A DNA stretch of 46,756 bases, taken from IMG/VR virus record IMGVR_UViG_3300047462_000753, positions 1-46,756 of that record. One strand, written 5' to 3'. The number at the start of each line of letters is the position of its first letter. Position 1 is the first letter of the stretch. The stretch comes from a virus. Shown here piece after piece: positions 1 to 46,756 of this stretch. The position numbers and the translations under genes are program-made. The notes below the pieces were generated by a model. The model made no database searches. It was given only the letters and a program-made list of their open reading frames with translations, and had not been told where the DNA came from.

Positions 1-609
1 CTATTTGTTAGCAAACATGGTGGGCAACGTCACGCCGCGGGCCGTTTTTCCCGACGGCAACTGGACATCGACGATCGGCACGGTATTCCCCGTCTCGAGC
101 TGCATTGTTGTGCCCGGTTCGACGAGGATGCATCCAAACTCCGCAGGATCCGGCGCGGGCATCGCCTTTCCGCGCACAAGTTGGGACTGTCCGTTCGAAT
201 AGGTGTCCTGCGCCGACTGTTCCCAATGCAGGGAATAGAGATGTAAGAGCACAGAGACGGTCTGATAGTCGGCGCAGAGAATCGCGCCCGGAGTAGGTCC
301 GACGGCTCGCGCAACAACTGGGCGTGTTTTCTTCAGGTTGGCGGCGCACTTGTGCCATTTCTTCTGGTATTCGGGCTGATTGGCTTCGCCGTAGCACCAT
401 CCCTTGGCCGTTATCTGGTCGAAAACCTCATCCCTGCCGGCGCAGGCCTGCGCGGTCGCAGGGTCATCGCCTGAGCCACCTCTGCACCGATCATTAAGCA
501 TATCCTCCTTGGCGAGGAGCTGGGCGACATCTGGCGGCGGAGGGACATCGGCCGCCGATGCTGCGCCTGCCCAGGCGGCGACGATCAGGATTGTGGCGAG
601 GATCCGCAT
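1..609 (-). CDS. Secreted Cys-rich LprI-like protein, possible lysogenic conversion gene
   Basis: The product is about 202 residues and opens with a signal peptide (residues 1-20, [19 protein letters not shown] then AD), so it should be exported. The mature part has a Cys-rich segment (NDRCRGG, QACAGRDE, KGWCYGE, WHKCAAN) that resembles small periplasmic LprI/DUF1311-like proteins of alphaproteobacteria; this is similarity of pattern, not a firm family call. I chose the ATG at 609 because it gives a clean signal peptide and overlaps the repressor stop as TGATG, implying translational coupling. Being cotranscribed with the repressor, it should be made in the lysogen. The function is unknown; altering the lysogen's envelope is an inference. 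The stop codon is the first three bases of the window. Confidence 0.75.
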   Translation of the reverse strand: MRILATILIVAAWAGAASAADVPPPPDVAQLLAKEDMLNDRCRGGSGDDPATAQACAGRDEVFDQITAKGWCYGEANQPEYQKKWHKCAANLKKTRPVVARAVGPTPGAILCADYQTVSVLLHLYSLHWEQSAQDTYSNGQSQLVRGKAMPAPDPAEFGCILVEPGTTMQLETGNTVPIVDVQLPSGKTARGVTLPTMFANK

Positions 610-1283
610 CAGAACTCCTGCGTTGCGGTGGCGACCAGCGCCACGATGCGAAGGTGACCATTTTCGTCGGCCCTGATCCAAGCCTTATGATTCGGATCGG
701 TCGAGCGTGGCACCAACCATACGACGCCCTGGTCATCAAGGTGGAGTTCCTTGACGGTCGCCTCAACCTCTCCATGGTCATTGATGCGCTCGACCACGAC
801 ATAGGTCGGCCGGCCGGGCTTGCTGGGCGTAACGTCGGCCGGATGGTGGATGAGGTTGATGCATCCGAGAACCGTCCCCTCGGGGAATATCTCGTTCATC
901 GAATTGCCGCGCACCTCAAGCCCGAATAGAGGGACACCGGGATAGCGGCTGCTGGTGGCCTGGACCGGCACAGCTTTCCATTCGTCTGCAGGCCATTCCA
1001 GCGCCTCGCGCCAGACGCCGGCCTGAACGAAGCCACGTACCATCAGGGTTCCGAGATCTGCTGCGGCAAGATGCGGCGCTTTGTCATCGGTCTTTCCCTG
1101 CAGCCACTTCAGAGAAACGCCGAGCGCCTGCGCCAGATCCGCGACATAGCGCGGACGCTGCACCTCTCCGTTTTCAAGCTGCTCGATCGCTTGCTGGGAA
1201 ACCCCAACCTTTTTTGCCAGGTCGGCCTGTACCAGCCCGAGTTCGATGCGCCTTGTCTTCGTTCTTTCGCCTAGCACCGTCAT
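609..1283 (-). CDS. CI/LexA-like phage repressor (HTH + S24 peptidase)
   Basis: A 224-residue transcriptional repressor. Residues 8-62 form an XRE/HTH_3 DNA-binding domain ([20 protein letters not shown], then [10 protein letters not shown]). The C-terminal half is an S24 peptidase: Ala88-Gly89 (VQAGVW) is the likely self-cleavage bond, Ser128 in RGNSMN the nucleophile and Lys178 in TVKEL the general base. In this family, activated RecA stimulates self-cleavage and so induces the prophage after DNA damage. It is divergent from the Cro/YdaS-like gene, and three palindromic operators lie between them. It should silence the rightward early promoter and control its own. All catalytic residues are present, so it looks functional. 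Confidence 0.93.
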
Positions 1284-1294
1284 CCCGAAAACTT

Positions 1295-1308
1295 ACAATT
1301 TCGCTTGT
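1295..1308. promoter_or_regulatory. Operator O1 (repressor-proximal)
   Basis: ACAATTTCGCTTGT differs by two bases from the identical 14-mers at 1320 and 1343. It sits 12 bp in front of the repressor start. The different sequence suggests a different affinity for repressor or Cro, as in lambda-type switches (inference). Confidence 0.6.
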
Positions 1309-1319
1309 CACGGGGCATG

Positions 1320-1333
1320 ACAAGTTTGCTTGT
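1320..1333. promoter_or_regulatory. Operator O2
   Basis: ACAAGTTTGCTTGT, a 5+5 palindrome identical to O3. Its centre is 25 bp from O1 and 23 bp from O3. A second inverted pair, CTTGTCA/TGACAAG (1304-1324), bridges O1 and O2. O2 abuts the predicted -35 of the rightward promoter. Confidence 0.72.
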
Positions 1334-1361
1334 TGACGAAATACAAGTTTGCTTGTATTCA
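1333..1361 (+). promoter_or_regulatory. Rightward early promoter (PR-like)
   Basis: TTGACG (1333-1338), a 17-bp spacer and TATTCA (1356-1361) make a sigma70-like promoter embedded in the operators, so repressor binding would block it. The predicted transcription start, about 1367-1369, falls on or next to the ATG codons at 1365 and 1371, so the first mRNA may be leaderless. The -10 match is modest. Confidence 0.5.
1341..1358. promoter_or_regulatory. Operator O3 (Cro-gene proximal)
   Basis: ATACAAGTTTGCTTGTAT has perfect 7-bp arms around a 4-bp centre. It contains the same 14-mer as O2 and covers the spacer and -10 of the rightward promoter. Confidence 0.75.
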
Positions 1362-1364
1362 TAA

Positions 1365-1580
1365 ATGACCATGAATGCACTCGTCCAAAAAGCTGTCGAA
1401 ATCGCCGGTGGGCAGACTGCCCTGGCAAAGCTCTGTGGCAAGCGCCAAGGGCACGTCTCCTTCTGGTTGCAGCAGGATCAAGTGTCGGCCGAAACAGCGC
1501 TCTTGCTCGACAAGGCCACGGCTGGCGGCGTTCCGAAAGAGGCGCTGCGCCCCGACATTTTCGGGGAGAAGGCAGCATGA
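1365..1580 (+). CDS. YdaS/Cro-like HTH regulator
   Basis: A 71-residue protein made of one helix-turn-helix (ALVQKAVEIAGGQTALAKLC, then GKRQGHVSFWLQ). It matches the YdaS/Cro pattern typical of the first rightward gene opposite a phage repressor, with the usual 'alternative to FGEKAA' style C-terminus (RPDIFGEKAA). It probably binds the same operators and shuts down repressor synthesis during lytic growth. There is no Shine-Dalgarno in front of the ATG at 1365, which fits a leaderless message; the ATG at 1371 is an equally possible start. Its stop overlaps the next gene as ATGA. Confidence 0.85.
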   Translation: MTMNALVQKAVEIAGGQTALAKLCGKRQGHVSFWLQQDQVSAETALLLDKATAGGVPKEALRPDIFGEKAA

Positions 1581-1768
1581 CGAAAGACGGATTTAACCCT
1601 TACGGATCTGGGCCTGAGCAGATCGGCCCGCGTGACGTCGTCAGCATCGCCGACGAAGCGGAGGCACATCTCGATCGCGCGGACGGCATCATTTTTTTTG
1701 CCCAAGGCTGCGACAAAATTGGGGCAACGGAACCTTTCCCGGTTAAGCCGCGCGAGGCCGCCGAATGA
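1577..1768 (+). CDS. Small acidic early protein, unknown function
   Basis: 63 residues, beginning MTKDGFNPYGSGPEQIGPRD. It starts inside the stop of the Cro-like gene (ATGA) with GGGGAGAAGG upstream as ribosome-binding site. An amphipathic stretch (SIADEAEAHLDRADGIIFFA) is visible but no known domain. Its place directly after cro suggests an early regulatory or host-takeover role. That is context only. Confidence 0.65.
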   Translation: MTKDGFNPYGSGPEQIGPRDVVSIADEAEAHLDRADGIIFFAQGCDKIGATEPFPVKPREAAE

Positions 1769-2349
1769 GCGCTTCAGCGGCAGCCCTTCAACTCGGCAGA
1801 GGCCATCGCCTCAAGGCTGTCAGCGGCAAGAAGCGCTTGAATATTGCCACTGGCCTGCGCCGCAACACGAAGGGTCTGCAGGCTGTTCATCACCTTGCGA
1901 ACCGCGTCCCCGATGGCGGGGATGTGGGGACCGGAAACCGCGCCAACGGTTCCGGTCATGTCTCGGCGAACAGTCTGAATGTGCATGGGAACACCTCGTT
2001 TGCGTTGGGTTCAACCTACGCGGATGTGGCCATGAAAACTTCCTCCATGAGGGGTGGAAAATCACCCCTGTCGCCTGATCATGTGGAAAACGTGATCGGC
2101 GCGATTATTCGAAGCCGGCCGGTGAAAGTCATCGCTGATGCGGCAGATCGGCCGGTCGAGACGGTGAAGTATTGGCGCAAGGTGTCGCTGCCTGATGCTT
2201 GGGCTGCTCTGACCAATCTCATGCGCAATGACGACGAGGTGTTCGAGGCCATCCTGGTGATGGCAGGCCGGACGCCGCCGCCATCCCTGGGTGTGCGCCA
2301 GCGCCAGGCCCTCGCCGACGCCCTCCGGATCCTGGAGGCGCGGGAATAA
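1765..2349 (+). CDS. Phage protein with conserved HTH-like C-terminal part; start uncertain
   Basis: The convincing part is residues 90-194 (from MKTSSMRGG, nt 2032): SPDHVENVIGAIIRSRPVKV, then ADAADRPVETVKYWRKVSLP, which looks like a short helix-turn-helix-type helical domain, followed by VRQRQALADALRILEARE. I give the start at 1765 because it overlaps the upstream stop as ATGA and has GAGG seven bases ahead. However, residues 1-89 are rich in Gly, Asn, His and Ser and look less protein-like, and an antisense ORF with its own good ribosome-binding site covers exactly that stretch. A start at 2032 (105 residues) is the main alternative. The function is unknown, possibly DNA binding. Confidence 0.6.
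   Translation: MSASAAALQLGRGHRLKAVSGKKRLNIATGLRRNTKGLQAVHHLANRVPDGGDVGTGNRANGSGHVSANSLNVHGNTSFALGSTYADVAMKTSSMRGGKSPLSPDHVENVIGAIIRSRPVKVIADAADRPVETVKYWRKVSLPDAWAALTNLMRNDDEVFEAILVMAGRTPPPSLGVRQRQALADALRILEARE
1774..1986 (-). CDS. Possible antisense small protein
   Basis: A 70-residue leftward ORF with a strong ribosome-binding site (GAGGTG, 5 nt before the ATG) and a plausible helical body (AIGDAVRKVMNSLQTLRVAA). It competes with the N-terminal part of the rightward ORF at 1765. Third-position GC is similar on both strands (my count, about 69% leftward and 66% rightward), so composition does not decide. If real, it is a leftward gene inside a rightward operon. I recognise no family. Confidence 0.38.
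   Translation of the reverse strand: MHIQTVRRDMTGTVGAVSGPHIPAIGDAVRKVMNSLQTLRVAAQASGNIQALLAADSLEAMASAELKGCR
1929..1957. repeat. Hairpin with CGCCAA loop (copy 1)
   Basis: GACCGGA pairs with TCCGGTC, and the inner ACCG pairs with CGGT around the six-base loop CGCCAA, with one bulged A. The 19-base core ACCGCGCCAACGGTTCCGG (1937-1955) recurs exactly at 13573-13591. No T-run follows on either strand, so it is not a simple terminator. Confidence 0.6.
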
Positions 2350-2525
2350 TGGGCACGCTCGCCATCAGTCCGCACCGGTGGCGCAGGCCCCACATCGACC
2401 GTCAACTCTTCATGGTCTTCATCTGCCTCGGCTTCATCACCATTGGGCTATCCCGCCACCTGGTCGAGGACGAGTTGCGCCAGCTTCGCGCCGCCCTCAA
2501 GCGGCTGAGGGGGGATAAGGAATGA
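2349..2525 (+). CDS. Small membrane protein
   Basis: 58 residues. Its start overlaps the previous stop as TAATG, and its stop overlaps the next gene as AATGA. One hydrophobic segment (LFMVFICLGFITIGL, about residues 22-36) is followed by a charged amphipathic helix (EDELRQLRAALKRLR). The predicted form is a single-pass membrane protein with a cytoplasmic basic helix. I recognise no family; an early-region role at the host membrane is a guess from position. Confidence 0.6.
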   Translation: MGTLAISPHRWRRPHIDRQLFMVFICLGFITIGLSRHLVEDELRQLRAALKRLRGDKE

Positions 2526-2791
2526 CGATCACCACCAGCAAAGCCGCTCAGGTCGCCCGCTTCCTGCGCAACGTCGCCCATCCTCGCCGGACCCGCCGTG
2601 TCATCCGCTATCTGCGGTCCCTGATGGTAATCGCACCGGCGGTCAAGATTGATCGGTTCTTCGCCCGCCAGGGCCTCGCCCTCCCCCGACAGGTAAAGCG
2701 GCTCGATCACCGCGGCCGTGCCGCCCAGGTGATCGCCGAACGTCAGAAACTGATGACGGCCATGCTTCGCGGCGAGGTGTCCGGATGCTGA
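2522..2791 (+). CDS. Small basic early protein, unknown
   Basis: 89 residues, strongly basic (HPRRTRRVIRYLRSL, PRQVKRLDHRGR), translationally coupled to the preceding gene. The charge suggests nucleic-acid binding, but no motif proves it. It overlaps the start of the next small membrane protein by 7 bases. Confidence 0.6.
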   Translation: MTITTSKAAQVARFLRNVAHPRRTRRVIRYLRSLMVIAPAVKIDRFFARQGLALPRQVKRLDHRGRAAQVIAERQKLMTAMLRGEVSGC

Positions 2792-2886
2792 CCGATCCGT
2801 TCATTCGATACATCGGCTTCGTCGCCATCGCCTGGGTGCTGATCGTCATCGGCCTCTGCCTTTGGTCGACGAAAAAGCCCGACTGA
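2785..2886 (+). CDS. 33-residue single-pass membrane protein
   Basis: A very short ORF, MLTDPFIRYIGFVAIAWVLI then VIGLCLWSTKKPD. It has one transmembrane helix (residues 9-26) and a positive C-terminal tail, so the tail is predicted to be cytoplasmic. It is coupled to the upstream gene by a 7-base overlap. Small membrane peptides like this are common in early phage regions and often act on host membrane functions; nothing here says which. Confidence 0.5.
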   Translation: MLTDPFIRYIGFVAIAWVLIVIGLCLWSTKKPD

Positions 2887-2924
2887 AACCAGTTCCAAAC
2901 CACCCCGAGCACCGCGAGGCGACT

Positions 2925-3812
2925 ATGACTGACACCGCCAAAATCCTATCCCCCAGCGAACTGCCGCCCGCCATGGTGGCTTCCTTCGAGAAGATCTATT
3001 CGCTCAAGCGCGAAGTCGAGGCGCTGAAGGCCGAACACATCACGCCCCTCGGCGAAGAGATCACTGCTCTGTGGCGCGACCTGAAGGCGGCCAGCAACAT
3101 GACCCGCAAGGATCTCGAGCTGGTGTTCAAGATCGTCGAACGCTGGTGGCAGGCTGAGGAGATGGAAGACGCGGCCGAGGGCAAGCGCATCCAATCTAAC
3201 ATCAAGCGCGCCTTCACGGCGGCCCGACAGGGCGAGATGGTCAACTTCCTCGACGTGCTGGAAGACGCCGGTGTCGAAACCAAGGCCGAGGGCGAAGAGG
3301 TCGGCGATTTCGAGGAAGACGTCACCTTCGCCGAAGAGCAATTCGGTGCCGATGAAGACGAACATGCCGGTGGTCCTGCCGAGGTGAACTTCTCCGAAGC
3401 CGCCCCCAGGCAGCATGATGACACCGTCGATGGTCCGGAGGCCGATTGGGGCGAAGAAGAACAGGTTGCCGTCCCGCCTGAACAGGACAGCGGCGACGAT
3501 GCCGGCCGGGCCTATAACCTGGGCGAACAGGCCGGCCTCGAAGGCAAGACCGACGTCAAGGCGCTGATCAAGCAGCAGGGCTGGCACGCCAAGAGCGTGA
3601 TGGCGAAATCCTTCGCCGCTGGCCACGCCAAGGGCTTCAAGGCACATCAGGCCGAGTTGGAGCGGATGGAGGCCGAGGGCATCGCCGCTGACGAAGGCGG
3701 CACCGATGAAGGGGGCATCTTCGAAGAAGGCGCCGGCTCCAACGTGGTCGGCTTCAGCCGGCCGCCGGCCAGCACCACCGACGTCATGCAGACCGCCGGC
3801 GACGTCGCGTAA
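2925..3812 (+). CDS. GapR/DUF2312-like protein with acidic linker and RMF-like tail
   Basis: 295 residues from an ATG preceded by GAGGCG. Residues about 15-110 form a long helical region (SFEKIYSLKREVEALKAEHI, ALWRDLKAASNMTRKDLELV) resembling the DUF2312/GapR helical DNA-associated fold. Residues 115-200 are very acidic (EGEEVGDFEEDVTFAEEQFG). Residues about 205-255 (RAYNLGEQAGLEGK, SKSFAAGHAKGFKA-type pattern) resemble the ribosome modulation factor-like domain found on phage DUF2312 proteins. GapR-type proteins bind overtwisted DNA ahead of polymerases. A role in phage DNA handling is inferred, and both domain calls are by eye. Confidence 0.6.
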   Translation: MTDTAKILSPSELPPAMVASFEKIYSLKREVEALKAEHITPLGEEITALWRDLKAASNMTRKDLELVFKIVERWWQAEEMEDAAEGKRIQSNIKRAFTAARQGEMVNFLDVLEDAGVETKAEGEEVGDFEEDVTFAEEQFGADEDEHAGGPAEVNFSEAAPRQHDDTVDGPEADWGEEEQVAVPPEQDSGDDAGRAYNLGEQAGLEGKTDVKALIKQQGWHAKSVMAKSFAAGHAKGFKAHQAELERMEAEGIAADEGGTDEGGIFEEGAGSNVVGFSRPPASTTDVMQTAGDVA

Positions 3813-3823
3813 GGGCCCGCATC

Positions 3824-4303
3824 ATGGCAGGGGGGAAGGAAACGGTCGGCGCGATGCTGGCGCTCGATCTCGGGACAAGCTGCGGCTATGCCGTGCTGCC
3901 ACCGGGCGGGAGCGTCATCAGCGGCACCATCGACCTGAAGTCGCGCAGGTTCGAGGGCGGCGGGATGCGCTATCTGCGCTTCCGTCGCCAGCTCGACGAG
4001 ATGCTGGCGACCTATGGCCGTTTCCATCAGATCGTCTTCGAAGAGGTCCGGCGCCACCAGGGTGTCGATGCGGCGCATGTCTATGGCGGCCTGCTGGCCA
4101 TCCTGGCGACATGGGCTGAAGAGCGGTCCATCCCCTTCGAGGGCGTGCCGGTCGGCACCTGGAAGAAATCCCTGACCAAAAACGGCAACGCCAGCAAGCA
4201 GTTGGTGAAGGAAACCGTCTGCCGCCTTGGTTTCCCCGTCGAAGGTTTCGACGAGGCGGATGCCGTCGGCATCCTGCTCTGGGCTGAGGAGCGAGTCGCA
4301 TGA
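3824..4303 (+). CDS. RuvC-like Holliday junction resolvase
   Basis: 159 residues with an RNase H-like fold. The acidic catalytic residues are in place: Asp15 in LALDLGT, Glu73/Glu74 in IVFEEVRRH, and Asp143/Asp146 in FDEADAVGI. Phage RuvC-type enzymes cut branched DNA formed during recombination or replication and clear it before packaging. The ATG at 3824 follows AAGGGC; a later ATG at 3854 would still keep the first Asp. The stop overlaps the methyltransferase start as ATGA. Confidence 0.85.
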   Translation: MAGGKETVGAMLALDLGTSCGYAVLPPGGSVISGTIDLKSRRFEGGGMRYLRFRRQLDEMLATYGRFHQIVFEEVRRHQGVDAAHVYGGLLAILATWAEERSIPFEGVPVGTWKKSLTKNGNASKQLVKETVCRLGFPVEGFDEADAVGILLWAEERVA

Positions 4304-6285
4304 AGGATCTGTTCGGAGAACTGCCAGAGATCCGCAGGGCTTTGGGCCGCGAGATCTTCATCGTCGGCTTCGCTGGCGGCGGCGGCTCATGCGAAGGCGT
4401 CAGGATGGCGACCGGTCAATCGCCGGACGAGGCGCTGAACCATGACGAAGAAGCCATCGCCATGCACATGGTCAATCACCCGACCACGCGGCATTGGTGC
4501 CAGAACATCTGGCAGGCGATCCCGTCCGACGTTGCCGCTGGCCGGCCGATCGGCGGCGCCTGGTTCTCGCCAGATTGCAAACATTTTTCGAAGGCCAAGG
4601 GCGGCAAGCCGCGGTCGAAAAACATCCGCGATCTGGCGTGGGTGGTGCTGGGCTATGCCGAGTTGCCCAAGCACATCCGCCCCCGGGTGATCTGGCTGGA
4701 GAACGTCGAGGAATTCAAGACCTGGGGCCCGCTTCTGCCCGATGGCCAGCCCGATCCGGCACGCAAGGGCGAGGAATTCGAGCGCTGGTGTGCCGCGTTG
4801 CGCAAGACCGGCTACAAGTTGGAATTCCGCGAGCTTCGCGCCATGATCTATGGCACCCCGACGATCCGCAAGCGGCTCTACATGATCGCCCGGTGCGATG
4901 GTCAACCCATCGTGTGGCCGGAAGAGACGCATGGCCCAGGCAAGCTCGCCTATCGCACGGCGGCCAGCGATGTCATCGACTGGTCAATCCCGTGTCCGTC
5001 GATCTTTGATCGCAAGCGCCCGCTCGCCGAGGCGACCCTGCGACGCATCGCGGCTGGGCTGCGGCGCTTCGTGCTGGAAAACCCGAAGCCGTTCATCGTC
5101 CCGGTGACCCACCAGGGTGATAGCCGAAATCACAGCACGGACGAGCCGCTGCGCACCATCACTACGGCTCAGCGCGGCGAGTTCGCGCTCGTCACGCCAC
5201 ACATCCAGCGCCAATTCGGCGCAAGCGTAGGGCACGGTGTCGACGAGCCGGCCGGGACCGTAACGGCGGGCGGCGGCGGAAAATCCGCGCTCGTTACAGC
5301 GATGCTGACCGGCTGCGGAGGCCGTGCCGGGCAGTCGCCGCCGCGCTCCGTCGAAGCGCCAATGTCCACCGCCACCACCAAGGCCGACCAGATCCTGGTG
5401 CATGCGCACCTGATGACGATGCGCAACGCGGAGAAGCCGTTCAACGAGGCGGACAAACCCACCCACACGATCACCGCCGGCGGCGCGCACCTCAATCTCG
5501 TCGCCGCCACGATGGTGCAGACCGGCTATGGCGAACGGGAAGGTCAGGCGCCGCGTGCCCTTGATGTCGAGAAGCCGCTCGGCACTGTCGTCGGCGATCA
5601 GAAGCATGCGGCGGTGACGGCGTTCCTGGCCAAGCACTATGGCGGCAATGAAACGCCCGGCTGGCCGGCCGATGCCCCAATCTCGACAGTTACAACCCAG
5701 GATCACCACCACCTGGTGACTGCTCATCTCGCCCAGCATAACAGTGACACCTACCCGAAACCGGGCCGTCCCGCTGATGAACCGATCAGCACGATCACCG
5801 CATCCGGAACCCAGCAAGCCGTCGTCACCAGCCACTTGATGAAACTGCGCGGCACGGAAGACAGCCATATCGAAAGCTGCTCGACGAGTGCGGAAGAGCC
5901 GACGGCGACGATCGCCGCCGAGGGCAACCATCTCGCCGAGGTCCGAGCCTTCCTGATCAAATATTATGGAACCGGCGCTATCGGCCAGCCGGTCAACGAG
6001 CCCCTGCATTCGGTGACATCGCTCCCGCGCTTCGGCCTGGTGACGATTGAGGGGACGGATTACGAGATCGTCGACATAGGCATGCGGATGCTGACGCCGC
6101 GCGAACTGTTCCGCGCCCAAGGCTTCCCCGACAGCTACATCATCGACCTCGAATTCAAGGGAAAGCCCCTATCCAAAGCCAGCCAAGTCCGCATGGCCGG
6201 CAATAGCGTCTGCCCGCCCGTCGCCGCGGCGCTGGTACGCGCCAATTATCAGCCCGTCATGCTGGCGCAGGAAGCCGCGGAATGA
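4300..6285 (+). CDS. C5-cytosine DNA methyltransferase with repeat-rich middle region
   Basis: A 661-residue S-adenosylmethionine-dependent enzyme. It shows motif I (VGFAGGGGSCEG, residues 22-33), a catalytic-loop variant with Cys93 in SPDCKHFS replacing the usual PPCQ context, motif VI ENV (134-136), RKRLYMIAR (motif VIII) and C-terminal LTPRELFRAQGFP and AGNSVCPPVA (motifs IX-X). Normal C5 methyltransferases are 330-450 residues. The excess lies at residues about 270-585, where nine degenerate units of roughly 35-40 residues follow one pattern, (D/E)-x-P-x-x-T-(I/V)-T near the start and LV-x-x-H/F-L near the end. That stretch occupies the target-recognition region. It is probably used to protect phage DNA from host restriction; the target sequence is unknown. 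Confidence 0.9.
   Translation: MKDLFGELPEIRRALGREIFIVGFAGGGGSCEGVRMATGQSPDEALNHDEEAIAMHMVNHPTTRHWCQNIWQAIPSDVAAGRPIGGAWFSPDCKHFSKAKGGKPRSKNIRDLAWVVLGYAELPKHIRPRVIWLENVEEFKTWGPLLPDGQPDPARKGEEFERWCAALRKTGYKLEFRELRAMIYGTPTIRKRLYMIARCDGQPIVWPEETHGPGKLAYRTAASDVIDWSIPCPSIFDRKRPLAEATLRRIAAGLRRFVLENPKPFIVPVTHQGDSRNHSTDEPLRTITTAQRGEFALVTPHIQRQFGASVGHGVDEPAGTVTAGGGGKSALVTAMLTGCGGRAGQSPPRSVEAPMSTATTKADQILVHAHLMTMRNAEKPFNEADKPTHTITAGGAHLNLVAATMVQTGYGEREGQAPRALDVEKPLGTVVGDQKHAAVTAFLAKHYGGNETPGWPADAPISTVTTQDHHHLVTAHLAQHNSDTYPKPGRPADEPISTITASGTQQAVVTSHLMKLRGTEDSHIESCSTSAEEPTATIAAEGNHLAEVRAFLIKYYGTGAIGQPVNEPLHSVTSLPRFGLVTIEGTDYEIVDIGMRMLTPRELFRAQGFPDSYIIDLEFKGKPLSKASQVRMAGNSVCPPVAAALVRANYQPVMLAQEAAE
5110..6055 (+). 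repeat. Nine degenerate protein repeats inside the cytosine methyltransferase
   Basis: Unit cores seen in order: DEPLRTITTA, DEPAGTVTAG, EAPMSTATTK, DKPTHTITAG, EKPLGTVVGD, DAPISTVTTQ, DEPISTITAS, EEPTATIAAE and NEPLHSVTSL. Each is followed after about 8-12 residues by a hydrophobic LV/AV element such as LVTAHL, and by a variable linker. Unit spacing is about 33-40 residues. The DNA is diverged between units, so this is an old amplification rather than a recent slippage array. Confidence 0.8.
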
Positions 6286-8843
6286 ACGCCATCGCGCCCG
6301 CCGCCGACTATCAGAGTTTCCTCAAGGCCAAGATCCGCCTCGCCGGAGCCGAAGGGTTCGACGTCGATCTGGCCGACATCAATCCCGAGTTGAAGCCGCA
6401 CTGCCGGGCCATTATCCGCTGGGCTCTGGCTGGCGGCCGGCGTGCCATCTTCGCCGCCTTCGGGCTGCACAAGACCTGCATGCAGATCGAGATCATGCGC
6501 CTGGTCGGCCGGCACATTGGCGGTCGTCGACTGATCGTCCTGCCGCTGGGCGTGCGCCAGGAATTCTTCCGCGACGCCCGCGAGCGGTTCCACGGCGAGT
6601 TCGCGGTCAAGCTGAAGTTCATCCGCTCGGCCGCCGAGATCGAAGGCGATGACCTGATCTATCTCACCAATTATGAGACGATCCGCGACGGCAAGCTCGA
6701 TCCGAGGCTCTTCGCTGCCGCCAGCCTGGACGAGGCGTCCTGTCTGCGCAGCTATGGCAGCAAGACCTTCCAGGAGTTCCTGCCGCTGTTCGAGGGCGTC
6801 CGGTTCAAATATGTGGCCACGGCCACGCCGTCGCCCAACCGCTTCAAGGAACTGATCCACTATGCCGGCTTCCTCGGCATCATGGACACCGGCCAGGCCC
6901 TGACGCGCTTCTTCCAGCGCGACAGCAGCAAGGCCGGCAACCTCACTCTCTATCCCCACAAGGAGGAGGAGTTCTGGCTGTGGGTCCACTCATGGGCCCT
7001 GTTCATCCAGCGGCCGTCCGACCTCGGCTTCAGTGACGAAGGCTATGACTTGCCGCCGCTGGTGGTGCGCTGGCATGAGGTCAAGGTCGATATCTCGGGC
7101 ACCGAGGTCGAGCGCGACGGCCAGGGCCGCATGTTCCGCGACGCTGCCATCGGCGTGCAGAATGCCGCCCGCGAGAAGCGGGACAGCCTGCCGGCGCGCA
7201 TCGCCAAGCTGGTCGAGATCCGGAAGGCCGAGCCGAATAACCATTTCCTGCTGTGGCATGACCTTGAGGCCGAGCGCCACGCGATCGAAGCGGCGCTGCC
7301 GGGCGTGACCACCGTCTATGGCTCCCAGGATCTGGACGTGCGCGAAAAGGCCATCATCGAATTCAGCGATGGGCTGATCCGCGACCTCGCGGCCAAGCCG
7401 GTGATCGCCGGCAGCGGCTGCAACTTCCAGCGCCATTGCCACCGGGCCGTCTTTGCCGGCGTCGGCTTCAAATTCAACGACTTCATCCAAGCCATCTATC
7501 GCCTGCAGCGCTTCCAGCAGCAGCACCCCGTCGAGATCGACGTCATCTACGCCGAAACCGAACGCGAGGTCCGCCGCGACCTGGAGACGAAGTGGGCGCG
7601 CGACAGGGAGATGCGCGCGAAAATGAGCGAGATCATCAGGAAATTCGGGCTCGACCAGTTGCCCATGCACGAAGCCCTTTCGCGGTCGATCGGCGTCGAG
7701 CGGATCGAAGTCCGCAGCGACAGGTTCCGCGTGGCCAACAACGACGCCGTCGCCGAGGCCCGGCTGCAGCCGGAGAACTCGGTCGACCTGATCGTCACCA
7801 GCATTCCCTTCGCCAACCATTATGAATACACGCCGAGCTATAACGACTTCGGCCACACCGAGGACAACGCCCATTTCTGGGCGCAGATGGATTTCCTCAC
7901 GCCCGAGCTGCTGCGGATCCTGAAGCCCGGCCGGCTCGCCTGCATCCACGTCAAGGACCGGATCCTGTTCGGCAATGTCACCGGGAAGGGTGTTCCGACC
8001 AGCAGCCCCTTCCACGCCGAGGCCATCGCACATTATGCGGGCATGCCGGAATTCGGGATCAAGGGGCACGGCTTCGACTATCTGGGGCTGATCACCATCA
8101 TCACCGACGTGGTCAGGGAGAACAATCAGACCTACCGCCTCGGCTGGTCGGAGCAGTGCAAGGACGGCACCAAGATGGGCGTCGGCTCGCCCGAATATGT
8201 GGTGCTGGTCAGGAAGCCGCAGACCGACCGGACGCGCAGCTACGCCGATCTTCCGGTGGTCAAGGACAAGGCGGACTATTCCCGCGCCCGTTGGCAGGTG
8301 GACGCCCACTCCTTCTGGCGGTCGAGCGGCAACCGCCAAATGACCGCCGAGGAGCTGGCACTGCTCGGCCCCGGCAAGCTGGCCACCGCCTTCACCGATT
8401 TCAGCCTGGCGCAGATCTACGATTACGAATTCCACGTCAAGATCGGCGAGGAACTTGACCTCCGCAGCGCGCTCCCCAGCACCTTCATGTCGCTGGCACC
8501 CGGCTCCCACAATCCCGATGTCTGGCACGATGTCCAGCGCATGCTGACGCTGAATGGCGAACAGGCGAAGCGCGCCGTCGAGCAGCATGTGTGCCCGCTC
8601 CAATTCGACATCGTTGATCGCCTGATCGAGCGCTACAGCAATAAGGACGAGGTGGTCTATGACCCCTTCGGCGGCCTGATGACCGTCCCCTACCGGGCTA
8701 TCCTCAAAGGTCGGCGCGGCCAGGCATCTGAACTATCGGCCAGCTACTTCTTCGACGGGGTTCACTATCTGCAGGCGGCGGAGAAGCAAGTCTCGATGCC
8801 GACGCTGTTCGACCTCATGGCGCCCGGCGAGGCTGCCGAATGA
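6282..8843 (+). CDS. SF2 helicase-DNA methyltransferase fusion
   Basis: 853 residues in two parts. Residues 1-470 are an SNF2-like helicase: motif I FGLHKT (Lys64), motif II LDEAS (about 149-153), motif III TATPSPN, and motif VI FIQAIYRLQRFQQ. Residues about 475-853 are an N6-adenine/N4-cytosine-type methyltransferase in permuted order: catalytic-loop motif TSIPF (about 506) before the SAM-binding motif DPFGGLMTVPYRA (about 793). This architecture recurs in phages of alpha- and betaproteobacteria. The unusual residues, His in motif I and IPF for PPY, seem to be family features rather than decay. It may translocate on DNA while methylating, to evade restriction (inference). It overlaps both neighbours as ATGA. 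Confidence 0.87.
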   Translation: MNAIAPAADYQSFLKAKIRLAGAEGFDVDLADINPELKPHCRAIIRWALAGGRRAIFAAFGLHKTCMQIEIMRLVGRHIGGRRLIVLPLGVRQEFFRDARERFHGEFAVKLKFIRSAAEIEGDDLIYLTNYETIRDGKLDPRLFAAASLDEASCLRSYGSKTFQEFLPLFEGVRFKYVATATPSPNRFKELIHYAGFLGIMDTGQALTRFFQRDSSKAGNLTLYPHKEEEFWLWVHSWALFIQRPSDLGFSDEGYDLPPLVVRWHEVKVDISGTEVERDGQGRMFRDAAIGVQNAAREKRDSLPARIAKLVEIRKAEPNNHFLLWHDLEAERHAIEAALPGVTTVYGSQDLDVREKAIIEFSDGLIRDLAAKPVIAGSGCNFQRHCHRAVFAGVGFKFNDFIQAIYRLQRFQQQHPVEIDVIYAETEREVRRDLETKWARDREMRAKMSEIIRKFGLDQLPMHEALSRSIGVERIEVRSDRFRVANNDAVAEARLQPENSVDLIVTSIPFANHYEYTPSYNDFGHTEDNAHFWAQMDFLTPELLRILKPGRLACIHVKDRILFGNVTGKGVPTSSPFHAEAIAHYAGMPEFGIKGHGFDYLGLITIITDVVRENNQTYRLGWSEQCKDGTKMGVGSPEYVVLVRKPQTDRTRSYADLPVVKDKADYSRARWQVDAHSFWRSSGNRQMTAEELALLGPGKLATAFTDFSLAQIYDYEFHVKIGEELDLRSALPSTFMSLAPGSHNPDVWHDVQRMLTLNGEQAKRAVEQHVCPLQFDIVDRLIERYSNKDEVVYDPFGGLMTVPYRAILKGRRGQASELSASYFFDGVHYLQAAEKQVSMPTLFDLMAPGEAAE

Positions 8844-9475
8844 AGGCCGATGCCCTGAAGATCTTGGCGCTCCACTGGCTACGTCAACAGCATGCCGACG
8901 CCACCCTCCTGTGCGAAATGGGGCTCGGCTCCTGGAGCAGCGGCGGCCGGCTCGACGTGGCCGCCATCACCGACAGCGAGATCATCGCCGTGGAGATCAA
9001 GGGGGACGGCGACAGCCCGACGCGGCTTCCCCTCCAGGCCGAGCGCTACGCAGCGGTCTGCAGCCGGGTTTGGCTGCTGCCTTCGCCCGATCTGCGTAAA
9101 GGCTGCGAGCGCCACCGGCCGCACGGATGGGGAATGCTGGAAGTCGTCGATGGCGCCGTTCAACAGGCCGACAGATATGGCTCACCATCCGATCTGGGGG
9201 CGCGCAACAGCGCCGGGGTCATGTGGTCGATGCTGTGGTCGGCGGAAATGGGCCATACCTATCGACGCCTCGCCGTCGCCCACGCCGGCAAACTGTCCTT
9301 GGCCGGCCACCATTGCCGCGAAGGCGGAGAGCGCATTCCCCTCCACATCCTGCGGCCGGCAGTGATTGGCGGCCTGCGCGCGCGCGATTGGCGCCGTGAC
9401 GGCCAGTTCCCCAAGGAGAATGTGTGGTTGTCTGACGATAAACTGCCGGCATTGCCCGGGGCGGTGGTTGAGTGA
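8840..9475 (+). CDS. PD-(D/E)XK nuclease-like protein (MmcB/sce7726-like)
   Basis: 211 residues. The core RLDVAAITDSEIIAVEIKGD contains Asp39, Glu52 and Lys54 (D...ExK), followed by Gln67, the normal active-site layout of restriction-endonuclease-fold proteins such as MmcB and sce7726. The rest has no recognised domain. Sitting inside a methyltransferase/helicase block with four-base overlaps on both sides, it may be a nuclease or a DNA-end binding partner. Whether it cuts, and what, cannot be read from sequence. Confidence 0.7.
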   Translation: MKADALKILALHWLRQQHADATLLCEMGLGSWSSGGRLDVAAITDSEIIAVEIKGDGDSPTRLPLQAERYAAVCSRVWLLPSPDLRKGCERHRPHGWGMLEVVDGAVQQADRYGSPSDLGARNSAGVMWSMLWSAEMGHTYRRLAVAHAGKLSLAGHHCREGGERIPLHILRPAVIGGLRARDWRRDGQFPKENVWLSDDKLPALPGAVVE

Positions 9476-9951
9476 CGGCCGTCCAACCATTCCTTTTCGG
9501 CGGTTCGACCTGGATTGAGGTCCGCGACGGCAATGACACCGGTCGCGCCATCTTTGATCGGCATTATTCTCGCTATCGCTACGCAGATGGTCGAAAACCG
9601 CGCCTCTACGTCGGCCCCGGCGAAAAGATGGTGCTGCTGACGCCATGCGCCTGCGCTCTGTTCGTGTGGCGGAAGTTCATCAGCGCCGACGGCCAGCAGG
9701 GCGTCAATTGCGCTGTTTTCCGAAATGAGGGTGCCGGCCTCTCCTCAGAACTGATCCGATCGGTCGATGATCTCGCGTGGCGGCGGTGGCCCGGCGAGCG
9801 GCACTTCACCTACGTCAATCCGCGCCGGATCCGAAGCACCAATCCCGGCTTCTGCTTCATCAAGGCCGGTTGGTCGAAGTGCGGCATCACGAAGTGGAAG
9901 CGCCTGCTGATCCTTGAACGGATCCCCGAAGCCCTGGGGGCGACGGCATGA
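9472..9951 (+). CDS. Conserved phage protein, possibly Mom/GNAT-like
   Basis: 159 residues from a GTG overlapping the upstream stop (GTGA). It shows FDRHYSRYRYADGRKPRLYV, VNCAVFRNEG, LSSELIRSVDDLAWRRWPGE, TYVNPRRIRSTNPGFCFIKA and GWSKCGITKW. The order 'RHYSR - AVFRNEG - SSELI - TYVNP..I.S.NPG.CF..AGW..CG.T' recalls the GNAT-like fold proposed for Mu Mom and its relatives, which modify adenines in phage DNA. I see the pattern; the modification role is an inference from it and from the DNA-modification neighbours. A plain hypothetical protein is the alternative. Confidence 0.6.
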   Translation: MTAVQPFLFGGSTWIEVRDGNDTGRAIFDRHYSRYRYADGRKPRLYVGPGEKMVLLTPCACALFVWRKFISADGQQGVNCAVFRNEGAGLSSELIRSVDDLAWRRWPGERHFTYVNPRRIRSTNPGFCFIKAGWSKCGITKWKRLLILERIPEALGATA

Positions 9952-11372
9952 CGCAACTCCGCCCCTATCAGACCAAGAACGTCAACGAGATCCTGGCGTG
10001 CCTGCAGCGCGGCGAAGACCCGCTCTATGTCCTGCCCACCGGCGGCGGCAAGACCACCGTCTTCACCGAGGTGATCGGCAACCGGCTGGGTGACGGCTGG
10101 GAGATGTGTGTCTTCGTCCACCGGATCGAGTTGCTGCGCCAAGCCAGCGCCAGGTTGAAGGCCGAGGGCATCGATCACGGCATCATCGCCCCCGGCTATG
10201 ACCTGACCAGCCATAAGGTCCATGTGGCCAGCATCGATACGGTTGGCGCCCGCCTGGGCGAACTCGAGCCGTGGCTGAAGCGGCTGCACCTGGGCATCCC
10301 CGACGAAGCGCACCACGCGGTGGCCAACAAATGGGACCGCGTCCTGCAGCTTATGCGCCGACGGTTCGGCGTCACGGCCACGCCCTGCCGCACGGATGGC
10401 AAAGGCCTGGGCGAGACGGGGCTGTTCAAGCGGATGGTCCGGGGGCCGTCGATCGGCGAGTTGACCCGCTTGGGCTATCTGGCCCCGGCCGAGGTCTTTG
10501 CGCCGCCCACCGGGCTCGACCTGTCGAAGGTGGGCAAGCGCGGCGGCGATTATGTCCTCAGCCAGATCGCGGCGCTGACCGACACCGACGAGCTGGCGCT
10601 GTTTGCCCGGCGCTGGTACGCCAAACTCTGCCCCGGCCAGCCGGCAGTCGTCTTCTGCACCACCGTCGAGCATGCCCGCCACGTCGCCGAGGCCTTCGCC
10701 GCCGCCGGCTGGCGCGCCACCTCGGTGGACGGGTCGATGCACGCCCGCGACCGCGATGCCGCCATCAGCGGCCTGGGCGACGGCCGCGTCCAGGTGCTGA
10801 CTTCCTGCGAGCTCATCGGCGAAGGCCTGGACATCCCGGCCGTCTCCACCGGGATCCTGCTGCGCCCGACCGAAAGCACCGGCTTGTTCCTGCAGCAGAT
10901 CGGCCGCTCGCTCCGGCCGCATGAGGACAAGACCAACGCCTTCATCATCGACTTGGTGAACAATACCGCCCGCCACGGCATGTATGACGCCGACCGGCAA
11001 TGGGATCTGAACGCGGGCATTAAGGGGCTTGAGCGCGCTGTCGCCGCCACCTGGCGCTGCCGGAAATGCCATCGGGTCACGTCCAAGGCGGACGGAGCGG
11101 CCGTCATGACATGCGCCTGCGGTGCCAGCCAGAAAACCAGCGGTTTCGCCTCCGCCCAGGTCGAAAGCCACCCGCCGATCGCCGGCGTCGCCGCCGACAC
11201 GCTGATGCGCATGAAGTTTCAGGACGCGGTGCCGCTGCTCAAGACGTCGGCTGATCTGATCGCCTACGGCAAGCTGCGGAAGATGGCGCACCCCGTCGCC
11301 TGGGCCCGCAACGTCCTCGAACAGCGCACCCAGGTGCGGGCGCGCTATCAGCCGCGCAGGGCGCACACATGA
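9948..11372 (+). CDS. SF2 DEAH-type helicase with zinc ribbon
   Basis: 474 residues. Motif I TGGGKT (31-36), motif II PDEAHHA, motif III TATP and motif VI QIGRSLRPH give a complete RecQ/UvrB-like SF2 helicase of the type common in phages. Near residues 367-390 a zinc ribbon is visible (CRKCHR and CACGA). It probably unwinds or remodels DNA during phage replication or recombination. It is coupled to neighbours on both sides by ATGA overlaps, so it belongs to the same translational unit as the methyltransferases. Confidence 0.9.
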   Translation: MTQLRPYQTKNVNEILACLQRGEDPLYVLPTGGGKTTVFTEVIGNRLGDGWEMCVFVHRIELLRQASARLKAEGIDHGIIAPGYDLTSHKVHVASIDTVGARLGELEPWLKRLHLGIPDEAHHAVANKWDRVLQLMRRRFGVTATPCRTDGKGLGETGLFKRMVRGPSIGELTRLGYLAPAEVFAPPTGLDLSKVGKRGGDYVLSQIAALTDTDELALFARRWYAKLCPGQPAVVFCTTVEHARHVAEAFAAAGWRATSVDGSMHARDRDAAISGLGDGRVQVLTSCELIGEGLDIPAVSTGILLRPTESTGLFLQQIGRSLRPHEDKTNAFIIDLVNNTARHGMYDADRQWDLNAGIKGLERAVAATWRCRKCHRVTSKADGAAVMTCACGASQKTSGFASAQVESHPPIAGVAADTLMRMKFQDAVPLLKTSADLIAYGKLRKMAHPVAWARNVLEQRTQVRARYQPRRAHT

Positions 11373-11587
11373 TCATGGTGATGGCTTCCGAAATCGTCGC
11401 GCTTGAACACATCCGCATGCGGCGCCGGGACGGTTGGAGCCTTTTCGATTGCCGGTGCGAAGTCCGGCTGTCCGCGACCATGCGCGGAATGACGGTCGAC
11501 CTCCCGCTGGAAAGCTGGGACGACGTGGTGTTGGCGCTCAGCGCCATCTGGGATGGCCTGCCGCACGGCCAGGGGGCCATCGAATGA
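11369..11587 (+). CDS. Small protein between helicase and replication protein
   Basis: 72 residues, MIMVMASEIVALEHIRMRRR and onward, ending VVLALSAIWDGLPHGQGAIE. Both ends overlap neighbours by four bases (ATGA). Several ATGs within the first six codons leave the exact start open. Alternating beta-like strands (SLFDCRCEVRLSATMRGMTV) are visible but no known motif. Position suggests a replication accessory role. Confidence 0.6.
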   Translation: MIMVMASEIVALEHIRMRRRDGWSLFDCRCEVRLSATMRGMTVDLPLESWDDVVLALSAIWDGLPHGQGAIE

Positions 11588-12402
11588 GCGCCTCACAGCC
11601 CTGGTTGAAATTCTACCCCTCCGATTGGAGGGCGGACCAAGCTCTGCGTGTCTGCACCCTGGCGGCGCGCGGATTGTGGATCGAATGCATGTGCCTGATG
11701 CATGAGGCCACCCCCTACGGCCAACTTCTCATCAACGGACGGCCGCCGACAGACATGCAGCTTGCATCCTTGGCAGGCACCCCCGTGGACCAGATACCGG
11801 GCTTGCTCGAAGAACTGGAAAACGCGGGTGTCTTCTCTCGGACCCGCAGCGGCGTGGTCTACTCGCGTCGGATGACCCGTGATGAAAAGAAAAGGAAAGA
11901 CGGGGAAAAATCGCAAAAAACAGGCGGGAAACTCCCAAATTCGAGGCGGTCACAAGCCGCTGAAAAGAAACGAGAAAATTTGCCACCTGGGGAGGTGGTA
12001 GGCGGGGTGGTTTCAAAGCCACCTTCGACCCAGAAGCCAGAAGCCAGAAGACAGATAGAGGAAAAGGAAGAAGGTAAACCTTCTTCCCAAAACGATGGCG
12101 GCGATCTGTTCGGCGAAAAGCCGAAGCGGGGAACGCGCATCCCCCAAGGGGCTGTGCTGCCCGAGGACTGGCGGGCGTTCGCCCTATCGGAGGGTCATCC
12201 CGACCCAGAGAGGGAATGGCTGAAATTTTCGGACTATTGGCGGTCTCAACCCGGTCAGAAGGGCGTGAAGCTCGATTGGGAAGCGACGTGGCGAAATTGG
12301 ATCAGGAGGGCAATGGAAAATGGGGCAGCAAATCGAGGTACAGCCGGCAATCGCCCTCGGAACGGGTTCGTTGAAATTATCACTTCCGGAGAGCTTGGAT
12401 AG
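11584..12402 (+). CDS. Phage replication protein (DUF1376/DnaT-like), contains candidate origin
   Basis: 272 residues. The N-terminal domain (WLKFYPSDWRADQALRVCTL, then AARGLWIECMCLMHEA) is the winged-helix-type DUF1376-like module of phage replication initiators and primosomal proteins. A Lys/Glu-rich linker (about 98-185) follows. The C-terminal module (LPEDWRAFALSEGHPDPERE and WLKFSDYWRSQPGQKG, ending WEATWRNWIRRA) is typical of DnaT/O-like proteins that recruit the replicative helicase. The gene's linker DNA is AT-richer than its surroundings and full of palindromes, so it may hold the origin, as in lambda O. The first ATG of this reading frame after the upstream gene is at 11584, overlapping its stop. 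Confidence 0.8.
   Translation: MSASQPWLKFYPSDWRADQALRVCTLAARGLWIECMCLMHEATPYGQLLINGRPPTDMQLASLAGTPVDQIPGLLEELENAGVFSRTRSGVVYSRRMTRDEKKRKDGEKSQKTGGKLPNSRRSQAAEKKRENLPPGEVVGGVVSKPPSTQKPEARRQIEEKEEGKPSSQNDGGDLFGEKPKRGTRIPQGAVLPEDWRAFALSEGHPDPEREWLKFSDYWRSQPGQKGVKLDWEATWRNWIRRAMENGAANRGTAGNRPRNGFVEIITSGELG
12030..12050 (+). repeat. Three tandem CCAGAAG heptamers
   Basis: CCAGAAG occurs three times with no spacer, changing reading frame each time, so the repeat is not explained by a repeated amino-acid motif. It lies next to the inverted repeat at 12066-12087 and may be iterons for the replication protein. Confidence 0.6.
12066..12087. repeat. Perfect 10-bp inverted repeat
   Basis: GGAAGAAGGT, two bases (AA), ACCTTCTTCC. 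It is flanked by A-runs on both sides and lies in the linker-coding part of the replication gene. It could be an initiator site or an RNA hairpin. Confidence 0.6.
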
Positions 12403-13039
12403 GTTGGTGCAAGACCAAACCGAAGGGTTCTGCGGCGAGAATGGGTATGAGACCCGACCTGGGTTGTGGAAGCCGCCGGCGAACATCACCAATTCCGACC
12501 GGGAACACGCCAGATCCTTGGTTGCTCAGGCTGAAGCGGTGTGCCAGCCGGCCCCGCCTGACGCTGTTCGGAAATGGATCAGCACCGTCGGTGCCCTTGT
12601 GGCCGGAAACATGTCGGTCGAAGACGCCAGGGCCAAGCTGTCGGCCTACACCAAGTTGCTCGAAATACCGCTTGGCGTGGTTGGCGACGATGACAGCCTG
12701 AAGCGCGCCGGCCGCCGGTTCAAATGGTTCCCCGCCTATGCCGAATTGGCCGAGTTCGTCGACCAGGAACGCAGCCGTCTAGATCGGCTGGCGACGCGGC
12801 TTCGGATCATCGCCAACGGCGACGAAGATACCAAGCCAGCCAAGCCGCGCTTCCGGCCGCCGGTTCGGAAATTCACCGATGCCGAGCCGACAACCCCTGC
12901 CGAGACGGTGATCGAGGAAGACACGTCGGCGATGACGCCCGATCAGCGGCTCGCATATTGGGGCGCCAGGATCGAGGGGAAAGAACCCGCTGAAGCGCGG
13001 GCCATCGCCACCGGCACCCAAGTACAGGAGCCAGCGTGA
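12320..13039 (+). CDS. Conserved phage protein, possible helicase-loader-like
   Basis: 239 residues. The start (ATG 12320, after AGGAGG about 10 nt upstream) lies 83 bases inside the replication gene in another frame. The central part (SDREHARSLVAQAEAVC, VGALVAGNMSVEDARAKLSA, GRRFKWFPAYAELAEFVDQE) is all-helical and matches a recurrent phage protein found right after O/DnaT-like genes. From position it may be a helicase loader or primosome accessory. No ATPase motif is present, so it is not a DnaC-type AAA+ loader. The C-terminal 60 residues are disordered and Pro/Thr-rich. Confidence 0.7.
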   Translation: MGQQIEVQPAIALGTGSLKLSLPESLDRLVQDQTEGFCGENGYETRPGLWKPPANITNSDREHARSLVAQAEAVCQPAPPDAVRKWISTVGALVAGNMSVEDARAKLSAYTKLLEIPLGVVGDDDSLKRAGRRFKWFPAYAELAEFVDQERSRLDRLATRLRIIANGDEDTKPAKPRFRPPVRKFTDAEPTTPAETVIEEDTSAMTPDQRLAYWGARIEGKEPAEARAIATGTQVQEPA

Positions 13040-13071
13040 TGTTGAGTTTTGTTGAGAGAGGCCGGCCGTGA
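13039..13071 (+). CDS. Ten-codon linker ORF
   Basis: MLSFVERGRP. It starts on the last base of the upstream stop (TGATG) and stops inside the GTG start of the next gene (GTGA). It would carry terminating ribosomes across an otherwise 28-nt gap. It may be only a translational coupling device, or chance. Confidence 0.25.
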   Translation: MLSFVERGRP

Positions 13072-13277
13072 GCCTCGTGTCGTCGATCTATGGGCGAGGA
13101 CAGCCAACCCCGATGTCGGATGCCGAGATGGACGAATGGGCCAGGGAGGCGTGGCGCGGTCACAGCGACATGGTGTCGCTGCGCATCAGCGCCGTCCGAG
13201 ACGACATCATCAGGCAGGCGATCATCAACGAGTTGACGCGCCAGCATGGCGCGCGGCCGAAGCGTAAAGGGGCGTGA
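13068..13277 (+). CDS. Small helical protein, unknown
   Basis: 69 residues from a GTG at 13068. It is acidic N-terminally (TPMSDAEMDEWAREAWRG) and basic C-terminally (ARPKRKGA), with a predicted helical body (SLRISAVRDDIIRQAIINEL). No known domain. The spacing to the next gene is four bases. An early accessory function is likely by position only. Confidence 0.6.
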   Translation: MSLVSSIYGRGQPTPMSDAEMDEWAREAWRGHSDMVSLRISAVRDDIIRQAIINELTRQHGARPKRKGA

Positions 13278-13281
13278 AGCG

Positions 13282-13560
13282 ATGAAAATGACCGTCAAGG
13301 ACTTGGCGGCGCGCTTGTTGGCGCTGCCCGATCAGGAAGCCGAGGTATGGCTAGGTGCCGATAGCTTGGCTGATGAGGCGCATATCGCGATTTGGGCGGC
13401 GCGCAACGGCATAGTGCGGATCGCTCCGCGCGGAACCTATACGACAGCCGCACAGGACGCGCCGGAATGGGCGGAGCACAGGCAACACGGCTGGAGTGCA
13501 CGCTGCGAGGATGAGCCCGCACCAACCTATCTCGGCCGGCAGCCAATGAAGCACGCATGA
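13282..13560 (+). CDS. Small protein with GapR-region/ACLAME-type fold pattern, unknown
   Basis: 92 residues starting MKMTVKDLAARLLALPDQEA. The pattern 'LAARLLALPDQEAEVWLG' recurs in small phage proteins that begin with a helix and continue with short strands (VRIAPRGTYTT). I do not recognise a function. It is the last early gene, because a terminator-like hairpin starts five bases after its stop. Confidence 0.6.
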   Translation: MKMTVKDLAARLLALPDQEAEVWLGADSLADEAHIAIWAARNGIVRIAPRGTYTTAAQDAPEWAEHRQHGWSARCEDEPAPTYLGRQPMKHA

Positions 13561-13564
13561 AAAA

Positions 13565-13593
13565 CCCCGGCGACCGCGCCAACGGTTCCGGGG
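13565..13593. terminator. Terminator-like hairpin with CGCCAA loop (copy 2)
   Basis: CCCCGG pairs with CCGGGG and the inner ACCG with CGGT, leaving the loop CGCCAA. CTTT follows on the + strand. On the - strand the hairpin would be followed by TTTTT only after its last G, so it may work both ways. It closes the early operon just before the NusG-like gene. Its 19-base core is identical to 1937-1955. Confidence 0.6.
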
Positions 13594-13685
13594 CTTTAAC
13601 TAAATATGGGGATGCCGATCCCGTTCATAGATATACGCCATACCGCCCCTAGTGGCAACGGTGGCGTCGAGACGGGGGATCTTGT

Positions 13686-14348
13686 ATGTCGAGCCAATGG
13701 TACGCAATCCGCACCGAGACGGGCCGTGAGCTTTCTGTGGCCAAAGAACTGCGGCCTGATAAGGAAGTCGAGGTCGATGAATATTTGGGCCGGCCAGACG
13801 CGGACATTTACTTGCCGATCTGCGAGAGCCTGGGCGTGCTGCCTGAATGCGGCCTGACCGTGAAGGGGACCATCCTGCCGAGTTATCTCTTCGTCCGAAC
13901 CGATGCGGTGGGGCGGCTGATATCGCAGATCAGGGAGATCGCCGAGCGGCGCGGGATATGGATCAGCATCATGCGAAGCCCGATGAACCCGCTTCCGGTG
14001 TCGGACGATGCGATCAAGGACATGCGCTATGAGTGCGAGAAGCTGATCAGGCAGACATCCGAGACACCGGATCTGGACTGGATGCTCGGCAAAACCTTCA
14101 AGATCCAATCCGGCACCTGGGCCGGCTATGAGGGGCCGTGCTGGAGCTTCGACAAGAATAATCAGCCGAAAATCGCCCTGCCCGTGTGCAAGGTGATGAC
14201 GCCGGTTCCGATCCCGCTCGACTGCCTGTGCCTGACGCCGGTGCAGGAGCAAACACAACATTTTGTTGATAGCTTTCGGAAGAAGCACTATAAGTCGAAG
14301 CAATCAACAAGGCGGAAAAGCCGAAACACTCTGGAGGTGGCCCTATGA
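13686..14348 (+). CDS. Phage NusG paralogue (NGN + KOW-like), putative antiterminator
   Basis: 220 residues. The N-terminus (WYAIRTETGRELSVAKEL ... ILPSYLFVRTD) is a NusG N-terminal domain, the part that binds the clamp helices of RNA polymerase. Residues about 137-175 (GKTFKIQSGTWAGYEGPC) have the KOW pattern of a fold that contacts ribosome, Rho or RNA. NusG/RfaH-type paralogues change pausing and termination. It sits between the early operon's terminator-like hairpin and the terminase genes, the position of a late antiterminator (Q-like role). GGGGGATC precedes the ATG. The function in late transcription is an inference from fold plus position. Confidence 0.8.
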   Translation: MSSQWYAIRTETGRELSVAKELRPDKEVEVDEYLGRPDADIYLPICESLGVLPECGLTVKGTILPSYLFVRTDAVGRLISQIREIAERRGIWISIMRSPMNPLPVSDDAIKDMRYECEKLIRQTSETPDLDWMLGKTFKIQSGTWAGYEGPCWSFDKNNQPKIALPVCKVMTPVPIPLDCLCLTPVQEQTQHFVDSFRKKHYKSKQSTRRKSRNTLEVAL

Positions 14349-14386
14349 GCCCCTGGAGTGGCCGCGCCTTGGAGCGCCTACTATGA
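14345..14386 (+). CDS. Thirteen-codon linker ORF
   Basis: MSPWSGRALERLL. It starts in the NusG-like stop (ATGA) and ends in the TerS start (ATGA). Like the ORF at 13039 it bridges a short gap and could couple translation. It contains the GGAG used by TerS. Low confidence as a protein. Confidence 0.25.
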   Translation: MSPWSGRALERLL

Positions 14387-14904
14387 CCCCCAAAGAAAGC
14401 CGCTTCTGCGTCGAATACACTATCGACGGCAACGCCACGCGCGCTGCGAAGGATGCCGGCTATTCACCCAAGACGGCCTATGCCGCCGGCTGCCGCCTGC
14501 TGAAGAAGCCGGACGTCAAGGTACGCATAGCCGAGCTGAGGGCCGATCAGCTTCAACGCCTGAAGGCCACGGCAGATGATGCCGAGATCGAGATGCGGCG
14601 GATCGCCCTATACGATCCCGCGGACTATATCGATGTGAAGTCTCCCGATGATGTGGCCGCCCTGCCGGAAGACAAGCGGCGTGCCATTGTCGGTTGGAGC
14701 TGGGATAGGAACGGAAACTTCACCCTCCGCTTTGCCAAGACACAGGGGCTCGAAATGCTTGGCCGGCGCCATGGGCTGTTCAAAGAGAAGGTGGAGCACA
14801 CCGGAAAGAACGGCGGCCCGATCCAGATCGAAGGCGGCGGTGTCTCGGGCCTGCTGGCCGCGACCCTTGCCGAAGCGGCCGACGATGCCGATCACCAAGG
14901 ATGA
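14383..14904 (+). CDS. terS: Terminase small subunit
   Basis: 173 residues. The N-terminal part (MTPKESRFCVEYTIDGNATR, AAKDAGYSPKTAYAAGCRLL, KKPDVKVRIAEL) is the DNA-binding helix-turn-helix of the Terminase_2 family, which recognises the phage pac or cos site. The rest (FTLRFAKTQGLEMLGRRHGL) is the oligomerisation part. I chose ATG 14383, with GGAG nine bases upstream, because the conserved domain begins there. It overlaps the large subunit by 20 bases, as paired terminases often do. Confidence 0.93.
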   Translation: MTPKESRFCVEYTIDGNATRAAKDAGYSPKTAYAAGCRLLKKPDVKVRIAELRADQLQRLKATADDAEIEMRRIALYDPADYIDVKSPDDVAALPEDKRRAIVGWSWDRNGNFTLRFAKTQGLEMLGRRHGLFKEKVEHTGKNGGPIQIEGGGVSGLLAATLAEAADDADHQG

Positions 14905-16390
14905 CCGGGAGCAGTATCGGCAACTGAGGGGCGTGTGGCGGAAGCAGCCGGAACTCTATGTCCGGCACCGCCTGGGATTGAACCCGACCGGCCAGCAACG
15001 CGAACTGCTCTCGGCCATCTCACCCTCCGGCGCCAAGGTCAGCGCCCGCGCCGGCCACGGTGTCGGCAAATCGGGCGCGACGTCGGGCATCATCCTTTGG
15101 CACCTAGAGTGCTTCGACTATAGCCGCATCGTCGCCACGGCGCCGTCGGCCAGCCAGCTATACAGCGTGCTGTGGGCGGAACTGGCGAAATGGATCCGCC
15201 GCGGCGACGAGAAGGCGAAGGCCGATGGCCTGCCCTCGGAACTGTGGCTGTCGAGCCTGTTCGGCGTCACTCAGGACCGTGTCTATGACAAGGGCGCGCC
15301 GACCGAATGGTTCGCGGTGGCGCGCACCAGCCGCAAGGAAAACCCCGACGCCCTGCAAGGTTTCCATGCCTCTGACGTCGATATCAGCGCGGACGGCAAC
15401 GCGGCGATCCAGCGCAGCGACGGCGGAGGCTCCATTTTGTTTGTGATCGAAGAGGCATCCGGTGTTCCGGACGTGATCTTCGAGGTGGCGGAAGGCGCTC
15501 TGTCGAGCCCGGGCGCGCGGCTGCTGATGATCGGCAACCCGACGCGCAACACCGGCTTCTTCGCCAGGTCGCATAAGCAGGACCGATCGTCCTATAAGAC
15601 GCTCCATTTCTCCTGCAGCGATTCTCCGCTGGTGGACAAAGGCTATCGGGCGTCGCTGGTCAAGAAATACGGCGAAAACTCGAACATCGTCCGAGTGCGC
15701 GCCGACGGGGAATTCCCCAAGCAGGATGACGACGTGCTGATCCCGCTCGAGGCGGCGGAGGCGGCGCTGACACGCGAGCCCAGGCCGTCTACCGGCAAAC
15801 GGATCCTCGGCGTTGACGTGGCGCGCTACGGCGATGACCGGACGGTCTTCGTGCTGCGCGCCGGCACCACGATCGAGCACATCGAGATCGCCTCGAAACA
15901 AGACACGATGGTGACGGCCGGCCGGGCCGTGGCGCTGCGTCGGGAACTGAATGCCGACGCGATCCATGTGGACGTAATCGGCGTCGGCGCCGGTGTCGTC
16001 GACCGCCTCAAGGAAGTCAAGCAGCCGGTGGTGGCGGTGAACGTCGCCGAGGCCGCGCCCGAGCGCCGCAAGTCCAAGATCGATGCCCAAGGCCTGCGCC
16101 TGCGCGATCATCTGTGGCTGGAGATGCGGGACTGGCTGGCCGATGAAGAGCCGTCGTTCGTCGGCGCCGAGGGCGAACATGCGCAGGATCTGGCGGGCGA
16201 ACTGGCCAGCGTCAAATACAAATTCGATAGCTCCGGCCGGATCGTTGTGGAGAGCAAGGACGAGATGAAAGCCCGCGGATTGCGATCCCCTGATATTGCC
16301 GATGCGCTGGCGACGACCTTCGCTCCCGGCGGCGGCCGGCTCACGATCAGCGACGCTGCGCTGGCGAATATCAAGCGTCGGCGCCGATAG
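14885..16390 (+). CDS. terL: Terminase large subunit
   Basis: 501 residues. The ATPase has Walker A GHGVGKS (57-63), Walker B ILFVIEEASG (about 183-192) and the coupling region NPTRNTGFF. The RNase H-like nuclease follows with Asp in LGVDVARYGDDRTV (about 308-321), DVIGVGAGV and Asp in DIADALATTF. It pumps DNA into the prohead and cuts concatemers. The catalytic set is complete, so it should be active. Its stop overlaps the portal start by one base. Confidence 0.96.
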   Translation: MPITKDDREQYRQLRGVWRKQPELYVRHRLGLNPTGQQRELLSAISPSGAKVSARAGHGVGKSGATSGIILWHLECFDYSRIVATAPSASQLYSVLWAELAKWIRRGDEKAKADGLPSELWLSSLFGVTQDRVYDKGAPTEWFAVARTSRKENPDALQGFHASDVDISADGNAAIQRSDGGGSILFVIEEASGVPDVIFEVAEGALSSPGARLLMIGNPTRNTGFFARSHKQDRSSYKTLHFSCSDSPLVDKGYRASLVKKYGENSNIVRVRADGEFPKQDDDVLIPLEAAEAALTREPRPSTGKRILGVDVARYGDDRTVFVLRAGTTIEHIEIASKQDTMVTAGRAVALRRELNADAIHVDVIGVGAGVVDRLKEVKQPVVAVNVAEAAPERRKSKIDAQGLRLRDHLWLEMRDWLADEEPSFVGAEGEHAQDLAGELASVKYKFDSSGRIVVESKDEMKARGLRSPDIADALATTFAPGGGRLTISDAALANIKRRRR

Positions 16391-18375
16391 TGACGTCTGC
16401 CCCCAGCAGCGGCCGGGCTCGCCAGCCTCGGGTTCCCCGCAAGCGGCCGAAGATGCATATCAGCGACATGGCGATGGTCCGTGCGCGCATGCGCCGGTCA
16501 TCGAAAGGCGTGCCAGCGCAGGATGCCGTCAGCCTGTTCAAGATGGCGCAGCATCCACCCGGCGTCGCGCCGAAGATGGCGATGGACGATCCGTTCGGCG
16601 GCCTGGCCGGCTGGGCGGGAACCGCACTCGCTGGGGCCATGATCGAGGGTCAGACCTTCATCGGCTATCCGGTGCTGGCCGAGCTGGCGCAGCGCCCGGA
16701 ATATCGGCGCATCAGCGAAGTGATCGCCCGCCATATGACCCGGAAGTGGATCAAGTTCCGTGCCGTAGGCGAAGACGATAAGGGCGACAAGATCGCTGTC
16801 ATCGAAGAGGCGATGAAGCGGCTTAATGTCCGCGAGGTCTTCCGCAAGGCGGCCGAGCAGGATGGCTTCTTCGGGCGCGGGCACCTCTATCTCGACTTCG
16901 GCACCACCGATGACCGGGACGAGCTCAAGACGCCAATCGGCGATGGTCACGATCAAATCAGCCGGTCGAAGGTCGCCAAGGGAAGCTTGAAGCGCCTGAA
17001 GCCGATCGAGGCGGTCTGGTGCTACCCGACCAGCTACAACTCGAACAATCCGCTGAAGCCGGAATGGTACAAGCCCAACGCCTGGTTCGTCATGGGCACG
17101 GAGATCCACGCATCGCGCCTGCTGACCTTCATCGGACGCGAGGTGCCGGACCTGCTGAAGCCGGCCTATTCGTTCGGCGGCCTGTCGCTGTCCCAGATGG
17201 CGAAGCCCTACGTCGATAATTGGTTGCGCACCCGCCAGAGCGTTGCTGACATCATCAGCTCCTTCTCGGTTTTCGTGCTGAAGACCAACGCCCTAGAATC
17301 CCTCGCACTCAATGGCGAGGACGTCATGAAGCGGGCGGATATCTTCAACGCCTGCCGTGACAATGCCGGCGTGATGATTGTCGACAAGGAAACTGAGGAT
17401 TTCGCCAACGTGGCGGCTCCTCTCTCGGGATTGCATGAGCTGCAGGCGCAGACCCAAGAGCATATGGCCGCAGTGTCGGGCATCCCGATCGTCGAACTGC
17501 TGGGCATCCAGCCGGCCGGTCTGAACGCCTCTTCCGAAGGCGAGATCCGGACCTTCGAGGACTGGATACACTCGTCACAGGAGACGCTGTTCCGCCCCAA
17601 TCTGACGCGGATTGTCGGTTTCATCCAGCTTTCCGAGTTCGGGGAAGTGGATCCGGACATCACCTTCGAATTCGAGCCGCTGCGCGCTCTGGACGAGAAG
17701 GAAATGGCCGAGATGCAATTGACCAAAGCGCAGACCGACGCCGCTCTGGTTGATGCTGGCATTATTTCGGCGACGGACGCCCGCCAGCGGCTATCCGACG
17801 ATCCCGATAGCCCTTACCAGGGCCTGGACCCCGACGATACGCCAGCACCGGATATCTCCGAATTGCTGGGCGGCGCTGGCGAAGCTGGCAAGCAGCCCGG
17901 TGCCGAGGAGTATGACCAGGCCGCCGCCGATTGCGATCTCGGCGCGGACGGCGAATGGGAAGAGGCCAAGCACCCGCGCGGCGAAGGCGGCCAGTTCGGC
18001 TCCGGTGGCCAGGGCGGTGGCGAGTTCGATCCGCACGCCGAAGCCGCCAAGGGCGCCGAGGCGATGGATAAGGTCATCTCGTCGAAGGCCGATGTCATGA
18101 GCGCCATGACGCGGCCGGAGATAGGCGCGATCGACTTCCGCTGGGGCGACAAAAACGGCGGCATTGCGCACATCATTGCCAAGCGAGGCGAAGGTGCGGC
18201 CAAGAAAATGTCCGACGTGTTAGCCCACGGCAAAGTGTCAGTCGGCGTCACGCGGCAGGGTCGGACGCGAGTTCAGATCGCGCATGGCGGCTGGGTGGCA
18301 TCTCTTTCACCGGACTTCCATGGGGAAGCTGGTCACTGGTTGGTGACAGGCTTTGAGCAGGAAGAGGGGAAATGA
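16390..18375 (+). CDS. DUF1073 portal protein with C-terminal PBECR-type nuclease-like domain
   Basis: 661 residues. Residues about 50-470 are a DUF1073/anti-CBASS-Acb1-family-type portal (YRRISEVIARHMTRKWIKF, HLYLDFGTTDD, SFSVFVLKTNALESLALNGE, GLNASSEGEIRTFEDWI), the ring through which DNA enters the head. After a hinge (EAKHPRGEGGQFGSGGQGGG, about 528-547), residues about 575-661 read IGAIDFRWGDKNGGIAHIIA, SVGVTRQGRTRVQIAHGGWV and HWLVTGFEQ. This order is typical of the phage Barnase-EndoU-ColicinE5/D-RelE-like (PBECR) nuclease superfamily, usually fused to MuF proteins. The start is GTG; ATG 16453 is an alternative. A portal carrying this domain could inject a nuclease (inference). Confidence 0.85.
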   Translation: MTSAPSSGRARQPRVPRKRPKMHISDMAMVRARMRRSSKGVPAQDAVSLFKMAQHPPGVAPKMAMDDPFGGLAGWAGTALAGAMIEGQTFIGYPVLAELAQRPEYRRISEVIARHMTRKWIKFRAVGEDDKGDKIAVIEEAMKRLNVREVFRKAAEQDGFFGRGHLYLDFGTTDDRDELKTPIGDGHDQISRSKVAKGSLKRLKPIEAVWCYPTSYNSNNPLKPEWYKPNAWFVMGTEIHASRLLTFIGREVPDLLKPAYSFGGLSLSQMAKPYVDNWLRTRQSVADIISSFSVFVLKTNALESLALNGEDVMKRADIFNACRDNAGVMIVDKETEDFANVAAPLSGLHELQAQTQEHMAAVSGIPIVELLGIQPAGLNASSEGEIRTFEDWIHSSQETLFRPNLTRIVGFIQLSEFGEVDPDITFEFEPLRALDEKEMAEMQLTKAQTDAALVDAGIISATDARQRLSDDPDSPYQGLDPDDTPAPDISELLGGAGEAGKQPGAEEYDQAAADCDLGADGEWEEAKHPRGEGGQFGSGGQGGGEFDPHAEAAKGAEAMDKVISSKADVMSAMTRPEIGAIDFRWGDKNGGIAHIIAKRGEGAAKKMSDVLAHGKVSVGVTRQGRTRVQIAHGGWVASLSPDFHGEAGHWLVTGFEQEEGK

Positions 18376-18503
18376 GAACCCGGTGATTCGGCCAACCCCC
18401 ATACGAACGGGCCGGTCTACGCACGATGGGCCTTTCGGCTCTTGCCCAAGGTGGGAGCGGGTTCGGGAACACTATACGCCGATCATCATCGAAATTCCAA
18501 GGC

Positions 18504-18529
18504 GAAGCGCCTGAGCCTCTCGGCGCTTC
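18504..18529 (+). promoter_or_regulatory. Hairpin in the leader of the 18623 gene
   Basis: GAAGCGCC (18504-18511) pairs perfectly with GGCGCTTC (18522-18529) around a ten-base loop. No T-run follows, so it is more likely an mRNA stability or processing element than a terminator. Confidence 0.45.
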
Positions 18530-18533
18530 ACCA

Positions 18534-18580
18534 GGGGCGCCGGGGTCGGCGGCGGGCGGCCATCATGGCCCTGGCGCCCC
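18534..18580 (+). promoter_or_regulatory. Larger nested hairpin in the leader of the 18623 gene
   Basis: GGGGCGCC (18534-18541) pairs with GGCGCCCC (18573-18580). Inside, GGCCAT and ATGGCC form a second small stem. It lies 42 bases before the start codon. Confidence 0.45.
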
Positions 18581-18622
18581 GAACCCACACGAAGACAACG
18601 CATCTCCAGGAAGTGAGAAGTC

Positions 18623-20404
18623 ATGAGCGTCGAAGCTGCCATCACGGTTACCCCCGGAACGGGCGCCTCGGTTGACGTGTTCAACTCGGGAACCGGCGGA
18701 GCCTCGCGCCAGGCCATGGTTATCGCCGATCCCGCCACTGCCGCCAATGTCGCCACCGTCAATTCGGCTGGCCAGGTCGCCGTCCAAGGCACCGGCACGG
18801 TCGGGTCGGCCTCCGGCAACACCGCTGCGGTCGTTGGTGGTCAGGATGGTTCCGGGATTGTGCGGGTTCTCACCGCCTCGGTCTTCCACAATGCCGACAA
18901 TCAGGCGCTGACCGGCACCAGCTATGGCCAGTTGACGGGCGGCGTGGCTCAGTTGCTCAACGTCGCTGGCAATCTCGACCGCCAGCGCGAAACAGGTGAA
19001 GACGGCATCCCGGCCAATGGCATCTCGGCTTCTGCCGCCAATTTCGCCATGTCGTTCAAGACGTCGATCGCCCTGGCGATCACGGCCAATGCCAGCCCGC
19101 AGGCGGTCACCCCCGGCGCCATGTCCGGCACCATCAACGGCGTCCCCTGGTCGATCCAGCAGGGATCGACGCTGTCGATCGATACGGGCGCCAACCAGGA
19201 ATATGTCTATGTCACCTCGGTGACCAGCACGACCTTCTCGGCCGTGTTTGGCAAGAGCCACGGCACCAACTCGAAGGTCGGCGGTTTCGTCTACAACCAG
19301 GAACGCGATGCCGCCGGCGAGGCAGATGGCGCGGCCGGCATTGGCACCGCCGTGGCGGCGGAATATGAATTCAATGGCGGCGGCCCCGGCGGCGGCAGCT
19401 TCGACCGCGCCCGCAACCTGCAGGGCAAGGGAAAGACCAGCCAGACTATCAGCGCTGGCGGCACCCAGGGCAGCCTGTCGCTGACGATCGGCGCTAATAC
19501 CGGTCTCAAGGCCGGCATGCAGGTGATGCTGGCGACCGCATCCTTCCCGACGTCGGGCAGCTATGAGGCGGTCTATGTCGACCTGAGCTATGTCGAGGGC
19601 ACCAACACGGTGCCGCTGCTGTCGGCTATCCAGCTCGCGAACACCTACACCACCGTCTATTACGACGCCTTCTCCGCCGACGGACCCGGCCTCAGCGGCT
19701 TCTTGCCGATCGGCGTGGGGATCGAGGAAGAGGCCCTGTACGACCCGGTCACCGGGCTGTACTTCGTTGAGCGCGCGGCGACGACGGATGCTTGCGCGCC
19801 GCAGAATGTCGTCATCGAAAATCCCGGCCTCTTCAATGGCGCGACGATCGACCGCCAGCGCGCCGCCCCCGGCACCATCGGCGTGGCGGCCGTCAGCTCG
19901 GACGGCACCAAGGCGACCTATCGCGTCTCCGGCGTTGGCCTCACTCCGGCCGCCGCCTGCACCGACTTCATCACCATCACCGGCTCTGGCTCGAAGACGG
20001 TCCGCTTGAAATCGATCCGGCTGTCGGGCATTGCCACCACCGCTGGCGCCATTCCCGTCCAGCTCATCCGGCGCTCGGCGGTGAACACGGGCGGCGCCAG
20101 CAGCGCTGCCACCGCGGTGAAGCACGATATCAACGATGGTGCCGCCTCCGCCGCCGTCGCGGTCTATTCGGCCAACCCCACCGGCCTGGGCACCGCCGTT
20201 GGCGCCATGGCCACCGATCGCCTGTTCTTGAACCTGAGCACGGCCGCGCCGCTGCCCGTCGTGCGCGACTTCGCGATCAGGCAGGACAAGGCGGCGATCC
20301 TGCGCGGCACCACCGACATCATCGCCATCAATTTCGGCGGCAACACCATCCCCAGCGGCGGCGCCGTCGATTACGAAATCGAGTGGGAAGAGGACAATTC
20401 TTAA
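18623..20404 (+). CDS. Large virion protein, beta-rich, unknown
   Basis: 593 residues, rich in Gly, Ala, Ser and Thr, beginning SVEAAITVTPGTGASVDVFN. Beta-strand repeats (QTISAGGTQGSLSLTIGANT and GSKTVRLKSIRLSGIATTAG) and an acidic C-terminus (VDYEIEWEEDNS) are visible. This composition is normal for head decoration or fibre proteins. Its place between portal and MuF, in the head module, argues for a head-associated fibre or decoration role. I recognise no named family. Confidence 0.75.
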   Translation: MSVEAAITVTPGTGASVDVFNSGTGGASRQAMVIADPATAANVATVNSAGQVAVQGTGTVGSASGNTAAVVGGQDGSGIVRVLTASVFHNADNQALTGTSYGQLTGGVAQLLNVAGNLDRQRETGEDGIPANGISASAANFAMSFKTSIALAITANASPQAVTPGAMSGTINGVPWSIQQGSTLSIDTGANQEYVYVTSVTSTTFSAVFGKSHGTNSKVGGFVYNQERDAAGEADGAAGIGTAVAAEYEFNGGGPGGGSFDRARNLQGKGKTSQTISAGGTQGSLSLTIGANTGLKAGMQVMLATASFPTSGSYEAVYVDLSYVEGTNTVPLLSAIQLANTYTTVYYDAFSADGPGLSGFLPIGVGIEEEALYDPVTGLYFVERAATTDACAPQNVVIENPGLFNGATIDRQRAAPGTIGVAAVSSDGTKATYRVSGVGLTPAAACTDFITITGSGSKTVRLKSIRLSGIATTAGAIPVQLIRRSAVNTGGASSAATAVKHDINDGAASAAVAVYSANPTGLGTAVGAMATDRLFLNLSTAAPLPVVRDFAIRQDKAAILRGTTDIIAINFGGNTIPSGGAVDYEIEWEEDNS

Positions 20405-20457
20405 CTGCCTGGTGAAACAGGTGGTATCGTTCGTCCTTCCCCAATGGTGAGACCGCA

Positions 20458-21228
20458 TTGAACTTCGCCTTCGACGACGCCCGCTTCGGAAAGCGCAAGG
20501 AAAAGGCCTATTTCGCCAAGGTGCGGCGTGCCGAATTCCAATATGCGCGGAAGCTGCGGCAGATCGCGAGGCAGATCGGCCAACTGACCGGCGCCTTCGA
20601 TCCGCTCGACCTGACGTCGATGCAAGCCTGCCAGGAAGCCTTGTCCGGCTATTCGACGATCATCAGCGCCTGGGCCCGATCAGCGGCCAGCGCCATGCTG
20701 TCGGATCTGATGAAACGCGACGAGAAGGCCTGGGCGGCGCTGTCCAGCGACATATCGCGCAACCTGCGTCTCGAAATCCAGTCGGCGCCGATCGGCCAGG
20801 TCCTGCGGCAATATCTCGACGAGCAAGTGGTGCTGATCACCAGCCTGCCTCGTGATGCGGCCGAGCGGGTGCAGAAGCTGGCCCTCGAGGCGCATACCGA
20901 GACAGGCGCCCGGCAGCGCGAGCTGGCCCAAGAGATCATGCGCACTGGCGAGGTCACGATCAGCCGCGCCAACCTGATCGCCCGCACTGAGATTGCCCGC
21001 GTCTCATCCGGCTTGACGATGGCCAGGGCGCAGCATATTGGCTCGGAAGGATATATCTGGCGCACTTCGGCCGACACGGATGTTCGATCTTCGCACCGGG
21101 CCCTGAACGGAACCTTTCACCGGTGGGATGACCCGCCGGAATGCGACCCAGGTCACCACGCCCATCCAGGCATGATTTGGAATTGCCGCTGCTGGCCGGA
21201 GCCGATCCTGCCGGACGTCATCGCCTAG
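20458..21228 (+). CDS. MuF-like head morphogenesis protein
   Basis: 256 residues. The C-terminal MuF core is clear: ISRANLIARTEIARVSSGLT, RTSADTDVRSSHRALNGTFH and HPGMIWNCRCWPEPI. In Mu and SPP1-like phages this protein sits at or inside the portal vertex and is needed for infectious particles. The start is TTG with GGTGAG upstream. Unlike many MuF proteins it has no C-terminal toxin domain; in this phage that type of domain is on the portal instead. Confidence 0.88.
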   Translation: MNFAFDDARFGKRKEKAYFAKVRRAEFQYARKLRQIARQIGQLTGAFDPLDLTSMQACQEALSGYSTIISAWARSAASAMLSDLMKRDEKAWAALSSDISRNLRLEIQSAPIGQVLRQYLDEQVVLITSLPRDAAERVQKLALEAHTETGARQRELAQEIMRTGEVTISRANLIARTEIARVSSGLTMARAQHIGSEGYIWRTSADTDVRSSHRALNGTFHRWDDPPECDPGHHAHPGMIWNCRCWPEPILPDVIA

Positions 21229-21270
21229 GCGGCTGATCACCACCACGCCTTCACCCTGAGGACATCCCAC

Positions 21271-22209
21271 ATGATCCGTGCATTGCTTTGCGCGGCAGCG
21301 CTGCTGCTTGCCGGCGCTCCCTCGTATGCTGGCCCCAACGTCGATGCGGAAGCTCAAAACTTCTCTATCTGCTCGGGTGTGAATGCGTCGCTGGCTGCGG
21401 GAACCTGCACCGGAGGCCTTCTTTCCAGCGGGCTGGTGACCAACCCCAGCACCAACCAAGTTGTTCTGGGTCCGTTTGATACGGCGGGCGCCGGAAGTTG
21501 GGATTTCTGGCAGATCAACGCATCCGGCTCCGGCGCTGTCTATGTCATGCAAGAGAGCGATGACCAGGTAAATTGGGTCAGTGCATCTGGGCAGACGGCA
21601 GAGACGGGCACTAGCGCGTTTGCTGGTAATTTTCCGACTGCTGGCGGCGTGTTTGATGGACCGATCCATCATCGATACATGCGGGTGATGGCCTCCGCCG
21701 GTGCAACAGAAGTAAGTACCATATTTGGGTATCTGAGAGCGGCAGCTTTCACCCCAATGATTGCCACGCCCTATTCTTACTTCCGCTCCCAAACCGCCGC
21801 TGTGTATGTCGGCGGTGGCAATGTCGCTATCACCCCCACGACGAACTCGGCTGGCGACGTTATCGTGATGCCCTATGCCATGCGCGAAATGACATGGAAT
21901 TACAGCACCAACGGGACGCCGATCACCACGGCGACGAGCGTGACCCTACACGCTGCTGTCGGTGGGCAGGTCAACAGCCTGGACACCCTGTATTGCGACA
22001 ACAGCGCCGCCACTGCTTCAGAAATCCAAGTGCTTGATGGCGCTTCTGTCATTTGGGATAGGTACGTTCCTGCCTCGGCGTCTAACTTTGCGGTCAAGGC
22101 TCCTGGCGGCATCCCGGTTTACGGGTCGGTGAACTCCACCATGTCCCTCAAGGTGGTGACTGCGGGCACCAGCCTCTACTGCTCGGCTGCCGGGTACATG
22201 AGCTTCTAA
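21271..22209 (+). CDS. Exported or virion protein with signal peptide
   Basis: 312 residues. Residues 1-20 form an ideal signal peptide (MIRALLCAAALLLAGAPSYA then GPN), unexpected inside a head cluster. The C-terminal part (WNYSTNGTPITTATSVTLHA, WDRYVPASASN, YGSVNSTMSLKVVTAGTSLY) looks like phage head-fibre or decoration beta domains. Either the hydrophobic N-terminus has a structural role, or the protein is exported from the infected cell. The TAATG overlap ties it to the next gene. It is slightly less GC-rich than its neighbours by eye. Confidence 0.72.
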   Translation: MIRALLCAAALLLAGAPSYAGPNVDAEAQNFSICSGVNASLAAGTCTGGLLSSGLVTNPSTNQVVLGPFDTAGAGSWDFWQINASGSGAVYVMQESDDQVNWVSASGQTAETGTSAFAGNFPTAGGVFDGPIHHRYMRVMASAGATEVSTIFGYLRAAAFTPMIATPYSYFRSQTAAVYVGGGNVAITPTTNSAGDVIVMPYAMREMTWNYSTNGTPITTATSVTLHAAVGGQVNSLDTLYCDNSAATASEIQVLDGASVIWDRYVPASASNFAVKAPGGIPVYGSVNSTMSLKVVTAGTSLYCSAAGYMSF

Positions 22210-22385
22210 TGCGCTCCCCCGGCTTCTACTGGGTCCGCCGTTTCCGCGATGACCCAGAGTTCACCATCGCGCAATTCGGTGCTGATGGGCTCTGGGTCAC
22301 GCCTGGGGATATCCCAGTGCTTCACGATAGCGCTTTTGTCGAGATCGACGAGCGCCAGATCGAGCGCGTGAGCCATCATGACTGA
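22209..22385 (+). CDS. Small acidic protein, unknown
   Basis: 58 residues, MRSPGFYWVRRFRDDPEFTI and onward, starting in the TAA of the previous gene (TAATG) and running 8 bases into the next. The pattern 'GFYWVRR...FTIAQF..DGLWVTPG' is a short beta-rich fold seen in small phage proteins that some call tail or head accessory. No function can be assigned. Confidence 0.6.
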   Translation: MRSPGFYWVRRFRDDPEFTIAQFGADGLWVTPGDIPVLHDSAFVEIDERQIERVSHHD

Positions 22386-23814
22386 AATCACCAATACCAA
22401 CGGCATGGCGCTCGACCGGGCAACCGCACGGTCCTACGACGCTGACGGCCGTCTGCGGCTGGACAAGTCGAACATCAGCAAGGCCAACATCTGCGAGTAC
22501 CTCGGCAGCGAGATCCCGGATTTCGAGGCCCTGGGGCTCGACCCGGCCAAACGCTACAAGCTGCTCCGCCATCCCGACGAATTGAAGAAGGCCGCATCGA
22601 CCTTCAACAATCTGCCGATCCTCTCGCGGCATGTCCCCGTCTCAGCCGACGACCATCAGCCCGACCTCGTGATCGGCTCGACCGGCACCGATGCCGAATA
22701 TGAGGATCCGTACCTCTCGAACAGCCTCATTTTCTGGGCACGCGACGCGATCGACGACATCGAGAGCGAGGTCAAGAAGGAATTGTCCAGCGCCTATCGC
22801 TACCGCGCGGACATGACACCCGGCACCCACGAAGGCGAAGCCTACGACGGCGTGATGCGGGATCTGGTGGGTAATCACGTCGCCTTAGTGCGTGAAGGAA
22901 GAGCCGGGCCAGATGTGGTTGTCGGCGACAGCAAGGAGAGTACCGACATGACGAACATCGTACTGTCGCGGAAGGCGACCGTGGCCAAAGGCGCGCTGAT
23001 GGCGTTCCTCATGCCGCGGCTGGCTCAGGACGCGAAGGTCGACGTCACCCCGCTGTTGCAGGGTGTGAACAAGACCAATTTCAAGGACAAGAAGGCTGGC
23101 ATCGTCGCCGGTTTGCGCAAACAGACCGAGGGCAAGCTGGCCAAGGACGCCAGCATCGACGACGTCGCCAAGCTGCTCGACGCCCTGGAGGGCAATGAGG
23201 AGCAAGGTCTCGACGAGGAAGACCCGCTGAAGGCCATCAAGCCCGGCACCGGTCAGCCCGACGACGACAAGACCATGGACGCCGAGCCGAAGGGCAAGGG
23301 CGCCATCCTCGACTATTTCAAGGACAAGCTGCCGCCCGAGCATCACGCCAAGCTGGCCGAGATGCTGCCGGACGATGCGGCTGCCGAGGACGAGGAAGAC
23401 GACGAAAAGGAGATCGAGGTCAAGGCCAAGAAACTCGACAACCAGAACGACAAGGCCCGCGAGGGCAACAAGCCGGACTTCGTGTCGAAGAAGGCCATGG
23501 ACGCGGCGATCACCGCCGCCGTCCAGACCGCGGTCAAATCCCAGCAGGAGGTCCGCGACGCTGAGCGTGTCGTGCGCCCCTGGATCGGCGATCTCGCCAT
23601 CGCCTGCGACAGCGCCGATGCCGTCTATGGCACCGCGCTCAAGATGCTGGGCGTCAAGACCGAAGGGGTCCACCCGTCGGCCTACCGCACCATTCTGGAA
23701 TTGCAGCCCAAGCCGGGCAGCAAGGTCCAGTCCACCAGCGTGGCCATGGACGCCGCAGGGGCCAAGGGCTTCTTCGAGCGGTTCCCGGACGCCGCCAAAA
23801 TCGAACATCTTTAA
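22378..23814 (+). CDS. DUF2213 prohead protease fused to scaffold-like region
   Basis: 478 residues. Residues 1-180 are DUF2213 (RSYDADGRLRLDKSNISKAN, YKLLRHPDELKKAASTFNNL, PILSRHVPVSADDHQ), the family of capsid maturation proteases in phages with DUF2184 capsids. Residues about 280-400 are acidic and Lys/Glu-rich with coiled-coil character, like a scaffold. In such phages the fused scaffold templates prohead assembly and is then digested. The order protease-cement-capsid is the usual one. Confidence 0.85.
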   Translation: MTEITNTNGMALDRATARSYDADGRLRLDKSNISKANICEYLGSEIPDFEALGLDPAKRYKLLRHPDELKKAASTFNNLPILSRHVPVSADDHQPDLVIGSTGTDAEYEDPYLSNSLIFWARDAIDDIESEVKKELSSAYRYRADMTPGTHEGEAYDGVMRDLVGNHVALVREGRAGPDVVVGDSKESTDMTNIVLSRKATVAKGALMAFLMPRLAQDAKVDVTPLLQGVNKTNFKDKKAGIVAGLRKQTEGKLAKDASIDDVAKLLDALEGNEEQGLDEEDPLKAIKPGTGQPDDDKTMDAEPKGKGAILDYFKDKLPPEHHAKLAEMLPDDAAAEDEEDDEKEIEVKAKKLDNQNDKAREGNKPDFVSKKAMDAAITAAVQTAVKSQQEVRDAERVVRPWIGDLAIACDSADAVYGTALKMLGVKTEGVHPSAYRTILELQPKPGSKVQSTSVAMDAAGAKGFFERFPDAAKIEHL

Positions 23815-23826
23815 GGAGATACGAAC

Positions 23827-24777
23827 ATGAGCGGCGGCGGTTTCCAAGTCGGCGTCAACGTCCAGCCCGCGCCCGCAGTGGCGGGCGACTTTGCCAGCAG
23901 CAATCCCCGGTATTCGGTCCTCGCCGGTCCGGGCGGTCTGGTGGCGGGTTCCAGTGGCGTTACCATCGGCGCGTTTGCCTGGTTGAGCTCGAGCTCGATC
24001 GACCAGGATAGCGCGCCCACCATCGTCAACAACTTTGGCTCAGGCCCGGTTGGCGGCTTCGTTCATCGCGAGCAGCAGGGTCTGATTACGACCTTCCTGT
24101 CGGACGCCACGATGTCCATCCCGAGCGGCTTCCCCCTTACTCTGATGAGCGGCGGCGACTATTGGGTCAAGAACAGCGGCGCCACCGAAGCCGTGCCCGG
24201 CCAGTATGCCTATGCGAACCTCGCCAACGGCTTGGCGTCCTTCGCGGCGGCGAACTCGGCCAGCACGGCGAGCGGCAGCTCGTCCAGCGTGGCGGCCAGC
24301 ACCTTCTCGGTGACCGGCTCGATCAGCGGCAACGTGCTGACCGTGACCAACGTCACCTCGGGCACGCTGGTCAACGGCGCTACGATCTCCGGCACCAACG
24401 TGGCGACCGGCACCCAGATCGTGTTGCAGTTGTCGGGCACCACGGGCGGCGTCGGCACCTATGCCGTCAGCATCCCCGAGCAGACCGTGGCTTCCACCAC
24501 GGTTTCGGGCACCTACGGCACCCTGACCATCGGCGGCACTGTCACCGGCACCATCGCGCTGGGCGGCCTTCTGTCCGGCACTGGCGTCGCGGCCAACACC
24601 ACGATCAGCCAGTTCCTGACCGGCACCGGCGGCGCCGGCACCTATGCGGTGAACAACAACACCGTGGTCGGCGCGACCAGCATCGCGGTCACCACCAATG
24701 TCCAAACGAAGTGGATCGCGATGTCGTCCGCCGCCCCCGGCGAACTCGTCAAGATCTCGTCGCAGCCCCTCGGCTAA
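23827..24777 (+). CDS. Structural cement/decoration protein (Gp24-like) with inserted beta domains
   Basis: 316 residues. The frame GFQVGVNVQPAPAVAGDF, RYSVLAGPGGLVAG and FVHREQQGLITTFLSD is a capsid cement protein that sits between capsomers. Residues about 158-300 carry two copies of a Gly/Thr-rich beta module (TVTNVTSGTLVNGATISGT and TVTGTIALGGLLSGTGVAAN, each ending GGVGTYAV or GGAGTYAV), of the kind displayed on capsid surfaces. AGGAG lies 10 bases before the ATG. Confidence 0.85.
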   Translation: MSGGGFQVGVNVQPAPAVAGDFASSNPRYSVLAGPGGLVAGSSGVTIGAFAWLSSSSIDQDSAPTIVNNFGSGPVGGFVHREQQGLITTFLSDATMSIPSGFPLTLMSGGDYWVKNSGATEAVPGQYAYANLANGLASFAAANSASTASGSSSSVAASTFSVTGSISGNVLTVTNVTSGTLVNGATISGTNVATGTQIVLQLSGTTGGVGTYAVSIPEQTVASTTVSGTYGTLTIGGTVTGTIALGGLLSGTGVAANTTISQFLTGTGGAGTYAVNNNTVVGATSIAVTTNVQTKWIAMSSAAPGELVKISSQPLG

Positions 24778-24789
24778 GGAGCAACCACC

Positions 24790-25917
24790 ATGAGTTTTGT
24801 GAATATTCAGGAGGCCCAAGCCGCGTGGCATGCCGATCAGGCCATGCTGGAGGCGAGTGGCGTCTATCTGCCGGGCGTTCGGGCCTATGTGCCCGATGCG
24901 TTCAAACGCGACTTCAACCTGGCCATGGACAGCCTGAGCAATGCGGGCCTCGCCATGGACGCCCAGCCGGGCCTGATGGGCGATCCGAACTCCGCCGTCC
25001 CGGCCATGCTCACCGCCATGATCGACCCGGCGGTGTTCAAGATCCTGTTCGCCCCCAACCGGGCGGCGGCGATCTTCGGCGAAGCCCGCAAGGGCACCTG
25101 GCTCGACGAGACGATCATGTTCCCGACCGTCGAGCACACCGGCGAAGTCTCCAGCTATGGCGACTACAACGAGAACGGCCGCGCCGGCGCCAACACCAAC
25201 TGGCCGCAGCGCCAGGCCTACCTGTTCCAGACCGTCAAGGAATATGGCGAGCGGGAACTGGAGCGTGCCGGTCTGGCCCGGATCAACTGGATTTCGGAGG
25301 TCGACCAAGCGGCGGCCACCGTGCTCCACAAGTTCCTGAACCTGACCTATTTCTATGGCGTCTCTGGCCTGCAGAATTATGGCCTGCTGAACGACCCCAA
25401 CCTGACCAGCGCGCTCACCCCGGCCACCAAGGCGTGGGGCGGCACCACCTGGTTCAACGGCACCGCGCCGGCTGCGACCGCCAACGAGGTCTATAACGAC
25501 ATCCTGGCGATCTACGAAAAGCTGGTGAGCCAGGCCAACGGCCTGATCGACGACGAAACCAAGCTGGTGCTGGCCTTCTCGCCTGCATCGTCGGTGGCGT
25601 TGAAGTTCACCAACTCGTTCGGCCTGACGGTCCGCGACATGCTGAAGGAATCCTTCCCCAACCTGCGGATCGAGACGGCCATCCAGTACGGTGTTCTGTC
25701 GACCTCCAATCCCCAGGGTCTCGCCGGCGGCAATCTGGTTCAGATCATCGCCGAAGAGGTCGAAGGGCAGGACACCGGCTTCTGCAGCTTCAACGAGAAG
25801 ATGCGGGCTCACCCCATCGTTCGCGCCATGTCTTCCTTCAAACAGAAGATCACGGCCGGCACCTGGGGCGCGGTCATCCGCCAGCCCTTCGCCATCGCCC
25901 AGATGCTGGGCGTCTGA
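24790..25917 (+). CDS. Major capsid protein (DUF2184)
   Basis: 375 residues, matching DUF2184 capsid proteins with the HK97 fold: NIQEAQAAWHADQAMLEASG, YVPDAFKRDFNLAMDSLSNA, ERELERAGLARINWISEVDQ and the C-terminal MRAHPIVRAMSSFKQKITAG with VIRQPFAIAQMLGV. It forms the icosahedral shell. A strong ribosome-binding site (AAGGAG) and codon choice biased to C-ending codons fit high expression. A hairpin follows 23 bases after its stop. Confidence 0.93.
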   Translation: MSFVNIQEAQAAWHADQAMLEASGVYLPGVRAYVPDAFKRDFNLAMDSLSNAGLAMDAQPGLMGDPNSAVPAMLTAMIDPAVFKILFAPNRAAAIFGEARKGTWLDETIMFPTVEHTGEVSSYGDYNENGRAGANTNWPQRQAYLFQTVKEYGERELERAGLARINWISEVDQAAATVLHKFLNLTYFYGVSGLQNYGLLNDPNLTSALTPATKAWGGTTWFNGTAPAATANEVYNDILAIYEKLVSQANGLIDDETKLVLAFSPASSVALKFTNSFGLTVRDMLKESFPNLRIETAIQYGVLSTSNPQGLAGGNLVQIIAEEVEGQDTGFCSFNEKMRAHPIVRAMSSFKQKITAGTWGAVIRQPFAIAQMLGV

Positions 25918-25940
25918 TCACAGGCGATTGACGTTGAAAG

Positions 25941-25964
25941 GGTGCCTGGATTTTTCCGGGCACC
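25941..25964 (+). terminator. Hairpin downstream of the major capsid gene
   Basis: GGTGCCTGGA pairs with TCCGGGCACC (10 bp, one G-U) around a TTTT loop. TCATTG follows rather than a T-run, so partial termination or 3'-end protection of the capsid message is more likely than full termination, because the late genes continue. Confidence 0.5.
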
Positions 25965-26021
25965 TCATTGAGCGCCAATCCGCGTCTCAGTTTTCCGCCC
26001 CACAAAACTCAGGAGTTTCAC

Positions 26022-26468
26022 ATGGCTGGTACCGTCACGGTCGGCTGTAAATTGCCGCATGGTCTTGAATTGCGCGTCTTCGAAATGGAGGAACGCGACG
26101 AAGCTGTCATCGGCGGCGGCACGCGCGTCGTCAAGGTGGCGCGCTCCGCCGGCACCTCAGTCCAGATCAACGGCAATGCCGTCCCCCATGGGCAGGCGCC
26201 GCGCCATCAGATCGTGGGCGGATTTGCCATCACCTCCGGCGTCGATGCCGACTTCTGGGCCAAATGGCTTGAGCAGAACAAGGACAGCGCCATCGTCAAG
26301 AGCGGTCTGATCTTCGCTGCCGCCAAGGCTGAGGACATCAAGACTGAAGGCTGCAACCGCGCAAAGATTAAGAGCGGTCTCGAGCCGCTGGCTCAGAGTG
26401 GCGACGCCCGCGCGCCCAAGGGCCGCGGCGTGACTGCCCCCGAAGCTGCCACTACCACGGCCGCGTAA
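26022..26468 (+). CDS. Small phage protein (paralogue of the next gene)
   Basis: 148 residues. The start is the ATG after AGGAG. It begins MAGTVTVGCKLPHGLELRVF and contains DFWAKWLEQNKDSAIVKSGL. The opening 'VTVGCKLPHGL' and the 'FW..WL.QN' segment recur in the next gene, so the two are tandem relatives. A Pro/Ala-rich tail follows. Position after the capsid gene suggests a head-linked role, but the family is unnamed to me. Confidence 0.72.
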   Translation: MAGTVTVGCKLPHGLELRVFEMEERDEAVIGGGTRVVKVARSAGTSVQINGNAVPHGQAPRHQIVGGFAITSGVDADFWAKWLEQNKDSAIVKSGLIFAAAKAEDIKTEGCNRAKIKSGLEPLAQSGDARAPKGRGVTAPEAATTTAA

Positions 26469-26657
26469 ATGTCGACCGTCACTGTCGCCTGCACTCTGCC
26501 GATGGGCGCGATCCTGACCGTCAACGGCGTGTCGGTCGATGTCGGCGCGGTTACGCCCGGCGTCGATGCTGGGTTCTGGGCGGCGTGGCTTGCCCAGAAC
26601 CAGAGCAGCCCGATGGTGCAGAACGGCGTCATCTACGCCACTCCCGACGGCGACTGA
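26469..26657 (+). CDS. Short paralogue of the 26022 gene
   Basis: 62 residues, MSTVTVACTLPMGAILTVNG, then GFWAAWLAQNQSSPMVQNGV. It starts directly on the base after the upstream stop. It lacks the basic middle and tail of its neighbour. Either a trimmed duplicate, or a separate subunit of the same assembly. Confidence 0.65.
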   Translation: MSTVTVACTLPMGAILTVNGVSVDVGAVTPGVDAGFWAAWLAQNQSSPMVQNGVIYATPDGD

Positions 26658-26696
26658 CCAACGATCAGCCGCGTCTGAAACAGAAAGGGTATCCCT

Positions 26697-27335
26697 ATGC
26701 GTAACTTTCTCAAATTGCTGGATACGGCCCTCGGGGACGTGACGTTGAACGCCCAGCAGTCGGCCGTGATCGGCAGCTATTTCGGCAACGGCGCGGCCTC
26801 TTTCGCCTCGTCCTCCCCGCAGATCGGCGAAGGCGGAAACATCAATGTCCAGATCAGCGCCGCCGGTGTCGCGCCGGCCGGAACCGGATCGGACTATGTG
26901 CTGGCGGTATATACCCTGCCGGCCGGTTGCTTTGATCAGGCATTCCGCGGCCTCAACATCACCGCGATGGGCACGATCGCCTCGAACACCAACGCGAAGC
27001 GCTGCAAGATCATCTTCAACCCGACCACCGCCGTCGTCGGTCAGGTGGTGACCGGCGGCACGACCGTGGCCGACACGGGTGTCTTGAACACCACCAGCGC
27101 GGCCGGCGGCTGGTCTTTGGGCGCCGACATCTTCAAATACGGCGCCGCCGGGTCGAACACCCAGCAGGCGATCCACCAGCAGGCGCAGGCCGGCAGTGTG
27201 GTCGGCGCCCTAGTTGCGCCTTCGGCGGTCACTGCCCCCGAAAATGCACCGATCCTGGTGGCTATCACCGGCAACGCCGGCACCACCGCGGCCGACATCG
27301 TGTTCAACTTCATGCAGATCGAGGCGATGAACTGA
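26697..27335 (+). CDS. Virion protein, beta-rich
   Basis: 212 residues, MRNFLKLLDTALGDVTLNAQ and later NISAAGVAP-type strands, IIFNPTTAVVGQVVTGGTTV and ILVAITGNAGTTAADIVFNF. Ala/Gly/Thr-rich with a hydrophobic start, typical of head fibre or decoration proteins. It follows the capsid genes and precedes the connector genes. AAAGGG precedes the ATG. No named family recognised. Confidence 0.65.
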   Translation: MRNFLKLLDTALGDVTLNAQQSAVIGSYFGNGAASFASSSPQIGEGGNINVQISAAGVAPAGTGSDYVLAVYTLPAGCFDQAFRGLNITAMGTIASNTNAKRCKIIFNPTTAVVGQVVTGGTTVADTGVLNTTSAAGGWSLGADIFKYGAAGSNTQQAIHQQAQAGSVVGALVAPSAVTAPENAPILVAITGNAGTTAADIVFNFMQIEAMN

Positions 27336-27392
27336 GCCCCTCGGGGCCAGTTCCATCTCATCTGACGTCCGGGCGCGCAAGGGAGCGGATGC

Positions 27393-27821
27393 ATGACCAT
27401 CGCCTATGCCGATTTCATCGCGGCCCTCCCTGAATTCAGCAATTCGACGACCTATCCCGAGACGGCCGTCAACTTCTGGATCAACATCGCCTATCAGCAG
27501 ATCAATCCCTGCCGGTTCGGCCAGAACCTCGACCTGGCGGCGACCTATTACGTCGCTCATTTCATGGTCCTGGAAGCGCGTGACGCCGCGGCTGCGGCCA
27601 CTGGCAAGGTGGTTGGCGAAGCGACGGGGCCCGTCAATTCCAAGAGCCTCGACAAGGCCAGCATCGGCTATGACACCACCGCGGCGGCGTCGAAGGGCGC
27701 CGGCCAGTGGAACCTGACCACCTATGGCCAGCGGCTCTACGCCATGATGCGCGCCTTCTGCTCCGGACCGAGCTATCGGGCGCCACGCCGCCGGGCCTTC
27801 GGGACATCGATCTACCGCTGA
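27393..27821 (+). CDS. Head-tail connector protein (DUF4054)
   Basis: 142 residues. The pattern FIAALPEFSNSTTYPETAVN, FWINIAYQQINPCRFGQNLD and ATYYVAHFMVLEARDAAAAA, ending in TTYGQRLYAMMRAFCSGPSY, is DUF4054, a helical head-completion/connector protein that docks under the portal. The position between capsid and tail genes agrees. AGGGAG is the ribosome-binding site. Confidence 0.82.
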   Translation: MTIAYADFIAALPEFSNSTTYPETAVNFWINIAYQQINPCRFGQNLDLAATYYVAHFMVLEARDAAAAATGKVVGEATGPVNSKSLDKASIGYDTTAAASKGAGQWNLTTYGQRLYAMMRAFCSGPSYRAPRRRAFGTSIYR

Positions 27822-27847
27822 TCCCTCCTCGTTAAGGGCACCCCATC

Positions 27848-28018
27848 ATGATCACCATCAGCATCGACGGTGCGGCCCCCGTGCCGCCGCCCGCCCAGCA
27901 GATTTTCCCGCCCGGCGTCAAGGAGCGGACCGATACCGCCGAGCGGCCGGCCGGCCCCGCTGTCGATCCGGTGGCGGATCCGTCGCCGCCGCCCGCCGCG
28001 CCGTCCAAAAAGAAGTGA
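27848..28018 (+). CDS. Small Pro-rich protein
   Basis: 56 residues, MITISIDGAAPVPPPAQQIF onward, with a Pro/Ala/Asp-rich middle and a KKK end. It overlaps the next GTG start (GTGA). Probably disordered. The amino-acid bias and coupling suggest a real small virion or assembly peptide, but no homology is visible. Confidence 0.5.
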   Translation: MITISIDGAAPVPPPAQQIFPPGVKERTDTAERPAGPAVDPVADPSPPPAAPSKKK

Positions 28019-28503
28019 AGATCAAGGTCGACATCACGCTCGACAAGCTCGGGAAATTCACCAAGGCGATTTCCGATCTTGCCAAGCAGCAGGTGTTGGT
28101 CGGCATCCCGGCGGTTCAGACGGATCGTGACGCCGACGACGGCCCGATAACCAATGCCGCCCTGGGCTATATCCACGAAAACGGCGCGCCCGAGGCTGGC
28201 ATTCCGCCGCGGCCGTTCCTGGTTCCAGGCATCAAGGATCAGGAGCCGGCGATCATCAAATACCTCGAGCAGGCGGCCACGGCCGCCACCGAGGGCCGGC
28301 AAGACGTCATGCAGAAGGCGCTCAATGCCGCCGGTGACCGCGCTCAGTTGGGTGCGAAGAACAAGATCAACTCGAACATCGCGCCGGCGCTCAAGGAAGA
28401 CACGATCAAGGCGCGCGTGCGCCGCGGCGTCACCCGGACCAACACGCTGATCGACACCGGCGCCCTGCGCAACGCCATAACCTTCGTGATCCGGAAAACC
28501 TGA
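28015..28503 (+). CDS. Tail completion/minor tail protein (HK97 gp10-like)
   Basis: 162 residues from GTG 28015. It has the usual gp10-like landmarks: LAKQQVLVGIPAVQT, GYIHENGAPEAGIPPRPFLV, VRRGVTRTNTLIDTGALRNA. The 'IPPRPFL' and 'LIDTGALRN' signatures are typical. In HK97-like phages this protein joins or completes the tail end that meets the head. It sits in the connector block. Confidence 0.82.
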   Translation: MKIKVDITLDKLGKFTKAISDLAKQQVLVGIPAVQTDRDADDGPITNAALGYIHENGAPEAGIPPRPFLVPGIKDQEPAIIKYLEQAATAATEGRQDVMQKALNAAGDRAQLGAKNKINSNIAPALKEDTIKARVRRGVTRTNTLIDTGALRNAITFVIRKT

Positions 28504-28898
28504 TGCCTTGGCTGGACGTAAACGAGCTGTTGCTGGACCCAATGCTTGCCGGCGAGACGGTCACCGTCACGCGGCGCCAAGATGTGATCGGCGCCAACGG
28601 CCGCACGACGCCCAGCACCACGACGTTCCCGATCATCGCCTCGGTGCAGCCCACCAGCTCGAATTCGTTGGTCCGCGAGGAGGCGTATCAGTCCAAGACC
28701 AAGTCCATCAAGGTCATCACGGCGACGCCGCTCTATGGCCCCGAACAGGCCGCCGGCACGAACTATCAGCCCGACCTGATCACCTGGCATGGCGACAGCT
28801 TCATCGTGCGGGCTATCGATGATTTCTCGAACTTCGGCGGCGGCATGATCTCGGCCGAATGCACGTCGATTGATCTGGTCGACCAGGCGGCACCCTGA
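28503..28898 (+). CDS. Head closure/stopper-like protein
   Basis: 131 residues: MPWLDVNELLLDPMLAGETV, then TVTRRQDVIGANGRTT, ITWHGDSFIVRAIDDFSNFG and MISAECTSIDL. The small beta-barrel pattern around 'D.I.W.G..Y.V....D.S..G' fits head closure or neck proteins. It starts on the last base of the previous stop and ends on the start of the next gene. Confidence 0.68.
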   Translation: MPWLDVNELLLDPMLAGETVTVTRRQDVIGANGRTTPSTTTFPIIASVQPTSSNSLVREEAYQSKTKSIKVITATPLYGPEQAAGTNYQPDLITWHGDSFIVRAIDDFSNFGGGMISAECTSIDLVDQAAP

Positions 28899-29536
28899 TG
28901 TCGGTTCTGACGCTTCTGAATGTGCCGGCGCCCTCCTCGGCGGTCGGCGGGCTGCTCGTCCCGACGGTCAATGAGTTCCTCGAAGACCAAGCCTTCGACG
29001 ACTACGTCCAGGCCTACATCGTCGGCGTGACCGGGTTGGCAGGCGCGCTCGTGCGTCCGCAATTGCAGCCTGACCCGCCGGATCTGCCGCCCTTCAGCAC
29101 GAATTGGGCCAGCTATCTGGTTTCGTCGGCCGATGCTGATCAGTACGGGTACAGCGCCCATTCCGGCAACAGCACGGGCCAGGACACCTTCCAGGAACAC
29201 GAGACGGTCGAGATCAAGACCCAGTTCTACGGCCCCCACGCTCGGTCCTATGCCAAGCAGTTACGCGGCTCTCTGAAGGTGCCGCAAAGCCAGGAATATT
29301 GGCGAGCCCAAAACGCCGGCCTTCTCGACACAGGGCAGGTGATCACGGTGCCGACCCTGCTGAAGGAGCGCTGGTTCTACCGCGCCGATTTCATGTTCCG
29401 TCTGCGCCGCCAGATCCTACGCACCTACCCGATCCTCAACGTGGTTTCGGCCAACGGCACGGTGACCATCGACAACAACGGTAAGCCGGCCGCAGGCGTC
29501 ACCGAAACCATCACTGCTGTCACGACAGGAGACTAA
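28898..29536 (+). CDS. Neck/tail terminator protein (LIC_12616-like)
   Basis: 212 residues. AFDDYVQAYIVGVTGLAGAL, VRPQLQPDPPDLPPFSTNWA, FQEHETVEIKTQFYGPHARS and KERWFYRADFMFRLRRQI resemble the LIC_12616-type tail terminators placed just before DUF3383 sheath genes. It would cap the tail tube and join it to the head. A ribosome-binding site for the sheath gene (AGGAG) overlaps its stop region. Confidence 0.7.
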   Translation: MSVLTLLNVPAPSSAVGGLLVPTVNEFLEDQAFDDYVQAYIVGVTGLAGALVRPQLQPDPPDLPPFSTNWASYLVSSADADQYGYSAHSGNSTGQDTFQEHETVEIKTQFYGPHARSYAKQLRGSLKVPQSQEYWRAQNAGLLDTGQVITVPTLLKERWFYRADFMFRLRRQILRTYPILNVVSANGTVTIDNNGKPAAGVTETITAVTTGD

Positions 29537-29539
29537 GCA

Positions 29540-31366
29540 ATGTCCAGTCTGGGACTTCCCGTATCTCGCCTCATCAACGTCACGGTGAACGTCTCACCCT
29601 CTGGCGCTTCCTATCAGAATTTCAATAACGCGCTGATCGTCGGCACCTCGCAGGTGTGCGACTTGACGCAGCGCCTGCGCACCTATAATTCGCTGACCGC
29701 GGTGGCCAACGATTTTGGCACCGTCGCGCCCGAATATCTGGCCGCGTCGCTCTGGTTCGGCCAATCGCCGGCGCCGACGACGCTGCTGATCGGCCGCTGG
29801 GCACAGGCCGCGGCCTCGGGCCAGTTGATCGGCGGCGGCCTGACCACCGCGAACTCGGCCATTGCCACCTGGCAGGCGATCACCACCGGCTCGTTTGAAG
29901 TAACGCTGAATGGCGTGCCGAACAATATCACCGGCCTGAATTTCTCTGCGGCGTCGAACCTCAATGCGGTCGCGAGCACGATCCAGACGGCGCTTAACAC
30001 CGCGCTGGCTGGCACGACCTGTGTCTACAACAGCATCTACAATAATTTCGTCATCACGTCGGCCGGGTCGACTGGCGTGGCGTCGACCGTCAGCCTCCTG
30101 AATGCGACCACCGCGCTCGGCACGATCACCTTCAGCGCCGCGCCGGCCAACAACGACACGGTGACCGTGAATGGCGTGGTCATCACCTGGGTGACCTCGG
30201 GCGCCACCGGCAATCAGATCAATATTCCTGGCACCGCCGCACTCGCCGCCGCCGCTTTGCAAACGTTCCTGGCGAGTTCGAGCAATCCCTTGCTCACGGT
30301 GATGTCCTATACCAACCCTGCGAGCGCGCCGACCGTCGTTTATTGCTTGGCGACGACCAGCGGCTCCGGTGGCAATAGCTACACGCTGGCCAAGACTTCG
30401 ACCGCCATCACCGTGTCGGGCGCGACCCTGACGGGCGGCGGTGTCGGCACGGCCATCAACACCATGCTGTCCGGTACCACCGCGCTGGGGGCCTATACCG
30501 CGGCCGGCCAGGCGGCGGAGAGCGCGCTCGCGGCCGTCACCGCCATGGACAACCTCTATCCCGGCTATTGGTACGGCCTGGTAGTGCTGGGCGCGGCCGA
30601 CACCGATCACACGGCGATTTCGACCTATGTCGAAGCGGCATCGGTGGCCCGTCACTATTACGGGGTCACCACCCAGGAAGTTGGCGCCCTGCTGTCGACC
30701 TCCACCACGGACGTCGCCTACCTCCTGCAGCAGCTCGCGAACAACCACACCGCCTGCCAGTATTCGAGCCAGAACCCCTATGCGATCGTCTCGTACCTGG
30801 CCCGGATCATGACCACGAACTGGACCGGCACGAACACGGCCATCACGCTGATGTACAAGGCCGAGCCGGGTGTGACGCCGGAGACGCTGACCAGCTCGCA
30901 GATCGCCGCCCTCGAGGGCAAGAACTGCAACGTCTATGTGAATTACAACACCGGCACGGCCATCATTGAGCAGGGCAAGTCGGTTTCCGGCCTATTCACC
31001 GACCTGATCATGGGCTTGGACTGGTTCGCCAATTACGCCCAGATCAACATCTATAACCTGCTCGCGTCGGTGAACAAGATCCCGCAGACGGATGCCGGCA
31101 TGAGCCAGATCGCCGCCGTGCTGGCGCAGGCGTGCCAGCAGGCCGTGACCAACGGCTTGGCCGCTCCCGGCGTGTGGACCGCCACCGGCTTCGGCCAGTT
31201 GGCCACCGGCGATGCGCTGCCCAAGGGCTTCTACATCTATCAGCCGCCGGTGAGTTCGCAATCGGCGACCGCCCGCGCCGCACGCCAATCCGTGCCCTTC
31301 CAGATCGCGCTTAAGCAAGCCGGCGCCGTCCACAACGTGGCCGTGACCGTCAACGTCAATCAGTGA
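29540..31366 (+). CDS. Contractile tail sheath (DUF3383) with inserted domain
   Basis: 608 residues. The N-terminus (SRLINVTVNVSPSGASYQNF, APTTLLIGRWAQAA) and the C-terminus (GLDWFANYAQINIYNLLASV, NVAVTVNVNQ) match DUF3383, the sheath of Pam3- and Mu-like short contractile tails. The segment at about residues 190-300 (NNDTVTVNGVVITWVTSGAT and SYTLAKTSTAITVSGATLTG) is an inserted beta domain that would point outwards. Sheath contraction drives the tube through the envelope. Confidence 0.9.
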   Translation: MSSLGLPVSRLINVTVNVSPSGASYQNFNNALIVGTSQVCDLTQRLRTYNSLTAVANDFGTVAPEYLAASLWFGQSPAPTTLLIGRWAQAAASGQLIGGGLTTANSAIATWQAITTGSFEVTLNGVPNNITGLNFSAASNLNAVASTIQTALNTALAGTTCVYNSIYNNFVITSAGSTGVASTVSLLNATTALGTITFSAAPANNDTVTVNGVVITWVTSGATGNQINIPGTAALAAAALQTFLASSSNPLLTVMSYTNPASAPTVVYCLATTSGSGGNSYTLAKTSTAITVSGATLTGGGVGTAINTMLSGTTALGAYTAAGQAAESALAAVTAMDNLYPGYWYGLVVLGAADTDHTAISTYVEAASVARHYYGVTTQEVGALLSTSTTDVAYLLQQLANNHTACQYSSQNPYAIVSYLARIMTTNWTGTNTAITLMYKAEPGVTPETLTSSQIAALEGKNCNVYVNYNTGTAIIEQGKSVSGLFTDLIMGLDWFANYAQINIYNLLASVNKIPQTDAGMSQIAAVLAQACQQAVTNGLAAPGVWTATGFGQLATGDALPKGFYIYQPPVSSQSATARAARQSVPFQIALKQAGAVHNVAVTVNVNQ

Positions 31367-31376
31367 GGACTGACCC

Positions 31377-31814
31377 ATGAGCACTTATAGCTTCGTCGAC
31401 GTTGCTTGCAGCATTACCGGCCCCGGCGGCTCTTGCCAGCTTGGCACCGGCGGCGGGACGGCCGAAGAAGGCATCACGATCACCAAGGAGGATAAAAACT
31501 CCCAGATCATCGGTGCCGACGGCACGGTGGCAAACGTCCTGCACCCAAATGAGAACGGCAAGATCACGGTCCGGCTGCTCAAGACGTCGAACAGCAATGC
31601 CGTCTTGCAGGCGATGTATTCGTTCCAGCGGACCTCGGCGGCCAATTGGGGGCAGAATGTCCTCACGCTGACCGACGTCGCTTCGGGTGACCAGTACACC
31701 TGCACCGGCGTGGCCTTCAAGAAATTCCCCGAGAACCTCTATGCGAAGGAGCCACGGCCCGTCGAATGGGAATTCGAAGCCGCCTTCATCGATCCGGTGC
31801 TCGGCACATGGTAA
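31377..31814 (+). CDS. Tail tube protein (DUF3277)
   Basis: 145 residues: MSTYSFVDVACSITGPGGSC, EDKNSQIIGADGTVANVLHP, NENGKITVRLLKTSN and AFIDPVLGTW. This is DUF3277, the tube subunit that always follows a DUF3383 sheath. It polymerises around the tape measure. GAGGA lies 8 bases before the start. Confidence 0.9.
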   Translation: MSTYSFVDVACSITGPGGSCQLGTGGGTAEEGITITKEDKNSQIIGADGTVANVLHPNENGKITVRLLKTSNSNAVLQAMYSFQRTSAANWGQNVLTLTDVASGDQYTCTGVAFKKFPENLYAKEPRPVEWEFEAAFIDPVLGTW

Positions 31815-32248
31815 CCGCCGATCTCGAACTGAAGGGTGTCTTCTATCACATCGGCAAGCTTGATGTGCGCACCCAGCAGCGTGTCGCCTGGAAGCTTGGC
31901 GGCACCCGGGCGGGGATGTATGCGGACATGCGGGCCTCGGACAACCCGATGGCGGAATTCCTCCCGCTGTTCCTGGTTCTCTCGGCCCTTCCGCCGCAGG
32001 ACGCCGACTTCATCATCGACACCTGCTTGGCCGTGGTCACCCGCAAGGATGGGCAGAGCTGGGCCCGGCTTATGGCCACCAACGGCGCCCTGATGTACGA
32101 GGACATCGACGTCGAGGTGATCCACCGTCTGGTGGACAAGGCCTTGGAGTTCAACCTCGGCAATTTTTTCGCCACGCTCCGCCAAGATACGACCGGACCC
32201 CAGGCGGAGTCGACGGCGTCGAATGGGTCCGGCACCCAGACGGCCTAG
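31808..32248 (+). CDS. Tail assembly chaperone (G-like), 0-frame product
   Basis: 146 residues, starting inside the tube gene's last codons. It is helical (TQQRVAWKLGGTRAGMYADM, VIHRLVDKALEFNLGNFFAT) and in the place where all long-tailed phages carry their G-type chaperone, just before the tape measure. A slippery T-TTT-TTC lies at codons 119-121 (32164-32170), and a share of ribosomes should slip to the -1 frame to make a longer G-T-like fusion. The chaperone coats the tape measure during tail assembly and is absent from virions in lambda. Confidence 0.85.
   Translation: MVTADLELKGVFYHIGKLDVRTQQRVAWKLGGTRAGMYADMRASDNPMAEFLPLFLVLSALPPQDADFIIDTCLAVVTRKDGQSWARLMATNGALMYEDIDVEVIHRLVDKALEFNLGNFFATLRQDTTGPQAESTASNGSGTQTA
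32164..32170 (+). promoter_or_regulatory. -1 programmed frameshift slippery heptamer
   Basis: T TTT TTC in the chaperone frame, a canonical X-XXY-YYZ site. After a -1 slip the frame stays open for 78 codons. A stem begins six bases downstream. Confidence 0.85.
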
Positions 32249-32406
32249 ACTGGCTGTACCGCCCCCTGCTCAGGGGCATGTGCAAAATCGAAAGCTACAA
32301 GGACGGGTCGATTGATCTCCTCGATGTGACGGAGATGAACGAGATCATCGACATGCAAAACGAAAACGAGCAGCGCGCCCTGAGCGCCGTGAAAAGGGAT
32401 CGATAA
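32170..32406 (+). CDS. T-like frameshift extension of the tail assembly chaperone (DUF6889-like)
   Basis: Read only after the -1 slip at 32164-32170. It adds 78 residues to the first 121 of the chaperone, for a 199-residue fusion. The conserved part is WLYRPLLRGMCKIESYKDGS, then IDLLDVTEMNEIIDMQNEN. On its own it could start only at the ATG at 32278 (42 residues), which would cut off the conserved WLYRPLLRG. It ends in TAATG with the tape measure start. In lambda the T part contacts the tube protein while G binds the tape measure. Confidence 0.8.
   Translation, partial: RHAPPRYDRTPGGVDGVEWVRHPDGLDWLYRPLLRGMCKIESYKDGSIDLLDVTEMNEIIDMQNENEQRALSAVKRDR
32177..32209 (+). promoter_or_regulatory. 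Stimulatory stem-loop for the frameshift
   Basis: CTCCGCC (32177-32183) pairs perfectly with GGCGGAG (32203-32209), with one more possible G-U pair and a 19-base loop. The stem starts six bases after the heptamer, within the distance expected for a -1 stimulator. Confidence 0.7.
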
Positions 32407-34253
32407 TGGCCGCCACCGACACGATCAAGGAGTTCCTCGTCGGTCTCGGCTTCAATGTCGATACCGATGGGCTGAAGCGCTTCGTCGGTGGCGTTGAGTC
32501 GGCGACAAAGGCGGTTACCGGGTTCGGCGTTGCCGGCCTGGCCGCCGCGACCGCCATCGAGGCGATGGTGACGAAGACCTCCAATCAAATGGAGAGCCTT
32601 TATTACGCATCGCAGCGGATTGGTGCCTCGACGGATGGCATCCGATCTTTCCAATATGCCGCCGAACAGGTCGGCATCAGTTCGTCGACGGCCATGGGCG
32701 AGATTGAAGGTCTGGGCATGCGCCTGCGCATGATGCCCGGCTTGATCAACCAGCTTCAGGGCGCGGGCGCCAACATGTTCGATAGCACCGGCAAGGCGCT
32801 GGAAACCCAGGAGCGGGTGTTCAACGTCATCGACATGCTGAAGCGCCGCTATGGCACTGAAGGGCCCGGCCTGATGATTGCGTCATCGATGGCGCAAATG
32901 TACGGCATGAACATCTCGCCGCAGGAGCTGCTCCAGCAGGAGCTTCATCTCGACGAGGAGCGCGCCAAATATCAGAAGCGCAGGGCGGAGATCAACAAGG
33001 CGCACGCCGGCACGGATCCGGACAGTCAGGCCTATCACCAATTCAGCAATGACGTCCGCGATCTCGACACGGCGTTCGGAGATCTCGAAAAGCGGATAGC
33101 CGATGACTTCCTGCCGATCGCCGACGAGGTGGTGAAGGACGTCACGGCGCTGGTGCGCTGGTTCATCGAAGCCGATAAGGCGACGGCGGGCTGGAATTTG
33201 AGCATGGTCGGTCTGGACGGCGCGCTCGGCAAGATCCCGCTCAGCATCGGCGCGATCGGCACCGCGATCGTGACGCTGTTCTCCGGCAAGGTGGCGGCGA
33301 AGTTCCTCGGCAGGATCCTGGGCTTCTCGGCTGCGGAAAAGGTGGCTGCTGCCGCAGCGGGTGCCGGTGCTGCTGGCGCTGGCGCGGCGGGGGCATCGAC
33401 GGCCGCCGCAGCGGGTGCCGGTGAGGCGGCGGCAATGGCCCGGGTCGCTGCTCGCGTCGCCGCAACAGGGGCGGCAGAAGGGAGCGCGCTCGGCGTGGTA
33501 TCAGCGTTGGCGGCACCGCTAACCGCAGCTTATGTGGCGCTCAAGCCAACCAGGCTTGGCGATGAGGAGGATACCCCCGAGGCCAAGGCGTGGCTGGCTT
33601 CCCATCAGCGCGAGAAGTTCGACCGGGTGTCCCGCCTGAAGCAGGCGTTCTCCTATTATGTGTCGCGTGGCTGGTCGAAGGAACAGGCCAGCGGCATCGT
33701 CGCCAACATCCAGGCGGAGTCTGGCTTCGATGCGGCTGCCTCCGGCGACAACGGCAAAGCCTTCGGACTGTTCCAGTGGCATAAGGACCGGCAGAACGCA
33801 TTTCAGAAGCTGTTCGGCCACAACATCGCCGACTCGACTTTCGACGAGCAGCTTCAGTTTGCCGACTATGAGATGAGATCCGGCGGCGAGCAGACGGCTG
33901 GCGCCGATCTCGCTAAGGCGAATTCGGCCGGAGCCGCGGCGAAAATCGTAAGCCTGGAATATGAGCGGCCCGCAGCAGGCGCGGCAGCCGCCGCGCAACG
34001 AGCCGACATGGCCGACCGCATCTTCGCCGACAATATGTTCAACGCCCCTCTGGCCCCCAGCCCGATGCAGCTCGGCCAGAGCCAGAACGTGACGTTGAAC
34101 CAGAAGACCGACATCAACATCGTCGGCGGTCCGACTGCACAGGCCACGGCCGACAAGGTCAAGCTGGCCCAGGATGCGGTTTGGCCGAATGCAGTCCGCA
34201 ATCTCGCCAATAACGTGATCGGGCCGCCGGCCGCCGCTGGGGGAACGCCGTGA
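32406..34253 (+). CDS. Tape measure protein with tail-lysozyme domain
   Basis: 615 residues. The N-terminal helical part (TIKEFLVGLGFNVDTDGLKR, FVGGVESATKAVTG) is a short tape measure, followed by an Ala/Gly-rich hydrophobic segment (about 280-390). Residues about 400-520 (YYVSRGWSKEQASGIVANIQ, AESGFDAAASGDNGKAFGLF, QWHKDRQNAFQKLFG) are the phage tail lysozyme domain, with the likely catalytic Glu in QAESGF. It sets tail length and helps cut peptidoglycan during entry. At about 1.5 angstrom per residue the tail would be roughly 80-90 nm (inference). Confidence 0.88.
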   Translation: MAATDTIKEFLVGLGFNVDTDGLKRFVGGVESATKAVTGFGVAGLAAATAIEAMVTKTSNQMESLYYASQRIGASTDGIRSFQYAAEQVGISSSTAMGEIEGLGMRLRMMPGLINQLQGAGANMFDSTGKALETQERVFNVIDMLKRRYGTEGPGLMIASSMAQMYGMNISPQELLQQELHLDEERAKYQKRRAEINKAHAGTDPDSQAYHQFSNDVRDLDTAFGDLEKRIADDFLPIADEVVKDVTALVRWFIEADKATAGWNLSMVGLDGALGKIPLSIGAIGTAIVTLFSGKVAAKFLGRILGFSAAEKVAAAAAGAGAAGAGAAGASTAAAAGAGEAAAMARVAARVAATGAAEGSALGVVSALAAPLTAAYVALKPTRLGDEEDTPEAKAWLASHQREKFDRVSRLKQAFSYYVSRGWSKEQASGIVANIQAESGFDAAASGDNGKAFGLFQWHKDRQNAFQKLFGHNIADSTFDEQLQFADYEMRSGGEQTAGADLAKANSAGAAAKIVSLEYERPAAGAAAAAQRADMADRIFADNMFNAPLAPSPMQLGQSQNVTLNQKTDINIVGGPTAQATADKVKLAQDAVWPNAVRNLANNVIGPPAAAGGTP

Positions 34254-34924
34254 CCAATCTTCCGTTCATTGGGCTGCTGGGTAAGGCGGCCGGGTATCTC
34301 ATCTCGCAGCCGTCGCCGGAGCGGTCTATCGGCGGCCTGGTGGCGGACGTCACCATCGAAGAGGATCATGTCGACGAGCTCGTCATCACCGATCACCCGG
34401 TGGAACAGGGCTCGACGATCTCCGATCATGCCTTCAAGAAACCTGCCCGGCTCACCGTTCGCGTGGGCTATTCCAACTCTTCCATCGGCGCAACCGGCGG
34501 CACATCGCTGCTGGGCATCAGCATCGGCGGCGTCACCGGCCTGAGCGCCGTCCAGCAGGCCTTGAGTTCGATCAACGGCACCGGCGACGTCTCATACGTC
34601 CAGCAATATTACAACGCCTTCTTGGCGCTGCAGGCCAACATGACCCCGCTCGACGTTTTCACGGCCAAGCGGGTCTACAGCAACATGCTGATCGAAAGCC
34701 TTCAGACCGAGACGGACGTCAAGACCGAGAACGCCATGATCCTGACCGTGCGGATGCGCGAGGTGATCATCGTGACCACCACCACGGCGACGATCGGCAA
34801 TTCGGCGAATATGTCGAACCCATCCGACAATGGCGCGCCGCTCAATCAGGGCACCCAAACCCTGTCGACATCGACCAACTATAACAGCGCCGCGGGTGCC
34901 TCGATCCTCGGGGCGGGCTTCTAA
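34250..34924 (+). CDS. Dit-like baseplate protein
   Basis: 224 residues. VTIEEDHVDELVITDHPVEQ, GSTISDHAFKKPARLTVRVG and ALQANMTPLDVFTAKRVYSN match the Dit-like N-terminal family that forms the first baseplate ring under the tube in Pam3-type tails. It overlaps the tape measure stop by four bases and the plug gene by one. Confidence 0.82.
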   Translation: MTNLPFIGLLGKAAGYLISQPSPERSIGGLVADVTIEEDHVDELVITDHPVEQGSTISDHAFKKPARLTVRVGYSNSSIGATGGTSLLGISIGGVTGLSAVQQALSSINGTGDVSYVQQYYNAFLALQANMTPLDVFTAKRVYSNMLIESLQTETDVKTENAMILTVRMREVIIVTTTTATIGNSANMSNPSDNGAPLNQGTQTLSTSTNYNSAAGASILGAGF

Positions 34925-35241
34925 TGGCCAAGGTCTATACCGTTCCCCTGACGAACGCCGCGCAGACGCTGTCTATTTCGCTGGGCGGCACCACCTATTC
35001 GCTGCGGGTGCTGTGGAACAAATACATGGGCACCTATTGCATGGACGTGGCGACGTCGACCGGCACGCCCATCTTGAATTCGGTGCCGCTGGTGACCGGC
35101 GCCAACCTGCTCGAGCAATATGGATATCTGGGGCTGGCGAACAATGGCGCGCTGCTCGTTCAATCGGACAGCAACCCCCTGACGCCGCCCACCTATGAAA
35201 GCCTGGGCCAGACCTCCCAGCTCTACTATGTGGCGCCATGA
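34924..35241 (+). CDS. Baseplate plug protein (Pam3 gp18-like)
   Basis: 105 residues. TVPLTNAAQTLSISLGGTTY, SLRVLWNKYMGTYCMDVATS and PILNSVPLVTGANLLEQYGY show the pattern of the Pam3 gp18 plug family, which sits in the tube lumen above the spike. The gene order Dit-plug-hub-spike is the same as in Pam3. Confidence 0.82.
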   Translation: MAKVYTVPLTNAAQTLSISLGGTTYSLRVLWNKYMGTYCMDVATSTGTPILNSVPLVTGANLLEQYGYLGLANNGALLVQSDSNPLTPPTYESLGQTSQLYYVAP

Positions 35242-36269
35242 GCGATCATCTTTTCGGGCGTCAATATTCGCTGATCGTCACAGGGCCCGGCGGGGCAGAT
35301 ACCTTCACCCTCGACCCGGTGACCGGCGAAGGATCGACAACCGGCCACCGCGACACGGCGCTGGACCTGTCGCAGTTGCATTTCCGGTTCCAGATCCGGG
35401 CGCCCGAGGTCGAAACGCCCAACACGGCGACGATCCGCATCTACAACCCGGCCGACACGACAGCGCAACTCATCCAGCAGGAATTCTCGTCGGTGATCCT
35501 GCAGGCCGGTTATCAGGGCGGCCAACAATACGGTCAGATCTTCAAGGGCGATATCAAGTGGGTGAAGGTCGGCCGAGAATCGAATGTGACCAAGTATGTC
35601 GAGATCGATGCGGCGGACGGTGACCTCGCCTATCTGACCTCGGTGGTGAACACCACCCTGGCGGCTGGCGCGGCCTCTCCGGTGCAGCAGGCGAATGCGG
35701 TGGCCGCCTCCATGTCATCGGCGAACGTGACGCAGGGCGACACCACGCCACTCACCAACGGCACCGGCGGCATCATCGCCCGCGGCAAGGTCTTGTTCGG
35801 CCTCGCCCGCGCTTATGCCCGCCAAGTAGCCGGCAACACCGGCTGCGTCTGGTCGATCCAGAACGGCGTCCTTACATGGTCACCTCAGACCGGCTACGCG
35901 CCGAATGAGGCGGTGGTGCTGACCGCTCGGACTGGCCTGATCGGGATGCCCGAGCAGACCCAAAATGGCATCAAGATCCGATGCCTGCTCAATCCGAACA
36001 TCGTCGTCGGCGGGCTGGTCAAGATCGACAACGCCTCGATCAATTCCACCACCGTCCTGTCGCAGGGATATCCCTCCTACAACAACATCGCCCTGTTCGC
36101 CGATCAATCGGCCGACGGCACCTACAAGGTCATCGTGCATGAGATGGTCGGCGATACCCGCGGCGAGGAATGGTACTCGGACCTGATCTGCCTGGCGGTC
36201 GACACCTCGGCCTCCTCCGGAAATCAAGTCAAGCCGAACAGCGGCGGGGGAACGTCCGATGGACCCTAG
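35238..36269 (+). CDS. Baseplate hub protein (gp27/gpD-like)
   Basis: 343 residues, with FGRQYSLIVTGPGGADTFTL, LHFRFQIRAPEVETPNTATI, RIYNPADTTAQLIQQEF and GIIARGKVLFGLARAYARQV, and TGLIGMPEQTQNGIKIRCLL near residue 235. This is the hub barrel that adapts the six-fold tube to the three-fold spike. The overlaps with plug (four bases) and spike (11 bases) fit one translational unit. Confidence 0.83.
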   Translation: MSDHLFGRQYSLIVTGPGGADTFTLDPVTGEGSTTGHRDTALDLSQLHFRFQIRAPEVETPNTATIRIYNPADTTAQLIQQEFSSVILQAGYQGGQQYGQIFKGDIKWVKVGRESNVTKYVEIDAADGDLAYLTSVVNTTLAAGAASPVQQANAVAASMSSANVTQGDTTPLTNGTGGIIARGKVLFGLARAYARQVAGNTGCVWSIQNGVLTWSPQTGYAPNEAVVLTARTGLIGMPEQTQNGIKIRCLLNPNIVVGGLVKIDNASINSTTVLSQGYPSYNNIALFADQSADGTYKVIVHEMVGDTRGEEWYSDLICLAVDTSASSGNQVKPNSGGGTSDGP

Positions 36270-37152
36270 AGAACGTTACGTCGACCCCATCGAGGCGCTG
36301 AATGCTGCGATGGATGGTCGGCAGGCGCGGCTGTGGACGGCGATGCCCGCCATCGTCCAGGCCTATAGCCCTAACGAGATGACGGTCACGTTGGTGGTGG
36401 CGATCGCCGAGCCGATGCGCTCGATCGATGGCACCACCATCACCCAGGTTCAGTTGCCGCAGTTGATCCATTGCCCGGTGCTTTTCCCCTCGGGCGGCGG
36501 CTTCACACTGACCTTCCCGCTGAAGGCCGGCGACGAGGGCTTGGTGGTCTTCGCAAACCGGTGCATCGACGCCTGGTGGGCAAACGGTCCGGCGGCGGCG
36601 CCCAACACGTCTTATAACCCCTCTACCGGGCAGACGCTGCAGGCCCAGCCGCAGCAGGAATACCGGATGCACGACCTGTCGGACGGGTTCTTCATCCCGA
36701 AATGCTTCTCGCAGCCGAAGGTCATCACCAATCCGTCGACCACTTCGACCCAACTTCGGTCCGATGATGGCCAAGCCTATTTCGAGGTCGCGGCCAATCA
36801 CGCGGTCAACGTAATCACCTCGGGCGCCGCCACGGTCAAGGCGGCCGGGAATGCCTCGGTGCAGAGCACGGGCGGCACGGTCACCCTGACCGATAAGGCC
36901 GGTTCGACCATAGTCATGAACGGCGACAACACCGGCACGATGACATTCTCGGGCGGCCTCAAAGTTGTCGGTCCGCTCGAAGTGACGGGCGCGACGAAGA
37001 TCGACAGCACCTTGGCGGTGACCGGGGCTGTGACGGGCAGCAGCTCGGCAACCTTCTCGGGCGATGTTACCGCCGGCAGCATTGACCTTCAGGGTCACGT
37101 CCATAGCGGTGTCACCTCGGGCGGGGCCACCACCGGCCCGGCAGTGGGATGA
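36259..37152 (+). CDS. Membrane-puncturing spike (Gp138-like)
   Basis: 297 residues. The N-terminal OB-like part (RLWTAMPAIVQAYSPNEMTV, LPQLIHCPVLFPSGGGFTLT, FPLKAGDEGLVVFANRCIDA) is Gp138. The C-terminal part is a beta-helix repeat (SGAATVKAAGNASVQSTGGT and GPLEVTGATKIDSTLAVTGA) ending in HVHSGVTSGGATTGPAVG, where HxH probably binds an iron or zinc ion at the spike tip. It pierces the outer membrane when the sheath contracts. Confidence 0.87.
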   Translation: MDPRERYVDPIEALNAAMDGRQARLWTAMPAIVQAYSPNEMTVTLVVAIAEPMRSIDGTTITQVQLPQLIHCPVLFPSGGGFTLTFPLKAGDEGLVVFANRCIDAWWANGPAAAPNTSYNPSTGQTLQAQPQQEYRMHDLSDGFFIPKCFSQPKVITNPSTTSTQLRSDDGQAYFEVAANHAVNVITSGAATVKAAGNASVQSTGGTVTLTDKAGSTIVMNGDNTGTMTFSGGLKVVGPLEVTGATKIDSTLAVTGAVTGSSSATFSGDVTAGSIDLQGHVHSGVTSGGATTGPAVG

Positions 37153-37155
37153 TCC

Positions 37156-37515
37156 ATGCTTTATCGTGCTCTCGATATGAACGACGACGCGACCTTTTGC
37201 TCGGGGTCGACGTTCTTCTACGACAATGACCCACAAGCCGTGGCGCAACTGGTCAAGACAAACCTGCGCCTGATCCAGGGCGAATGGTTCCTCGATGAAA
37301 CGGTGGGTGTTCCCTACAACACCCAGGTTCTGGGCACCGGCACGGCCCCCACCCGCGACAGCGCGATCCAGACGGCCATCCTGCAGACACAGGGCGTCTC
37401 CGAGATCGTGTCCTACAACAGCGTCTTCTATGGCCCGACCCGCACCTTCACCGTGTCGGCAACCATCGCGACGATCTACAGCTCCACCCCGATTGAAATC
37501 ACGGTGAACCTGTGA
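37156..37515 (+). CDS. Baseplate wedge protein (gp25/GpW-like)
   Basis: 119 residues. AQLVKTNLRLIQGEWFLDET, VGVPYNTQVLGTG and DSAIQTAILQTQGVSEIVSY show the gp25-like lysozyme-fold wedge subunit common to contractile tails. It nucleates sheath assembly. It lies between spike and baseplate J as usual, and overlaps the J start. Confidence 0.82.
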   Translation: MLYRALDMNDDATFCSGSTFFYDNDPQAVAQLVKTNLRLIQGEWFLDETVGVPYNTQVLGTGTAPTRDSAIQTAILQTQGVSEIVSYNSVFYGPTRTFTVSATIATIYSSTPIEITVNL

Positions 37516-38696
37516 CGACTTATCCGCTGCAGACCCTCGGCCCGACGATCAGCGCCAATGGGATCTCGATCCCGGCATATTCGGACATCTATGCGTCGCT
37601 GCAGGCCTCTTTCCAGGCCATTTACGGCTCGACGGCCGTAATTTCGCCCTCGTCCCAGGACGGTCAGATGCTCGCGATCTTCGCGCAGGCCATCTATGAC
37701 TGCAACCTAGCCATGGTGGCACTCTATAATGCCTATAGCCCGGCCACCGCCGCCGGCACGCCGCTGTCGTCCGCCGTCAAGATCAACGCCCTGGCGCGGC
37801 AGGCTGGCACCTACAGCACCGCCCCTCTGACCATCACCGGGCAGGCGAACCAGACTATCCCGGCCGGCATCGCCCAGGATCTGAACGGCTATCAGTGGGC
37901 GCTTCCGGCGAACACCGTGATCCCGAACACCGGCACCATCACGGTGACCGCCACCTGCACAACCATCGGCGCCATCGCGGCGGCACCCAACACCATCACC
38001 ACAATCGCCAACCCCACCCTCGGCTGGCAGTCGGTGACAAACGCGACAGCGGCCACGGTCGGCTCGAACGTCGAAAACGACGGCGCTCTGCGCATGCGTC
38101 AAGCGGCCAGCACCGCCGGGCCGTCCACCACGCTGATCGCCTCCATCCTGGCGTCCGTGGCGGCGGTGCCCGGCGTCGTCGCCTATGCGGGGCACGAAAA
38201 CCCCGGCAGCTCGACCGATGGCTATGGCACGCCCGCCCATAGCATCTGGATTGTCGTCGAAGGCGGCTCCGCCACCGCCGTGGCGACGGCCATCGCCAAC
38301 CGCAAGCCGCCGGGCATTCAGACCCAGGGCGCGCAGCAGGTGACCGTCATCGACAGCGCCGGCGTGCCGACGGTGATCAACTTCGATTATTTCACCCAGG
38401 AGCCGATTACCGTCGTCGTGACGATCCAGCCGCTGGCCAATTATGCGGCGGCCACCGGCACCCAGATCATCAACGCCATCGTCTCCTTCATCAATTCTCT
38501 GGGCGGCGGTCAGACGGTCTATCCGGGCCAGGTCCAGGCGGCGGCGTCCCTCGTCGGCCAGACCGTCTCGAGCACCTTCGCCATTACCGCCCTAACCATG
38601 GCGATCGGCGCGGGCAGCCAGAGCACCAGCCCGATCGTTCTGACCTTCAATCAGATCGCGACCTGCTCGGCGTCCAACGTCACGCTCATTACGTGA
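37512..38696 (+). CDS. Baseplate J-like wedge protein
   Basis: 394 residues from a GTG overlapping the upstream stop. GISIPAYSDIYASLQASFQA, AIYGSTAVISPSSQDGQMLA and GSNVENDGALRMRQAASTAG are typical of Baseplate_J. The last third (PITVVVTIQPLANYAAATGT, GQTVYPGQVQAAASL) is the C-terminal clip domain. It forms the wedge that carries the fibre-network proteins. Confidence 0.9.
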   Translation: MTTYPLQTLGPTISANGISIPAYSDIYASLQASFQAIYGSTAVISPSSQDGQMLAIFAQAIYDCNLAMVALYNAYSPATAAGTPLSSAVKINALARQAGTYSTAPLTITGQANQTIPAGIAQDLNGYQWALPANTVIPNTGTITVTATCTTIGAIAAAPNTITTIANPTLGWQSVTNATAATVGSNVENDGALRMRQAASTAGPSTTLIASILASVAAVPGVVAYAGHENPGSSTDGYGTPAHSIWIVVEGGSATAVATAIANRKPPGIQTQGAQQVTVIDSAGVPTVINFDYFTQEPITVVVTIQPLANYAAATGTQIINAIVSFINSLGGGQTVYPGQVQAAASLVGQTVSSTFAITALTMAIGAGSQSTSPIVLTFNQIATCSASNVTLIT

Positions 38697-38700
38697 CGCC

Positions 38701-39360
38701 ATGAGCCTGCTGACGCTCTTCAACACGGACGTCTTCCCGTCCGCCTCGGTCACCGAATACCTGAACCTGATCACGTCTGAGCATCGGGTCCGCCCGAATT
38801 TCGTGGCATTGATAAGTGCGCTGGTGCAAGGGCCGGCCGACATCGTGCAGGCGGCGCTGAGCCTGCCGGGGAAATTCGACGTGCAGGCTGGTGTCGGCGA
38901 TCAGTTGAACAAGACCGGGCAATGGATCGGCGCCACTCGTTATCTTTCGCTGACCGCGGCGGCGCAGGCCGGCACAACCCAGCTCGACGATGTCCATTTT
39001 TCCCAATACCTGCAGGGCCTGGCATATCTCAACAACCTGTGGATCGGCTCGATCCCCAGCGCGTACCAAGCCTACGCGACATGGTGGTCGAACCATGTCG
39101 GCGCGCAGCCCGTCATCCAGGACAATGGCAACCTGACCATGCATATCGGGCAGGCCGGGTTCGTGATGGACGCGCAGGAGAAGGCGCTTTTCAACAACGG
39201 CTACCTCGATGCGCGCCCTGCCGGCATCACCGTCAAAGCACACGTCGCCGCAACCGCTGCGGCCCCCCTCTTTGGGTTCCATCCCGCTGGCTCCTCGCCT
39301 GGGCCCGGTCTCGCCGGCCTGGGAACTGGATGCTGGGGCACTTTTTCGCCGCCTTCATAA
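38701..39360 (+). CDS. Baseplate wedge/tail protein I-like (DUF2612)
   Basis: 219 residues. The central part (DVQAGVGDQLNKTGQWIGAT, YLNNLWIGSIPSAYQAYATW and EKALFNNGYLDARPAGITVK) belongs to DUF2612, the partner of baseplate J that links fibres to the baseplate. The C-terminal 25 residues are Gly/Pro-rich (FHPAGSSPGPGLAGLG). Confidence 0.83.
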   Translation: MSLLTLFNTDVFPSASVTEYLNLITSEHRVRPNFVALISALVQGPADIVQAALSLPGKFDVQAGVGDQLNKTGQWIGATRYLSLTAAAQAGTTQLDDVHFSQYLQGLAYLNNLWIGSIPSAYQAYATWWSNHVGAQPVIQDNGNLTMHIGQAGFVMDAQEKALFNNGYLDARPAGITVKAHVAATAAAPLFGFHPAGSSPGPGLAGLGTGCWGTFSPPS

Positions 39361-39372
39361 GAGCCATAGCAG

Positions 39373-40293
39373 ATGCCTCCATCAACTCAGATCCTTCAGT
39401 TCGATAGCAGTCTGGCGAATTTGCAGCCCCAGGCGAGCTATGCCGGGTCGTCAATCCAGCTAAATGGCTTCACCGCCGGCGTCGTCGATCCGACGGTGAT
39501 GAACATTATCCTTCAGCAGGCATCGTTCATCGCGGCGGGCATCGCCAACTTCTGCGTGGCGCAAGGCATTTCGGTGCCGAACGACGGCAATATGACCAAT
39601 CTGGTGGCCGAGCTCGAAGCGGCCTTTGCCGCCTTCATCTCCGGCGGCGGATCCGGGCCGGTATCCTTCATCCAGGTATATGCCGGAAATCCGAATGGCC
39701 ATGTGGCCGGATCAACCGGCGTCGCCGGTGTCTCTGCCCCGACCATCGTCTGGGATACCAGCGACGGCTTCCTATGGATCTGCACGACGAGCGGCAATGC
39801 GGCCACCGCAGTGTGGTCTTTGCTGGTGGGTAATGTCGGAAGTCTCAACCTCGGCATCGGCCTGCAAAACAGCGGCGGCACCCTGACGTTGAAGCTGGTC
39901 GACTCCAGTCTGCGCGTTTCGAGCTCCGGCGTTCAGACCAGCGAGCCGATCGTCCAATTCACCAGCCCCTATTCAGTGACGGCAGGCATCGGCGGCAACA
40001 ACGGCAATAACCTCGTCGGCTTCGGTACCATCAACCTGCCGCAGGTGGCCACGACCTGGAATGGCTTCGCCTTTTCGGTGCTGGCCAATGGCGGCTTGGT
40101 CAATCTGAACGCCAACGCCGCAGACGGCTTCGACGGTGGCGCCGCCGGCGCGACCTATCAGCTTACGTCCGGCACCTCGGCGCTCTTCGTCTCCGACGGC
40201 GCGACGAACTGGTGGGTGTTCAACATCACCACGCCGGTGTCCGTCCAGGGCAGCCCCTACAACTTCGCCTACCAGCAAGGCTTCATTCTCTAG
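39373..40293 (+). CDS. Tail fibre or baseplate-fibre adaptor
   Basis: 306 residues. The N-terminal helix region (VMNIILQQASFIAAGIANFC) is followed by an acidic linker, then TIVWDTSDGFLWICTTSGNA with a 'W.D..nG..Wi.t' pattern common in fibres, and a beta-rich C-terminus (FAFSVLANGGLVNLNANAAD, LFVSDGATNWWVFNITT). It is the first gene after DUF2612, the normal place for a fibre or adaptor. Receptor specificity is unknown. Confidence 0.75.
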   Translation: MPPSTQILQFDSSLANLQPQASYAGSSIQLNGFTAGVVDPTVMNIILQQASFIAAGIANFCVAQGISVPNDGNMTNLVAELEAAFAAFISGGGSGPVSFIQVYAGNPNGHVAGSTGVAGVSAPTIVWDTSDGFLWICTTSGNAATAVWSLLVGNVGSLNLGIGLQNSGGTLTLKLVDSSLRVSSSGVQTSEPIVQFTSPYSVTAGIGGNNGNNLVGFGTINLPQVATTWNGFAFSVLANGGLVNLNANAADGFDGGAAGATYQLTSGTSALFVSDGATNWWVFNITTPVSVQGSPYNFAYQQGFIL

Positions 40294-40303
40294 GAGTTAA
40301 CCC

Positions 40304-41335
40304 ATGGCCCAGGGCTCACCCAATTTTGCAATCAACCCGATCCGGGGTGCTGGCACGGTCCAGATCGGCGACAGTTCGCGCACGCTGCCGACCAATCCGG
40401 TCACCATCCTCACGGCCGGCACCTCCGGAAGCCGCATCGAACGCATCGTGCTGGAAGCCATTGGCCCGACGATCGCATCCGTCCTGCGGCTCTGGTTCTA
40501 TGACGGTGCCAATTATCATCTGTGGAACGAAATCTCGATCGGCAGCCAAACGCCCTCGGCTGGCGCTGCCTTGGGCGCCAGCACTCTGGAAGCCGTCACA
40601 TCTCCCAATCTGATCCCGGAGCTTCTGCCGGCCGGCTGGTCATTGCGTGCGTCGATCAACGACACTCAGTTGGCATCGGAGATCAACCCTGCGTCGATCG
40701 CCATTTCGCAGACGCTGGGCGCAGCCGGATATCTTTCGCTCAACGGCACCAGCGTGACGTTGGCATCGGCGACCGCTGTTGCCGCGGCGCAAGCGCCCGC
40801 GGCAAACACTCCCCTGACGCTGGCGGCTGCACCATTCGTCAACGGCACGCCGTTCGTGCCTACCCTGACCAGCACGTCCAACCTGTCGGCGGTCAACTTC
40901 TTCGTCATCGGCCGCGACGCCACCGGCGCGATCATCACAGAGACTGTCGCAGGCCCGAACAACACCACCGTTTATGCGGCGAATGTCTACAAGGCCCTGC
41001 TGGCCATCATCCCGCTGTCGACCAATGCCGGCACCGTCTCAATCGGCACGTCGCCGGTGGCCGGCTCCAGCATCTTCACCCTTCCCAGCAAAATCATGCT
41101 TCTGAGCGGTGGCAACCTGTCCGCCGTCAACTTCACGATCACCGGCATGACCACCGGTGGCGTCAAACAGACCGAAACGCTGGCCGGGCCAAACGTGAAC
41201 GAAGTGCTGTCGGCGAATTCCTACACCGGCATCTTCAGCATACTGGCGAGCGCCGCCGTCGGCTCGGCCGTACAGGTTGGCAACCCGGCCATGCTGTCTG
41301 GCATCAAGGTCCATGGGATCGGGGGTAACTTCTGA
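40304..41335 (+). CDS. Virion fibre protein with internal duplication
   Basis: 343 residues, beginning MAQGSPNFAINPIRGAGTVQ. Two copies of one module are visible: LSAVNFFVIGRDATGAIITE (about residue 198) and LSAVNFTITGMTTGGVKQTE (about residue 269), each followed by 'T(V/L)AGPN...ANxYxxxxxI'. The rest is beta-rich. Fibre or surface protein is the best call; no family name. It overlaps the propeller gene as TGATG. Confidence 0.65.
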   Translation: MAQGSPNFAINPIRGAGTVQIGDSSRTLPTNPVTILTAGTSGSRIERIVLEAIGPTIASVLRLWFYDGANYHLWNEISIGSQTPSAGAALGASTLEAVTSPNLIPELLPAGWSLRASINDTQLASEINPASIAISQTLGAAGYLSLNGTSVTLASATAVAAAQAPAANTPLTLAAAPFVNGTPFVPTLTSTSNLSAVNFFVIGRDATGAIITETVAGPNNTTVYAANVYKALLAIIPLSTNAGTVSIGTSPVAGSSIFTLPSKIMLLSGGNLSAVNFTITGMTTGGVKQTETLAGPNVNEVLSANSYTGIFSILASAAVGSAVQVGNPAMLSGIKVHGIGGNF

Positions 41336-43056
41336 TGACAAACCGTGGTGACAGCGGGCTTGGCTTTCCCGTCAGTTCCTATCAGGCCACTCCCAGCACC
41401 TCGGGCTCGGCATTTGCCGCCGCTGGCACGGTGTTCTCGGGCCCTGGCACAAGCATGCTGGTGCCCAGCAACGACAATATTTCGGCAGGCGACATTGTCA
41501 CTCTCGGCGGTGATGGAAATGCCTATTGGGCTACCGATCCGGCAAACCCCTTGTCTGCCCTGAGACCGATCTTCAATGCCGTCGCGACGAATTGGCAGCA
41601 AGTAGTTGCGACACAGAATATCGGCAATGCCAGTTACGGCTCCTATGGCGGCAGCAACTATGCCCAGGCAACGCTGACGAACGGCAACACCGTTCTCGTT
41701 TATGGCCAGAGCGGCACGACCGGTCCTGCATTCATGGTCATGAATGCTCTCGGTCAAGTCATCGTCAATTCGACCAGCGTTGGCCTCGCTGGAACGATCG
41801 CTAATATCGTTGCTGTTGGCGCCCTTGCTGGCGGAGGCTTTGTCATCGCTGGGTTCAGCGGGACCGCCACCACCTATACCGCTCAATTCGCCATCTACAG
41901 CAACAGCGGCACCCTGGTTACGTCCCTGACCAACGCCGATCCGACCACATCTTGGTCGAGCGGCTACAGGGTCAATGTCATCCCGCTTATCAATGGCAAC
42001 TTCGCTCTGTCTTGGGGCGGCGGCAGCGTCAACAGCGGCACGGCTGGGTACAAGACTGCCGTCTTCAGCCCGACTGGCAGCGTGGTTACGGCACCCTTCA
42101 CACTTTCGTCCACTACCGGGTCTGAGGCCAATGATGGCTTCAACTCCTGTCCGCTCAGCGGTGGTGGCTATGTCGTGGGATACGCTGCGTCTGGCGGGAG
42201 TGCTCAATATGCCGTTTTGTCGGCGGCGGGATCGCTGCTCACCACGGCAAGTGCTGGCGGCGCAACCAGCCCGAGCGGAATTGTCGTCGCCCCAACATCG
42301 ACCGGCGGTTTTGTCGGTGCCTCGGGTCAGGGCAGCAGCACCACCCTCGCTTACGGCAATTGGACCGGGTCTGGTTCGGCTATCGGGACCGGAACGAGCA
42401 CCGTCAGCGGCGGCGTCAGCAGCGTCAGCATCTCGACGCTGCAAGGCGGCGGTTTCATCGTCGCCAGCGCCTATTCCGCTTCGACCAGCACGTCTGTCAC
42501 CGTCCTGAGCAATACCGCCAGCGTTTTGAAGGCGCCGACCGTGGTCAACACCCTCGGCTATAGCAACTTCAACAAGGTGGCGGTCTATGGAACGCCCGAT
42601 GGCGGAGCAGTGGTGGCGAACGCCTACACCACGCCGGCGGGATCCTACCTGACGCGCATCGCGTCAGTCACCTATGCAGCGACGACATCCGTGCTGAATA
42701 CGACGGCCGGCGGCGTCTCAATGATCCTGTTTCCGATCGCACCGACCTTTGGTGTCAGCAGCCTCTATTCGTCTGGCTTCTGGATCTTCGGCAGCATGGG
42801 CGGAGTTCCGAACCTCACTGCGATGCTGGCCACCGCACCCGTCCAAGTGCCAATCGGCATCGCCGCCGCTTCGGCCGCGCCTGGGTCAAATGTTCGCGTG
42901 ATTGTAAACGGCACCGTTTCCACGCGCCTGACGCTGAAACAACCTTTCAATGTGGATGCACGATGTAACACGCCACCGGGCCAAGCCATGAATATCACCG
43001 GAAATGTCGCAACATTGCAGGGGTTGCAGCGCACCACCCTTCGCAACATCAACTGA
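41335..43056 (+). CDS. Putative receptor-binding protein with seven-bladed propeller
   Basis: 573 residues. A virion-attachment region (1-95) is followed by seven repeats, each with a Gly-rich strand: LTNGNTVLVYG, LAGGGFVIAGF, LINGNFALSWGG, LSGGGYVVGYA, TSTGGFVGASG, LQGGGFIVASA and TPDGGAVVANA, at about 45-60-residue spacing. Seven such blades suggest a closed seven-bladed beta-propeller. A C-terminal beta domain (about 495-573) follows. Propellers are sugar- or protein-binding, so a receptor-binding role is likely but inferred. Confidence 0.7.
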   Translation: MTNRGDSGLGFPVSSYQATPSTSGSAFAAAGTVFSGPGTSMLVPSNDNISAGDIVTLGGDGNAYWATDPANPLSALRPIFNAVATNWQQVVATQNIGNASYGSYGGSNYAQATLTNGNTVLVYGQSGTTGPAFMVMNALGQVIVNSTSVGLAGTIANIVAVGALAGGGFVIAGFSGTATTYTAQFAIYSNSGTLVTSLTNADPTTSWSSGYRVNVIPLINGNFALSWGGGSVNSGTAGYKTAVFSPTGSVVTAPFTLSSTTGSEANDGFNSCPLSGGGYVVGYAASGGSAQYAVLSAAGSLLTTASAGGATSPSGIVVAPTSTGGFVGASGQGSSTTLAYGNWTGSGSAIGTGTSTVSGGVSSVSISTLQGGGFIVASAYSASTSTSVTVLSNTASVLKAPTVVNTLGYSNFNKVAVYGTPDGGAVVANAYTTPAGSYLTRIASVTYAATTSVLNTTAGGVSMILFPIAPTFGVSSLYSSGFWIFGSMGGVPNLTAMLATAPVQVPIGIAAASAAPGSNVRVIVNGTVSTRLTLKQPFNVDARCNTPPGQAMNITGNVATLQGLQRTTLRNIN

Positions 43057-43067
43057 GGGGAGAGCCA

Positions 43068-43325
43068 ATGGCAACAGGTTATATCGGCGGCGGCAACAAC
43101 ACGGCGCTGACCTACACCCCATCCTCGCCCGCCAAGCTGCTCATCAATTGGTATGCCACCGCATCCGGAAATTTGTCGGTCAATGGCACTGTCGTGACCA
43201 GCTATGGGGCGGCGGCGGGCGGCGGCCAATTGACTTATTACGTCGCGGCCGGCGTGACAATGACGATCACCAGTTCGAGCGCGTCGATGAACTTTTCGAT
43301 GTCGGCGCTCGAAGAGTCGACCTGA
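43068..43325 (+). CDS. Small beta-rich virion protein
   Basis: 85 residues, MATGYIGGGNNTALTYTPSS, LLINWYATASGNLSVNGTVV. It follows the propeller gene with a strong GGGGAGAG ribosome-binding site. The same GGGGAGAGCC leader precedes the next gene. Its composition is that of small fibre-tip or decoration subunits. Confidence 0.65.
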   Translation: MATGYIGGGNNTALTYTPSSPAKLLINWYATASGNLSVNGTVVTSYGAAAGGGQLTYYVAAGVTMTITSSSASMNFSMSALEEST

Positions 43326-43340
43326 GTTTAGGGGAGAGCC

Positions 43341-43853
43341 ATGAAATATATTTACGTTCAAAATGGCGTGGTAACTGGTACCGCTCAGGTGGCATCGGTG
43401 CAACTGGGCACCGCAGCCGTCCAAGGGCCGGCAGGCAGCACCATCTATACCGCCCAGGACAGCGATCCGACGCAGGTGGGATGGTCCTGCTCGGTGACCA
43501 ACAACATCCCCACCTTTACGGCACCTTCGATGACCTATCCCGAACTGACGCCGGTGCAGTTCTATCTGTCCTTCGCACCAACCGAGCGGATGAAGATCAA
43601 GGCCCTGGCGGCGAGCGGTGGGGTACCGGCGAATTCGGCCCTGTTCGCCAATACCTCCGCCATCCCCCAGGATGCGGTGATCGCCGAGTTCTGGGCGACC
43701 TTCGAATTGGCGCTGTCGGTGAATAACCCGGTCAACCCCAATCTCGTCTCGATCCAGGAGGGCCTGGCCTATCTCGCCAGCCCGACCGCGCCGACGCCGG
43801 CCGTGATCACCACGGCTCGCATCGCGCAGATCTCGCAGGGGATCGCGCAATGA
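43341..43853 (+). CDS. Fibre-associated protein, probable tail fibre assembly-like
   Basis: 170 residues: MKYIYVQNGVVTGTAQVASV, QVGWSCSVTNNIPTFTAPSM and a helical C-terminus (VIAEFWATFELALSVNNP). The layout 'short beta start, then helix' is like small tail-fibre assembly or DUF4376-type proteins. The call rests on position after fibre genes and the layout only. It overlaps the next gene by four bases. Confidence 0.6.
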   Translation: MKYIYVQNGVVTGTAQVASVQLGTAAVQGPAGSTIYTAQDSDPTQVGWSCSVTNNIPTFTAPSMTYPELTPVQFYLSFAPTERMKIKALAASGGVPANSALFANTSAIPQDAVIAEFWATFELALSVNNPVNPNLVSIQEGLAYLASPTAPTPAVITTARIAQISQGIAQ

Positions 43854-44317
43854 CGACATCCACGAAAGTCGCACCTCGGCATCGGGCAAACAACATGAGC
43901 GCAACTGAAGCGGCCGTCCTGCAAGGGAGAATCGACGTGCTGGAAGAGAGGATCAGCAGCGTCGACGGCAAGGTCGACGACCTCAAAGGAACCGTCGCCG
44001 GGCTGGATGGCAAGGTCGACGGCATCAAGACACAACTCGAAGTCCTGAAGACCGAGAGGCACAACGATAATGCGTGGCTGCGCGACAAGATCGAAACGAT
44101 GGACGCGCGGTATGCCAAGTCTCAGCAACCGGTCCCCTCGCCTGCTCCGTCACCTGTTCCGTCAGAGGCCGCGCCGTCCGAACTCGACGTCATCTACCGC
44201 AAGGTAAGGGCAGTATTCTGGATCGCGATCATGCTGTTGGTGATCCTGATCTGCATCGAGGCTATCGACAAAATGTCGCACCTGAACGTCGGCAAGCTCG
44301 TCGAGCACACGCCCTGA
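43850..44317 (+). CDS. Coiled-coil membrane protein, XhlA-like, possible lysis factor
   Basis: 155 residues. Residues about 24-72 form a heptad coiled coil (LEERISSVDGKVDDLKGTVA, GLDGKVDGIKTQLEVLKTER), a Pro/Ser-rich linker follows (about 93-113), and one transmembrane helix at about 120-140 (VFWIAIMLLVILICIEAI). It is immediately upstream of the endolysin. The coiled coil plus C-terminal membrane anchor resembles XhlA-type lysis proteins. Holin, anti-holin or i-spanin are alternatives, but an i-spanin normally has its membrane helix at the N-terminus. Confidence 0.6.
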   Translation: MTTSTKVAPRHRANNMSATEAAVLQGRIDVLEERISSVDGKVDDLKGTVAGLDGKVDGIKTQLEVLKTERHNDNAWLRDKIETMDARYAKSQQPVPSPAPSPVPSEAAPSELDVIYRKVRAVFWIAIMLLVILICIEAIDKMSHLNVGKLVEHTP

Positions 44318-44383
44318 TTTGGCCGAATTTGGCCAGATCTGAACAATCCAAGCCAATTTAAGCCATTTTTGGAGATTGCCACC

Positions 44384-44866
44384 ATGGGCGACATCGATCG
44401 CGCATTCCCCATCGTCATCGACCTTGAGGGCGGCTTGGTCAATAACCCGGCTGACCCGGGCGGCGTGACAAAGTTCGGGATCAGCAAGCGATCCTATCCG
44501 AACGTCGACGTCGCAAATCTCACGCTCGATCAGGCCAAGGCGATCTATCAGCGGGACTTTTGGGCCCCGCTGCGCTGCGACTATCTGCCCTGGCCGATCA
44601 ATGCGCTCTTGTTCGAGGCCGCCGTCAATGTCGGCCCGTCCGAAGGCGTGAAGGCCCTCCAGGCGGCTATCGGCGTCATTGCCGACGGCTCGATCGGGCC
44701 GGCCACCATCTCGGCGGTCGGCCACGCCAAAACCGCCGATCTCGTGCCGCGGTTCATGGCGAAACTCGGCGTCCACTATGCCTCCCTGGGCAAACCTGAA
44801 TTTCTCGAAGGCTGGCTCTTCCGCGAATTCCGCGCCGAAGACGATGCGCTGACTGCGCCGGCCTGA
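44384..44866 (+). CDS. GH108 endolysin (N-acetylmuramidase)
   Basis: 160 residues. Catalytic Glu15 is in the GH108 motif (DLEGGLVNNPADPGGVTKFG). Residues about 75-130 (LLFEAAVNVGPSEGVKALQA, IADGSIGPATISAV) are the C-terminal peptidoglycan-binding module of this family. It cleaves the glycan backbone to release progeny. No signal peptide is present, so it needs a holin or pinholin to reach the wall. The ATG at 44384 follows GGAG; TTG 44369 is less likely. Confidence 0.93.
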   Translation: MGDIDRAFPIVIDLEGGLVNNPADPGGVTKFGISKRSYPNVDVANLTLDQAKAIYQRDFWAPLRCDYLPWPINALLFEAAVNVGPSEGVKALQAAIGVIADGSIGPATISAVGHAKTADLVPRFMAKLGVHYASLGKPEFLEGWLFREFRAEDDALTAPA

Positions 44867-44898
44867 CCTTCCCCTCCCTTTCAACGGAGTTCACCATC

Positions 44899-45267
44899 AT
44901 GGACGATCTTAATCTGGCGCTTCAGTGCGCGCAGGCGCTCCCCCATTGGCTTTGGCTTCTGCTGGCGCCGGTGGCGTCGGGCGTCGCCGCCCACCTGGAC
45001 GCCATCATCAAGCAACCGGCCGCTGGCTCGCTGTGGCTGCTCATCCGCAAGCCGCTGTCGGTGCTGGCCGGCAATTACGGCTGGGCCAAAAACGCCGATC
45101 AGGAAACGCTCGCCGAATGGTGGGCGGCCAATAGCCAGGCGTTCATCAACTGGCTGGTGAGCAAGATGGGCGATGCCCTCAAGGCGGAGATCGCCAAGCG
45201 TGCCGCCGCCGCGCCTGCTCCTGAGCAGGTTGCCGAGCAGCCGTCCGCACCGCCGCCGCAGGGCTGA
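44899..45267 (+). CDS. Membrane protein next to the endolysin, holin candidate
   Basis: 122 residues. One hydrophobic helix (LPHWLWLLLAPVASGVAAHL, about residues 14-33), then a Trp-rich amphipathic part (WLLIRKPLSVLAGNYGWAKN, WWAANSQAFINWLVSKMGDA) and a Pro/Ala tail. It follows the endolysin after 32 bases. One clear membrane helix plus an amphipathic helix, and a place in the lysis cassette, make it the best holin candidate. It matches no holin class that I can name. Confidence 0.55.
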   Translation: MDDLNLALQCAQALPHWLWLLLAPVASGVAAHLDAIIKQPAAGSLWLLIRKPLSVLAGNYGWAKNADQETLAEWWAANSQAFINWLVSKMGDALKAEIAKRAAAAPAPEQVAEQPSAPPPQG

Positions 45268-45310
45268 CCTAACCATCCAAGACAACATTTCCTCGCGCAG
45301 GCTGCTTGAA

Positions 45311-45418
45311 CCGGCCGGGCGGGGGCCAGGGTGCGCCAACACCCGAGCCGCGAGTGTGACCTCGCCTGATCTGCAACGGCCGTAACAGGCCAGCCCGCCA
45401 CCGACGCGCGTCGGCGGG
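45311..45418 (+). ncRNA. Candidate structured RNA: run of five hairpins
   Basis: Between lysis genes and the adenine methyltransferase. Stems: GGCC/GGCC (45313-45327), GGGTG/CACCC with loop CGCCAA (45329-45344), GCGAG/CTCGC (45350-45365), GGCC/GGCC (45378-45391) and CCCG..CCGACG/CGTCGG..CGGG (45394-45418). Three have six-base loops. The sequence is very GC-rich, so chance pairing is a real concern. No convincing ORF covers it on the + strand. Confidence 0.42.
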
Positions 45419-45440
45419 ACAGTTCTAGGCATACCCCGAA

Positions 45441-46286
45441 ATGGAGTCTACAGGCTTTCGTGAAGTCGCCGCGGTCAAGCCAGCGGCGGCATATGTTGGC
45501 GGCAAGAGCCGTCTGGCCAGCCAGATCGTCGATCTGATCGGCCGCATTCCCCACCGGATCTATGCGGAGCCGTTCGTCGGCATGGGCGGCGTGTTCCTGC
45601 GCCGGACCAGGGCCGCGCCCTCCGAGGTGATCAACGATATCAGCCGGGACGTGGCGACCTTCTTCAGGATCCTGCAGCGCCACTATCCGCAGTTCATGGA
45701 CATGCTCAAGTTTCAGCTCTCCAGCAGATCGTCATTCGAGCGGCTGCGGCAGACGGATCCTGACACGCTGACCGACCTCGAGCGGGCGGCCCGGTTCCTG
45801 TACCTGCAGATCCTCGCCTTCGGCGGCAAGGTGGCTGGCCGCACCTTCGGCGTCGATGCCAGCCGCTCCGGCCGGTTTAACGTGCAGACGTTGGGGCCGC
45901 GCCTCGAAGATCTCCATGAACGGCTGGCCGGTGTCGTCATCGAATGCCTGCCCTATGCCGACTTCATCATCCGCTATGACCGGCCGGGCACGCTGTTCTA
46001 TTGCGACCCGCCCTATTACGGGTCCGAAGACTATTACGGCCCCGGCGTTTTCTCTCGGTTGGACTTCGAGCGCCTGGCCGCCGCGCTGCTGCGCATCGAT
46101 GGGCACGTCATCCTATCGATCAACGACCACCAAGACGTCCGCTCGATCTTCTCCGGCTTCGAAATCCGCGAGGTCACGACGTCATACACGGTCGCCGGCG
46201 GCAAGGCGAAGGTCGCGCCGGAACTACTGATCCTCAATTCTTCCGCCGCAGCCGCGGCCTTTCCCCGGGCCCAGGAGGGCCAATGA
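45441..46286 (+). CDS. Dam-like N6-adenine methyltransferase (D12 class)
   Basis: 281 residues. AAYVGGKSRLASQIVDLIGR (SAM-binding N-terminus), EPFVGMGGVFL (motif I, 43-53), DISRDVATFFRILQ, LFYCDPPYYGSEDYYG (catalytic DPPY, about 188-191) and GHVILSINDHQD are those of the D12 class. It methylates adenine at an unknown short sequence, GATC being the family's usual target. It may protect DNA or set packaging and transcription. It is physically apart from the early modification block and is expressed late. It overlaps the lipoprotein gene as ATGA. Confidence 0.9.
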   Translation: MESTGFREVAAVKPAAAYVGGKSRLASQIVDLIGRIPHRIYAEPFVGMGGVFLRRTRAAPSEVINDISRDVATFFRILQRHYPQFMDMLKFQLSSRSSFERLRQTDPDTLTDLERAARFLYLQILAFGGKVAGRTFGVDASRSGRFNVQTLGPRLEDLHERLAGVVIECLPYADFIIRYDRPGTLFYCDPPYYGSEDYYGPGVFSRLDFERLAAALLRIDGHVILSINDHQDVRSIFSGFEIREVTTSYTVAGGKAKVAPELLILNSSAAAAAFPRAQEGQ

Positions 46287-46756
46287 TCATGCGCAATTTC
46301 GTTCCCGCCTTCATCACCGCCATCCTGCTCACCGGCACCGGCATCCTGCTGTCCGGTTGCTCGCAGACCAATCTCAGCGATGTCATCCACTCGGCCGGCC
46401 AGGACGGATCTTCGTTCTGCGTCAATCAGCAGGTGAAGGGCCCCGGCTGGTCCGAGAGCGTCTTCGTGGCGCGCAGCAACTCCCCGAAGGCGGGAAGCTC
46501 GTCGGCCGGATCGGACGCCTGCAACGTGCTGCACAATGGCGACGGCAACTTGACCACGCCGGCCACGGCACCGACGCCCCCGGTTGCGCCAACCTCGATC
46601 GCGCCTGCCGTTCCGGCACCGGTGTCGGTTACGCCTCTTCCCGCGCCCAGCCCAGCGGCGGCCAATTTCAGCCTCTCTCCCGCCATCGTGCAGCAGGCGG
46701 CGTTGGATCGTGCGCGCATGCTCGATGCCGTGCGCAAGGCCAGCCACCCGCAGTGA
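46283..46756 (+). CDS. Lipoprotein, possible o-spanin or surface-exclusion protein
   Basis: 157 residues. A type II signal peptide (MIMRNFVPAFITAILLTGTG, then ILLSGCSQ) has the lipobox LSGC with Cys26, so it is predicted to be lipidated. The middle is Pro/Ala/Thr-rich (TPATAPTPPVAPTSIAP, then VTPLPAPSPAA), with a helical C-terminal end (VQQAALDRARMLDAVRKA). AGGAGG precedes the start. Pro-rich lipoproteins near endolysins are often outer-membrane spanins, but there is no clear i-spanin next to it, so surface exclusion is an alternative. The stop codon is the last three bases of the window. Confidence 0.72.
   Translation: MIMRNFVPAFITAILLTGTGILLSGCSQTNLSDVIHSAGQDGSSFCVNQQVKGPGWSESVFVARSNSPKAGSSSAGSDACNVLHNGDGNLTTPATAPTPPVAPTSIAPAVPAPVSVTPLPAPSPAAANFSLSPAIVQQAALDRARMLDAVRKASHPQ

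Follow-up and report, generated by a model that had tools for sequence, protein, structure and literature searches.

What does a NusG-like gene do between the early and the late genes of a phage? The question is raised by a 220-residue protein encoded in an IMG/VR virus contig of 46,756 nt, which was analysed over its whole length and is called the window here. To our knowledge, late control is not known in most alphaproteobacterial phages. The original prediction saw the gene as a specialised NusG paralogue that might replace a lambda Q-type protein, reading through a hairpin just upstream and others further downstream.

The window phage is contractile-tailed and has a CI/LexA-like repressor at its left end (Table 1). 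Early genes (resolvase, methyltransferase, helicases and primosomal protein) run rightward up to position 13560, the late block starts at 14383, and the NusG-like ORF sits between the two, 34 nt ahead of terS. From 14383 to 46286, every identified gene (packaging, head, sheath, tail and baseplate) lies on one strand, that of the NusG paralogue gene, which bears out the predicted position ahead of ∼30 kb of late genes. A codon-position GC content of 0.55/0.43/0.76 marks the NusG-like ORF as a real gene, on the plus strand and in the annotated frame. Contig IMGVR_UViG_3300049215_000033, recovered from another metagenome, matches positions 13830–24563 with 100% identity (10,734 bp) and, judging by this identity, is the same phage, present in two samples. 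Searches for tRNAs and against Rfam gave no match. Phage DNA methyltransferase families are matched by three large ORFs (4300–6285, 6282–8843 and 45441–46286); most of the second ORF is additionally covered by matches to phage helicase families, and it is possibly a fused helicase-methyltransferase. Towards the right-hand end of the late genes, no gene is assigned to 581 nt (44318–44898).

Table 1. Coordinates of the main features of the window.
Feature	Position	Strand	Remarks
HTH + S24 peptidase repressor (CI/LexA-like)	612–1283	−	Early genes go rightward from the repressor
Intergenic gap, 125 nt, candidate regulatory region	13561–13685		Sole gap of at least 60 nt within 2862–16390
Hairpin	13565–13593		U-tract on the minus strand only; better leftward than rightward terminator
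NusG paralogue gene, 220 aa	13686–14348	+	NGN ∼1–125, KOW ∼130–187, basic tail 188–220
Terminase small subunit (terS)	14383–14904	+	
Terminase large subunit (terL)	14888–16390	+	
Portal protein	16390–18375	+	
Head morphogenesis, maturation protease, major capsid (24790–25917), connector genes, tail sheath (29540–31366)	20458–31366	+	
Strong hairpin, directly 3′ of the major capsid gene	25940–25965	+	Perfect 11-bp stem, UUUU loop, z −4.1
Virion structural protein, tail assembly chaperone, tape measure, baseplate and fibre genes	31377–40293	+	

Pfam NusG (PF02357) matches ORF 13686–14348 with an E value of 3.4e-8 (34.3 bits; cut-off 22.2), identifying an NGN domain, and phrog_6386, ‘transcription antiterminator', covers residues 3–179 (E 3e-11). 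The best NCBIfam match is the UpxY model NF033644 (E 6.6e-12, residues 5–175, 45.7 bits against a cut-off of 100), followed by the models for RfaH (TIGR01955, E 8e-9, 35.7 against 144.5 bits), the housekeeping NusG equivalog (TIGR00922, E 9e-6, 25.6 against 135.7 bits) and LoaP (NF033641, E 6e-4, 19.9 against 125 bits). All four align across NGN plus KOW. Since every score falls below its curated cut-off, the identification of the protein as a host NusG, RfaH, LoaP or UpxY was rejected.

The KOW domain has no Pfam match in the window protein; both the NCBIfam and the PHROG alignments extend across it, and the modelled barrel matches the NusG CTD. An AlphaFold model of moderate overall confidence (mean pLDDT 65; about 89 in the KOW barrel; poor at residues 26–55 and 188–220) predicts an NGN fold at residues 1–125 and a five-strand KOW barrel at 137–183. 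In Foldseek searches with this model the leading matches, including the best from the PDB, were all NusG, Spt5 or RfaH, and structural realignment gave Z scores of 9–11 to NusG and of about 9–10 to NGN structures. A profile combining the window protein with six phage relatives also retrieved solved NusG and RfaH. On this sequence and model evidence the window protein is a member of the NusG/Spt5 family with NGN and KOW domains, as had been predicted.

The protein departs from a housekeeping NusG at positions that matter for function. We aligned it with five genomic NusGs and RfaH (the RfaH sequence being entered by hand). In this alignment the Rho-contact loop reads IFGR in the host NusGs (MFGR in one) versus VCKV at residues 167–170 of the window protein, so that the IFG of a housekeeping NusG is absent. 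In Escherichia coli NusG, I164, F165 and G166 touch Rho, and their loss is regarded as an early step toward RfaH (PMC7593976); loss of the loop thus fits an antiterminator. In the SYLFV motif, Y67 and F69 align as the counterparts of RfaH Y54 and F56, which belong to the surface thought to hold the clamp helices of RNA polymerase; F56 is conserved only among RfaH-like proteins, most NusGs having Leu there (PMC2871177). Residues 188–220 form an extra basic tail (9 K/R, pI 10.6). Genomes of the presumed host type each encode one housekeeping NusG scoring 100+ bits, compared with 34 bits for the phage copy. As a second, divergent NusG beside that of the host, the protein would count, by its sequence, as a specialised NusG paralogue (NusG-SP) in the broad sense.

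A terL scan yielded 80 phage contigs. In 34 of these the Pfam NusG search returned six matches, one belonging to the window phage itself; a seventh, L028, emerged with a profile made from them. For the terL clade we counted 22 contigs (terL identity 51–69%, at least 1 kb of sequence upstream, same-phage contig excluded). An NGN gene is present in six, in each case at most 4.7 kb ahead of terL and in the same orientation, a placement whose chance probability we roughly estimate at about 1e-6. No NGN gene was detected near terL in the other 16 of the 22, so it is not required for the late-operon layout, and contigs more distant in terL showed none at these loci. L023 and L025 share the order NGN–terS–terL with the window, the neighbourhoods of the NGN genes before terL differ among relatives, and the phage NGN proteins are about 14–24% identical to the window protein. 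The association of NGN genes with the position before terL is real but patchy. A tree test of one against many origins of the phage NGN genes gave AU p values of 0.37 and 0.15, which do not tell the two apart.

Two of these proteins are unusual in architecture. In L030 (3288–3899, upstream of terL), the C-terminal part of the NGN protein has no recognisable KOW, and the protein is possibly NGN-only or degenerate. The NGN–KOW protein of L028 (6642–7397) is extended at its N terminus by about 70 residues and falls under the Pfam NusG cut-off, but is clear by the profile. Phage NGN genes may be under-detected. Apart from one contig of the same phage, direct searches with the window protein turned up just a 23% match in a huge phage and two weak Bacteroides-type matches among plasmids, with no relatives in the genome_contigs set; scans with the L010 and L023 NGN proteins each retrieved only the query itself, and the phage NGN family alignment was too diverse to serve as a scan query.

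A cultured phage shows a similar arrangement. In the Bradyrhizobium podophage ppBjS10J-1, a prophage of B. japonicum S10J whose TerL family differs from that of the window phage, an NGN gene (WAX24484.1, Pfam NusG E 3.2e-12, annotated ‘hypothetical protein') lies between the early genes and terL-portal-capsid, a few ORFs ahead of terL. This NGN protein has chromosomal matches in 63 of 385 genomes of the class; in the same genomes the window protein has few and weak matches (E 1e-4 or better in 12 of 385). Neither the paper describing ppBjS10J-1 nor a survey of alphaproteobacterial phages mentions NusG, and in the limited library of papers searched no account was found of NGN genes recurring ahead of terminase genes. 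A specialised NusG is a known kind of protein; its recurrent placement in phages is apparently unreported.

Read-through of the terminator-like hairpin directly before the gene as the key event is not supported. The 13565–13593 hairpin (−19.3 kcal/mol, z −2.5) is followed rightward only by CUUUAACU, a weak U-tract; a run of five T lies on the minus strand, so the hairpin, as an intrinsic terminator, faces leftward. Its strength is ordinary for this genome, folds as strong occurring in 23% of random 150-nt stretches of the window, and a hairpin upstream of the NGN gene is not a common feature of the relatives (combined p 0.15). No conserved DNA or RNA element was found near the NGN gene in the relatives examined: the L010/L015 pair has no conserved non-coding element there, and in the L023/L025 pair similarity is even across the NGN gene and its upstream region, with no separate conserved island. 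The late genes do lack a strong T-run terminator over about 30 kb, but this does not set them apart: no clear rightward terminator was found anywhere in the window, and because the early region is equally terminator-poor, the absence among late genes carries little information. The hairpin after the capsid gene, also proposed as a read-through site, is real, but no U-tract follows its stem, and protection or processing of the capsid message may be as likely as termination. A further 10-bp inverted repeat with a 4-base loop (12065–12088) lies inside the primosomal-protein ORF, its T-run on the minus strand.

Signals for loading were equally elusive. Matches to an ops-like motif with one mismatch number 8 against 8.7 expected, so no RfaH-type ops element is apparent, and no convincing late promoter was found. 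As the only gap of its size in this part of the window, 13561–13685 could plausibly hold a promoter or loading site.

Taken together, these results suggest that the protein is probably a phage-borne specialised NusG paralogue, encoded by the first gene of the late operon; it would keep host RNA polymerase processive and Rho-resistant through ∼30 kb. That the gene heads the late operon, and that this placement recurs, supports, at the level of sequence, a specialised paralogue acting on the late operon. For the window protein we infer RNA polymerase binding, antitermination and late-operon specificity. Of the predicted late antiterminator, then, placement, recurrence and loss of the Rho loop speak in favour, but a recruitment element was not found, and the window protein is very divergent in sequence (19–24% identity to relatives). 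The lack of a recruitment element is what a host-takeover factor would lead one to expect. Such a factor would compete with host NusG cell-wide, block NusG–Rho silencing and relieve Rho polarity throughout the phage DNA, needing no loading site specific to the late operon; a lost Rho loop combined with a retained polymerase-binding motif would suit it as well, as would the varied neighbourhoods of the NGN genes before terL. However, placement at the late-operon head in several lineages suggests a local target, and a factor with global reach would rather be expected among the early genes, so we consider this reading unlikely.

A Q-like late antiterminator would instead load in the 13561–13685 gap and read through the 13565 hairpin, in a self-reinforcing manner because its own gene lies downstream. 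The hairpin does fall within the sole sizeable gap, directly before the paralogue gene, and LoaP reads through hairpin terminators (PMC7819879). The orientation of the T-run, the ordinary strength of the hairpin and its absence as a shared feature of relatives make this version decidedly improbable. The analogy with lambda Q survives for position and predicted outcome only. Lambda Q is encoded before its own loading site, unlike the present gene, whose position after the hairpin means that its own expression would depend on read-through or on a separate promoter. It is very improbable that the protein is a NusG-like factor for pausing, termination or translation coupling, one that would slow late expression or set its timing instead of boosting it: Bacillus subtilis NusG is reported to promote pausing and intrinsic termination (PMC8060035), but in the window protein the Rho contact is lost and an RfaH-type F69 is present, and the characterised specialised paralogues are antiterminators (PMC7593976).

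For a specialised paralogue acting on the late operon, we propose that the NGN domain would bind the clamp helices of host RNA polymerase, displacing host NusG, and that the protein would then ride with the polymerase along the roughly 30-kb late block. Pausing and Rho-dependent polarity would be suppressed there, the latter because the KOW domain is without NusG's Rho-contact loop. Coupling to the ribosome through the KOW domain could persist, and recruitment to nucleic acid might be aided by the basic tail. UpxY, LoaP and TaA are likewise encoded beside the operons they serve (PMC7819879). The window phage may also have a second antiterminator that escaped detection.

More tentatively, and with the balance tilting against it, several alphaproteobacterial phage lineages could, independently or by repeated exchange, have put a specialised NusG at the late-operon head to stand in for lambda Q, as NusG-fold late antiterminators that exclude host NusG and Rho and do not grip the RNA exit channel. 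If so, these phages would shield the late operon from Rho by a repurposed NusG, in parallel to the role proposed for NusG paralogues in plasmid transfer operons. Testable candidates are gained; one is the gene in a cultured Bradyrhizobium lysogen that still carries the annotation ‘hypothetical'.

Among known systems, the Bacteroides capsule antiterminator UpxY resembles the window protein as its best NCBIfam match and in being encoded beside the operon served; that operon is for capsule, whereas here it comprises phage late genes, and the score lies below the UpxY cut-off. RfaH shares the NGN–KOW architecture, the F of the Y-x-F motif and the lost Rho loop; the window differs in having no ops site found, and the KOW domain is predicted as a barrel, with no autoinhibited helical form predicted. 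LoaP is also a specialised NusG adjoining a long operon, and it reads through hairpins; the window protein scores far below its cut-off. GafZ of the Caulobacter GTA and lambda Q are, like the proposed protein, antiterminators for a packaging and virion cluster but do not belong to the NusG family; GafZ binds the promoter and acts together with host NusG (PMC11150451). A NusG-like gene in a Helicobacter pylori prophage, a phage lineage different from that of the window, was proposed from annotation only to speed late and lysis transcription (PMC11321410). Plasmid NusG paralogues lie inside long tra operons and have been proposed as antiterminators of their own operon (PMC7593976); they too are carried by mobile elements, but serve conjugation, not virion genes. 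The NGN gene of ppBjS10J-1 occupies the same position between early and packaging genes, in a podophage rather than a contractile-tailed phage.

What the first reader, a model, noticed from the sequence alone, without database searches (positions are those of the whole stretch)
16390..18375. Portal protein carrying a phage-toxin-type (PBECR-like) nuclease domain
Seen: a DUF1073-type portal continues after a Gly/Arg hinge (about residues 528-547) into IGAIDFRWGDKNGGIAHIIA ... HWLVTGFEQ. Known: this pattern is that of PBECR nuclease domains, usually the C-terminal module of MuF proteins, where they act as injected or polymorphic toxins. Inference: here the domain has moved to the portal, while the MuF protein (20458-21228) has none. 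Twelve copies of a nuclease would sit at the DNA entry vertex. No immunity gene is evident; the 247-base gap downstream could be where one was.
Basis: partly seen in the sequence, partly recalled or inferred. Interest (0 to 1): 0.8.

Follow-up and report, generated by a model that had tools for sequence, protein, structure and literature searches.

The report
Phage portal carrying an RNase payload
A phage probably infecting proteobacteria has an RNase-toxin-like domain hung by a floppy tether from the ring protein through which its DNA enters and leaves; such fusions were already described, but the tether carries a short motif that recurs where many other phages attach enzymes to their head proteins.

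Summary
ORF 16390-18375 (661 aa) is a Phage_portal_3 (PF06381, formerly DUF1073) portal, then a disordered linker and a C-terminal PBECR1 domain (PF18809, 36.6 bits against a cut-off of 27.6). Both predicted catalytic residues, His594 and Thr653, are present, and the domain models as an independent fold (pLDDT 90). It is an accessory: 97 of 116 distinct sister portal tails are under 100 aa, and the closest relatives (66% identical) end soon after the core. Long sister tails carry other payloads (ADP-ribosyltransferase, NUDIX, His-phosphatase, ParB, GNAT). The idea is not new: Iyer et al. 2017 reported PBECR fusions to MuF and portal proteins. I found eight more portal-PBECR1 fusions on two portal families; the window's PBECR1 lies outside their clade, so its fusion is probably independent. 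No immunity gene is evident, and the downstream gap gives no sign of a lost one. The least expected part is the hinge, [FW]xExxHPRxxxGxF: it recurs between head proteins and unrelated enzymes, in tandem copies, and at the N-terminus of stand-alone cargo, conserved as peptide, not DNA. Best reading: a virion-packaged RNase effector tethered inside the head and delivered at infection. Activity and delivery are inferred.

The parts
16390..18375 (+). portal-PBECR1 fusion protein, 661 aa
   Evidence: ORF; Pfam; PHROG 146 portal 1.9e-109
16669..17742 (+). portal core (Phage_portal_3, residues 94-451)
   Evidence: full-length model matches solved portals E217 8fvh (8.9e-22) and Pa193 9b41
17842..18030 (+). 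disordered tether, residues 485-547
   Evidence: AF2 pLDDT below 50 at 485-532 and 536-545
17956..17997 (+). hinge motif WEEAKHPRGEGGQF (residues 523-536), member of [FW]xExxHPRxxxGxF
   Evidence: synonymous codons vary
18031..18360 (+). PBECR1 nuclease-like domain (fold 548-657; Pfam envelope 572-659)
18169..18171 (+). predicted catalytic His594
   Evidence: invariant in A1 (not pattern-selected); 41/43 in A3 (partly selected by pattern); active-site description in PMC5512222
18346..18348 (+). predicted catalytic Thr653
   Evidence: 42/43 Thr, 1 Ser in A3; invariant in A1
18376..18622 (+). non-coding gap after the portal, no plausible immunity gene; folds somewhat better than shuffles
   Evidence: z -2.9
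20458..21228 (+). short MuF head protein, no payload
22378..23814 (+). DUF2213 head maturation protease, candidate processor of the tether

Best explanation
The protein is a working portal subunit whose C-terminus carries a virion-packaged effector. Up to twelve PBECR1 domains hang from the portal barrel into the head on a ~60-residue flexible linker. At infection they enter the host with, or just ahead of, the DNA, perhaps after being cut off at the hinge, and cleave host RNA (tRNA or other) to favour takeover or disable an RNA-dependent defence. Shown by computation: domain identity, conserved catalytic residues, separate fold, optional and exchangeable nature, recurrent hinge. Inferred: location inside the head (by analogy with the E217/Pa193 portals), release, delivery, RNase activity and target.
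For: PBECR1 above the gathering cut-off. His594/Thr653 conserved, the configuration Iyer et al. describe for PBECR RNases. AF2 pLDDT 90 alone; disordered 485-545 and folded 548-657 in full length. A profile of 43 PBECR1 domains finds in the PDB a CdiA toxin (7m5f_C, E 0.011, aligned over the GLxHI segment); RelE/YoeB-family toxins are among the weak Foldseek matches. Only 19 of 116 distinct sister tails are >=100 aa, and these carry ART, NUDIX, His_Phos, ddrB-ParB and GNAT, a polyvalent-effector repertoire. Eight other portal-PBECR1 fusions, on PF06381 and PF04860 portals. The E217 portal C-terminal barrel projects into the head (PMC10329688); Pa193 portal residues 529-765 have no density (PMC11042391).
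Against: No significant Foldseek match to a solved BECR nuclease (best E 0.24), so the nuclease fold rests on sequence profiles and the marginal CdiA match. No direct evidence of packaging, cleavage or ejection. A portal is normally retained in the virion, so delivery needs proteolysis or threading that is unproven. Only one further contig, 100% identical, holds this very fusion, so selection on the domain cannot be measured.
Confidence: 0.62

Rival explanations
1. Structural or packaging role: the domain binds nucleic acid at the portal vertex, for example to clear RNA or scaffold during packaging, and is never delivered.
For: Its place at the DNA vertex; the portal barrel of E217 folds only with DNA present.
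Against: Most sister portals work without it and others carry unrelated enzymes; the same domain sits in polyvalent proteins and on a different portal family.
Confidence: 0.12
2. Inter-bacterial or prophage-type polymorphic toxin with an immunity partner, as proposed for MuF toxins.
For: PBECR belongs to a toxin superfamily; MuF toxins are fused to head proteins and often followed by small ORFs (PMC5576092).
Against: No immunity-like ORF here; the other portal-PBECR1 fusions mostly lack a clear one; no integrase or repressor among the window ORFs I scanned (not exhaustive).
Confidence: 0.12
3. Degenerate passenger: a domain acquired by recombination that is folded but inactive.
For: Single lineage; some otherwise common positions differ, for example the GAF block reads SAM here, as in a few relatives.
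Against: Reading frame, predicted fold and both catalytic residues intact.
Confidence: 0.12

Closest known systems
PBECR-portal and PBECR-MuF fusions of Iyer et al. 2017 (PMC5512222)
   Same: Same domain family and the same architecture: portal followed by PBECR.
   Different: This is a further, apparently independent instance on a myophage portal; the hinge is not described there (the word linker is absent from the main text).
MuF polymorphic toxins (Jamet et al. 2017, PMC5576092)
   Same: Toxin-like C-terminal module on a head protein next to the portal.
   Different: Module sits on the portal (12 copies expected), not on MuF (1-2 copies); no immunity ORF.
Pbunavirus portals E217 gp19 and Pa193 gp19
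   Same: Closest solved portals; long C-terminal extension with no density, in the relative JG024 related to a domain of polyvalent proteins.
   Different: Different payload domain; no HPR hinge found in JG024.
T4 Alt and internal proteins with capsid-targeting sequence
   Same: Packaged, protease-processed, ejected enzymes; an N-terminal tag marks cargo (PMC7411985).
   Different: No demonstrated tag or cleavage here; the hinge also sits between modules, not only at N-termini.

Membership tests
Phage_portal_3 (PF06381, DUF1073) portals | Match above gathering score over the core | tested here: met
   282.9 bits against 33.8, residues 94-451
Phage_portal_3 (PF06381, DUF1073) portals | Portal fold and position between TerL and head genes | tested here: met
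   Foldseek 8fvh 8.9e-22; TerL upstream, MuF/protease/capsid downstream
PBECR1 (PF18809) | Match above gathering score | tested here: met
   36.6 bits against 27.6
PBECR1 (PF18809) | His in the helical segment and C-terminal Thr/Ser | tested here: met
   His594, Thr653; definition
PBECR1 (PF18809) | BECR fold shown by comparison with solved RNases | tested here: inconclusive
   No Foldseek hit below 0.001; weak RelE/YoeB matches; CdiA profile match E 0.011
PBECR1 (PF18809) | Metal-independent endoRNase activity | not testable with these tools
   needs purified protein
MuF polymorphic toxin | Toxin domain C-terminal to a MuF domain | tested here: not met
   the MuF protein is short; the toxin-like domain is on the portal
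MuF polymorphic toxin | Small immunity ORF directly downstream | tested here: not met
Polyvalent protein (multi-domain injected effector) | Two or more effector domains in one packaged protein | tested here: not met
   one effector domain only; shares a domain family and presumably the mode of delivery

The most novel reading that the evidence does not exclude
The hinge [FW]xExxHPRxxxGxF(GSGG) is a general cargo tag of tailed phages: a short peptide, recognised by a head protease or assembly partner, that marks enzymes for packaging and release. It works both as a junction on portals, MuF proteins and head proteases and as an N-terminal leader on stand-alone cargo. The PBECR1 portal is one user of it.
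Probability: 0.35. Interest if true: 0.72.

Novelty: new member of a known kind. Interest (0 to 1): 0.45.

Why it matters
The fusion is a clean, testable example of a phage that may use the portal to carry an RNase into the host. The hinge may matter more. If it is a packaging or cleavage tag, it would give a sequence handle for finding injected phage effectors, many of which are unannotated, and would explain how enzymes fused to a portal can leave the virion.

Tried and rejected
Looking for close relatives of the domain alone in viral and genome contigs gave only the 100% copy L002; the alignment A1 was too divergent to search with. PBECR1 is rare in 385 genomes of one bacterial class (2 above the cut-off). 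An immunity gene in 18376-18622: rejected, no supported ORF and none typical of the other fusions. Extension as a general portal part: rejected. Hinge as chance: rejected, 20 in 1.0 million aa against a mean of 0.0 in 20 shuffles. Hinge as a DNA recombination signal: not favoured, since synonymous positions vary freely. Significant fold match to a solved RNase: not found. Literature searches for the hinge found nothing, but only open-licence papers are held.

Full report
Observation. ORF 16390-18375 encodes a 661-aa protein. Pfam places Phage_portal_3 (PF06381, the former DUF1073) at residues 94-451 (3.7e-84) and PBECR1 (PF18809) at 572-659 with 36.6 bits against a gathering score of 27.6. The gene sits between the large terminase and a head module: short MuF 20458-21228, DUF2213 head maturation protease 22378-23814, major head protein 24790-25917, and a sheathed tail.

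Domain. Seven PBECR1 sequences (the window and six homologues found by tblastn, without pattern selection) share invariant His (portal 594) and Thr (portal 653). In 43 domains the Thr column is 42 Thr and 1 Ser and the His column 41 of 43 His. Of those rows, 39 came from loci collected with a DNA pattern that fixed WGD, G and HI, so the conservation of those residues in that set is partly circular; the Thr column is not. Iyer et al. [quoted passage not shown] AlphaFold2 gives pLDDT 90 and pTM 0.80 for the domain. Foldseek against the PDB found nothing significant; RelE/YoeB-type toxins appear among weak matches, and a sequence profile finds a CdiA toxin at E 0.011 across the GLxHI segment. The nuclease assignment is therefore good by sequence family and only suggestive by structure.

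Anatomy. In the full-length model residues 485-545 are disordered and 548-657 fold separately. The closest solved portals are E217 and Pa193. In E217 the C-terminal barrel projects into the head, and in Pa193 residues 529-765 have no density. By analogy the PBECR1 domain would float inside the head on a tether. The Pbunavirus relative JG024 has in this region a domain related to parts of polyvalent proteins.

An exchangeable slot. Among sister portals collected by the portal sequence, 116 distinct closed tails have a median length of 40 aa, and 19 are at least 100 aa. The closest relatives, about 66% identical, have no payload. Long tails hold ADP-ribosyltransferase (L017, L062, L087, L104, L107), histidine phosphatase (L058, L099), NUDIX (L109, L146), ddrB-ParB (L070), GNAT (L013) and a weak phosphoribosyltransferase match (L034). 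In cultured phages, Burkholderia phage Bcep1 has a portal annotated as similar to NUDIX hydrolases, and Orimi01 has the hinge followed by a region similar to the ADP-ribosyltransferase-bearing tails.

Other portal-PBECR1 fusions. Eight more were found (L169, L188, L194, L202, L204, L217, L218, L221), on PF06381-type portals and, in L204, on PF04860. In a tree of 52 domains these eight fall with stand-alone hinge-PBECR1 genes in one supported group (98/90), while the window's domain lies elsewhere among domains of non-portal proteins (the fork holding the window has support 93/82). An independent fusion is likely but not proved. Iyer et al. had already stated that PBECR is fused to MuF and portal domains, so the architecture is known.

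Immunity gene. Nothing in 18376-18622 resembles a gene; it has no Rfam match and folds somewhat better than shuffles (z -2.9). The gaps behind most other portal-PBECR1 fusions lead to a ~270-290-aa ORF without a clear small gene between; L217 and L218 have longer gaps with only weak small ORFs.

The hinge. WEEAKHPRGEGGQF belongs to a motif [FW]xExxHPRxxxGxF, usually followed by Gly/Ser. In ORFs of the portal-selected loci it occurs 20 times in 1.0 million residues against a mean of 0.0 in 20 shuffles. It precedes payloads on portals, stands between two payloads in one protein (L013, L034, L107), and begins stand-alone PBECR1 genes (L164, L171). Upstream pieces: 27 of 71 Phage_portal_3, 8 Phage_portal_2, 3 Portal_Mu, 5 Phage_Mu_F, 3 DUF2213. 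Downstream pieces, 144: Topoisom_I 13, ADPrib_exo_Tox 12, Zeta_toxin 9, NUDIX 9, ART-PolyVal 3 and others; many have no match. Codons at the fixed positions vary, so selection is on the peptide. No Pfam model covers the isolated hinge peptides, and I found no description in the papers available; that is a limited search. A processing site, a packaging tag and a plain modular linker all remain possible. The T4 capsid-targeting sequence is an analogy only.

Verdict. A real portal-PBECR1 fusion, new as an instance and known as a kind. The hinge is the part worth following.

Noticed in passing
18623-20404 (+): 593-aa ORF between portal and MuF with no Pfam or PHROG match, absent from the sister loci except the 100% copy; in several sisters MuF follows the portal directly.
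   Followed up: partly
18376-18622: GC-rich non-coding gap with strong predicted stems (z -2.9), no Rfam family, no terminator.
   Followed up: partly
L273:955-5016, L306, L343: Six hinge motifs in one ORF, five in another, and five separate ORFs of one locus each with a hinge: apparent serial cargo arrays.
   Followed up: no
A5 set (L235-L353): Type IB topoisomerase (13 of 144) and zeta toxin (9 of 144) are among the commonest cargo after the hinge.
   Followed up: no
L234 (Helicobacter pametensis prophage): Portal region annotated as two successive HI1409-family genes, the hinge in the second.
   Followed up: no
14648-16390: The longest terminase ORF overlaps the small-terminase ORF 14263-14904 in another frame; its true start is probably downstream of 14648.
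   Followed up: no

Follow-up and report, generated by a model that had tools for sequence, protein, structure and literature searches.

A probable -1 frameshift joining a tail assembly chaperone to a DUF6889 extension in an IMG/VR virus, with comparative support from related loci

How might a single tail assembly chaperone gene yield products of two lengths? The slip sequence of phage lambda is GGGAAAG. E/E' of phage P2 resembles the locus in the window (the whole 46,756-base stretch of an IMG/VR virus record analysed here; GC 63%) in its -1 frameshift, contractile tail and slip site of the T TTT TTN type, but the P2 chaperone belongs to a different family. Frameshifting of the G/GT kind is widely conserved among long-tailed phages (PMC5009743), as an earlier note on this DNA had stated. 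The lambda G/GT genes resemble the window in that the chaperone lies just 5' of the tape measure gene and has a short and a -1 extended product (PMC5009743); the likeness is one of arrangement, and no relation in sequence is claimed. The same note had counted Mu among the phages in which this frameshift is conserved. Mu also makes its chaperone in two lengths by frameshifting, but its shift is -2 (PMC5009743), and it is therefore a loose parallel and not a precedent for the -1 shift predicted in the window, whose tail genes are of KPP10/E217-type families.

A frameshift of this kind is already known in relatives of the window, being annotated in Klebsiella phage Mulock and, in the case of Burkholderia phage Magia, published (PMC7883833 mentions its chaperone frameshift product). 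In both phages (CPT_Mulock_015 and PQC04_gp15 of Magia), the tape measure chaperone frameshift product is annotated as a joined coding sequence. Their chaperones are homologous to that of the window, with about 30-33% identity, and they share with it the gene order, the -1 relation, a DUF6889-type extension and a slip at homologous codons. In contrast, the slip sequence itself differs (GGAAATTTTTTG in Mulock, CCCTTTT in Magia and AATTTTTTC in the window), as does the sequence downstream of the slip. Among 20 annotated relatives that we examined, a joined product was present in two, a separate truncated reading frame in eight, and the extension was absent from the annotation in the other ten. 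The DUF6889 extension was thus missed or truncated in 18 of the 20, which bears out the expectation that simple gene calling would do so.

The tail block of the window runs in the order sheath, tube-like protein, chaperone, tape measure, Dit-like protein, hub and baseplate J (Table 1), and the chaperone gene sits between the tail tube and tape measure genes, as in G/GT-type loci. Because these genes match KPP10/E217-type families, we take the tail to be contractile and of a KPP10/E217-like rather than a Mu-like type.

Table 1. Coordinates of the chaperone locus and of the candidate frameshift signals in the window
Feature	Position	Strand	Remarks
Sheath	29540-31366		DUF3383
Tail tube-like protein, KPP10_Orf10 family	31377-31814	+	Pfam PF11681, 167.7 bits; directly 5' of chaperone
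0-frame tail assembly chaperone (G-like product), 146 aa	31808-32248	+	Phage_TAC_15; PHROG 1688
GGAG, candidate Shine-Dalgarno-like stimulator	32146-32149	+	14 nt 5' of heptamer; suggestive only
Slippery heptamer T_TTT_TTC	32164-32170	+	In frame; T_TTT kept in 96/107 dereplicated relatives
-1 frame extension (T-like part), 78 aa + TAA stop	32170-32406	+	PHROG 4364; Pfam DUF6889
5' arm of 7-bp stem, CTCCGCC	32177-32183	+	Local chance probability about 1%; not conserved
3' arm of 7-bp stem, GGCGGAG	32203-32209	+	Pairs with 32177-32183
Tape measure protein with tail lysozyme domain	32406-34253	+	PHROG 9570, E 3.9e-42; Pfam Phage_lysozyme2; 3' of chaperone

The chaperone reading frame begins with ATG and ends with TAG at 32246-32248. 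Its product scores 63.9 bits against Phage_TAC_15 (PF21822; curated cut-off 22) and also matches the tail assembly chaperones of PHROG 1688. When a viral library was searched by Foldseek with an AlphaFold model of this product (mean pLDDT 83.9), the model matched tail assembly chaperones of viruses (best E 1.7e-8). A search of PDB sequences found no relative, and a fold search of the PDB with the chaperone model gave nothing below E 0.38, the value of a match below significance to 5ir0 (ORF19 of a Vibrio cholerae PICI-like element; probability 0.92). Positions 31864 to 32403 are open in the -1 frame, whose TAA stop at 32404-32406 overlaps the ATG of the tape measure gene at 32406. The extension read in this frame scores 45 bits against DUF6889 (PF21829; curated cut-off 23.9) and matches PHROG 4364; its AlphaFold model has a mean pLDDT of 86.5 and gave no significant match in a fold search of the viral library. 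The +1 frame stops at 32313 and the extension lies in the -1 frame, so the locus is not of the Mu type, with its -2 (+1) shift.

The in-frame heptamer, the 0-frame stop after 146 residues and the 78 open codons in the -1 frame are all as first described, and so is the absence of any start codon for the motif WLYRPLLRG unless a shift occurs: upstream of it, the -1 frame holds no ATG, GTG or TTG, and the first such codon is the ATG at 32278, just past the motif. The extension is open in the -1 frame, overlaps the chaperone and lacks a conserved start of its own. The heptamer stands in the context AAC CTC GGC AAT TTT TTC GCC. In the window, TTT accounts for 21 of 194 Phe codons and AAT for 113 of 329 Asn codons, so that Asn-Phe would be expected to be written AAT TTT in about 4% of cases, and across 20 structural reading frames there is no second in-frame instance of TTTTTTN.

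We consider it very probable, from sequence comparison, that a G/GT-type -1 slip at T_TTT_TTC gives both a 146-aa chaperone and a 199-aa fusion of chaperone and DUF6889. We infer the occurrence and rate of slippage, its stimulator and the roles of the proteins. Most ribosomes would read the heptamer in frame and terminate at 32246, releasing the short form, while in a minority both tRNAs would re-pair, each on TTT, after a step back of one base, and translation would go on in the -1 frame to the end of the fusion. By analogy with lambda gpG and gpGT, coating of the tape measure protein would fall to the short form, and recruitment of tail tube subunits to the extra domain of the fusion. DUF6889, still described as of 'unknown function' and mentioned nowhere in the literature that we searched, would on this reading probably supply the T-like part of a tail chaperone.

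Single-sequence searches of IMG/VR and GTDB genomes with the window's own sequence found no relative. An alignment of the extension was used as the query, because the chaperone alignment was too poorly conserved for searching, and we collected 178 loci carrying both parts from phages, IMG/VR and GTDB genomes (107 after dereplication), with identities of 23-46%. Of the 178, 176 carry the extension in the -1 frame, and in 175 it overlaps the chaperone. An XXXYYYZ heptamer stands in frame within the overlap in 152 of these 175 loci; a further 21 have T_TTT, and two have neither. In the chaperone alignment, the slip codon falls at one position, where Phe is encoded by TTT in 160 loci and by TTC in five. 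After dereplication, TTT occupies this position in 97 of 107 loci, against 41% (236/572) of the other Phe codons of the same genes, and in 106 of the 107 it is preceded by T. The homologous codon pair reads T_TTT in 96 loci, against 14.4 +/- 3.3 expected when synonymous codons were drawn from the usage of each locus, with the limit that the loci share ancestry and are not independent trials. Despite this shared ancestry, we scarcely doubt, given an excess this large, that the codon pair is under selection. Moreover, the second -1-frame codon after the slip encodes Arg in 95 of the 107 loci (His in the window), which indicates that the -1 reading is conserved from the slip site onwards. These data give comparative support for -1 frameshifting across 178 loci of the Phage_TAC_15/DUF6889 chaperone family, and the earlier note's proposal for the tail chaperone is supported by position, homology and conservation alike. 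The sole relative with a +1 relation, L091:1113-1725, has near relatives (L097 and L099) that are in the -1 relation with GGGAAAT, and its +1 relation is therefore likely to be a sequence error or a mutation.

What might stimulate the slip? Downstream of the heptamer, a spacer of six bases (GCCACG, 32171-32176) is followed by the perfect 7-bp stem that had been noticed previously, which encloses a loop of 19 nt. Of 1000 shuffles, 11 produced a perfect stem of 7 bp or longer starting 5-9 nt downstream, as did 17 of 2000 random positions of the window, figures to be read in the light of the stem having been noticed post hoc; the fold energy z-score at the stem varied with the segment, between +0.15 and about -2. 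Seven of the 107 relatives had a perfect stem of 7 bp or longer in the range of spacings and loops searched, 44 had none of even 4 bp, and the search for a conserved downstream structure, including a conserved stem 5-9 nt downstream, found none. The mean z-score was -0.80 at +6, against about -0.3 at upstream controls, but it was -0.98 at +66. Thus, of the two elements whose conservation the earlier note had proposed to compare, the T_TTT core of the heptamer is conserved, whereas the exact TTTTTTC and the stem are not. Because the stem is not conserved, its role in frameshifting is unproven, and it may not be needed.

An alternative stimulator is suggested upstream, where dnaX has a Shine-Dalgarno sequence in an arrangement that the GGAG of the window resembles. 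Among the 107 loci, 30 carry Shine-Dalgarno-like tetramers at -20 to -13 from the slip codon, where synonymous choice alone predicts 18.2 +/- 2.9; in 500 synonymous draws the count never reached 30, although relatedness is uncontrolled in this comparison and the excess is modest. Such an upstream element is suggestive only.

Could the two domains be connected, or expressed, without ribosomal slippage? The extension might be a separate small protein translated from the internal ATG at 32278, possibly coupled to chaperone termination at 32246, so that no frameshift would be necessary. This ATG belongs to the -1 frame and has AGGGG immediately 5' of it, the Pfam match to DUF6889 starts right behind it at 32281, and short reading frames of the internal-start kind have been annotated in several relatives. 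However, only 1 nt separates AGGGG from the ATG, the Met is replaced by Ile, Leu, Val or Tyr in several relatives, and conserved residues are also present 5' of it, as far as the slip site. In the stretch from the slip site to the conserved domain, the -1 frame contains an ATG, GTG or TTG in 30 of 104 relatives, and in none of the 104 is a start there preceded by a Shine-Dalgarno-like sequence. An internal start would also leave the excess of T_TTT unexplained, and we regard this reading as very unlikely.

The run of six T's within GC-rich DNA raises the further possibility that RNA polymerase, and not the ribosome, slips and so joins the frames. This seems extremely unlikely, since many relatives have only four T's at the same codons (CCT TTT ATT or AAT TTT ATT), and the conserved feature is the codon phase, contrary to polymerase slippage. 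Four T's are too short a run for polymerase slippage as it is generally understood. That the frame break is merely a sequencing error, or a recent disabling mutation of a single fused gene, might be thought from two relatives (L101 and L125) in which both domains are fused in one frame. The recurrence of the same -1 relation in nearly all relatives refutes this reading in practice, and we give it almost no credence; besides, each of these fusions is accompanied by a separate chaperone gene and therefore represents a different arrangement rather than a single fused gene. Ribosomal -1 slippage at the heptamer is thus the reading that we favour.

These two relatives, which lack the slip site, combine a separate chaperone gene with an in-frame chaperone-DUF6889 fusion gene. 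In L125:494-1746 (NZ_FNHS01000025.1, a Methylobacterium phyllostachyos contig; the same as IMG/VR L187), a chaperone-only gene precedes a second one, which may start at a TGATG overlap and carries a chaperone-like part and DUF6889 in one frame. The chaperone-like part scores 17.3 bits, below the Pfam cut-off of 22, and matches the profile built in our analysis; no slip core was found in the overlap. In L101:1045-1737 (with L189:758-1342, IMGVR_UViG_3300034069_000558), the chaperone-only gene is followed by the hub and tape measure genes and then by the in-frame chaperone-DUF6889 gene, and the slip core is missing (GCC TAT CTC). This arrangement looks like a frameshift-free route to the same two products. 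Production of tail chaperones without frameshifting has been proposed for T4-like phages, judging from the title of Vladimirov 2022 as cited in PMC10885494. We tentatively speculate, while thinking it rather doubtful as a whole, that in the Phage_TAC_15/DUF6889 family the slip is driven by a U_UUU core together with a Shine-Dalgarno-like stimulator upstream of it, and not by a 3' stem, and that one lineage has exchanged the frameshift for a separate chaperone gene and an in-frame chaperone-DUF6889 fusion gene. L101 and L125 offer a natural comparison between frameshifted and separately encoded products.

Elsewhere in the window, a reading frame 5' of the packaging and structural genes (13686-14348) matches the NusG N-terminal domain (Pfam PF02357, 34.3 bits), and the reading frame of the portal protein (Phage_portal_3, 16390-18375) also encodes a C-terminal PBECR1 nuclease-like domain. 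Two DNA methylase genes adjoin one another: a C5-cytosine methylase gene at 4300-6285 is followed by an 853-aa reading frame at 6282-8843, with an N6_N4_Mtase match within the C-terminal part of its product.
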